Assembly (NCBI GenBank): GCA_029834535.1
Contig: JAQMWT010000617.1
Span: 1-44,581 of the forward strand
Source of the DNA: Chrysophaeum taylorii
Taxonomy: Eukaryota; Sar; Pelagophyceae; Pelagomonadales; Pelagomonadaceae
Length of the DNA: 44,581 nucleotides
Direction of reading: 5' to 3'
Below, in pieces: positions 1 through 44,581 of this stretch. Made by a program: the position numbers and the translations under genes. How positions within the stretch are numbered: the stretch's first letter is position 1; each line of letters begins with the position of its first letter. The notes beneath the pieces are model-generated. The model was not told the DNA's origin. It made no database searches and saw only the letters and a list, made by a program, of their open reading frames with translations.

Positions 1-35
<35 letters not shown>

Positions 36-1039
36 TTGTTTGTCCCTCGATTTAGGGTAAGGATCAGGTAGGCGCGAGAGCCAGACAGTGATCCTCCAAG
101 CCGTCTACAGCGACCTCGCAGACTATTTCCACGACCCGCGGCGGCTCTTTCAGCGCGCCATTCTCACGCCCCGTCGAAACGATGTTGTCGATGCTGACAA
201 CGCGCGCATGACCGCGGCCTTTTTTTCCCGGAGACGAGGCGTCGGAGTTCTTTTCGGCCGACTAGGTTGGGTCGGAAGACGACGCATCGCTCTTTACAGT
301 AGAGTTTCCAACTCCCTGGCAACCAACGGCATGCTGACTTTGATCGCGAGCTTAATGTCTTCGCAACCTCGACCCGTCGCACGGCCACTGCAACGGTACC
401 AGATACATGATCGATCGTGTCGTTGTCACCGAGGCTCCTCCAACCTGTATCCCGTAAGGCCCGCCGACGCCAAACGATCACCAAGAGCCAGGGCCAGACG
501 CCCCGCGAGGTCGGCGTCCTCTTGGCGAAGCCCGTCTTCTGCCACGTCCAGCTCTACGTGGCTCTCTGTCGATCGGCAACCCCGAGGATATCCTCTTCTG
601 AGTCGACGACTCCACCCTACCCCACACGTGCTGCGCAATACCGATAAGCCCCCTCCCGGCGTCTACACGCGCACTGTAGGTGAGCTTACTGGGCCAGGTG
701 AACTTACTGGAACCAGGTGAACTTACTAGGGTTAGAGATTGGGACAATGTGAACTAAGTGACCAGGTGAACTTACTGGGACCAAGTGAACTTACTGGGCT
801 TTTTAGAGTAAACTCAAAGGTTAGCGGCGTGTGCGGATCAAAGCAGCTTATATTGGCGGGGGTGAGAGCGACGAGTTCAAAGGAGAGTGGGGTGAGTGGA
901 TGTGAGCACGAGTGGGTTTACGCCGAATTTACTGAGGTTAGAGATTGGGACTAGGACCAGTCTAGGTGAACTTAACGGGATTAGGTGAACTTACTGGGGT
1001 TAGAGATTGGGAGTAGGTGAACTTACTGGCCTGCACTTG
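1..1039 (+). mobile_element. Helitron-derived unit A (5' end cut by window edge)
   Basis: This is the first of four head-to-tail units. It starts in a TGTT/TGTC microsatellite, followed by the CCCTCGATTTAGGG block. Next comes a decayed C-terminal piece of a PIF1-type helicase, then a minisatellite of GGTGAACTTACTGG-type repeats, and the end GGCCTGCACTTG followed by T. The helicase is recognised across two frames from RAILTP, NSLTTNG, TKSQGQT and QLYVAL, which in Helitron helicases lie in this order. The long open frame near 88-720 is a chance frame over this decayed gene. There is no Rep domain, so the unit is non-autonomous. Confidence 0.75.
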
Positions 1040-2107
1040 TTTGTCTGTAAATGTCGACTGCTAAGAGGGGGGTGTTTGTCTGTCTTAACTACTAATCGAC
1101 AGATGTTTGTCTGTTTGTTTGTTTGTTTGTCTGTTTGTTTGTCCCTCGATTTAGGGTAAGGATCAGGTAGGCGCGAGAGTAAGGATCAGGTAGGCGCGAG
1201 AGCCAGACAGTGATCCTCCAAGCCGTCTACGGCGACCTCGCAGACTATTTCCACGACCCGCGGCGGCGCTTTCAGCGCGCCATTCTCACGCCCCGTCGAA
1301 ACGATGTTGTCGATGCTGACAACGCGCGCATGACCGCGGCCTTTTTTTCCCGGAGACGAGGCGTCGGAGTTCTTTTCGGCCGACTAGGTTGGGTCGGAAG
1401 ACGACGCCTCGCTCTTTACAGTAGAGTTTTCAACTCCCTGACAACCAACGGCATGCTGACTTTGATCGCGAGCTTAAAGTCTTCGCAACCTCGACCCGTC
1501 GCACGGCCACTGCAACGGTACCAGATACATGATCGATCGTGTCGTTGTCACCGAGGCTCCTCCAACCTGTATCCCTTAAGGCCCGCCTACGCCAAACGAT
1601 CAACAAGAGCCAGGGCCAGACGCCCCGCGAGGTCGGCGTCCTCTTGCCCAAGCCCGTCTTCTGCCACGTCCAGCTCTACGTGGCTCTCTGTCGATCGGCA
1701 ACCCCGAGGATATCCTCTTCTGGGTCGACGACTCCACCCTACCCCACACGTGCTGCGCAATACCGATAAGCCCCCTCCCGGCGTCTACACGCGCACTGTA
1801 GGTGAACTTACTGGGACCAGGTGAACTTACTGGGGTTAGAGATTGGGACTAGGTGGACTGAGTGACCAGGTGAAACTGGGACCAGGTGAACATACTGGGG
1901 TTTTCAGAGTAAAGGGTTTTTAGAGTAAACTCAAAGGTTGGCGGCGCGTGCGGACCAAAGCAGCTTAGGTTGGCGGAGGCGAGAGCGACGAGCTTAAAGG
2001 AGTTGGTTAGAGCTAGGTGAACTTACTGACCAGGTGAACTTAACAGAAACAGGTGAACTTACTGGGGTTAGAGATTGGGAGTAGGTGAACTTACTGGCCT
2101 GCACTTG
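1040..2107 (+). mobile_element. Helitron-derived unit B
   Basis: Same architecture as its neighbours: a TTAACTACTAATCGACAG block near 1085, a TGTT/TGTC microsatellite, CCCTCGATTTAGGG, a decayed PIF1 C-terminus (about 1210-1780), the minisatellite, and GGCCTGCACTTG at 2107. Its 3' end abuts the next unit's TCCTAACTAC start with no base between them. The helicase part has TINKSQGQT, and a one-base loss after VALCR shifts the frame away from the NPEDI reading preserved in the copies at 12-15 kb. Confidence 0.75.
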
Positions 2108-3126
2108 TCCTAACTACTAATCGACAGATGTTTGTCTGTCTGTCTGTCTGTTTGTTTGTTTGTCTGTCTGTTTGTCCCTCGATTTAGGGTAAGGATCAGG
2201 TAGGCGCGAGAGTAAGGATCAGGTAGGCGCGAGAGCCAGACAGTGATCCTCCAAGCCGTCTACGGCGACCTCGCAGACTATTTCCACGACCCGCGGCGGC
2301 TCTTTCAGCGCGCCATTCTCACGCCCCGTCGAAACGATGTTGTCGATGCTGACAACGCGCGCATGACCGCGGGTTGGGTCGGAAGCCGACGCCTCGCTCT
2401 TTACAGTCGAGTTTTCAACTCCCTGACAACCAACGGCATGCTGACTTTGATCGCGAGCTTAAAGTCTTCGCAACCTCGACCCGTCGCACGGCCACTGCAA
2501 CGGTACCAGATACATGATCGATCGTGTCGTTGTCACCGAGGCTCCTCCAACCTGTATCCCGTAAGGCCCGCCGACGCCAAACGATCACCAAGAGCCAGGG
2601 CCAGACGCCCCGCGAGGTCGGCGTCCTCTTGGCGAAGCCCGTCTTCTGCCACGTCCAGCTCTACGTGGCTCTCTGTCGATCGGCAACCCCGAGGATATCC
2701 TCTTCTGAGTCGACGACTCCACCCTACCCCACACGTGCTGCGCAATACCGATAAGCCCCCTCCCGGCGTCTACACGCGCACTGTAGGTGAACTTACTGGG
2801 ACCAGGTGAACTTACTGGGGTTTGAGATTGGGACTAGGTGAACTTAGTGACCAGGTGAACTTACTGGGACCAAGTGAACTTACTGGGGTTTTAGAGTGAA
2901 CGCAAAGGCTAGCGGCGTCTGCGGATCAAAGCAGCTTAGATTGGCGGGGGTGAGAGCGACGAGCTCAAAGGAGAGGGGTGAGGGGATGTGAGCACGAGTG
3001 GGCTTACGCCGAACTTACTGGGGTTAGAGATTGGGACTAGGTGAACTTACTGGGACCAGGTGAACTTACTGGGGTTAGAGATTGGGACCAGGTGAACTTA
3101 CTGGCGAACTTACTGGCCTGCACTTG
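2108..3126 (+). mobile_element. Helitron-derived unit C
   Basis: Begins exactly after unit B with TCCTAACTACTAATCGACAG and ends GGCCTGCACTTG. It has the same blocks as its neighbours, but about 50 bp is missing within the helicase remnant near 2370 (the stretch around the PFFPGDEASEF-like reading). It has an intact 5' end, so the B/C junction gives the best view of unit termini. Confidence 0.75.
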
Positions 3127-4187
3127 TTTGTCTTTAAATGTCGACTGCTAAGAGGGGGGGGTGTGTGTGTGGGTTTGTCTGTTTGTCCCTCGATTTAGGG
3201 TAAGAATCAGGTAGGCCCGCGAGCCAGACAGTGATCCTCCAAGCCGTCTACGGCGACCTCGCCGACTATTTCCACGACCCGCGGCGGCTCTTTCGGCGCG
3301 CCATTCTCACGCCCCGTCGAAACGATGTTGTCGATGCTGACAACGCGCGCATGACCGCGGCCTTTTTTCCCGGAGACGAGGCGTCGGAGTTCTTTTCGGC
3401 CGACTAGGTTGGGTCGGAAGACGACGCCTCGCTCTCAAGAGTCGAGTTTTGAACTCCCTGACAACCAACGGTATGCTGACTTTGATCGCGAGCTTAAAGT
3501 CTTCGCAACCTCGACCCGTCGCACGGCCACTGCAACGGTACCAGATACATGATCGATCGTGTCGTTGTCACCGAGGCTCCTCCAACCTGTATCCCGTAAG
3601 GCCCGCCGACGCCAAACGATCAACAAGAGCCAGGACCAGACGTCCCGCGAGGTCGGCGTCCTCTTGGCGAAGCCCGTCTTCTGCCACGTCCAGCTCGACG
3701 TGGCTCTCTGTCGATCGGCAACCCCGAGGATATCCTCTTCTGGGTCGACGACTCCACCCTACCCCACACGTGCTGCGCAATACCGATAAGCCCCCTCCCG
3801 GCGTCTACACGCGCACTATAGGTTAACTTACTGGGACCAGGTGAACTTACTGGAACCAGGTGGACTTACTGAGGTTAGAGATTGGGACTAGGTGAACTTA
3901 GTGACTAGGTGAACTTACTGAGACCAAGTGTGAACTTACTGGGGCTTTTAGAGTAAACTCAAAGCTTAGCGGCGTGTGCGGATCAAAGCAGCTTGGATTG
4001 GCGGGGGTGAGAGCGACGAGCTCAAAGGAGAGTGGGTGTGGGTTTACGCCGAGCTTACTGGGGTTAGAGATTGGGTTTACGCCGAATTTGCTGGGGTTAG
4101 AGATTGGGACCAGGTGAACTTACTGAGACCAGGTGAACTTACTGGGGTTAGAGATTGGGACTAGGTGAACTTACTGGCCTGCACTTG
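3127..4187 (+). mobile_element. Helitron-derived unit D, abutting the RraA gene
   Basis: The last unit of the array. It lacks the TCCTAAC start and begins in the AAATGTCGACTGCTAAGAGG subterminal block. It carries the decayed PIF1 C-terminus (about 3230-3790) and minisatellite repeats, and ends GGCCTGCACTTG at 4187. The end lies 53 bp upstream of the ATG of the RraA-family gene, so it occupies that gene's promoter region. Confidence 0.72.
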
Positions 4188-4240
4188 TTTTTTTTTAAAG
4201 GGGACGATTTTCCCCTTCGCTTCTCATCAGTTGAAGGAAG

Positions 4241-5062
4241 ATGATGCGTTTCGGGTTCCCGCTGACGCGTGGTCGGCGTCTCCTGACGGGGCCCGCCTCG
4301 GGGGGCACCGTGTCGGACGAGATGCTGGACAAGCTGTCTTTGTTGTCGACGCAGGCGCTGGTCGACGGGCTGTGGGTCATGGGGTGGCCGACGGCTCATA
4401 TTATGGGCGCGCGGCCTCTCGCTGCCGGCCAGAAGTGCGCCGGTCGCGCCGTGACGCTCCGGTTCGTGCCGCAGCGGCCCGACGTCCAGGCGGACAAGCC
4501 CGCTGGGGAATCGTCGCCGGAGTACGAGGCTTTCGAGCTGTGCGGTCCTCGCGAGGTGTTGGTGATGAGCTCAATCGGTCCGTGGGAGTCCGTCGGCGGG
4601 GACATCAAGTTTCTGCGGCTCAAACAGCGCGCCGTGGGCGGGCTCGTGACGGACGGCTCGGTCCGCGACACGGACGAGCTTCTGAACTATGGTTTCCCAG
4701 TGTTTTCGTATTCTACGACTCCTCGCCAGGGCCCGGCCGCGATGCAGCCGTGGGCCTGCAACGACGTCCTCAGCTGCGGCGGCGTTGTCGTGCGGCCCGG
4801 CGACGCCGTCGTGGGAGACCAGGACGGGGTCGTGGTGGTTCCGGCGAAAGTCGTCGACAAGGTGTACTCGATCGCGCACGGCCGCGAACTGATAGAGGAA
4901 ATCGTCAAGGCCGAGCTCGTCCAGAACCCCGGCCCCCCGGGGAAATACTACCCCTTCGTCTCGGGCAAGATCAAGCCGGACTCCCCGCTCGGCATCCTCC
5001 TCCAGTCCAAGGGCATCACCCCGCAAAACTCCAACCAGTTCCTCGGCACCGCCGACTGGTGA
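4241..5062 (+). CDS. RraA-family protein (HMG/CHA aldolase-like fold)
   Basis: A 273-residue intronless reading frame. The RraA/dimethylmenaquinone-methyltransferase-like family shows from GLVTDGSVRDT at about 134-144, where the R-D pair binds substrate and metal in family aldolases, and from GG-x-x-V-x-PGDAVVGDQDG at about 180-196, the usual C-terminal strand motif. Family members include 4-hydroxy-4-methyl-2-oxoglutarate / 4-carboxy-4-hydroxy-2-oxoadipate aldolases and the bacterial RNase E regulator. The sequence does not tell which reaction this one performs. The first 20 residues are rich in Arg and poor in acids (MMRFGFPLTRGRR), which could be an organelle presequence; this is inference. 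The start is the first ATG after a Helitron end. The gene converges on the kinase gene, with 76 bp between the two stops. Confidence 0.88.
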   Translation: MMRFGFPLTRGRRLLTGPASGGTVSDEMLDKLSLLSTQALVDGLWVMGWPTAHIMGARPLAAGQKCAGRAVTLRFVPQRPDVQADKPAGESSPEYEAFELCGPREVLVMSSIGPWESVGGDIKFLRLKQRAVGGLVTDGSVRDTDELLNYGFPVFSYSTTPRQGPAAMQPWACNDVLSCGGVVVRPGDAVVGDQDGVVVVPAKVVDKVYSIAHGRELIEEIVKAELVQNPGPPGKYYPFVSGKIKPDSPLGILLQSKGITPQNSNQFLGTADW

Positions 5063-5063
5063 T

Positions 5064-5101
5064 TGCAGGCAGGCAGGCAAGCAGGCAGGCAGGCAGGCAA
5101 C
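5064..5101 (+). repeat. GGCA microsatellite between two convergent genes
   Basis: An imperfect (GGCA)n run lies right after the RraA-family stop codon and within the 76 bp that separates the two convergent genes. It is probably part of both 3' untranslated regions. Confidence 0.85.
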
Positions 5102-5138
5102 ACAAGTGCTGATTCTCTTTCCGAAGGTACGTACTTAC

Positions 5139-6419
5139 TTACAGTTGGGCGCGCACGAAACGGCCAAAGTCGGTATCGGAGGCGGCTGTAGCGAAGTACG
5201 GGTGGAGGAGGAGGTGGTCCGTCGAGGTCCGGAGGTTGGGATCTTTGACAAGCATCGAACGGAGGAGGTGGTTGAGGCCCTCGGACCACACGTGGGGGGC
5301 CCGGAGAGTGGGCGGGGGGTTGACGGTGATGAGGAACAAAGCGCGCATCGCGGGCTCGTGCATGAGGGGGGGCTCGCCGTCGGCCATCTCGAGGGCCGTG
5401 ATGGCGAGGCTCCAGATGTCGACCTTGCAGTCGTATGACTGGGCCTTGATCAACTCCGGACTCATCCAGTAGGGTGTCCCGACGACACTCTTGCGCTTGT
5501 TCGTCTCGCGGGTGAGCTGCTGCGCAAACCCGAAATCGGCAATTTTTACCCGGCCCAGGAAGTCGACGAGGATGTTGTCCGACTTCACGTCGCGATGGAC
5601 GCGGTGATGCCGATGCATGAACGACAGCGCCTGGAGCGCGCACTTGATGACGTAGGCGATGTGAGGCTCGCGGCATTTTCCGCACAAGGTCGTCAGCGTG
5701 CCGTCCATGAACTCGAGCGCGATCACGACGTGGCTCGGCGTCAGGAACGTTTCGAGGATATTGACGACGTTTTCGTGGTTGCACATCGATTGCAGCGCGA
5801 TCTCGTGCGTGAGATCCTCAATGTCCCTGCGGAGACAATATTTCAACGCGACCTTCCGACCCTTGTCTGGCCCCTCCCGCGTGTCGACCGCCGAGTACAC
5901 AGTCCCCGACGCGCCCTGGCCCAGTTGCCGAAACTCGCCGTACACCTTCTTCGGGTCGGACACCTTCGAGAATTCAAACGCCGACGCCACCTCCGTGTCC
6001 ACCGACACCCGCGACGGCAGCTGCGGTGGGTTCAAGTGGCACTGGAGCGCATCGAGCGCGGCCTGCGGGTGCTCACGCACTTCTTCCGAAGATATGCCCG
6101 ACGACTCCCACACCGCCTCCCACTCCGCGGGAAGCCCCGCGAGCCCCGTCGCCTTGGAACTGTCGCGCCACACGTGCACTTCGTGCACCACCTTCGTGGG
6201 AGCACCAATCACCCGTGACTGCGACTGCCGCCGGTATCCCCGGGGCTGCCTCGTCGGCCGAACGTGTTCCCCCAACTCGCGCTTGTCCACGTCCATCACA
6301 GTCCCTTTCGGCAGCGCCTCCTTCCACGCCTTGGGCACGCCCTTGAACGCCCCGGCATTCCTGTCGAACTCCACGTGCACACCACGCGTCACACGCGTCG
6401 GCAACGACACCTCAGCCAT
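5139..6419 (-). CDS. PAK-like STE20 serine/threonine kinase with two CRIB-like motifs
   Basis: A 426-residue intronless kinase. The catalytic domain (about 160-412) is complete: glycine loop GQGASG (167-172), VALK lysine K193, helix-C glutamate E206, HRDVKSDN (275-282), DFG (295-297), and GTPYWMSPE (314-322), the STE20/PAK signature. Two CRIB-like segments precede it. One at about 6-32 has HVEFD and GVP-x-x-W. The second at about 70-100 has IGAP, H-x-x-HV and GLPAEW and is closer to the I-S-x-P-x(n)-H-x-x-H-V consensus. PAKs are Cdc42/Rac effectors controlling actin and polarity, normally with one CRIB. The start is in good context (CACCATGG). No PH domain or long linker is present, so the protein is shorter than typical PAKs. 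Confidence 0.92.
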   Translation of the reverse strand: MAEVSLPTRVTRGVHVEFDRNAGAFKGVPKAWKEALPKGTVMDVDKRELGEHVRPTRQPRGYRRQSQSRVIGAPTKVVHEVHVWRDSSKATGLAGLPAEWEAVWESSGISSEEVREHPQAALDALQCHLNPPQLPSRVSVDTEVASAFEFSKVSDPKKVYGEFRQLGQGASGTVYSAVDTREGPDKGRKVALKYCLRRDIEDLTHEIALQSMCNHENVVNILETFLTPSHVVIALEFMDGTLTTLCGKCREPHIAYVIKCALQALSFMHRHHRVHRDVKSDNILVDFLGRVKIADFGFAQQLTRETNKRKSVVGTPYWMSPELIKAQSYDCKVDIWSLAITALEMADGEPPLMHEPAMRALFLITVNPPPTLRAPHVWSEGLNHLLRSMLVKDPNLRTSTDHLLLHPYFATAASDTDFGRFVRAQL

Positions 6420-6656
6420 GGTGCTCTTCGCCTACAACTACCGACCCACCTCAACGAGACACCAGCTTGAATTCGATACTACTATTATCTACTCAAAAAA
6501 CACAATAGTATAGTATTATTAGTGCTACCACCACAAGTTAGTACACCAACTTCTACGTCTATATTGTAGGCTACTTAACGGACCTTTTTTTCAGGTGCGG
6601 AACAGAACTTTCTCGGACGTCCCTCGGCCTTGTAAAAACTACACCGCGTACAAACT
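6420..6656. other. Upstream region of the kinase gene
   Basis: This stretch holds the presumptive promoter and 5' leader of the minus-strand kinase, ending where the copia element begins. It is AT-richer than the gene, with TTATCTACTC and TATAGTATTATTAG tracts. I see no specific regulatory motif that I can defend. Confidence 0.4.
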
Positions 6657-6752
6657 TGTTACGAATGGTATGAGCCGTTAGACTAGCGATAAGAGAAAGA
6701 CGTAAGGATACTGGATACGTGGTGCAGGGGTAAGTGTCATAGCTTCCTCACA
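6657..6752 (-). repeat. 3' LTR of the copia element
   Basis: 96 bp, TG...CA on either strand, matching the LTR at 11939 except at two positions. It is flanked on the outside by AAACT (6652-6656). Confidence 0.93.
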
Positions 6753-6845
6753 CAGGTGCTGGAAAAGAAGGAAAAGGAAAAAGGGGTAAGTGAGGTCCTC
6801 ACACAGGTGCTGGAAAAGAAGGAAAAAGAAAAAGGGGTAAGTGAG
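6747..6845. repeat. 49-bp tandem duplication at the inner edge of the copia 3' LTR
   Basis: Two imperfect copies of a unit that begins CCTCACACAGGTGCTGG and continues with a purine-rich GGAAAAGAAGG run and GGGGTAAGTGAG. The first copy includes the last bases of the LTR, so the duplication arose across the LTR/internal border. Confidence 0.8.
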
Positions 6846-6928
6846 ACGCTCACAGAGGAGAAGCTCTGAGGAAGACGTCACAGAGGCATTGTGGCAAGAA
6901 AAAGAGACAACAGAGATCAGGGCGAAGA

Positions 6929-8410
6929 TCACGAAGTGAGGTAACGAGCACGAAGCCGGAGGAAGGAAGGAGCTTCCGTACTGCGGGTGAAAATGTCACT
7001 AAGATTGTGAAGGCGGGGTATGTGCTTGAGATCGATGATGTGGTTCCGATGATATTCGGCGGTACTGTAAAAGCGAATGTCAATATGGCGGGTGCGCCGT
7101 GTGAGACATTGGAGACGAACTTGAGTGACGGTGGTGCTATTATCAACATACATTGGGACCGTGTGACGAGGGAGATCAAAGTCATCAAAAAGCTTGAGAA
7201 GCCAAGAGAGCTCAGCAGTAGCAGCGTAAAGAGCGATCAATTCAGCTTCAAAAGAAGAGCGAGCAAGTAAGTACTGCGAGCGGGAGCAGTAGGCTATCAT
7301 AGAGCCAGCAAGGAGAAAACAAAAACCTGTTGTAGAGTGGCGGTCATCAGGGTCGTCGGCCCAGCTGGAGTCGGAATAACCACAGAGACGAAGGGTAGAA
7401 TCGCGACCAAGAATAAGGGCAAGATCCTGAGTACCGTTGAGATAACGCAGAGTGTGGGATAAAGCGTGCCAGTGGGGTTTACCAGGATTGTGGGAAAAAC
7501 GCGCACACTGATTGACGGACCAAGTGATATCAGGGCGAGTCATGATGGAGATGAAGAGGACACAGCCAACAATACGGCGAAAAGGGATGCGTGCCATGAA
7601 GATGTGATCTGGAGAACCAGGAGCCGGACAATCAGCCGCAGAAAGATGAAGACCTTTGGGAGCGGGAGTGAGTTCGGGTTTACTGTTGATGAAGCGATGT
7701 TCGGTAAGGATTTCACGGATAGCATGGGATTGATCAAGAGTGAGGGTTCTCCGAGGGCGATCACGCGTAATGCGAAGACCAACGTAAGAGGTGAGATCGA
7801 GTTCATTGACGTCAGTGAAAGCGCGGAAACGGAGGAAAAAGGCTTGGTAATGGCCAATGCAATGAGGAGGGTGCGCCACAAGAAGATCATCGACGACCAA
7901 AACAAGACGGAGGACCACGGTAGAATTGAGCACGAGCTTGTAATGGCAAGTGTCACCAGATCCGCGGACGAAGCCACAATCATTGAGAAGGAAGCGTTCC
8001 AAATAAAGCCACCAATTGCGACAAGCTTGTTTGCAACCATACCAAGAGCGACGGAGCTTGTAAACGATTTTGGAACCATCGGTGGGTTGGCGAGGAGCAT
8101 AGCCTTCGGGTGGCCAGACATAGATGTCTTCGTCAATGGGAGCTTGAATAAAAGCGGAGCTAACATCCAACTTGTGCAAATCCCAGTCATGAACAGCGAC
8201 AAAGGTCAGAAAGAAACGAATCGTGACGATGTTGGCAACCGGTGAGTAGGTGTCATGATAATCAATGCCGTGAACCTGGGTGTAACCGCGGACGACAAGG
8301 CGAGCCTTGTACGATTTGAAGCGGCCAGAGTCATACTTCTTGCGGAGGATCCACTTGAGGGTACAAATGTTGCCAGAAAAGTTTGAGGGAGGCGAATCAC
8401 ATCCCAACAA
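6929..8410 (-). CDS. copia reverse transcriptase and RNase H
   Basis: An open frame of 493 residues. RT motifs in order: LKWILRKKYD near the start, ARLVVRGYTQ, LDVSSAF (first catalytic Asp), SWYGCKQA, and VVDDLL, which stands for the usual YVDD. RNase H follows with GYSDSSWADD, SSFEAELIAL and MYVDNST, giving Asp, Glu and Asp. The first residues before LKWIL read from another frame: the true upstream sequence is in the overlapping frame at 8206-9174, so the polyprotein changes frame near 8350-8400. Confidence 0.88.
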   Translation of the reverse strand: MLGCDSPPSNFSGNICTLKWILRKKYDSGRFKSYKARLVVRGYTQVHGIDYHDTYSPVANIVTIRFFLTFVAVHDWDLHKLDVSSAFIQAPIDEDIYVWPPEGYAPRQPTDGSKIVYKLRRSWYGCKQACRNWWLYLERFLLNDCGFVRGSGDTCHYKLVLNSTVVLRLVLVVDDLLVAHPPHCIGHYQAFFLRFRAFTDVNELDLTSYVGLRITRDRPRRTLTLDQSHAIREILTEHRFINSKPELTPAPKGLHLSAADCPAPGSPDHIFMARIPFRRIVGCVLFISIMTRPDITWSVNQCARFSHNPGKPHWHALSHTLRYLNGTQDLALILGRDSTLRLCGYSDSSWADDPDDRHSTTGFCFLLAGSMIAYCSRSQYLLARSSFEAELIALYAATAELSWLLKLFDDFDLPRHTVPMYVDNSTTVTQVRLQCLTRRTRHIDIRFYSTAEYHRNHIIDLKHIPRLHNLSDIFTRSTEAPSFLRLRARYLTS

Positions 8411-9174
8411 CCAAGTTGACCAAGAGAGCTGTATTCTTTAGCGATGGCTTGCAACCAGCCAGGACGCTCAGGATTGGTCGGAGCTAAAGCATCACGTAAA
8501 TGGGTAGAAGTGATAGTAGTTTCGTCAAGGTCTGAATACTGGGACATTTCTTCGGAAGCAGAGTAATAAACGTGTGCATGAGGATCAACAAGGGTGTTAG
8601 CTAAACAAAGGGGAAGGAAGACATAATGAACTAACAAACGAAAGCTAACAGAAGAGACATACAAAGAGTGACAGGGGGAAACAGAAACGACAGAGGAAAC
8701 AGAATGGCCCGTATCGACATCAGAATGGCCCGTATCAACATCAGAATGGCCCGTATCAACATCAGAATGGCCCGTATCAACATTGTGACAGGATGAAACA
8801 TGGCCCGTAAAAAAGTTTGTTGGTTGGTCGACTTTGCGCGGTCGGCCCCGTTTGGCACGACGTAATGGTGCACGTTTCGTATTGGCCGGTAACATTGTGG
8901 GCAGTGACGCTGGGGTGATCAGTCCCGATAAGGCCGGCTCCGGAGCATCAAAAACAGAAGAGATGGGGCTTACGGCCGAAGATAGACGAGGGTCGTAATA
9001 AAACAAGTCAGGAAAACGAGAATCCACGAGAGACGGAGGAAGGGGTTGGGTGGACAGTGACTTACGCAGAGCGAAATTTTCGTCAAAAAACAACATCAAT
9101 CGAGGTGTGGATGACAGGACCTGTGGGGCGTTGAAGCAATATGCGATATCCAGGGCCTGCAGAGGGATACCCAA
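8206..9174 (-). CDS. copia pol linker between integrase and RT
   Basis: An open frame continuing from integrase after a frame change in the 9083-9174 overlap. It covers the poorly conserved integrase tail (basic PLRRAKRGRPRKV, an AT-hook-like core) and the lead into RT (PGWLQAIAKEYSSL, matching the W-x-x-A-x-x-x-E lead-in of copia RT). Its middle holds four tandem copies of a 7-residue repeat (DTGHSDV), coded by 8704-8782. Confidence 0.75.
   Translation of the reverse strand: MGIPLQALDIAYCFNAPQVLSSTPRLMLFFDENFALRKSLSTQPLPPSLVDSRFPDLFYYDPRLSSAVSPISSVFDAPEPALSGLITPASLPTMLPANTKRAPLRRAKRGRPRKVDQPTNFFTGHVSSCHNVDTGHSDVDTGHSDVDTGHSDVDTGHSVSSVVSVSPCHSLYVSSVSFRLLVHYVFLPLCLANTLVDPHAHVYYSASEEMSQYSDLDETTITSTHLRDALAPTNPERPGWLQAIAKEYSSLGQLGCWDVIRLPQTFLATFVPSSGSSARSMTLAASNRTRLALSSAVTPRFTALIIMTPTHRLPTSSRFVSF
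8704..8782 (-). repeat. 21-bp tandem repeat within copia pol
   Basis: About four head-to-tail copies of a 21-bp unit containing AGAATGGCCCGTATCAACATC on the plus strand, read on the minus strand as the peptide repeat DTGHSDV. The period is a multiple of three, so the frame is kept. Confidence 0.9.
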
Positions 9175-10141
9175 TGAAGATACCGGTTATAGCTTTGGTA
9201 GGCCATTTGTCGCCAGTAAGAATTGCAGCAGGACAGCCCCAAACACGAAGAAAATCGACACGCGGGAGTGTTTCATGTAGCATTTCATATGGCGTCATAT
9301 ATCCAGGATTAGAGGCATTTGGCATACGCTCAGAGATGAAGTCAGCCGTTTCCATGGCCCAACGCCAAAAATCAGGTGGACGGTGCGCATGTACCAAAAG
9401 AGTGCGAGTAATATCCGCGGTTGCGCGATGAGAGCGTTCCACAACACCGGAAAAAGCGTGAGCCTGTGAAGTTTTGGACTGTGCTGCCGGAGCGCGCCGA
9501 AGCGCAATATTGTTGCCCAGACAGAAGGTTTCGAATTGGCCCATAAGAGAGCGGTCACGATCGGTGTAGATGAGGGCAACGCGATATCCGAATGGGCGAA
9601 CCACGGTAGACAGAAAAAGTTCGAGTTGTCGAGCGTTCGTAAGGGCATCGTGTCGTGGAGCAAAGTAACGCGTGCGGCGGCGCGTATGATCATCGACAAA
9701 CGTGAGGATCGCGCGATCGTGATATATGTAGGATGGGACGCCAGCAAACATGAGATCGGCGTGGATAATAAGGTAGGGCGCAACGGCACGTGGACGAGAC
9801 AAAGGCTCGGAGGAAGGAGACGAAGTGGAAGCATGAGCTTTACGTTGGCCAACATGCGCAGCATGCATTTTACCGAGAGCACAAGCAGGACAAAAAGAAA
9901 GCGACGCGGAGCTCGGGAAAAACGGTGCGCCAACAGCAAGAGAAGACAAACGCCGAAGATAGGCAGGACTATAATGACCAAGACGAGCATGCCAAAGATC
10001 GAAAGTTAGTTGAGTGCGTTGAGACACAGCGGGAAACGCACAAGGATCATGGACACGAGGGGAAGAAGAAAATGCCACAAAAGGTGAAACGTAGTCCGCG
10101 TAGGGCGCAACGGTCGTATTGCCGATCCAACAGACGATCAA
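9083..10141 (-). CDS. copia integrase (GAG-pre-integrase and rve core)
   Basis: A 352-residue open frame that continues upstream in frame towards the protease. The zinc-binding HHCC domain shows as H-x-x-x-x-H in WHARLGH with CPAC downstream. The DDE core shows at HADLMF (D), IYTDRDRS (D) and VVERSHR (E), followed by the copia-typical YEMLHETLP and WGCPA segments. Integrase inserts the cDNA with the 5-bp duplication seen at the element's ends. Confidence 0.88.
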   Translation of the reverse strand: MIVCWIGNTTVAPYADYVSPFVAFSSSPRVHDPCAFPAVSQRTQLTFDLWHARLGHYSPAYLRRLSSLAVGAPFFPSSASLSFCPACALGKMHAAHVGQRKAHASTSSPSSEPLSRPRAVAPYLIIHADLMFAGVPSYIYHDRAILTFVDDHTRRRTRYFAPRHDALTNARQLELFLSTVVRPFGYRVALIYTDRDRSLMGQFETFCLGNNIALRRAPAAQSKTSQAHAFSGVVERSHRATADITRTLLVHAHRPPDFWRWAMETADFISERMPNASNPGYMTPYEMLHETLPRVDFLRVWGCPAAILTGDKWPTKAITGIFIGYPSAGPGYRILLQRPTGPVIHTSIDVVF

Positions 10142-10560
10142 AAGAAGACCGCAGCGACGAAGCAGGGGAATAACGTGATGCGCTTGGCGGTGACGTAAAA
10201 TACGTTGCGGATAAGCAGGATCAACGGCCTGAATGGTGTGGCAATCGTAACCAACTTGTTCAAGGGAATGATCCGAAAGAATCCGTTTGTCACCAAGGCC
10301 AGGTGAGATAAGGGTATGCGGAAACGCGACATGTATACCATGAGGGGCGGAAAGAGTGGGTGCAGGAGAAGGAAGACCACGATTGTCAAGAGGACCAATT
10401 GAAGGGAACGTTAAGTGAGCAGTGCCAGAACCGGAAACAGAGCCAGTGCCGATAGCTGAAGTGATGGAATGCTGTTGAGTGTTGTCCAGGTCAGTGAAGC
10501 CAGCGGAGAATTAAAAGGCTGACGTTGGCGCCGGTATCATAGACAACGAGACGAAGGTTG
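10142..10560 (-). pseudogene. copia protease region, frame-broken
   Basis: Retropepsin motif VVYDTGANVSLL is readable on the minus strand at about 10520-10560, in a frame different from the upstream gag frame and soon hitting a stop. A protease-like tail (ISPGLGDKRILSDHSLEQVG) lies in the frame that leads into integrase. At least two frame changes would be needed to read gag-protease-integrase through. Confidence 0.65.
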
Positions 10561-11926
10561 GTGCTGTGAAGGTGGTCGCGCTCACGAGCGGTGAGCAGAG
10601 CGGTAAGGGCGTTGGTGGAGGAAAGGACTTGGTGAATGGAGGGGAGATGGAAAGAAGGTGGAAATTGTAGGACGGGTAGGTGGGTGCAGAAAGGGATGGG
10701 TCAGGAAGGGTGACAGCGGTGGAAGGCGGGACAGAGGGTGTGGTGGAGGGTGGCAACGCAAGAAGCGGCGGAGAGGATTGAGATGGTGGCAAGGGTGGAT
10801 TGGGGGTGAAAAGATGGTGTTGGTAGAAGGGTGGATGGGGCCTAGGTGGGTATTGGGGAGTGGACCGAGGTGGGTATTGGGAATGCAACCGACGTGGGTA
10901 TTGGTGTTGATGCCGTGGGCGGGCGGTAGCTTGTGAGAGCAAATAGCGCTGACGCTTATGACAATCTTTCTGGTGATGGCCAGGAATACCACAAAAGTGA
11001 CAAAGATCAGTATGGCGTTGGCGCTTGCGATGAAAACCACGTGAAGATGAAGGTGGGTGACGGAATGATGATCGAAAAGAGGGGCGTGGGCTAGAACGTT
11101 GTTGAGAGCGCAAAGCATTGAAGCGATGAAAATACTTTTCAGAAGGATGGCGACCATAAAAGTTGGAACGTTCACGATGACGGGGACTTTCACGGAACGT
11201 AGCATGGACGTGCACAGACTTGGTCTGAAGATAATCAAAAACTTTACTGTGGAGGCGATCAACGAAACCATCATATGTGCGCAATTTAGGATCAAGTGCA
11301 ATGAGATCCTTAGACAAGAGCGAGTCGGGGATTTTCGTTTGAAGCAACTGCAAGGCACTTGAGTCAGGGAAATCTTGATGACGCCGAGCAACTTGAACAC
11401 CAGTGATGAACTTGTTAAGAAAGGACTCAAGTTCATCGATGTTATTGCACACCAAGGAATGCAGTGAAGCAATTGCAGACTGAGCGACACGATCTCCATG
11501 ACCCATGTAAACATCAGTAATGCGTTTGTAAAGCCGCGTGAAGTTCATATCGCGGTTTTCACGGATATCCGCACGATCAGTATCATGCATTGGTAGTGCC
11601 ATGAAGAGTGCACTGTACCAGCGTTGCTGCTTGAGACCAAATTCTTCTTCAGAGCAGCCAGAAGCGGAAATGCTAGTCCAAGTGTCAGTGGCCAAGATAA
11701 TGCGATCACCGGTGGAAATGATCATGTTTTCCAGGCGCCGGGTCCATTGGTGAAAAAGATGTCGCTCACCACTGAAAGCATCGAGTTTTTGCGAAAGCTT
11801 GCTATCCTTAATTTCGATCGAGGACATGATAAACGATAACGAACCGAACACGTAGCAATGAACTGAAGCCGAGGAGGAGTCGCTGTTGTCCGGGAAGTCA
11901 AGCGGTCGTGCGACCGTGACGGACAC
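10511..11926 (-). CDS. copia gag with CCHC zinc knuckle
   Basis: A 471-residue frame starting 12 bases inside the left LTR border. An N-terminal gag domain of copia type (FSGERHLFHQWTRRLENM near residue 50) is followed by a zinc knuckle CHFCGIPGHHQKDC (C-x2-C-x4-H-x4-C) and a long Pro/Ser/Gln-rich tail. The last residues read out of frame over the protease motif. Gag packages the element's RNA into particles. Confidence 0.8.
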   Translation of the reverse strand: MSVTVARPLDFPDNSDSSSASVHCYVFGSLSFIMSSIEIKDSKLSQKLDAFSGERHLFHQWTRRLENMIISTGDRIILATDTWTSISASGCSEEEFGLKQQRWYSALFMALPMHDTDRADIRENRDMNFTRLYKRITDVYMGHGDRVAQSAIASLHSLVCNNIDELESFLNKFITGVQVARRHQDFPDSSALQLLQTKIPDSLLSKDLIALDPKLRTYDGFVDRLHSKVFDYLQTKSVHVHATFRESPRHRERSNFYGRHPSEKYFHRFNALRSQQRSSPRPSFRSSFRHPPSSSRGFHRKRQRHTDLCHFCGIPGHHQKDCHKRQRYLLSQATARPRHQHQYPRRLHSQYPPRSTPQYPPRPHPPFYQHHLFTPNPPLPPSQSSPPLLALPPSTTPSVPPSTAVTLPDPSLSAPTYPSYNFHLLSISPPFTKSFPPPTPLPLCSPLVSATTFTAPTFVSLSMIPAPTSAF

Positions 11927-11927
11927 C

Positions 11928-11938
11928 AGCTGCTACCA
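11928..11938 (-). promoter_or_regulatory. Primer binding site, initiator-Met-tRNA type
   Basis: On the coding strand the base after the LTR begins TGGTAGCAG, complementary to the TGCTACCA 3' end of eukaryotic initiator tRNA-Met, the usual primer for copia elements. It directly abuts the LTR. Confidence 0.75.
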
Positions 11939-12034
11939 TGTTACGAATGGTATGAGGCGTTAGACTAGCGATAAGAGAAAGACGTAAGGATACTGGATAC
12001 GTGGTGCAGGGGTAAGTGTCATAGCTTCCTTACA
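11939..12034 (-). repeat. 5' LTR of the copia element
   Basis: 96 bp, paired with 6657-6752. The outside flank is AAACT (12035-12039), matching the far side. Confidence 0.93.
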
Positions 12035-12199
12035 AAACTACTCTACTAATAACAGTTTTGTATACTACAAGTGCAGGCCAGTAAGTTCGCCAGTAAGTTC
12101 ACCTAGTCCCAATCTCTAACCCCAGTAAGTTCACCTAGTCCCAGTAAGTTCACCTAGTCCCAATCTCTAACCCCAGTAAGTTCGGCGTAAACCCACTCG

Positions 12200-12442
12200 C
12201 AGGGTCGGATAAGAAAGTTCGTACGAGCCGTTAACTATGTTTCAGTTTGTACTAAGACATACTCAACGGATCGCTGAGCTATGTTCATTTGTACTCAAGC
12301 AGTATGTGCCGCCACGCCGCGAGATCGTCGCGATGGAACTAGTCCCCATAGTGAAGTCGGCATCCTTTCGTCCCCTAACGCAAAAAAGGAAAAAGCCCAC
12401 GCGTTGTAGGACCCGTCGTTGCGGCGCGGGCTAGTCTCGTGG
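12200..12442. mobile_element. Small unclassified insertion in Helitron E, with 6-bp duplication
   Basis: Other Helitron copies are continuous here. In this copy the 243-bp insert is bracketed by CACTCG (12194-12199 and 12443-12448). It begins CAGGGTCGGATAAG and ends CTAGTCTCGTGG. I see no terminal inverted repeat, no coding capacity and no poly-A, so the class is open. Confidence 0.7.
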
Positions 12443-12676
12443 CACTCGTGCTCACATCCACTCACCCCTCTCCTTTGAACTCGTCGCTCTCCCCCCCGCC
12501 AATCTAAGCTGCTTTGATCCGCACACGCCGCTAACCTTTGAGTTTACTCTAAAAACCCCAGTAAGCTCACTTGGCCTCAGTAAGTTCGCCTGGTCACTAA
12601 TTTCACCTAGTCCCAATCTCTAACCTCCGTAAGTCCACCTGGTTCCAGTAAGTTCACCTGGTCCCACTAAGTTCAC

Positions 12677-13269
12677 CTACAGTGCGCGTGTAGAAGCCGG
12701 GAGGGGGCTTATCGGTATTGCGCAGCACGTGTGGGGCAGGGTGGAGTCGTCGACCCAGAAGAGGATATCCTCGGGGTTGCCGACTCGACAGAGAGCCACG
12801 TAGAGCTGGACGTGGCAGAAGACGGGCTTTGGCAAGAGGACGCCGACCTCGCGGGGCGTCTGGCCCTGGCTCTTGTAGATCGTTTGGCGTAGGCGGGCCT
12901 TAACTGATGCAGGTTGGAGGAGCCTCGGTGACAACGACACGATCGATCATGTATCTGATACCATTGCAGTGGCCGTGCGACGGGTCGAGGTTGCGAAGAC
13001 TTTAGGCTCGCGCTCAAAATCAGCATGCCGTTGGTTGTCAGGGAGTTTAAAACTCGACTGTAAAGAGCGAGGCGTCGGCTTCCGACCGAACCTAGTCTGC
13101 CGAAAAGAACTCCGACGCCTCGTCTCCGGGAAAAAAAGGCCGCGGTCATGCGCGCGTTGTCAGCATCGACAACATCGTTTCGACGGGGCGTGAAAATGGC
13201 GCGCTGAAAGAGCCGCCGCGGGTCGTGGAAACAGTCTGCGAGGTCGCCGCAGACGGCTTGGAAGATCAA
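12677..13269 (-). pseudogene. PIF1-type Helitron helicase C-terminal remnant (copy E)
   Basis: Reading on the minus strand: RAIFTPRRNDVVDADN, then NSLTTNGM, then in another frame TIYKSQGQT-x(n)-PKPVFCHVQLYVALCRVGNPEDI (shown in parts). These match the order RAILTP / NSL-x-x-NGLP / TINKSQGQT / GQLYVALSRV of Helitron PIF1 helicases. This copy keeps the NPEDILFWVDD tail in frame, whereas the 1-4 kb, 28-kb and 39-42 kb copies have lost one base there. Frame changes in the middle make it a fossil. Confidence 0.75.
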
Positions 13270-13445
13270 TGTCTGGCTCGCGGGCCTACATGATCCTTAC
13301 CCTAAATCGAGGGACATCCCACAAACCCACCCACATCCTTCATGCTCCCCACACACACCCCCCTCTTAGCAGTCGACCTTTAAAGACAAACAGACAAACA
13401 GACAAACAGACAAACAGACAAACATCTGTCGATTAGTAGTTAGGA

Positions 13446-13900
13446 CTGGTACAAGTGAAATCGGTAACTTTAATTCGCGTACGAAGCGAACGATCCTTTC
13501 TTTTGCAGTCGCGTCGCGTCGCGCGAGACCCCCTTCCACGAGGCAATGTCGCACGCTATACGATGATGATGATGAAACCACTCGATCAGCTTCATGACGC
13601 GAGGGATTTTTGTGAGTTCCCCTTGGCTTCCCGATAATAATCGCTGAGGAGCAAGAGAAGCGCAGCAGAGGATGGTGCGTGATAAAAAGTGCAATGGGAG
13701 GTGCACGGAAGAGCAGGCGAGGGCGCCTGAAATCCAGCCAATTCGGCGAGCACAGAAGCATACCGGCCAAAGCAAAGGCGGTGGTATTTGAACTGGTAGC
13801 CTGCTATTAATGTTTTATAATGAGCTTGCTGTTTTCCCTGTCGTGGTACGGGTGTAGATTACCGCGCGTTGTGCTTGGAAAATTATTATTAGGTAAATAC
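13446..13900. repeat. Non-Helitron flank included in the tandem duplication
   Basis: About 455 bp following the Helitron's 5' end, repeated almost unchanged at 15279-15732. It contains an ATGATGATGATG run. Frames here (for example a minus-strand frame of 134-148 residues) match no family that I recognise and I do not call a gene. Confidence 0.75.
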
Positions 13901-15278
13901 AAGTGCAGGCCAGTAAGTTCGCCAGTAAGTTCACCTAGTCCCAATCTCTAACCCCAGTAAGTTCACCTAGTCCCAGTAAGTTCACCTAGTCCCAATCTCT
14001 AACCCCAGTAAGTTCGGCGTAAACCCACTCGCAGGGTCGGATAAGAAAGTTCGTACGAGCCGTTAACTATGTTTCAGTTTGTACTAAGACATACTCAACG
14101 GATCGCTGAGCTATGTTCATTTGTACTCAAGCAGTATGTGCCGCCACGCCGCGAGATCGTCGCGATGGAACTAGTCCCCATAGTGAAGTCGGCATCCTTT
14201 CGTCCCCTAACGCAAAAGAAGGAAAAAGCCCACGCGTTGTAGGACCCGTCGTTGCGGCGCGGGCTAGTCTCGTGGCACTCGTGCTCACATCCACTCACCC
14301 CTCTCCTTTGAACTCGTCGCTCTCCCCCCCGCCAATCTAAGCTGCTTTGATCCGCACACGCCGCTAACCTTTGAGTTTACTCTAAAAACCCCAGTAAGCT
14401 CACTTGGCCTCAGTAAGTTCGCCTGGTCACTAATTTTACCTAGTCCCAATCTCTAACCTCCGTAAGTTCACCTGGTTCCAGTAAGTTCACCTGGTCCCAC
14501 TAAGTTCACCTACAGTGCGCGTGTAGAAGCCGGGAGGGGGCTTATCGGTATTGCGCAGCACGTGTGGGGCAGGGTGGAGTCGTCGACCCAGAAGAGGATA
14601 TCCTCGGGGTTGCCGACTCGACAGAGAGCCACGTAGAGCTGGACGTGGCAGAAGACGGGCTTTGGCAAGAGGACGCCGACCTCGCGGGGCGTCTGGCCCT
14701 GGCTCTTGTTGATCGTTTGGCGTAGGCGGGCCTTAAGTGATACAGGTTGGAGGAGCCTCGGTGACAACGACACGATCGATCATGTATCTGGTACCATTGC
14801 AGTGGCCGTGCGACGGGTCGAGGTTGCGAAGACCTTCAGCTCGCGCTCAAAATCAGCATGCCGTTGCTGGTCAGGGAGTTGAAAACTCGACTGTAAAGAG
14901 CGAGGCGTCGTCTTCCGACCCAACCTAGTCTGCCGAAAAGAACTCCGACGCCTCGTCTCCGGGAAAAAAAGGCCGCGGTCATGCGCGCGTTGTCAGCATC
15001 GACAACATCGTTTCGACGGGGCGTGAAAATGGCGCGCTGAAAGAGCCGCCGCGGGTCGTGGAAACAGTCTGCGAGGTCGCCGCAGACGGCTTGGAGGATC
15101 AATGTCTGGCTCGCGGGCCTACATGATCCTTACCCTAAATCGAGGGACATCCCACAAACCCACCCACATCCTTCATGCTCCCCACACACACCCCCCTCTT
15201 AGCAGTCGACCTTTAAAGACAAACAGACAAACAGACAAACAGACAAACAGACAAACATCTGTCGATTAGTAGTTAGGA
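13900..15278 (-). mobile_element. Helitron-derived unit F (inverted, duplicate of E)
   Basis: Near-identical to unit E, offset by 1832 bp, including the same 243-244-bp insertion at 14032-14275. The minus-strand end GGCCTGCACTTG is at 13900. Confidence 0.78.
14510..15102 (-). pseudogene. PIF1-type Helitron helicase C-terminal remnant (copy F)
   Basis: Same remnant as in unit E, with TINKSQGQT and QLYVALCRVGNPEDI. Two or more frame changes separate the RAIFTP part from the SQGQT part. Confidence 0.75.
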
Positions 15279-15732
15279 CTGGTACAAGTGAAATCGGTAA
15301 CTTTAATTCGCGTACGAAGCGAACGATCCTTTCTTTTGCAGTCGCGTCGCGTCGCGCGAGACCCCCTTCCACGAGGCAATGTCGCACGCTATACGATGAT
15401 GATGATGAAACCACTCGATCAGCTTCATGACGCGAGGGATTTTTGTGAGTTCCCCTTGGCTTCCCGATAATAATCGCTGAGGAGCAAGAGAAGCGCAGCA
15501 GAGGATGGTGCGTGATAAAAGGTGCAATGGGGGGTGCACGGAAGAGCAGGCGAGGGCGCCTGAAATCCAGCCAATTCGGCGAGCACAGAAGCATACCGGC
15601 CAAAGCAAAGGCGGTGGTATTTGAACTGGTAGCCTGCTATTAATGTTTTGTAATGAGCTTGCTGTTTTTCCTGTCGTGGTACGGGTGTAGATTACCGCGC
15701 GTTGTGCTTGGAAACTTATTATTAGGTAAAGG
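15279..15732. repeat. Second copy of the duplicated flank
   Basis: Matches 13446-13900 up to TTATTATTAGGTAAA, after which the two copies diverge. This marks the far end of the tandem duplication. Confidence 0.75.
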
Positions 15733-17159
15733 CAATGCCACCCACTCATAAGTCCTACCGCCGGGGGTTGGCAATAATGACCAAAAATGAGGGCCCATCA
15801 CGCTCTAGACACGCGTCGCCGTCGACGTCGCAACAATGTGCGCATAAGATCCAAGCCCTCAGAGAGCTGCAAGGGCAGTCGACCTGACTTGCGTGCGGAT
15901 GAACACGCGCATGTAAGCTCGTATGCTGTCAGTTTAAACGCAAGTTGCTATTATTCTAGCTACCAAGCCGAAGTGGCCGTGGCGTGCGGGGTGGCGAGAA
16001 TGAAGAACGGTCGGAGCACTATTTCTTTGGAGAAACCCGAACACGCCCAGTGTGCTCCGTATTAGATGGAAATTCGAAACGTGTTTTGGATCGGCACCTG
16101 CTGTGCGTCTCTGGAGATACACGCAGCTGATTCAGCCCCGGATTGCTTTTTGACTCGTCAACCAGGGTGCTGTCGTACAAACAGGAAGGGGAGCCCACTT
16201 ACGGATAGAAATGCCCGTGGCCCCTGACGGCATCAAAGATTCGAAACTTTGTCGGCGCAACTGCGCATGCTAAACCAAGGTCATATTGTGATTTCATGGG
16301 AAGGCGGTCTATGATGTGCGTTCTCAGTTCATGCGGGGAGCTTCCCCGCCGACAAGTTCCGCGCTCATCCGACGAGAACATCGCACATTCGTTGAAAAGC
16401 TCGCAGGGGAACTTTATTGGCCACTAGCGCCAGCTTAAGTGTCGAGACTCAAGAAATCTCTCAAGGCAAACAAAACAAGATCCCAAGAATTCAAGCCACG
16501 ATCGAGCAAAAAGCGCCTCTTGTCGGTTGACACGAAAAACACCAAACGGCCTGCGCTGACGTTGCTCGTCAAAATGAATCCCAAAGCGATGCTCAATGAT
16601 GTCGACAACGTCGAGGTCGACCACGACACGAACAGCGCTCTACAAATTGATCGACGGCGACGAGTGGCTCTATGACTTCCGAATTTCTCCTCGGAAGAGG
16701 CAGGTCTCAAGGTCCATGTTTTTGTGAGCTGCTCAAAATGATAGCTCTACTAGCTCAAAATCGGTGACAACAACATCTAGTAGCTGGTTTGCTATTGATT
16801 CCCTATGGAAGCACGAGCGTCACAAATGGCTAAGGTGATAAGTCGTCGAGCATCGACTGCGGATCTTCAGCGCACCTTACCCTTAGTTATTTACCCTAAC
16901 CCTTTACACGTGACCCTAGACCCTTATTATCTGCCGTTACTGCTTAAACACTTCGAATTGCGAATTGTCCACCACACGCTCCCTCTAGGCCCATCACTCT
17001 CTCTCGAGCGACTGGTTTTTGTTACTTGAAGATTGTGGGTTCCCAGGCGCTTCTGTAGACCACACCGTGACAAAACACCGTGACGAAAAGGAAGCAAGAG
17101 CGTGCACTTCCAGACAGACGCCCAATCCGGTAGTCGTTCCCAGAAAACCTAGACGCCCC
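15733..17159. other. Intergenic stretch with no recognised gene
   Basis: Several short open frames exist on both strands (for example 16424-16710 minus), none with a recognisable motif or a clear advantage over its overlapping frames. I see no RNA gene. Confidence 0.5.
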
Positions 17160-17441
17160 TATGGCGGCACTGAAAACACGCCCGACCCCTGGGTGACAAA
17201 GGGGGTACTCACCGACTCGCCTAGACCTCACTGAACGAGGCAAACACGGACTCGGGGTCGGTTATGCTCGCCACACACCTTGCTCACGCTCACCAAGCCT
17301 CTCAACTTGAGGATGGAGAGTTGGTTTATGATAGCAAGATACGCCTCTCTCGAGGGAGAGGTATGACGTCACTAGGAAAGTAAGAAAAGGCGTCCCGTTG
17401 AACGGGTATCAAGCCTCGAGAAGGGGGGGGGTAAGCCCTAG
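17160..17441 (-). repeat. LTR-B fragment, minus orientation
   Basis: The reverse complement matches the solo LTR at 20815-21123, sharing GGCTTGATACCCGTTCAACGG, GAGAGGCTTGGTGAGCGTGAG and the end TGCCGCCATA. About 20 bases of the 5' tip are missing. It carries a perfect TGACGTCA (17364-17371). Confidence 0.82.
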
Positions 17442-17949
17442 ACGACAGACTAGCGGCCGCGTCCACTACGCAAAGTGAACTTAGGAATCAACAAGGAAGA
17501 TCGTAGTCAGGTTGATAGACTCCGCGAGAGTCCACCAAAGCTTCGATGATCGTATCTCACGCCATTTGGCACTCGGGCGTCCCCTTAAACGGCACGTCTT
17601 CGAGACACAATCACCTCAACGGCTCCACAATCTTCGAAAAAATCTTCACATATCGGCGGCAATAGTTGCTCATGCCGATGAAGGATCGAGTCCGGGTCTT
17701 CGGAGATTCCAAAGCTTCATCTGACTTTGCTTCCACATACGGTGTAGAAGGCCACCGAACGATCCGAGCGTCGGTGGTAATTTGCTCCGGTTGCAAGCGA
17801 TGTCTGCTCGTTGCTGCGGCATCGGCAACATCATCGGAGACTCGGGCGGAGCGTGCCTTCGCTGGTGACTGCGCTTCGCACGGGGTTTGGAACGCGAAAG
17901 TAGCGCTCGATCGAATAACCCGAATTATCTTGGTATCGGAATCCGTATT
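17442..17949 (-). pseudogene. Minus-strand Ty3/gypsy pol remnant
   Basis: On the minus strand at 17796-17611 a peptide with ITTDARIVRWPSTP, PKTRTRSFIGMSNYCRRY and FSKIVEPL matches the end of gypsy RT leading into RNase H. Nearer the LTR, a short PKFTLRSGRG reading matches the C-terminal end of pol in the plus element (PKFTLCSGRV near 27480). The stretch between is far too short for RNase H and integrase, so the element is heavily deleted. Its 3' LTR is the LTR-B fragment at 17160-17441. Confidence 0.7.
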
Positions 17950-18119
17950 TGTGGCGGAAACTCCCGCCTTCTAAGGCTTACCCCTCCTTTAGCCCCCCCC
18001 TTTATCAGGGACACCCTACTCCGTTCTGATGATGTCAGTTTTCTCTATGACATCATCTTTCTTCTCATGACATGTGTCACCCTGATTTCTGTGATTAAAG
18101 AGTTCTTAATCATAAAGCA
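17950..18119 (+). repeat. 5' LTR (LTR-A)
   Basis: 170 bp from TGTGGCGGAAACTCC to TAAAGCA. The matching 3' LTR starts TGAGGCGGAAACTCC at 27629. It contains a 10-bp inverted repeat, GATGATGTCA and TGACATCATC, at 18028-18057. Confidence 0.82.
18028..18057. promoter_or_regulatory. CRE-like inverted pair in LTR-A
   Basis: GATGATGTCA and TGACATCATC are perfect inverted arms with a 10-base spacer. Each includes an octamer one base from the CREB/ATF site TGACGTCA. The pair recurs at 27707-27736 in the 3' LTR. A role as a bZIP-bound promoter element is inference. Confidence 0.45.
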
Positions 18120-18725
18120 ACAGCCGATCCTCAAGTTGTGAGGACCAGGCACGGAAGTTGTTTGTGATTGTGTGGCGAGCGAACGGCCTTCCACGTCTAG
18201 TGACTCGATCGAGGGCACGGGCGTGAGCGGCGAGCCTAGATTTGAAGGTGAGCCAGGTAGGCAAAATTTCCCTGTACGCCACAGGTGGTGGAGGAATACG
18301 AGATTCGAGCGACCATGTCGGTCGCAGCGGACGAGTGCATCTTGCATTCTCTACACGGTCCGGACAAGCCGTGCGCGCCCTGATCAAGCGCGCCGACGGA
18401 GAGTTCAAGAGGGACCATCGCCGTGGGAAAGATCCCCGGCCGGATACGTTAGTCGTCGGAGGTGACGACGCGCGGATCGGTTCGAGCCGACGCGCAACCC
18501 GGGTACCGCTGCCGCAGGCGAGCGGAGTGAGATCGCAACTCACTGAGGCATTGATTGCCGGGCAGAGACGGATTCTGCCGCCCACCGGAACTGATAGATC
18601 AGTCGGTGGAAGACGCACGCGGCGACGATAATACGCGTGACGTGGACGAGTAGAAGTCCCAGAGTCGTAGGAACACGAGAACGACGACGACTCAACCATT
18701 TTGGACCCGTTCAGACTTTGGCCGA

Positions 18726-20708
18726 TTGGAGCGAGCCGAAGCCGACATGGAGGACGATGAGGCTGCTGACGAGCAGATACGAGAACCTGAACCTTCGAGT
18801 CGTCCCGAGGGGACGAACGAGCGGAACGATGATGATGAAGACGATGTTGATGATAATGATGATGATGAATATACTACCGACGACGATGACGATGAAGAAG
18901 AGCTGAACTACAACGGCGACGAACCGTCGGAAACGCCGCAGGAGAGGCAACCGACAGCTCAGTCGACCCGTGCACGAAACAAAGAAGCACCGATCATGAA
19001 AGAGGTTTACGAGGCTCATCTATGCGAGTTACGCCGAGAAAACGAACGCGCGCAAGAGAGCATTATACAGCAGATAGAAGAAGAAAACAAACGGCGTGAA
19101 CGGCTACGCCAGAAGGAGTTGGGCGAGATGCGAGAGCAACTGCGGAAAGCAAACGCCCTGACGGAGGAATTCCACGATCAAGGGCGGACACTGACCCGGG
19201 TGAGGGGCGAATTACGTACGCCGAGTCGCTCGAGGCGAGCGAGCAGTCCGGGGCCCCGACCCGAGGAAGAGCCGCCGCCTACGCGAACACGCGCTAAAGT
19301 TAGGAAACCGCGCTACGACGACGATGATTACGAGACTAAGGAGGAGACGCGAGACGACGGGAAGGTCAACGACCAGAAGTTCCTCATGGACTTCACTGAC
19401 CGGCTCGCCAGCGCGTTAGCTAAGCATGATCGCAGTAAGGATCGGCGATCAACCTCCGGAATGAAGACTGAAACGTTTAAATTGGTTCTTGAGGGTCGCG
19501 ACCAGGACCAGTTCGATTTAGATGCAGCTGCCGTGATGAGCACGTTGGCCGACGACCATTACAGCATTGAAAAGCTACGGTATTTACTGCCGGTGAGCTT
19601 ACGCGACACGGTCGCACCGATTTTCCGATAGCACTTGAAGAAATACAAAGAAGAGTGCAAGAACCTCGACCATCCGGCGTCTTTTTATTTACGTCGGGAC
19701 GTCGACGATGAAGAGTACGGTTCAGTGGTACGACGACTACGACGACTGAACAGAGAGTACTGCCTCAAAATTTTGAAATACTTCCGATCGAGTTGCCCTT
19801 TGCCCATGACGACAGAGGAGTTACTACGAAAACTTCAGAGTACGACCCAGGCGTCCGTTCCGAAAAGGCCTGGGGAACGCCATGTGCACACTTATTGCAC
19901 CAAATTTCAGAGCGAGGCGATGGCCTACTGCTCTGTGGCAAATCGAGACCTTGATGATGTTGAGATCATCTCTTATTTGATACGCGGACTGGAGTCCAGC
20001 GACTTACGATCCCGCGTGCGGACCGTGCGCAGCGGGCACCCGACTACGCACGATACGTTTACGTCGACGTTGTCACTGATTACGCGGCTCGAGAACGATT
20101 ACGCGACCGCGTTGGAAGAGCGGAACGACCGCAACTCGAAGAACCCGTCGAACGGGAAATCGCAGAAACCGCCGCAGGGACGCGGAGGCCGAGCACTAGC
20201 CTCGGGACCGAAAGATAAGAAGACGAAATACGAATCGTTACGATTAGAAGAGAATCCGAAAAAGTGGTACGAGCTCACATGCAAGAATTGTGGATTTTCC
20301 CTCTCGACCCACGACAAGGATGAACATGGGAGCCGCGTTATTTGCAACCGCGAGCCCGATGAGTATTATGTGGCGATGTGCAAGTACATCGAAAACGATA
20401 AGAAACCTCCCTCTCGAGGCAGATGGGAGAGTCGACAGAAGAAGGATACCCAGTCGCGCGATGATGGCAGTTCGAATGCCACTCTCGGTTCGAGCGCCGC
20501 TCATATTCATGATATTCAGAGCAGGCTCAACGACATGGGCACGCAGCTGACCACGGTCATGGATTCCGTGAAGCGCTTGAAAGATGGACACGGCCGATCG
20601 TCTTCGACACGACCTGGCCGTCGAGACAGCCGGAGCCCCCCGACGCCGCGACAAAAGCCGCAGTCACAGCTCGCGTTCGCGCCGACGGAAAGAAAGCCGG
20701 AGACCTAG
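18726..20708 (+). pseudogene. gag of the methyltransferase-bearing gypsy element, one internal stop
   Basis: Two stretches (301 and 357 residues) lie in one frame, split by a single TAG at 19629-19631. The N-terminus is very acidic (Asp runs from GAT repeats at 18829-18870). Then comes a Glu/Arg-rich coiled coil (about residues 100-150), a gag core with long helices, and a Cys/His cluster at CKNCGFSLSTHDKDEH with a distant C, spacing C-x2-C-x6-H-x4-H, unlike the classical CCHC knuckle. A basic Arg/Ser tail overlaps the start of the pol frame, so pol was probably reached by a frameshift. Confidence 0.72.
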
Positions 20709-22284
20709 CAGACATTCGCGCCGACGCCGGCGACGAAGATCTCGCAACCCGCGATTCGGACGGTGGACGTTACCGAGAAGATTCGGGACATTCGTCTGCC
20801 ACGTTCGCGTTTACTGTGGCGGCAACTCCTGACCGCTAAGGCTTACCCTCCCTTCGCGAGGCTTGATACCCGTTCAACGGGACGCCTTCCCCTACCTTCC
20901 TAGTGATGCTCTTGTGAGCAGCATTCTTGCAGTATTCTTGTAGCATTCTTGCTATCATATACCATCTCTCCATCTTGTTGAGAGGCTTGGTGAGCGTGAG
21001 CATGGTGTGTGGCGAGCATTCCGACCCCGAGTCCGTGTTTTCCTCGTTCAGTGAGGTCTAGGACGAGTCGGTGAATACCCCCTTTGTCACCCAGGTCGGG
21101 AGTGGTTTTTCTGTGCCGCCATATTTACGACCCCCTGCGGTCAACACTTACCATTCGGAGTGATGATGTACCCGGACACGGACACCCGCTCCGACGACGC
21201 AGCCGACGCCCTTGACGCGGCCGCAGTCGAAGATCGTGCTCGTCCGCCGCGGGACGAGCCACCCAACGAAGTGCTGACCGATCGTCGGTCTTTGGCGCGG
21301 ATTTATGAAGAGATGTCGAGCGATGAACTCGAAGAGTCGAGCGATGAACTTGAAGCTCCACGATACTGGGAAGGCGATTCGGACTCGGAAGACGAAGAAG
21401 CCGCACTTTGTGAACCAGTGTCCTCGATTACGTTACTTGACGAGTCGTCCAAGGACGACCCACCGTATGTTTTTGACGAGGAAGCCCTCGACGTTATCGG
21501 CTTATCTTTGGATCCTCCCGAGATGACCTTTGGCGACCGGATTGGCAGTGAGCCAGACATGGATTTCTGCAGCGATAGCACGGATGATCATTCGACAGAT
21601 GAGACGATGACCATTGCGAGTGATGCAGACGACGATCTTACGATAGAGTTGACGTCGGGGACGACGCCATCTTTTCCTGCGGACCCCCCCGAAACGGTTT
21701 CGGTTACGACGGATCGAGCCACGGATACACCGCCGGAAGAAAAGGATACGAAATCGCATAATGCGTCGGACGAGAAGCTACGTGCACGGTCCGAAGACGA
21801 AAGGGACGCTTCTCCAATTGAGCAATGCCTGGATTTGTCACCGCCAGAAGAAGAGAGCAGTGACGGCGTTGCCGGAGTCGAGCCGAACCCGACCGAAGAA
21901 GATGGATGTAAGAAGAAGATTAGCAGCGTTCTCGATTGGGACGAAGATGAGCCGACGTGGAACCTGCAGGATTGGTGGACGAGAACTCGGAACTTCTTGC
22001 TAAAGAAGCCACCAGAACGACCGCTCAGCTACGGAATCGAAGCCGCAGCCGACACGGAACCGATCGGCACCGACTGTGACGATCAACAGATGACGAATGA
22101 ATCTACGGATGCATTCTGGAAAGACGAAATGAACGAGTTATGGGAGAGGTCCTTTGCTTCCGAGAACGCCGAAGACCGGGATCCCCTACCAGCATTGATT
22201 CCCTCCGAGATTGTCATGGAGGAAGAGCGGAAGCCGCCAGATAACCGCCGCGAGCGCTGCGTCGATGACGCCGACGACAGATGA
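20709..22284 (+). pseudogene. pol N-terminal acidic region, interrupted by a solo LTR
   Basis: From about 20640 a frame distinct from gag runs open (DGKKAGDLADIR, DSDGGRYRED, SGHSSATFAFT). Removing the solo LTR and one TTTAC copy makes it continuous with the 374-residue frame at 21160-22284. That frame is rich in Asp, Glu and Ser with no recognised domain. The frame ends at 22284 and overlaps the next one by 74 bases. The segment SGHSSA and the later TSGTTPSF recur in the minus-strand relative at 33-34 kb, so the region is conserved in the family. Confidence 0.65.
20815..21123 (+). mobile_element. Solo LTR (LTR-B family) inserted in pol
   Basis: 309 bp running TGTGGCGGCA...TGCCGCCATA, so 9 of its 10 terminal bases form an inverted repeat. 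It is flanked by TTTAC on both sides (20810-20814 and 21124-21128). The pol frame is open across the site once the LTR is removed. Related LTR sequences lie at 17160-17441 and 34470-34652 on the minus strand. Confidence 0.88.
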
Positions 22285-24901
22285 TACGAGAGCTCAAGCC
22301 GCGGTGTCGATGCCCAACCCCGGCGACGAGCGAGTCAGAGCCCAGTGTTCTCACACTTCGTTGACGCCGCGAGATGGCAAGACTATCGAAGATGATTTGG
22401 TTACCCTCAGTTGTTTGGATACGGGTACTCTTACGTTTATGGCCTGTCACATCTACAGGAATCGTGACGGACCGAAATTCTCAACGACCATCGGTGTCGA
22501 TGGAATGGCAGATGTTTCTTATATTTGCCGCGAAATGGTCAGAAAGTTGGCCAAAGATAAGTTGATTTTCGATGAAGGCGAGCTTCCGATTAAGCGCAAG
22601 CTGTACGGATCGGGGTTGAATACGACGACGATCTATCGTTGGATCGCGATCCGGGTTGCCCTCGCCGACGACATCGCTGCCCCCATTGTCGCTATTGTGG
22701 CCGACACCAACTATCTGTTCCTGTTGGGAGGGCGCGATATCCGAGTTTTAGGAGCCGTCGTGGACTACCCCCACGATCGGATCTGTTTTTATCGAACCCA
22801 AGTCGTCTACGGGCGCAAGAAGATTAAAGTCAAGGGTGAACGAGTCGATGCACCCATTGTGACCTTTCGATCTGTTTACGATCGAGACCCGATAACCGTG
22901 CCGATTTACAATCATCAGCACGACGCCTTTCGGCAGAGTCTCGACCTGGTCAAGACTCGAGTTTACGCTCGTCTGAGCACGATTAAAGATCTCCGCAGCC
23001 CGCCGCCGGAACGAGCGGTAGCCTTGACGACGCGGGGACATTCTACGACCAAACTCCCCCCAGCTCCGGGAGAAGCCGCGCAGGAAGTTGTCGCTTACGC
23101 TGCGCGCACGCTACAAATCGAGCCCGGTCGGACTTACAATTTACCGGTTATTTTGTCGAAGCCTATGGAAAAAGGACAGGTCTTCGTCGCTACGTTTGCT
23201 GAAAACGAGCAGCTGGGAATTGTCGAAGGGATGTGTTCTTCTTGCGAAGAGCACGACAAGTCATCTGCTCGCGTGGCTGTTACTTCCACGCAAGAAGTGC
23301 CGACGGTCGTCACTCAAGGCGAGGTTCTCGCAATTGGCGATATCGTTCGGTACGAAGATGAGTTGAGCGTTTCTACGATCAACGAGCTTACGAAAGAATG
23401 TGAAGAAGGGTACGACAAGGGGAACCTTTCCTTCACCGTTTCCGTCGCTAGTCACTTGACGCGCTGCGACGAATCTCCCCCGCCGATGTTGCTGAGCACG
23501 GCGCAGAAGGACGCTCCAGCCGCTGCTGTGGACGAGTCCTCCCCCAAACGACCCAAGCGAGACGACGATTTCGCTCGACGGTCTGAAGAAGATGAGAAAA
23601 AGTGCCGCGAGATCACCGAAGCGGAGATCCGCCGCCGATACGAAAAGGTTCATTGGCTTCCGATCACTTATCGCAAGGTGGTGATGCTGTTCAGTGGAGC
23701 CGGAGGCACCACTTTAGGTCGCCAACGAGCCAACGAAATGAATGGGACGTCGTTTCGAGTCGGGTTAGCACTCGATTCGTCGGACATCGCTAACATGATC
23801 CACCGCAAGAATTTTCCGAACATTCCTGTGGTGCAGCACACGCTTTGTGGTCGCTATGTCACAACCTTACGGTTGATCGAATCTTATTTACCTTACGCGG
23901 AATGGTCGTCGTCGATGTGTATCGCGTCGCCACCCTGCGTACCCTCCGCTCTGTGCAACTTGACTTCCAGAGATGTTGGGAAGGGAGTCACCGCCACCCA
24001 CTGGACGATGAAATTGTGCAAGATGGCTGGTTTCTTCATGTGGTTGATAGAGCAGGAGGCCTCGATTATTTCTTATGTTGCGCGTTTACACCCTCACGTG
24101 TACGTCGTCAATTTTTACGACATAACGCCCAGTTTGATGAGCTGTCGCGTGCGGTTGTTGGTTTCCAGCCATCCGCTCCATTTACGCGCAGTTCCCGAGA
24201 CTTGCAAGAATATGCAACAAGAGTTCGCTGCGCTTGGCTACGCAGACGAACGGCATTTACTTCAAATGAACAATTTAGGATCATCACGAGCCGCGACAGA
24301 CGCAGCTTATACCGTTACGCGAGTCCCGCTTCGCGTAGGACCGCACCGTTCCGATTACAGATCTCCGAATCAGAAAATGACTTCGGAGTTGCTGACGATG
24401 CCCCTTGATTTTGATTGGGCCGGCTTCTCCAGGACGACCTCGTTGAAACACTCGGCGTCCGTCGTGCCACCAGACACGATGGCTTTATTGGTACTCGATC
24501 TGCACACCTCAGTGACCAAGGATTTTCGCTTGAGCGGCGAGGCTTTGCCGTCCGCGTTGAGTCCTGCAGACCGCCCATTTGATTATTATTTGCAAATCGA
24601 TGAAACCACCCTTCGTCACGTACAAGTTCCGCTGTTAAACACGCGCACACGTGTCGTAAGCTGGGTGTCCACTGATGATCTCCAAGATCGCACCAGATGG
24701 AAACCTCCAGAGGTGCCTTTGCTTCCGCCTGCAACAGATGAGCCGGGGACGTCTCATGCTTATTCTGCTGCCCCCCCCCGACAACCAAATTTGAACGTTC
24801 CGTCAGATCCTGAGCAAGATCGGGGACCGAAGATTAAGAGCGAGCCGAGCGTTCGTGTCAAAGGCGAGAAGATCAACAAAAGCCACCCGGAAGTGGACTA
24901 A
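22211..24901 (+). CDS. pol segment: retropepsin-like domain fused to C5-cytosine methyltransferase-like domain
   Basis: An 896-residue open frame. The retropepsin-like part is near residues 90-200: TTIGVDGMADVSYI sits where DTG/DSG is expected (the triad reads D-G-M), and LFLLGGRDIRVLGAVVDY matches the LLG-R-D second half. The methyltransferase part starts near residue 485. Motif I is VVMLFSGAGGTTLG (about 23680-23721), the AdoMet acidic residue is in GLALDSSD, and motif IV is SPPCVPSALCN with the catalytic Pro-Cys (about 23930-23960). A GSSRAATDAAYTVTRVP segment near 24270-24320 sits where motif VIII (QxRxR) is expected. The ENV motif VI glutamate is not clear and no motif X is seen. This family transfers methyl from AdoMet to cytosine C5. 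The C-terminal 150 residues are Pro-rich and unrecognised. Activity is doubtful in this copy. Confidence 0.82.
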   Translation: MSWRKSGSRQITAASAASMTPTTDDTRAQAAVSMPNPGDERVRAQCSHTSLTPRDGKTIEDDLVTLSCLDTGTLTFMACHIYRNRDGPKFSTTIGVDGMADVSYICREMVRKLAKDKLIFDEGELPIKRKLYGSGLNTTTIYRWIAIRVALADDIAAPIVAIVADTNYLFLLGGRDIRVLGAVVDYPHDRICFYRTQVVYGRKKIKVKGERVDAPIVTFRSVYDRDPITVPIYNHQHDAFRQSLDLVKTRVYARLSTIKDLRSPPPERAVALTTRGHSTTKLPPAPGEAAQEVVAYAARTLQIEPGRTYNLPVILSKPMEKGQVFVATFAENEQLGIVEGMCSSCEEHDKSSARVAVTSTQEVPTVVTQGEVLAIGDIVRYEDELSVSTINELTKECEEGYDKGNLSFTVSVASHLTRCDESPPPMLLSTAQKDAPAAAVDESSPKRPKRDDDFARRSEEDEKKCREITEAEIRRRYEKVHWLPITYRKVVMLFSGAGGTTLGRQRANEMNGTSFRVGLALDSSDIANMIHRKNFPNIPVVQHTLCGRYVTTLRLIESYLPYAEWSSSMCIASPPCVPSALCNLTSRDVGKGVTATHWTMKLCKMAGFFMWLIEQEASIISYVARLHPHVYVVNFYDITPSLMSCRVRLLVSSHPLHLRAVPETCKNMQQEFAALGYADERHLLQMNNLGSSRAATDAAYTVTRVPLRVGPHRSDYRSPNQKMTSELLTMPLDFDWAGFSRTTSLKHSASVVPPDTMALLVLDLHTSVTKDFRLSGEALPSALSPADRPFDYYLQIDETTLRHVQVPLLNTRTRVVSWVSTDDLQDRTRWKPPEVPLLPPATDEPGTSHAYSAAPPRQPNLNVPSDPEQDRGPKIKSEPSVRVKGEKINKSHPEVD

Positions 24902-24902
24902 A

Positions 24903-25504
24903 ATATGAGAAAAGTTCGATGTGCCATGGAAAGATGCGCCGCGCGATGCTGATGGTGCACCGCTGCCGCAAACTCCCGAGCATGTCAAGGATAACGACGT
25001 TATGAAAGTGAAGATTCCTACGAGGAAAGAAGCTGACAAGGTTGTTCAGGAGCTTGGAATTCCTGACAATCCGCACTTAGATGACGATGCGAAGCTGATG
25101 CTCCGTCACTGTGTGCAATATTCTTGGGCCTTTTTCGACCTTTGAACCACGCTTATTTGGTGTTCCAAGAGCTTCCCCGACCTATTGATGACCAAGGAAT
25201 TCCTGCCTCCGGCTGTCACTTCATATTGTCGTTTGTTACGACCGAACTGCCGGAAGACGAGGAAGAAGATCCCGAAAAGGATCCGATGAGATTGGCTACG
25301 TCTCACGCTACGAGACAACGTCGGAAGAACCGCGTGCGCGATGAGCCGCAGGTCTTAAAGGACGCAGCCGCATACAAGGACTATATCGATAAAATTCCCG
25401 ATAATATGACGCTCGATGAGATCGCGCGTGAGCAAGAATCTGATGCTACTTGCGAGGATATTCGCCATCGGATGTCCCAAAGTCATACGTCGCGACGCTA
25501 CTGA
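24903..25504 (+). pseudogene. Pre-RT linker joined to post-RNase H linker; RT and RNase H missing
   Basis: A frame from about 24906 reads VPWKDAPRD...KADKVVQELGIPDN...LRHCVQYSWAFFDL, like the segment just before gypsy RT. It stops at 25145. A second frame (25124-25504) reads NHAYLVFQELPRP then LDEIAREQESD, the segment that precedes integrase. Only about 400 bp separate these landmarks, whereas RT plus RNase H need over 1 kb, and no YxDD-like motif is present. An internal deletion near 25140 is the simplest reading. A TGA at 25502-25504 is in frame with the integrase segment. Confidence 0.7.
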
Positions 25505-25525
25505 GCTAACGAACGATATGAAGTT

Positions 25526-27016
25526 GTGAAAGACATACTTTACCGCATTTCTGCTGATTTGCACCCGATTATTGTGACCCCCGCCACGTTGCGCAAACGC
25601 ATTATTCGACTCTACCATGACACTCCGGTCAACGGTGGTCATATGGGACGTCACAGTACTGTCCAGGCTATCCAGGAACGATTTTGGTGGCCCCACATGT
25701 CGAACGAAGTCGGAGTCTTCATTGCTGAATGTTTAGTTTGCCAGAACGCTCGTACGCCTGAGCTGAAACGAGCTGGACTCTTGCAACAGCCTGTCTACGA
25801 TGGTGATGGCGCTGTTCTCTGCATGGGTTTATTCGGACCTTTGCCCAGCGCTGGTCCCGAGACGTATCTTCTAGTGTTTTTCGATCCGTTCTCGCATTTC
25901 TTGATTTTGGATGTTTTGAATGATAAGGCTGCTGAATCCGCTCTTGAGTCTTTTGTCATTAACATCCTCCTTAAGGGCGACTTGCCCCAGATGATTCGTA
26001 CCGACAACGGTAAAGAGTTCGTGAACAAGTTGATGCGCGAGATTTGCCATCTCTTCAACACACGATACCAAACTACGATTCCCTATCATGCCCAGTCGAA
26101 CCCGGCTGAGCGTGTGAACCGATTTATCAAGGCCTTCGTCCGTGCCTGTCTTCAGGGCCGGAACATCACGGATTGGCCCGACTTTGCCCACTATATTGCG
26201 TTTTGCTACAACCGCAAGTTTATTCCAGGCACGCAGATTTCTCCCTTTATGCTACGCCTGAACCGTCAGCCGATGTTGCCGACCGATTATACGCTTATGG
26301 ATTTCGATACCAGACTGTTGCCAAAGACTCGCTCTGATGCAGTCGCTGAAACTCGTGAACGATTGAAGTATTATACGAAGATCGTCCACGAAGCTCGTGA
26401 GAAAGCTTTGAAGAAACAACGATTGGCTTACAACGCCGATCATGTCGATGTCGAATACAAGGAGGGATCGCATGTTTTGCTCTACATTCCTTTCCTTCAG
26501 AACAAGCTTCGACCGGAATGGCGAGGACCGTTTATTATCAAGGAACGCCTTTCCCCGGTCACCAATAGGATTGAGTCTCTCGACTCTCCGCCCGAAGAAC
26601 GACGCGTTCATGTTAGTCAGATCACGCCTGTGATGGTTCCTCCGATCGTTGATCAAGCCATCCGCAAACCCGAAGAAACCTTCCGTGATGATTATCAGCA
26701 CAGTAAGTTTGTTGTTTTCCGGATTCGTGACCGGAAGCGCTCTGATTGGCGCAAGAAGATCTATGTTGCTGGAGTTTACAGCCTTACGATTACCAGAATG
26801 ATCGTGTTGTTCTACATTTCTATTCCGATTTGGGTCCGAACGATGATGTCGCTCATTTCAAGCCGACCTCTCCACAGGGGTATATATAGCCCCGGGCATT
26901 CGCACACACCAGGACCGGCATTCCTACCCTCACCTTTTGGTTATGGGCCCTTAAAGCGCTCGAGGTGGTTCGCGCGTTCGAATCCGCCCCACCGCTGCGC
27001 CGTAAGGAGTGTGTGA
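25526..27016 (+). CDS. Ty3/gypsy integrase
   Basis: Open from 25505, reading YEVVKDILYR. The H2C2 zinc finger shows as RLYHDTPVNGGHMGRH then CLVCQNA. The rve core has FFDPFSHF (first Asp), IRTDNGKEF (second Asp) and NPAERVNR (Glu). The GPFY-like tail follows at RPEWRGPFIIKERLSP. After about 26770 the natural reading moves to another frame (DYQNDRVVLHFYSD). That frame continues, once the TRIM-like insert is taken out, through NRKLKPEYKDVDGRSF to a TAG at 27586. The last residues of the open frame cover the TRIM and are not part of the protein. Confidence 0.88.
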   Translation: MKDILYRISADLHPIIVTPATLRKRIIRLYHDTPVNGGHMGRHSTVQAIQERFWWPHMSNEVGVFIAECLVCQNARTPELKRAGLLQQPVYDGDGAVLCMGLFGPLPSAGPETYLLVFFDPFSHFLILDVLNDKAAESALESFVINILLKGDLPQMIRTDNGKEFVNKLMREICHLFNTRYQTTIPYHAQSNPAERVNRFIKAFVRACLQGRNITDWPDFAHYIAFCYNRKFIPGTQISPFMLRLNRQPMLPTDYTLMDFDTRLLPKTRSDAVAETRERLKYYTKIVHEAREKALKKQRLAYNADHVDVEYKEGSHVLLYIPFLQNKLRPEWRGPFIIKERLSPVTNRIESLDSPPEERRVHVSQITPVMVPPIVDQAIRKPEETFRDDYQHSKFVVFRIRDRKRSDWRKKIYVAGVYSLTITRMIVLFYISIPIWVRTMMSLISSRPLHRGIYSPGHSHTPGPAFLPSPFGYGPLKRSRWFARSNPPHRCAVRSV

Positions 27017-27338
27017 GTGCCCCACCGCCGCGCCGTAAGGAGTGTGTGAGTGCCTTCGAAGCAGTTGCCGTCGCCAACTGCTGGAGCCCCATCGTCTAGG
27101 ACACACACTAGGCCCCCCTCATCTGGGCGTTTTTACTTACCAGGACCGGATGTTCATCTCCGACGCAGATGTTCATCTTAAGCAGATGGCGTCGTCGTCT
27201 GCTGGGTCCCCACCGTCTCGCATACATGCTTGACTCGCCCCAGATGTTCACGTTTCACTATGATGGGGAAGCACAGGGGTATATATAGCCCCGGGCATTC
27301 GCACACACCAGGACCGGCATTCCTACCCTCACCTTTTG
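26873..27338 (+). mobile_element. TRIM-like element 1, in the gypsy integrase tail
   Basis: 466 bp with identical 67-bp direct terminal repeats (26873-26939 and 27272-27338), flanked by CTCTC (26868-26872 and 27339-27343). No coding capacity. The terminal repeat starts CACAGGGGTATATATAG and ends CACCTTTTG, so CA...TG instead of the usual TG...CA. The inner part has a 33-bp duplication (about 26987-27053), a GCAGTTG/CAACTGC stem, and a near B-box (GTTCGAATCC). A SINE-type origin was considered, but terminal direct repeats plus 5-bp duplications favour a terminal-repeat retrotransposon in miniature. Confidence 0.8.
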
Positions 27339-27343
27339 CTCTC

Positions 27344-27588
27344 GCCTTTCGAACCGCAAGCTCAAGCCTGAGTACAAGGACGTTGACGGTCGCAGTTTCA
27401 CCGACAAGTCCAAGATCTCATCCAGCACAGCTCCTTGTGTCACGGATTTCGCTCCGCACGAGATTGATGTGTTGGTCCCCAAGTTTACTCTATGCAGTGG
27501 TCGCGTTGCCGAACCGATCATCACCCGCGTTTACAAGAAGATTCGTTCACGAGACGCTCGTAAGGCGAAGCCGCTCTCCTCGCGCTAG
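27344..27588 (+). pseudogene. C-terminal tail of gypsy pol, cut off by the TRIM-like insertion
   Basis: Reading NRKLKPEYKDVDGRSF, PHEIDVLVPKFTLCSG and RVYKKIRSRDARKAK to a TAG at 27586. The same PKFTL-x-SGR motif occurs in the minus-strand remnant at 17.5 kb, showing that it is a conserved end of this family's polyprotein. Confidence 0.65.
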
Positions 27589-27628
27589 CCGCTCGCTGAG
27601 GCAGCTCGTATTCTCACCAGGGGAGTCC

Positions 27629-27779
27629 TGAGGCGGAAACTCCCGCCTTCTAAGGCTTACCCCTCCTTTACCCCCCCCCTTTATCAGGGGCACCCGACTC
27701 CGTTCTGATGATGTCAGTTTTCTCTATGACATCATCTTCCTTTTCCGTGACATGTGTCACCCTGATTGTGATTCAAGAG
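27629..27779 (+). repeat. 3' LTR of the gypsy element, first part
   Basis: Matches 17950-18100 of the 5' LTR, including the CRE-like inverted pair at 27707-27736. It stops at GATTCAAGAG, where the Helitron is inserted. The rest of the LTR is at 28932-28946 and 32380-32385. Confidence 0.82.
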
Positions 27780-28931
27780 TCCAAACTACTAATCGACAGA
27801 TGTTTGTTTGTTTGTTTGTTTGTTTGTCTGTTTGTCTTTAAATGTCGACTGCTAAGAGGGGGGTGTGTGTGGGGAGCATGAAGGATGTGGGTGGGTTTGT
27901 GGGTTTGTCTGTTTGTCTTTAAATGTCGACTGCTAAGAGGGGGGGGTGTGTGTGGGGAGCATGAAGGATGTGGGTGGGTTTGTGGGGTTTGTCCCTCGAT
28001 TTAGGGTAAGGATCAGGTAGGCGCGAGAGTAAGGATCTGGTAGGCGCGAGAGCCAGACAGTGATCCTCCAAGCCGTCTACGGCGACCTCGCAGACTATTT
28101 CCACGACCCGCGGCGGCTCTTTCAGCGCGCCATTCTCACGCCCCGTCGAAACGATGTTGTCGATGCTGACAACGCGCGCATGACCGCGGCCTTTTTTTCC
28201 CGGAGACGAGGCGTCGGAGTTCTTTTTGGCTGACTAGGTTGGGTCGGAAGACGACGCCTCGCTCTTTACAGTAGAGTTTTCAACTCCCTGACAACCAACG
28301 GCATGCTGACTTTGATCGCGAGCTTAATGTCTTCGCAACCTCGACCCGTCGCACGGCCACTGCAACGGTACCAGATACATGATCGATCGGGTCGTTGTCA
28401 CCGAGGCTCCTCCAACCTGTATCCCGTAAGGCCCGCCGACGCCAAACGATCACCAAGAGCCAGAGGCAGACGCCCCGCAAGGTCGGCGTCCTCTTGCCCA
28501 AGCCCGTCTTCTGCCACGTCCAGCTCTACGTGGCTCTCTGTCGATCGGCAACCCCGTGGATATCCTCTTCTGAGTCGACGACTCCACCCTACCCCACACG
28601 TGCTGCGCAATACCGATAAGCCCCCTCCCGGCGTCTACACGCGCACGGTAGGTGAACTTACTGGGACCAGGTGAACTTACTGGGGTTTGAGATTGGGACT
28701 AGGTGAACTTAGTGACCAGGTGAACTTACTGGGACCAAGTGAACTTACTGGGGTTTTTAGAGTGAACGCAAAGGCTAGCGGCGTGTACGGATCAAAGCAG
28801 CTTGGATTGGCGGAGGTGAGAGCGACGAGCTCGAAGGAGAGTGGGGTGAGTGGGTGTGAGCACGAGTGGGCTTACGCCGAACTTACTGGGGTTAGAGATT
28901 GGGACTAGGTGAACTTACTGGCCTGCACTTG
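27780..28931 (+). mobile_element. Helitron-derived unit G, inserted in the LTR without target duplication
   Basis: Runs TCCAAACTACTAATCGACAG to GGCCTGCACTTG. Left host bases are CAAGAG and right host bases TCTCTTATT; the 5' LTR is continuous here (AAAGAGTTCTTAATC). The insertion is therefore flush, begins with TC and is followed by T, as expected for Helitrons, although the 3' tetranucleotide is CTTG and not the canonical CTRR. The microsatellite/GCTAAGAGGGG block is present twice (27840-27990). A PIF1 remnant lies at about 28060-28620. Confidence 0.82.
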
Positions 28932-28946
28932 TCTCTTATTAATAAT
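28932..28946 (+). repeat. 3' LTR of the gypsy element, second part
   Basis: 15 bp of LTR between the Helitron and the hAT element. Its last 8 bases, TTAATAAT, are the left target duplication of the hAT. Confidence 0.7.
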
Positions 28947-29284
28947 CAGCGTTGGGAATTCACTTCAGCAAGTGAACGTGAACCACTTCACCAGCCACGC
29001 AATATTGGTGAAGTGATTTGAAGTGAACACGTCACCCTACGTGGCCATCGTGAACCTTTGTGAAGTGAACGCCACTTTATTTATTTTTTTTTAACGCCAA
29101 CGCCGGTCCCTGTCGCGCCCCGTCAGTTCCGTGCCCCCCGCGCGCTATTGCCTAGGTCTGGTGCTCTTAGATTCATTCGCGTTTCGGGACGAAGGAGGAG
29201 TTACCGAGGATGGGGTTCAGTGTTTCTTACTTTAGGCGATGTGAACGACCTCGGTATCTTCGTCCGGTTCTTCCTCATCAACCT

Positions 29285-32100
29285 TCATCTCCAAAGAGTC
29301 TCGGGGATGGTGCTCTCGGCGTTTTTGAACTCGGTCTCGGCGAGGTCCCTGTACTTAATCCGGGCCGCCGCAATGAAATTCTTGTTCATGCGCAGTAGGG
29401 CAACTTTGTCCGTCTCGTCCGCGCCGAGCAACGTGTTTACCTCGGTCGGGACAAGATTTCCAATGCTCAGGCAGCGCTCGCAGTAGCTCTGCGCGCCATG
29501 TGTACCAATTGAACCCTTAGAGGCGCTCGCCATGTCCGGAAGGAACCCATACTGCTCCTTGGTGAGCGGTCGATACAGCTTTCCAACGTCGAGCACAGCC
29601 AGATCTGTGAAGCCGAGTTCGTCTTTCTTCTCAAGTTCAGGATATATTGCACTTTCCAGTTGAGCGATCTCGAGAGCCTGATCCATTGAGTGAAGGCCTG
29701 TTCAAACTCCACATTGAAATCGGGCATCTGGTTCTTAGCACAGGGGTATATATAGCCCCGGGCACTCGCGTACACCAGGACCGGCATTCCTACCCTCGCG
29801 TTTTGGTTATGGGCCCTTAAAGCGCTCGAGGTGGTTCGCGCGTTCGAATCCGCCCCACCGCTGCGCCGCAAGGAGTGTGTGAGTGTCCTCGAAGCAGTTG
29901 CCGTCGCCAACTGCTGGAGCCCCATCGTCTAGCACACACACTAGACCCCCCTCACATCATCTGGGCGCTCTCACTTACCAGGACCGGATGTTCATCTCCG
30001 ACGCAGATGTTCATCTTAATCTTAAGCAGATGGCGTCGTCGTCTGCTGGGTCCCCACCGTCTCGCATACATGCTTGACTCGCCCCAGATGTTCGCGTTTC
30101 ACTATGATGGGGAAGCACAGGGGTATATATAGCCCCGGGCACTCGCACACACCAGGACCGGCATACCTACCCTCACCTTATGCATACATGCTTGACTCGC
30201 CCCAGATGTTCACGTTTCACTATGATGGGGAAGCACAGGGGTACATATAGCCCCGGGCGCTCGCACACACCAGGACCGGCATTCCTACCCTCACCTTTTG
30301 CTTAGGCATAGCAAAAGAAGGCACGTCGCCACTAATGTCGTCCCAAGCGCCGGGTGCGTCGAGTGCCGCCAAGAGACTGCGGGCAGGCGCAGGCTCGGAG
30401 GAAGTCTTTGCCTTTTCGTGGTGGAATGCAGTCCGTGCGTAAATCACATATTCTTCCTTGAGCAACTTCCTGGCCTGAGCTCTCTGATTGGACGACAGGT
30501 GCCGGCAGTTGATAGTCGGAAAGTCAAGAAGGAAGGCAATCAGCTCGCGATCGTTGAATTCGTAGTCGAAGTGACGCACGTGGTTTTCATTATTCCGGCA
30601 AAACCGACGCTCACATTCGAGTATAGCCCGCTGAAGACAGATTTTTCCGGTCTCGCTGAGGTCGTCAACATCGACAGTCTTACGTGGCATGGATTCGCAG
30701 TTATGTTCGGGAGATCAATGACTTCTAACGTCCCAGCTCGCAGAGAGTCGATCATGTTGTGCCTGATCAATGCGGCGTACGCCCCCAGGTATAAGTGTTC
30801 ATGTTGCACGAAAACAACGGGGTCATCCGTTATAGCAAAAATCGCCTCGAATTCAGACAACGCCACCCATTGCTCCTCACTGATCGTCCGGGGGAGTCCA
30901 ATGTTGGTAGCCGTGTACAGTTTGAGCACGTGGTGCATACGCAGCAAGGAACGAATAAGTTGGTATCGCGCCCGGAACCTCGTCTTATTGAGGTCGAGCT
31001 TGAGCTTGAGCTTCGGCGATTTCCCCGGCTGTAATGGCAAAAGCGCATGCAGATCCTTCAAACGTGTGCCGTAAGAAAAGTACTTGGCTCCATCGTGGGC
31101 ACTGCTCAGCAGCTCCTGGCCTGCTGGGAATGGATTGATCACCTGCTTGCCTCTGGATCGTGTCAAGTCGCCACATGCCGCTGCCGAGATTTTTGAGATA
31201 TCATGCATGTCACACGCTTCGACCTCAACAAAAATTTCTTCAGCGACGCCAATTGCAGCCCGGTCTTGAACCATGGTTGCGGCCACCAAATCGATATCGA
31301 TTCTCGCACGCTCCGCGACCACAGAACGGAGCAGAGAAGCCGTGCCGGAATCGGTTCCGTCGTCAGCTGGAACAAGGCCCACGCACACCGTCTCAACGCC
31401 ACTCCAATCGGGCCAAATGAAGGGTAGGCCAATGGCCTGTCGCTTGAACTTATCCTTGAGTGTCCCGCCGTCATGCAGCACCTGGGCGAATGGATTGACG
31501 AAAGCCGCTTCATAACACTCCGTAATGACGTGCTTCAAGATTCGAACAAAGCAACGATATTCAGCGCCCACCCATTCAAGCAGCGCCTTTCGAGTCATGA
31601 ACGGGCACTTGCCTTTCCCGCCACCGACGTTGTAATACGCCTCAATTAGGTTGCGATGATCTTCGTCGTCAAAGGTGCGCTTGGAAATCCGCTGCGACGT
31701 GTACACGTAGTGCCGAGCAGAGAACGCCATCAGGGAAGAGTGCTTTGCCTGGCTGGGCATGGCCATGAAGTATCTCGTAATATCCGATTTACCCTTCGAG
31801 GCTGCCACAACGCCCACGGCCGTCATAACGCCCTCCTTTTTTTGGTCTGTCTTCTGTTTCTTGGTGAGCTGTTGACGTCCCAGCTCATCCTCCGGATGCG
31901 CAGCCTTGAAGTGGGCAAGGGGCTTGGTCGTCTACCATGTGCCTTTCTTGAAGTCTCTCGTCACCTTCAGGCGCCCCCAGCACCGGATACACACATGCGT
32001 CGCCTTCCCACTGACGCGGTCAGGACGATTTTCCTTCAGTCGACGCACGCAGTCCCACACCTTGGACCTGGTTGATCGTCAACTTTTGCCGGGTGTGTTC
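29285..32100 (-). pseudogene. hAT transposase with BED zinc finger, broken
   Basis: From the minus-strand 5' end: a BED finger at about 32075-31900 (SKVWDCVRRLKE, CIRCWGRL, then HFKAAH, giving C-x2-C and H-x4-H), with a TAG stop inside it. A 428-residue frame follows (31826-30540), containing HVITECYEAAFVNPF and the acidic stretch DMHDISKISAAACGD. A frame change near 30690 leads to DVDDLSETGKICLQ...FAMPK. The reading is then split by the TRIM-like element and resumes in frame at NQMPDFNVEFEQ. Another frame change near 29690 leads to the C-terminal dimerisation region (CERCLSIGNLVPTEVN). At least four lesions are present, so it cannot act alone. Confidence 0.75.
29739..30300 (+). mobile_element. 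TRIM-like element 2, inside the hAT transposase gene
   Basis: 562 bp flanked by CTTAG (29734-29738 and 30301-30305). It has three terminal-repeat copies: 29739-29805, 30116-30182 and 30234-30300. The third follows a 51-bp copy of the inner 3' region. The outer form matches element 1. The extra repeat looks like unequal recombination or a tandem addition at the 3' end. Confidence 0.8.
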
Positions 32101-32379
32101 CACGTCAGCATCGACGTCGCAGTCGGCTCGTTCTTGTGCTCCTCCTTCTGTTCCGCGTATTCCACCTCATCATCAACATTATCCTCCACCTCCAGGTAGC
32201 GCGGCTCGACTTCGCTCATCAGACGGGGTCAGGGTCAGGCCGTCAGCCGAAGTGAATGAACGTGAAGTGAACATTGGACTTCGGACGGAAAATTTCGGTG
32301 AAGTGAAGTGAAGTGAAGTGAACCAAATTCAGTGTACCTAGTGAAGTGAGCCCAGTGAATTCCCAACGCCGTTAATAAT

Positions 32380-32385
32380 AAAGCA
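32380..32385 (+). repeat. Last bases of the split 3' LTR
   Basis: AAAGCA, matching the end of the 5' LTR (18114-18119). It is followed by a leader that resembles the one after the 5' LTR, so it borders a second element. Confidence 0.55.
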
Positions 32386-32550
32386 AGAGCCGATCCTCAA
32401 GTTGTGAGGACTAGGCACGGAAGTTGCTTGTGGTTGTGCGGCGAGCGAACGGCCTTCCTCGTCCAGTGACTCGACCAAGAGCGCGGACGCGAGCGGCGAG
32501 CCTAGATTCGAAGGTGAGCCAGGTAGGCATAATTTCCCTTACGCCACAGT
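32386..32550 (+). repeat. Second copy of the gypsy leader
   Basis: About 165 bp resembling 18120-18284 (GAGCCGATCCTCAAGTTGTG, GGCGAGCGAACGGCCTTCC, then ACGCCACA). Similarity ends there. The following sequence belongs to the minus-strand relative, so this is a truncated junction. Confidence 0.72.
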
Positions 32551-34469
32551 ATTCGTCGTCGCGCGATCGGCGTCTGTGCCGGCGCGAACTCCGACTGGGG
32601 TGCTTGTTATCTTTGTCTCTCTCTGGCGTCAGTTCGGCGGGGCCCGGTATCTCGGGATCGGCTTCGTCCCTGTAAACAACTGGTGCTCCTAGGTCTATCC
32701 GAACTGCCTCCGTCGTCTCGTCTATCGAAACGTCGACACATATGTAATCTTCTTGCCGAAACTCCGACCACGCGCGAATTAACTCTCCGTTGGCGAATAA
32801 ATCCATGCCTCGGGGTCGGAATCGCACTTCTTTCCGCTATGGCGGTTTCTTCCTTAGGAAACAGTGAGCTCGTATCCATATCTTCTGTACGCTCATCTCC
32901 CTCTTATCCATGCTAATCGTCCCATCCAAATTCGATTCTGGGCGGCACCCTTACTCATCCCTCATAGTCTGTTCGGGATCTTTCTTTATCACATAGCCAT
33001 CATCATATGCAGGCTGAAAATTTTTGAACTCTTCGTTCGTGAGTAATACGCCAGGGCTTTCACAGAGCTCCAAAGGCGGTTCATGCATTATAAGGTTCTT
33101 CACCTCTTCAGATTTCGTATTCATTTTCTCGGCCACTTCACTCGGCCTATCATCAGCTCCATCGCTTAAAATGTCGGCAATTGCCTCGTCACTAAAACTG
33201 TCTGCACACGAAACGTCTGCCATCGGTTCTGCCATCGGCAAAATGTCTGCAATGGGTTCTGCAATCGGTTCGTCGGGGGGGGGGCTGCAAAAGAAGAAGG
33301 CGTCGTCCCCGACGTCACATCTGTCAAGAAATGGCCATCAGAGGGCACGTGACGTTCGATGGGCGTGTAAACAGGTGCGCGCTTATCATTCGAGATAATC
33401 CTCTGCGACGCATCGTTGATCGATTGGGGAGACGAAGTGTCATCCACTTGAATGTCCGGAGGTAGACTCATAGCATCGAGCGTAGCAGCGGCGGCCCATT
33501 CCTTTGGGTGTCATCGGCTGCACGGGGCTCGGAAGTCCAATTCAAACATAACTCCGGCGCGTCGTCATAACCATGGGCTGTGTTAGCTGACGACAAATCA
33601 TATCCTGCCATAGACGGTGACACCGGGCCAGAAGCGGTTGTTTGCTTCGGCCCGTAGTTTAACGACGATTCGGTCAGATTCTCCGATCCTGTGGGGACTT
33701 TGGTTTGGGTGAGCTTGTTCGACTGGGATTGCTCTTGCCCGTAGTTTAACGACGTTACGGTCAGGTCCGAATTCAGCAAGAACTGCTGCTGATGGGAGGT
33801 TGCGCATTCAGCGCTCGAATGACCGGAGTGGCCGCCGCCGTCGTAAGCGCATCGGCGACCGGGAAATAGACACACCCTATCAGGGTCGTAGTCGGCGTCC
33901 GCATAGGCAGTCCGCTCCACGAGTGGTCGGTGCTCCCGATCCGTATTGTTCGAACGTATCGCGATCCGACCGTTGCTGGTTGATCGTTGAGCTGCTCGTC
34001 TCTTTTCGTTCTCGGCTTTCCACGCTTCATGCTGGCGCCGAAATTGATTGATCTGCTCGCGCAATGCCGCGTTCTTGGCATTTTCCTGGCGGAGCGCTTC
34101 TTCCAATTCATATAACTCTTGTAATTCAGTAGCGTCGACGTTCTTGTCGTCGCGCATTTCTCCTTCCTCGCGGCCTGATTCAACGGCTGCGGGAGGCACT
34201 GGAGGACTGGAGGATATCCTTCCTCACGCACGTCTGCGTCTTCTTTCATACTGTCGATGAGGAATCTCGAAGCAAGTCCGGATTCGATCACTCGAAGCGA
34301 TGCACGTCGTTAACAATGACGTGATCCGTCGCTGTCAAAACAGCACTCGCGGAGTTCTTGTCCGCCTGGCAATCCAAAACCCCGCGTGGGTAGCGATCCC
34401 ACTCGCTAACAGCTCCCGCCGTCCAGCTATACCAAAATCAATCCCGGGTGAATGCGCTGCGATTTCCAA
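32551..34469 (-). pseudogene. Internally deleted gypsy relative, minus strand (gag and pol N-terminus)
   Basis: The minus strand reads from the LTR-B fragment downward. At 34199-33468 a 243-residue frame has a coiled coil (ELYELEEALRQENAKN) like the plus element's gag, then DGGGHSGHSSA, matching the gag/pol border of the plus element. It also holds two imperfect copies of SLNYG-x-x-Q. At 33471-33166 the segment TSGTTPSSFAAPPP matches TSGTTPSFPADPPE of the plus element's pol. Most of gag and all of protease, RT and integrase are missing. No methyltransferase motifs are present. Frames at 33241-32951 and 32827-32560 look protein-like but unrecognised. Confidence 0.62.
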
Positions 34470-34652
34470 CTTGCTCACGCTCACCAAGCCTCTCAACTTG
34501 AGGATGGAGAGTTGGTTTATGATAGCGAGATACGCCTCTCTCGAGGGAGAGGTATGACGTCACTAGGAAAGTACGAAAAGGCGTCCCGTTGAACGGGTAT
34601 CAAGCCTCGAGAAGGGGGGGGTAAGCCTTAGCGGTCAGGAGTTGCCGCCTCA
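34470..34652 (-). repeat. LTR-B fragment, minus orientation (5' part)
   Basis: The reverse complement begins TGAGGCGGCAACTCC and matches the solo LTR up to GGTGAGCGTGAGC, then breaks off. It has a perfect TGACGTCA at 34554-34561. It is the presumed 5' LTR of the minus-strand relative. Confidence 0.8.
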
Positions 34653-34689
34653 ACCCCCAAACTATGACTCGTCCGGAAAAGAAAATGAA

Positions 34690-34736
34690 ACTTCTGGAAA
34701 TTGAAGTTTCCAGAAGCTTCGTTTCTAGAACTTTCC
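34690..34736. promoter_or_regulatory. Heat-shock-element-like cluster
   Basis: Within 47 bp there are three arrays of alternating TTC/GAA units two bases apart: TTCTGGAA, TTCCAGAAGCTTC and TTCTAGAACTTTC. The first and second also form a hairpin (CTTCTGGAAA / TTTCCAGAAG). This is the binding pattern of trimeric heat shock factor. It lies about 95 bp upstream of the reading frame at 34831. Confidence 0.55.
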
Positions 34737-34830
34737 ACATGCCTCTCTTAGGCTGGAAAGGTGCGTCAAATCATGAATATTCAGTATGTGCGCGCAAGGC
34801 CTCCATGCTCGCCGACTGTGAGACCGCTTT

Positions 34831-35541
34831 GTGAGAGCGCCGGCGCGCACGTTCGTGTTGGTGTCATGGGCCACACGCTCGAGTGGGATGGGCGCCCCCC
34901 CCCCCGCGGTTCACAAGGCGCTGAGTGAACCTTACAGGGGTCAACCTTTCAGAGACAAAGGGCTGAAAGTGTTGGCGTTCTTTAGTGAAGAGGCGGTGCT
35001 GGACGCCCCTGGAACCTTTACGCGGACGACCCCGTCGATGTTGACGGTCGCGGCGAACGTCAAGACAAAGCCGACGCTCAAGGTGGACCCATTGTGGTCT
35101 AGAGGTTCAACGCGCGAACATCGGGGACTATCTGCCGAGTGAGAGCCACGATGACGTCAATGGCCGCAAAAACGACGAAGATCTTGATTTGGAAGACGAC
35201 GATGACGGGAGAGACGAGGAGCAAGATGGTACGGTCTACTTCGATGAGTTTGAAGTTCCTCCAGGCTTCTCGTTCGTCGACGAGCCGGCTTTCTTACTCC
35301 GCGAGGACGAAAAGATCCCGCTCTACGTTCTACTTTGCTGCTTGGACACCTCGACGACGACGACCTTTGAGAGCCATCTGTGGTGGTGGTTCGGGAGGGT
35401 GGTCAAGTTCAAGCCGCGTGCCCGTGTCTGCAACTACGATGTTCAGTGGGACAACAACGTGCCTTGTCAGCAGGGGCTTAAACTCGAAAACAATGTGGAC
35501 GACAGTCGAACTCCGACAGTCAAGGCTGGTTGCTCGTACTA
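34831..35541 (+). pseudogene. Frame-broken protein of unknown function downstream of the HSE-like cluster
   Basis: Two segments fit together with one frame change near 35105. The first is MRAPARTFVLV to TLKVDPLWS. The second continues VQRANIGDYLPSESHD, an acidic stretch, FDEFEVPPGFSFVDEP, and WWWFGRVVKFKPRARV-CNYDVQWDNN to a TAG at 35540. Trp/Tyr-rich strands near the end recall small beta-barrel modules found beside transposases, but I cannot assign a family. Confidence 0.45.
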
Positions 35542-36348
35542 GAAGAAGACTCTCCCGTCTGCCTCTGCTGCCTGTTCCCGCCGGCTGCTTATCCTAGATG
35601 GTGCCGACGTCGACGAGACTCCTCGCCAGCGCCGCCACATCAACGACAGCCTTTTCGACGACTGAGGTTCGCAGCTCTCAAAGCCTCAGGCGTTGCGACT
35701 GAAACGCTGCTAGCGTTGCAATCAAAGTTAAACGAAACACTCAAGCTAGCCACCGACCGCCCCGCATGCTCACGTTCGCACTCCCCCCCCTCTTAGCAGT
35801 TACCTTTAAGGACTTTCCTGAAACCACTGAACGCCTTGCGTGCTCACACCACCGCACTCCCCGCGCTGGTGGCGGTCGCAGACACCTCCGTGGACACCCA
35901 CGTGTCTTTATTGAGCGTTTTGGCCACTTTGGGCTCAGTCCGCCAGGTTACATCTGGCGCATCAGAAAAAAACAGAAAAAATCTCTGTCTCCAGGCCTCG
36001 TAACGTCATGTGCCCATCCACTTACAAAAAACTCAAAATCTTCGTCCGATGGCCAACCCTTGAATCGTTCGGCGACGAGCATCCTTTGAAGGTCCCGTCG
36101 GTCCCAGCGTACCAGCACCTTGGTCGTACTCGCCGTAGGCTTCCCTGAGCAAGAAACGCGACGTGGCGAGGTGGAAGTGGGTTGACACGGCTGTTCATTT
36201 TTGCGACGAAACCCTCATCTGGCACGTTTTGGCGCGCAGCGTCGCTCCCCGAGGCCTGTATTAGGGATCCAGCTAACCAAGTCATCGGCACACACCACCG
36301 AGCCCCCAGGCAACTCGACCCCTAATACCGACTCGTTCTTTCTTCGCT
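35542..36348. other. No recognised gene
   Basis: Short frames only. A block CCCCCCCTCTTAGCAGT at 35784-35800 resembles the Helitron 5' subterminal block in reverse and may be a decayed Helitron edge. Confidence 0.4.
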
Positions 36349-36360
36349 GTGTGCTCAACG

Positions 36361-37060
36361 ATGCCACCGAAGTTTCGTCTCCGCGTGGATGACCCGGTTG
36401 TAGCTGTAGTCCTTGAAACACCCACCAACCGACGCGCCTGGTCCGACAGCCTTATGAAAAAGGCTCTCGAGCGACGCGGGATTGCTGGCGTCACTGAACT
36501 CTCGTACAATCGATCCTCGGCATCAACCGCAAACACAGCAGGCCCGAGATACTCCAACATCAGGAACGCGCTCGCATACAAAGCTTCCGACCGACGCTCG
36601 ACGCCCTTAATGCCTTCAACGTGAAAAAAATCACCGACGTCATCGCCGCCTTTGAGAGAGGCGAGGTCGACGAGCACATGCACGTCGACAAGGTTGCTGT
36701 CGGGCTCGCGCACGTCCCGGGCTTCATCAAGAACTTCGAGCGGCGTTTCGCCACTGCAGTCCCAAGAACGACGCCACCGAGGTAGGCTAGGCGCAGCAGA
36801 AGAAGAGGGAGATCGCGGGCGCGATGGAAGAGCTGAAGTGACACACCTACGACTCGCCTCGCAAGCACACCACCATAGAACAGTACACGTACCTCGCCCG
36901 GATCGACTTCAAAGGCCGCAGCAAGCTCGCGTTGAAGGCCCTACGTTTTGACGCGTGGTGCGACCGCCTCGAGCTCGGCCCGCCACCGGCTGAGGAGTCC
37001 AATGTTCTGACCAACTCGTCCGAAAAAATCGTCCAGCGACGCAGCAGTTTAGCGCTTAGT
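36361..37060 (+). pseudogene. Decayed gene of unknown function
   Basis: Starts MPPKFRLRVDD. A frame change near 36505 leads to VQSILGINRKHSRPE and then DALNAFNVKKITDVIAAFE and VPGFIKNFERRF. A further change near 36770 leads to QQKKREIAGAMEEL, and after a TGA, RIDFKGRSKLALKALRFD. The composition is protein-like throughout (helical, charged), so this looks like a real gene with at least three lesions. No family recognised. The Helitron fragment at 37065 cuts it off. Confidence 0.45.
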
Positions 37061-37064
37061 CTTA

Positions 37065-37205
37065 TCCTAACTACTAATCGACAGATGTTTGTCTGTTTGT
37101 TTGTCTGTTTGTCTGTTTGTTTGTCTGTCTTTAAATGTCGACTGCTAAGAGGGGGGGGTGCGTGTGGGGAGCATGAAGGATGTGGGTGGGTTTGTGGGGT
37201 ATGAG
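37065..37205 (+). mobile_element. Helitron 5' end fragment (K)
   Basis: Starts TCCTAACTACTAATCGACAG after an A, then the TGTT/TGTC microsatellite and GCTAAGAGGGGGG/GGAGCATGAAGGATG blocks. It stops where a non-LTR retrotransposon remnant begins. Confidence 0.72.
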
Positions 37206-37241
37206 GGATGTGCCTGACGGGCGGAGATAAGTACGCGGGAC

Positions 37242-39340
37242 CTAGTCGGGGTCATCGCCGAGGCGTGGGGCAGGCGAAGAAAGGACGGGCCCCGCCCGTA
37301 GGTCGTACGCATGCTGCCGCCGGACATATGTGCGACGAAGGGTGACGTCCTGCTGGGATCGGGCGGCCTGGGCCGGGTTCCCCGAGGCGGCGACATGGGT
37401 GAGGGCGGTGAGGGCACAGCGAGCCCGGCCTAATGCGTTGGCGATCCCCCACTCACGGTAGATGCGGCGAGTTTGGGCCGCCTTTGCCTCTGTGAAGTTG
37501 GCGCAGCCGCTTGTCACCCAGGTTCGCGCAGCGATGCGCTCTGCGCATGTTTGGGCGAGAGCGTGGCACGCCGCGCTGGCCTCACCGAAGGCACCAAAGA
37601 CGAGGCCGGCGACGGTGCCGTAGCTACGTAGCCGCTGTTCGACAGGGCCCAAGAAGCCAGGCGGTGGTGCTGTACCCGGCTGGGGGATGATGGCGTCGAT
37701 GCCGCGGGCGTGAGCGAGGTATTCGGAGTGGACTTGCGCTGCGCGCCGATCGACAGGCGACGGGTGGGAGGGATGGAGGGCGTGGGCGGTGTACAACGAA
37801 CCCCAAGCGAGGGTTTTGATGTCGTAGAGTTGCTCCTTGTTGTCGAGCGTGGTGAGGATGTCTGGGACGACTTGACGTCGGGCGAGATTGCCTCGGTACC
37901 GGCCGTAGAGGCTCGTGCGAATGGTAGGGGCGACGACGTCAGCAAAGATACCGAAAACCTCGGACAGGGCTGGGATGCCGGCCTCTTTGACGCTGCCGTG
38001 GACGCAGTCGAGCTGGCCGTCATGCCAGGTGGTCCGCGCTCCTCCGCGGTTGACAAGGTTGGCCTGCGTGAGAAGCACCTTCCCGTGAGCGTCGAGAACG
38101 ACGTCAGTGCCCAGAATGCGAGTGCCCACGAGGCCCAAACAAGCTGGAGAGGGGTAGCCAAAGTACTGGGCACACATCTCAGCCCAGCAGCGGTTGGGGA
38201 TTTGAAGGCCAGAGCTGGGCCACGAGCTGATGAACGTGGTCGAGAAGCGATCCCATGAGGACGCCGCTACTCGAAGTGCTTCGGTGATGGGAAGGGTGGC
38301 CGCAAGGCGCTGGAGTGCAGTGGCCCGAGCTGTCTCGCGCTGGGAGGTTAGGGCACGCTGGAGTTGGGGTATGAGCACGGGTGTCGAGATGGTGGGGTCG
38401 ACGAGGACGCCCATGGAGACGAATTCGTGGGAGAGAGGACCGTCGACGAGATGAACGTTGGCGGGGTCGCCGGAACCAGCGCCGCCGTGGGAAGCCAGCG
38501 TGGTACGGAGATCAGCCCGAAGTCCGTCCCACGCAGTCTCGAGTGCTCGCCCCAGGCGGCAACCGGATGCGAGGAGGTGGTGCCAACGGTGCAACTCGTT
38601 ACCTGTGCGAAAAGAAGTGGCACCCAGGACCGAGGCGAGGCGGGGAGGTAGCCAGGGACCTCCAAGGCACCCGTAGGATCGCGAAGGTCGACGAGGTGTG
38701 GGAGGGCCTGGGCCGCCGTGCCAACAAAGGCGGCGGGGCTGAGGTCGGCGCAGGAGCGAATGCCGCCACCCCCACTTCGAGCAGGAAGACGGAGGCGTTG
38801 GAGGACGATGCCGGTGGAGTCAAAAACCTGACGCGGATCTGCGCCAAGTGCTGTGGCGACGAAGCTGAGGGCGGCAACGTCGAAGCGGCGGAGCGCGCTC
38901 AAGGCATTGGTGGGGTAGCAGTGTTGCGCGATGTAGTCCATGCGCGGGGCGATGCAGTAGCGGCCCAACGAGTACATGCAGTGGAGGGAGACGTTCTGGA
39001 GCTTGGTGCGAATACGGCTCATGTAGCTCACATGAGCGTCAACCTCGCGTTGCAAGGTAGCTTCGACATAGGCATCTCCGGCGTGGCCGGGGGAGCCGAT
39101 GGGCACACCGTAGATTACGAGGCCGTCGGCGACAACGGGGATACCAGCAAGAGTACGCGTGCCGTCAGGCGCAACTTGGACGTGGTCGTGAACATCGGGG
39201 TGGTCGAGAAGCCCCATGCCAAGTGCCGGACAGAACGCCACGCACTTGTCGAGGCGGAGCTCCTCGCCGCTAGCTTGGATGTCGCGGGCGTACTGTAGGA
39301 GGGCGTCGACAACCTCACGAGGGGAACCAGAGATGACGCA
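37242..39340 (-). pseudogene. Truncated non-LTR retrotransposon: RT thumb and PD-(D/E)XK-like endonuclease
   Basis: Two overlapping minus-strand frames with one frame change near 38580-38594. The 5' one (to about 38590) begins DCVISGSPREVVDAL, the segment just after the YxDD motif, so the RT palm is missing. It includes LRLDKCVAF and LRLPARSGGGGIRSCADL, typical of the thumb/connector in non-LTR RTs. The 3' one (450 residues) has VPDI-x(n)-LYDIKTL, matching the D...(D/E)xK core of the restriction-like endonuclease at the C-terminus of R2-, CRE- and NeSL-type elements. Truncation at the 5' side fits target-primed insertion. No poly-A seen. It sits in Helitron 5' sequence on both sides. Confidence 0.68.
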
Positions 39341-39371
39341 GTCTGTCTGTCTGTATGTTTTTAAATGTCGA

Positions 39372-40399
39372 CAAGTGCAGGCCAGTAAGTTCACCTACTC
39401 CCAATCTCTAACCCCAGTAAGTTCACCTGGTCCCAGTAAGTTTCATATAAGTTCACCTGGTCAGTAAGTTCACCTAGCTCACACCAACTCCTTTGAGCTC
39501 GTCGCTCTCGCCTCCGCCAATCTAAGCTGCTTTGATCCGCACGCGCCGCCAACCTTCTAGTTTACTCTAAAAACCCTTTACTCTAAAAACCCCAGTATGT
39601 TCACCTGGTCCCAGTTTCACCTGGTCACTCAGCTCACCTAGTCCCAATCTCTAACCCCAGTAAGTTCACCTGGTCCCAGTAAGTTCACCTACAGTGCGCG
39701 TGTAGACGCCGGGAGGGGGCTTATCGGTATTGCGCAGCACGTGTGGGGTAGGGTGGAGTCGTCGACCCAGAAGAGCAAATCCTCGGGGTTGCCGATCGAC
39801 AGAGAGCCACGTAGAGCTGGACGTGACAGAAGACGGGCTTGGGCAAGAGGACGCCGACCTCGCGGGGCGTCTGGCCCTGGCTCTTGTTGATCGCTTGGCG
39901 TCGGCGGGCCTTACGGGATACAGGTTGGAGGAGCCTCGGTGACAACGACACGATCGATCATGTATCTGGTACCGTTGCAGTGGCCGAGCGACGGGTCGAG
40001 GTTGCGAAGACTTTAAGCTCGCGATCAAAGTCAGCATGCCGTTGGTTGTCAGGGAGTTCAAAACTCGACTCTTGAGAGCGAGGCGTCGTCTTCCGACCCA
40101 ACCTAGTCGGCCGAAAAGAACTCCGACGCCTCGTCTCCGGGGGAAAAGGGCAGCGGTCATGCGCGCGTTGTCAGCATCGACAACATCGTTTCGACGGGGC
40201 GTGAGAATGGCGCGCTGAAAGAGCCGCCGCGGGTCGTGGAAATAGTCTGCGAGGTCGCCGTAGACGGCTTGGAGGATCACTGTCTGGCTCTCGCGCCTAC
40301 CTGATCCTTACTCTCGCGCCTACCTGATCCTTACCCTAAATCGAGGGACAAACAGACAAACAGACAAACAGACAAACATCTGTCGATTAGTAGTTAGGA
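39372..40399 (-). mobile_element. Helitron-derived unit H (inverted)
   Basis: On the minus strand it runs TCCTAACTACTAATCG (40399) to GGCCTGCACTTG (39372). Its 5' end abuts the 3' end of unit I with no gap. A decayed PIF1 remnant lies at about 39720-40280. Confidence 0.75.
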
Positions 40400-41052
40400 C
40401 AAGTGCAGGCCAGTAAGTTCACCCCAGAAGAGGATATCCTCGGGGTTGCCGATCGACAGAGAGCCACGTAGAGCTGGACGTGACAGAAGACGGGCTTGGG
40501 CGAGAGGACGCCGACCTCGCGGGGTGTCTGGCCCTGGCTCTTGGTGATCGTTTGGCGTCGGCGGGCCTTAAGGGATACAGGTTGGAGGAGCCTCGGTGAC
40601 AACGACACGATCGATCATGTATCTGGTACCGTTGCAGTGGCCGTGCGACGGGTCGAGGTTGCGAAGACTTTAAGCTCGCGATCAAAGTCAGCATGCCGTT
40701 GGTTGTCAGGGAGTTCAAAACTCGACTGTAAAGAGCGAGGCGTCGGCTTCCGACCCAACCTAGTCGGCCGAAAAGAACTCCGACGCCTCGTCTCCGGGGG
40801 AAAAGGGCAGCGGTCATGCGCGCGTTGTCAGCATCGACAACATCGTTTCGACGGGGCGTGAGAATGGCGCGCTGAAAGAGCCGCCGCGGGTCGTGGAAAT
40901 AGTCTGCGAGGTCGCCGTAGACGGCTTGGAGGATCAATGTCTGGCTCGCGGGCCTACCTGATCCTTACCCTAAATCGGGGGACAAACAAACAGACAGACA
41001 GACCCACCCACATCCTTCATGCTCCCCACACACCCCCCCCCCCTCTTACCAG
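40400..41052 (-). mobile_element. Helitron-derived unit I (inverted, minisatellite deleted)
   Basis: Its 3' end is at 40400, but the minisatellite and the end of the helicase remnant are deleted: GGCCAGTAAGTTCACC joins directly to the CCAGAAGAGGATATCC stretch. The 5' side ends near 41052, facing unit J head to head. Confidence 0.68.
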
Positions 41053-42111
41053 TCCTAACTACTAATCGACAGATGTTTGTCTGTTTGTTTGTTTGTCTGT
41101 TTGTCTGTCCCTCGATTTAGGGTAAGGATCAGGTAGGCGCGAGAGTAAGGATCAGGTAGGCGCGAGAGCCAGACAGTGATCCTCCAAGCCGTCTACGGCG
41201 ACCTCGCAGACTATTTCCACGACCCGCGGCGGCTCTTTCAGCGCGCCATTCTCACGCCCCGTCGAAACGATGTTGTCGATGCTGACAACGCGCGCATGAC
41301 CGCTGCCCTTTTCCCCCGGAGACGAGGCGTCGGAGTTCTTTTCGGCCGACTAGGTTGGGTCGGAAGACGACGCCTCGCTCTTTACAGTCGAGTTTTCAAC
41401 TCCCTGACAACCAACGGCATGCTGACTTTGATCGCGAGCTTAAAGTCTTCGCAACCTCGACCCGTCGCACGGCCACTGCAACGGTACCAGATACATGATC
41501 GATCGTGTCGTTGTCACCGAGGCTCCTCCAACCTGTATCCCTTAAGGCCCGCCGACGCCAAACGATCACCAAGAGCCAGGGCCAGACACCCCGCGAGGTC
41601 GGCGTCCTCTCGCCCAAGCCCGTCTTCTGTCACGTCCAGCTCTACGTGGCTCTCTGTCGATCGGCAACCCCGAGGATATGCTCTTCTGAGTCGACGACTC
41701 CACCCTACCCCACACGTGCTGCGCAATACCGATAAGCCCCCTCCCGGCGTCTACACGCGCACTGTAGGTGAACTTACTGGGACCAGGTGAACTTACTGAG
41801 GTTTGAGATTGGGACTAGGTGAACTGAGTGACCAGGTGAAATTACTGGGAGCAGGTGAGCTTACTGGAGTTTTTTGACAACTCAAACTCAAAGGTTAGCG
41901 GCGCGTGCGGATCAAAGCAGCTTAGATTAGCGGAGGTGAGAGCGACGAGCTCGAAGGAGAGTGGGGTGAGTGGGTGTGAGCACGAGTGGGTTTACGACGG
42001 GATAGAGATTGGGACTAAGTGAACTAACTGACCAGGTGAACTTACTGGGACCAGACCTGAACTTACTAGGGTTGGAGATTGGGACTAGGTGAACTTACTG
42101 GCCTGCACTTG
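41053..42111 (+). mobile_element. Helitron-derived unit J
   Basis: TCCTAACTACTAATCGACAG to GGCCTGCACTTG, followed by T. Complete for this family: microsatellite, TTTAGGG block, PIF1 remnant (41176-41735) and minisatellite. Confidence 0.76.
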
Positions 42112-42280
42112 TATGTATCTAAGATGCTGTGTGGTGACGTGGTACGAGTGAGGGTAAGGCACAATAAACCTGCGTATTTCTTACGCGCCAAAAGTTTAGT
42201 ATGTATGTGACGTGTTACTGGTGAGGGTAAGGCTGAATAAACCTGCCCTTCTGAAGCACGGCCCGGCCGCCACGGGATGA
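42112..42280. repeat. Short imperfect tandem duplication
   Basis: GTGAGGGTAAGG followed by AATAAACCTGC occurs twice (about 42149-42173 and 42221-42245), each after a TATGTAT/GTGACGTG stretch, with a period near 72 bp. Confidence 0.6.
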
Positions 42281-42284
42281 ACAG

Positions 42285-43030
42285 GTGGCCGAAAATCTCC
42301 TCTCCGGTTCCCGGAAGTTTCCACGGAAATGGGAAAATATGGAAAGAATTGTCCGGAATCTTCCAGGTCGGCTGTTCACTTTCCCGGAAATACGCGAGTC
42401 ATACCCAAAGCATGCAAGCCAAGGAGAACTTGAGACCATCAAGGAAACCATTGTCACAAGAGACGCAATGTTTCAAGATGAATTTCGAGACTGCCAAATT
42501 CGATTTAGCAATTTCATGGACTCATTCGACCTCGACACCAAACTTTCTTCCAAGAAAGACGAGCTCCGCGCAGATCTCACTTCCATGAAGGATGAGCTTC
42601 GCGCCGATCTCATTTCCAAGAATGACGAACTCCGCGCCGATCTCGCTTCCAAGAATGGCGAGCTCTGCGCCGCTGTTTACGACTCGAGGGACAAGCTCCG
42701 CGATGATGTAAATCCAAGCACGAAGAGCTCCGCGGCGATGTGGAGGCCACCCATGATAAACTTCGTGTCTCTGAGCAAAGTTTTAAGATGACCGAGCTCC
42801 GCAAAGACTTCTCTGCGCAAAGTTCTCAGATGGCCGAGATCCGGAAAGTTGCATAGGAGCAAAGTTCTAAGATGCTCCGTTTGTAAGTCAGCCTCTCGCG
42901 CCGACGTCATAGAAGGAAGGCTTGATGAGATCAGAAAGCAATTCGCGACTCTCCCTCAAACCACGCCTCGAGCGCAGCTGGTTTGTCGTCCAGTCCGTCC
43001 ATCCACGACATTGCTCGAGGGGATGTCAAA
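42285..43030 (+). pseudogene. Coiled-coil protein with 33-bp repeats, gag-like, frame-broken
   Basis: A 168-residue frame whose second half holds 11-residue repeats (KDELRADL type), at least four clean copies (42549-42680) and two weaker ones. Around 42712 the repeat jumps frame (SKHEELRGDVEATHDKLR, then MTELRKDFSAQSSQMAEIRK) and meets a TAG at 42854. Such 11-residue periods form extended coiled coils. No domain recognised. A retroelement gag or a structural protein are both possible. Confidence 0.5.
42549..42740 (+). repeat. 33-bp coding minisatellite
   Basis: Units of the form TCCAAGAA-GACGAGCTCCGC-GATCTC repeat every 33 bp, decaying towards the 3' end. They encode the 11-residue coiled-coil repeat. 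Confidence 0.85.
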
Positions 43031-43539
43031 CGCGACGTAGACCTCCCTCTCCGGCTCCACCACCACTAGAGCCAGACCGACCGGATCGTGATCCTCCTCC
43101 AACCACACTGATCTCGACATCCAAGGGACACGCTGCCTCGACATGCAAGAGATTCTCCGCTCCAAAGGTCGAAACTTGCTCCCTCAACCCCCGTGGACTG
43201 CAGTCAATTTCGGAAATTTTGTCGCGACAACGCGTGGGATTCGACCCTTCGGTTCGAACACAATTGGGAGGAATTCCAGAGTACACGGCCTCACTCTTTG
43301 ACGCTATACTCTTCGAATCCCATCACTCCTATGTTCGGCAATCCTAAGCGGTCGACGAAAGCCTATGCGGCTTCGTGGTCTCGTATGCCCAGGATAACCC
43401 CGCTCCCGTCATCACCAGATGAGCGCGACCGGTAGTTATCCATGGTGGCAAGACATTTCACCTGTGGCCAGGATTCTTTGCCGCGTACGCCACAAAGGTT
43501 AAATCTCTGTCTGCAGCCAATCCGGTGACCCCGCATCTA

Positions 43540-44072
43540 AAAACCCCGACGATGACAACTTTTTCCGGCGGCCTGAGGAGTACTACACTCCCTCTGACTT
43601 GAATCTGGCCGCCGACGGCCTCCTCGATGATCTCAGAAACTATTTGACTCCAACCAACCCCGCTCAGGACCGCGTCAGCTTCCTTCCGAATATAAAAGTT
43701 ATAGCTGCATCATGTGATCAAAGCCTAGTGGCCGTTGTCCGCTCGCTTAAGTCGCACGTTGTTCCTGCCAACATGAACCAACTAGCGTTCAATATCAAGC
43801 ACCACGCGCTCAATGTTCAGCATAATCCGCGCTCCATGGACCTTATTCACCACATCGGCTTCTTCTCAACATCCTCAAACTCATGGAGTCTTTCTGCAGA
43901 GAAACCTGCTACCTCTTACCCTTATCCGTCCGTTGAGAACGTGATCTCTTCCTTACCCTTCTTCTTCCTTTCTACACAATCAAATAGTCCTCTTATTTGT
44001 GCCTACGCTCATCATCATGGTCTAGCGCGTCCCGAGGTATGTAGCACTATACACTTAACCTTTCTCGTGTAG
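43540..44072 (+). pseudogene. Protein-like remnant of unknown function
   Basis: An open frame reading RRPEEYYTPSDLNLAADGLLDDLRNYL (in parts), then DRVSFLPNIKVIAASC and HVVPANMNQLAFNIKHH, ending in low-complexity Ser/Pro at 44072. It may be the continuation of the coiled-coil region after decay. No family recognised. Confidence 0.35.
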
Positions 44073-44581
44073 TTCTAGATGCCGCCTGTCGTGTTCTGAG
44101 GATATAGGGAACATAACGTTTCATTCCCCGAATTAACCTTCCAGACGTTCACAATGAGACGGGATGGTTTCCCAGGTGACTTACCACTGCTTGCTAAATG
44201 CTCTGCAGGTTATGGGCCCAGGCGGGTCCCTGAGAAACCATGTGTCAACATGCACGTAACCTATGGGTATTGGGCTGTTACCGCGCCAGCTCAGCCTCGA
44301 CATGTGACACGCTTGTCAATATATCGCCATTACCATTGGGCTGTATATAATATCTTTTGCACACGTGATCGTGTAACCTTGTGTGCACCTGTTCATAGCA
44401 TCGTATTGTCATGTCAATGTTGATGTGTGTGTAGTTGGCTAACCTGTACTCTTACACACATGTTATGGAATATTTTGGGTACGTCCACTCGTACATTACA
44501 TGGCAATGCACTTAACAAGCTCCTTGAGAGCACCAAAATCTAACTATGTCTGTAGACTACGCTTTATGACATCAATCGTTG
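44073..44581. other. No recognised feature
   Basis: An AT-richer stretch with short frames only, to the window edge. I see no repeat shared with the rest of the window. Confidence 0.4.

Follow-up and report, generated by a model that had tools for sequence, protein, structure and literature searches.

The window, that is, the whole stretch of DNA that was analysed, comprises positions 1-44,581 of contig JAQMWT010000617.1 (44,581 bp) from the pelagophyte alga Chrysophaeum taylorii. This species is maintained as a laboratory culture, and its genome measures 71 Mb. The element in the window belongs to a large Ty3/gypsy family of C. taylorii, of which it is a damaged member (Table 1). It has the hallmarks of Ty3/gypsy elements, LTRs with TG..CA ends and a target-site duplication; its 3' LTR starts with TGAGGCG and is interrupted by a 4.6-kb insertion. 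In the copy on contig C5, the two LTR stretches are identical at 345/363 positions (95%; the alignment takes in some flank). The coding region of the window copy is split into several frames, and most of reverse transcriptase (RT) and RNase H is deleted: RT is limited to about 77 N-terminal codons, and the alignment of the window to another copy skips about 1.4 kb at 25138-25140.

A single frame of 900 aa (22199-24901, stop to stop) holds the protease and a C5-cytosine-methyltransferase (C5-MTase) domain. A sequence-only reading of the locus had proposed a retropepsin-like domain followed by FSGAGG, LDSSD and SPPC in one frame, flanked by gag and integrase between matching LTRs. The order within the frame holds, starting from DGMAD of the protease, and so do the integrase and the matching LTRs, the 3' one being split; the gag assignment rests on position, with no Pfam gag match in that region. 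In two other copies (L039 and L041), a similar sequence is read upstream of the protease within one frame, and the first part of the region can be aligned with the beginning of the L040 frame. The retropepsin-like domain, named from its motifs, has no Pfam match in the window. A search for the primer tRNA gave 8 pattern places versus 7 in the reversed control, and the 3 of these 8 that were inspected contained no tRNA.

Table 1. Element features in the window (positions in the window; counts refer to copies with the motif)
Feature	Position	Strand	Remarks
Target-site duplication GTATT, left	17945-17949	.	identical 5 bases after the 3' LTR
5' LTR, 334 bp	17950-18283	+	TGTGGCG start, CGCCACA end; matches LTRs of the copy on contig C5
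Possible primer-binding site	18286-18297	+	begins TGG, immediately internal to the 5' LTR
Region in gag position	18654-20708	+	two same-phase frames, stop between
Acidic region between gag-position region and protease	21055-22284	+	different phase in window copy
Retropepsin-like domain	22415-22874	+	outer limits approximate; VDGMAD 22496-22513, LLGGRDIRVLGAVVDY 22721-22768
C5-MTase domain	23660-24514	+	from profiles, alignments and relatives
Motif I, FSGAGG	23690-23707	+	AdoMet loop; 29/30
LALDSSD	23765-23785	+	window frame
Motif IV, SPPC	23927-23938	+	catalytic Cys; 29/30; paired by hhalign with DNMT2 SPPC
Motif VI, LIEQE instead of ENV	24044-24058	+	28/30 (E[QE]E)
Motif VIII, SCRVRLL (RxR)	24140-24160	+	28/30
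Motif X-like, ASVVPP	24455-24472	+	26/30
Conserved extension 3' of the MTase core	24515-24703	+	
Remnant of N-terminal RT	24902-25140	+	deletion takes the remainder of RT plus RNase H
Integrase frame, zinc-binding and rve domains	25505-27016	+	Pfam Integrase_H2C2 1.1e-18, rve 3e-9
3' LTR, first part	27629-27780	+	92% to 5' LTR
Insertion splitting the 3' LTR	27781-32371	.	satellite-like repeats and a fragment resembling the element's own 3' region
3' LTR, second part	32372-32548	+	90.5% to 5' LTR; CGCCACA end
Target-site duplication GTATT, right	32549-32553	.	

Homology and motifs of the methyltransferase domain

Taken alone, the window frame seemed to refute the assignment of this domain. The whole frame did not match PF00145 of Pfam at E<=1, the domain alone came to E=0.12, above the cut-off, and a search of PDB sequences with the frame found no C5-MTase. 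This outcome was overturned by other copies in the genome. The domain of L047, from a sister family, matches PF00145 at 2.8e-10 with 40.6 bits (cut-off 22 bits), and further relatives follow at 4.4e-10 (L046), 2.3e-9 (L048), 1.9e-8 (L051), 6.8e-6 (L041) and 1.8e-5 (L040). The match in the sister family consists of two separate stretches, the partial L052 stays below the cut-off at 4.3e-4, and the whole frames of L040 and L041 reach 18.4 and 19.2 bits, both under 22. The expected PF00145 match thus failed for the window copy and was obtained for its relatives.

The window frame itself was recovered by an HMM of 20 proteins from a DNMT2 search (24.2 bits, E=1.5e-6). Across 827 frames and 827 reversed decoys, this HMM hit nothing but MTase-bearing frames at E<=1 (28 hits, some copies counted twice; 0 decoys). 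An hhalign comparison of the element alignment with the same 20 proteins gave 96.3% over motifs I-IV, and a forced global alignment paired PPC with PPC, the Glu of EQE with the Glu of ENV, and RxR with RxR. When the alignments were run as profiles against PDB sequences, C5-MTases were the sole hits, none of them significant (best E 0.11 and 0.088). The Pfam matches of the relatives and the DNMT2 profile comparisons show that the domain is homologous to C5-MTases. Relatives elsewhere were not found: a protein collection gave none at E<=1 for the domain and none at E<=10 for the alignment among the 7997 candidates sharing most words, scans of viral and prokaryote contigs gave none, and the best match in phage records was only E 0.8.

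The five catalytic motifs are present in 26-29 of 30 copies, and Pfam profile positions 260-321, covering motif X, are matched in L051. As judged from the alignments, the residues expected for catalysis (Cys, Glu, Arg) and the glycine loop for AdoMet are kept. All of the 12/12 aligned rows, which span families 34-36% identical to the window copy, share the Cys, the Glu and the two Arg, and the spacing from Cys to Glu is 38 in the window frame, 40 in L047 and 41 in the host DNMT2. Motifs VI, VIII and X, whose integrity in other copies the sequence-only reading had left to be checked, are intact in part: motif VI keeps its Glu, paired with that of ENV, and motifs VIII (QxRxR) and X (GN(x)VPP) keep both Arg and VPP. 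MTase activity should not be taken for granted, because ENV has not kept its Asn and Val, PPC is no longer followed by Gln, and motif X has no Asn. The Gln of motif VIII is also missing. An alternative placement, in which motif VI was lost and VVNFYDI stood in the position of ENV, was rejected, since the sister-family alignment and the global hhalign point to VVNFYDI as part of motifs VII-VIII and to EQE as motif VI. An AlphaFold model of the window domain alone was uninformative (pLDDT 31.5).

Genomic copies, domain order and selection

The genome of C. taylorii contains 117 scored matches of the window MTase family and 135 of a distant sister family, which is 34-43% identical to the window family across the MTase domain. 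Among the scored RT places (the best 142 of 1094 candidates), the MTase was listed upstream of RT in 71 and was also present in 5/5 fetched from the other 71, so it is not limited to the window copy. The order of protease, MTase and RT is taken from such copies, because RT in the window ends after its N-terminal remnant. In L040, protease, MTase, RT, RNase H and integrase lie in a single frame, with Pfam domains in the order RVT_1, RT_RNaseH, Integrase_H2C2 and rve, all above cut-offs. L039 and L041 each have one frame that runs from the gag-position region through protease into MTase. In the lineages examined, the MTase lies between protease and RT, a position that had been proposed for the window copy and that stands for its relatives.

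Estimates of dN/dS between subfamilies are 0.04-0.06 for the MTase, 0.03-0.10 for RT and 0.16-0.19 for the linker between protease and MTase, which indicates purifying selection on the MTase comparable to that on RT. The difference in identity between L040 and L041 (RT 93%, MTase 81%) had raised the idea of recombination; the similar dS of RT and MTase (1.60 and 1.98) led us to discard it. With the Pfam matches of the relatives, the profile comparison, the order in the copies and this selection, the original proposal of a C5-MTase in a Ty3/gypsy pol is supported. Neither outcome named beforehand as refuting it, a lack of significant C5-MTase matches or an MTase confined to this one copy, was obtained.

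The loci of family A have a CpG observed/expected ratio of 1.20-1.32, with no depletion below expectation. The ratio of CpG to non-CpG transitions among private changes is 1.36 in family A, 0.84 in the sister family A' and 0.75 in family B; in these three families, private C-to-T changes are not clearly in excess at CpG. DNA self-marking by the element, one of the roles suggested from the window alone, is therefore unsupported.

Discussion

The reading that we favour, with slightly more confidence for it than against it, is that of a Ty3/gypsy family whose pol carries a C5-MTase between protease and RT and methylates the element's own replication intermediates. The gag-pol product would bring the MTase into the virus-like particle, where the protease could plausibly free it as a separate pol product, and the enzyme would then methylate cytosines of the element's RNA, primer or cDNA. 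Any mark on DNA would be transient or not mutagenic, since no clear deamination footprint is seen in the copies that have integrated.

That same lack of a clear footprint in the DNA would suit a DNMT2-like RNA methyltransferase acting on packaged primer tRNA or genomic RNA, a reading that we consider possible though rather unlikely. For L040 of family A, the DNMT2-search HMM gives 33 bits versus 24.8 for the general PF00145 and 18 for dcm, and DNMT2 can be aligned with the domain at SPPC and along the TP..xSRxR stretch. The sister family reverses this preference (L047: 40.6 bits for PF00145 versus 13.4 for DNMT2), so that family A favours DNMT2/TRDMT1, the best for it of three profiles tried, and A' favours PF00145 in general, with local matches mainly in motifs I-IV; the tRNA search also yielded no primer. 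DNMT2 is a free-standing host gene, present in this genome as L009 (100% to CTAYLR_008533), with ENV in motif VI and a longer stretch between motifs VIII and X. A published orchid Ty3/gypsy family lends the RNA reading some precedent as another element that acquired a nucleic-acid-modifying enzyme, an ALKBH5-like RNA demethylase, which is a demethylase rather than a methyltransferase and is described as a separate ORF (PMC9289625). A broader version, in which gypsy-type and copia-type elements each captured a different C5-MTase downstream of the protease and at least the gypsy enzyme acts on RNA instead of DNA (the primer tRNA or the genomic RNA inside the particle), is unlikely; if true, it would mean that a retroelement encodes an RNA cytosine methyltransferase which it needs for reverse transcription.

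The unusual EQE, the loss of several otherwise common residues and the short stretch separating motifs VIII to X could also suit a pseudo-enzyme, whose fold is kept without catalysis for binding AdoMet or nucleic acid or as a spacer in pol. The invariance of Cys, Glu and both Arg goes beyond the needs of a spacer, and this explanation appears quite improbable. An MTase directed at the host, reshaping its silencing or acting against competing DNA viruses, would accord with the large copy number and with the antiviral role proposed for retrotransposon methylases in PMC6338049, and we regard it as very unlikely. The window, where the element is dead and scores low on its own, could raise the suspicion that the motifs arose by chance or that the MTase is a one-off passenger of one dead copy; the number of scored matches, the selection, the sister family and the clean decoy control contradict this, and we give it almost no credence.

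As the sequence-only reading had stated, retrotransposons with a methyltransferase have been described before, from dinoflagellates and a charophyte (PMC5890265); one of them is a gypsy element. According to that article (de Mendoza et al. 2018), KnitGypsy-Dnmt3 of the charophyte Klebsormidium nitens is likewise of Ty3/gypsy type and has its C5-MTase within the pol frame, in several copies and with purifying selection on the MTase (Ka/Ks < 0.2); the word protease is absent from its main text. Its enzyme is reported as Dnmt3-related with conserved key residues, whereas the MTase of the pelagophyte has EQE for ENV and fits no class clearly among the three profiles tried (DNMT2, general PF00145 and dcm). 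SymbioLINE-Dnmt and SymbioDIRS-Dnmt3 of Symbiodinium resemble the present case, in the same account, in their hundreds of retrotransposon C5-MTases and in more than one capture per algal genome; they are LINE and DIRS elements, whereas those of C. taylorii are LTR elements of gypsy and copia type, and SymbioLINE copies are reported as CpG-depleted, unlike the copies here.

A second, separate MTase capture has apparently occurred in an element of Ty1/copia order in the C. taylorii genome. The copia elements covered in the study above are given there as lacking a DNMT (PMC5890265), and as far as the literature searched goes this is the first copia-type MTase element. The published cases found come from dinoflagellates and a charophyte, and C. 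taylorii adds a third algal group and a new host class. What is new here is a divergent lineage of orphan enzymes in which motif VI is altered, together with a copia-type element family in the same genome.

A cytosine methyltransferase in a retrotransposon is a paradox, because methylation usually silences retrotransposons. That no clear footprint of deamination was seen makes a stable self-marking of DNA less likely and turns the substrate into a testable question in this cultured alga. Capture downstream of the protease in both families, and RT-like constraint in the gypsy family, argue that a cytosine methyltransferase is useful to LTR elements.

Anatomy of the window element

The sequence-only reading had placed a cytosine methyltransferase (MTase) domain between protease and reverse transcriptase (RT) in the pol frame of a Ty3/gypsy element, and the frame carrying its motifs does exist, with 900 codons from stop to stop (Table). 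About 300 residues past the retropepsin-like stretch begins the series FSGAGG, LALDSSD, SPPC, LIEQE, SCRVRLL and ASVVPP, which follows the motif order of C5-methyltransferases and which we take to be motifs I, II, IV, VI, VIII and X. Pfam confirmed an integrase downstream, and the expected matching long terminal repeats (LTRs) were recovered, with identities of 92.3% and 90.5% in two parts. The 4.6-kb insertion between the two pieces of the 3' LTR is not recent, given these identities. The five bases GTATT stand on both outer sides of the element.

The window copy is damaged: its coding region lies in several phases, an in-frame stop interrupts the gag-position region, and alignment to another copy skips about 1.4 kb, a gap that has removed RT and RNase H except for about 77 N-terminal RT codons. 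The proposed order of protease, MTase and RT is consequently not visible in this copy, where RT is mostly deleted, but is seen in other copies of the genome. Since no frame scanned in the window or the loci has a Pfam gag match, the label "gag" rests on position. Retropepsins usually read D[TS]GA where the protease of both family A (the gypsy family of the window copy) and its distant sister family A' reads DGMA (window, L061 and L051). The window also holds what is probably a host gene encoding a PAK-like kinase, with P21-Rho-binding and protein kinase domains (Pfam), and a roughly 1-kb repeat whose many copies lie in both direct and inverted orientation, partly in tandem.

Features of the window
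Feature	Position	Strand	Remark
Frame with MTase motifs	22199-24901		stop to stop
Retropepsin-like stretch	22496-22768		within the MTase frame
DGMA of the protease	22496-22513
Site of the 1.4-kb skip in alignment to another copy	25138-25140
Integrase	starts at 25505
5' LTR	17950-18283		334 bp
3' LTR, two pieces	27629-27780 and 32372-32548		insertion between
Probable PAK-like kinase gene	5139-6419	-
Copia element	6929-11926	-
Repeat	18-4190, 12066-15730, 27780-28947, 39370-42126

The gypsy families in the genome

The genome of the pelagophyte Chrysophaeum taylorii was searched over 70.8 Mb on 697 contigs, which fits the published 71-Mbp assembly with its 702 contigs (PMC10366177). At least 117 scored matches to the window MTase stretch, the window included, were obtained from 1059 candidates; they are 77-100% identical, and 96 are stop-free over the matched stretch. 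In the family A copy L040, a single frame reads protease, MTase, RT, RNase H and integrase, with RVT_1, RT_RNaseH, Integrase_H2C2 and rve all exceeding the Pfam cut-offs; its gag-position region can be recognised in the first part only. In L039 and L041 a single frame spans the gag-position region, protease and MTase. The MTase is not confined to one copy: a listed match lies upstream of RT at 71 of the 142 scored RT places (from 1094 candidates), 1.2-2.2 kb apart from start to start, and all five inspected among the other 71 carry it, broken or rearranged.

The MTase also precedes RT in A' (135 genome matches, some being pieces of one copy) and in the intermediate lineages L041 and L052. Identity to L040 is 81%, 71% and about 40-43% for the MTase, and 93%, 73-76% and about 57-63% for RT, in L041, L052 and A', respectively.

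Identity of the methyltransferase

By Pfam, C5-METHYLTRANSFERASE identity was not established from the window copy alone, which has no significant match, and came from its relatives, which match PF00145: L047 of A' (2.8e-10), L046 (4.4e-10), L048 (2.3e-9), L051 (1.9e-8), L041 (6.8e-6) and L040 (1.8e-5). These last two fall under the cut-off if the whole frame is scanned. The partial L052, at 4.3e-4, does not reach it. A DNMT2 HMM was run against 827 frames, each 100 residues or longer, taken from the window and loci, with the same 827 reversed as decoys; at E<=1 it gave 28 matches (a few being one copy twice), all of them MTase-bearing frames, and no decoys, with the window frame at 24.2 bits (1.5e-6). 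Against 20 proteins from a DNMT2 search, hhalign gave 96.3% over motifs I-IV; a forced-global alignment pairs the two SPPC motifs, the Glu residues of EQE and ENV, and the two RxR motifs, and the remainder aligns poorly. The Cys-Glu spacing is 38 residues in the window, 40 in L047 and 41 in the host DNMT2.

Among 31 A and A' loci, with the window duplicate L001 excluded, motifs I, IV, VI, VIII and X occur in 30, 30, 29, 29 and 27. L002 and L039 are one copy, leaving 30 copies, of which 29 each have motifs I and IV, and the motifs towards the C terminus are likewise kept in most (VI, 28; VIII, 28; X, 26); several missing motifs fall in truncated copies. L040 scores best with the DNMT2 HMM (33 bits; PF00145 24.8, dcm 18), and L047 with PF00145 (40.6; dcm 25.5, DNMT2 13.4). 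No relative was found among the candidates listed from a collection of 5.8 billion proteins or in the viral and prokaryote contigs searched, and phage records gave none at a meaningful E-value.

Selection on the methyltransferase

Nei-Gojobori dN/dS between subfamilies, at a partly saturated dS of 0.9-2.8 with several saturated pairs giving no ratio, is 0.06, 0.06, 0.06 and 0.04 for the MTase and 0.03, 0.03, 0.04 and 0.10 for RT in the pairs L040-L041, L042-L041, L047-L061 and L048-L061. The protease gives 0.08-0.13 where a ratio was obtained, and the protease-MTase linker 0.16-0.19 (L040-L041, L042-L041) and 0.22 (L040-L052). Closer pairs range over 0.12-0.21 (MTase) and 0.12-0.22 (RT). In the very close pair L061-L062 (dS 0.02) the ratios are 0.85 (MTase) and 0.76 (RT), the pattern that decay of copies after they inserted would give. 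The MTase is thus retained about as strictly as RT.

A copia-type family and the number of captures

A genome-wide PF00145 search gave 124 matches, among which L009 and L010 are the only host-like candidates: DNMT2 (L009, contig C634), identical to C. taylorii CTAYLR_008533 over 360 residues, and a gene (L010, 1006-3537; 7.9e-18) that we presume from its motifs to be DNMT5-like. The search also returned a repeat family, B, with 111 genome matches, some being pieces of one copy, to which L064, L025 and L020 belong. In one frame of L064 (97-5952), a protease-like DGGAS motif comes first, followed by a C5-MTase (PF00145 1.1e-7), a weakly matching rve (E 0.006) and RVT_2 (1.6e-38), the order of Ty1/copia. 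A copia element in the window (RVT_2, SH3-like and gag pre-integrase domains, with weak rve and zinc knuckle) has no detectable MTase in scanned frames.

The family B MTase has ENV at motif VI, no B frame was matched at E<=1 in the decoy-controlled run, and hhalign found no match between the A and B enzymes (0.2%), with 96% and 84%, respectively, to the DNMT2 alignment. Very deep divergence from one capture could also produce such a pair, but the simplest reading of these comparisons is that A and B are apparently two independent captures in one genome.

Search for a methylation footprint, and a possible role

The trace that stable DNA methylation leaves was sought in CpG content and in private transitions. 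Family A loci have a CpG observed/expected ratio of 1.20-1.32, and A' and B loci one of 1.00-1.04; the whole window stands at 1.13, the surroundings of the kinase gene at 1.14 and those of the host DNMT genes at 1.26-1.46. Thus A shows no CpG depletion, and A' and B are at expectation, yet below the host stretches examined. Private transitions at CpG versus other C/G sites give a ratio of 1.36 in A (29/3457 versus 36/5830; 10 copies; 1.35 before a duplicate copy was taken out), 0.84 in A' (5 copies) and 0.75 in B (8 copies). Few events underlie the small excess in A, and none of the three has a clear C-to-T footprint; the substrate is therefore RNA, or else DNA methylation does not take place, is short-lived or is well repaired. 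The position downstream of protease, retention with RT and conserved catalytic residues suggest that the MTase may be packaged together with the replication complex.

Relation to known elements

De Mendoza et al. 2018 (PMC5890265) describe LINE and DIRS elements and a charophyte gypsy element with DNMTs and Symbiodinium copia elements without one, and cite two earlier studies (their refs 3 and 7) linking DNMTs to RT domains, so priority is not certain. Neither a pelagophyte nor a copia-type MTase element was seen in the literature surveyed, mostly through titles and abstract openings; passages of PMC6338049, PMC9998398, PMC3145265, PMC12477816, PMC9289625, PMC11347835 and PMC11244446 were also consulted. 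The main text of the C. taylorii genome paper (PMC10366177) has no words beginning "retrotranspos" or "transpos". The sequence-only reading was correct in substance: the MTase lies inside a gypsy element. It belongs to the known phenomenon of retrotransposon-borne DNMTs, to which it adds a new host class and an orphan enzyme and, probably, a second capture, in a copia-type element.
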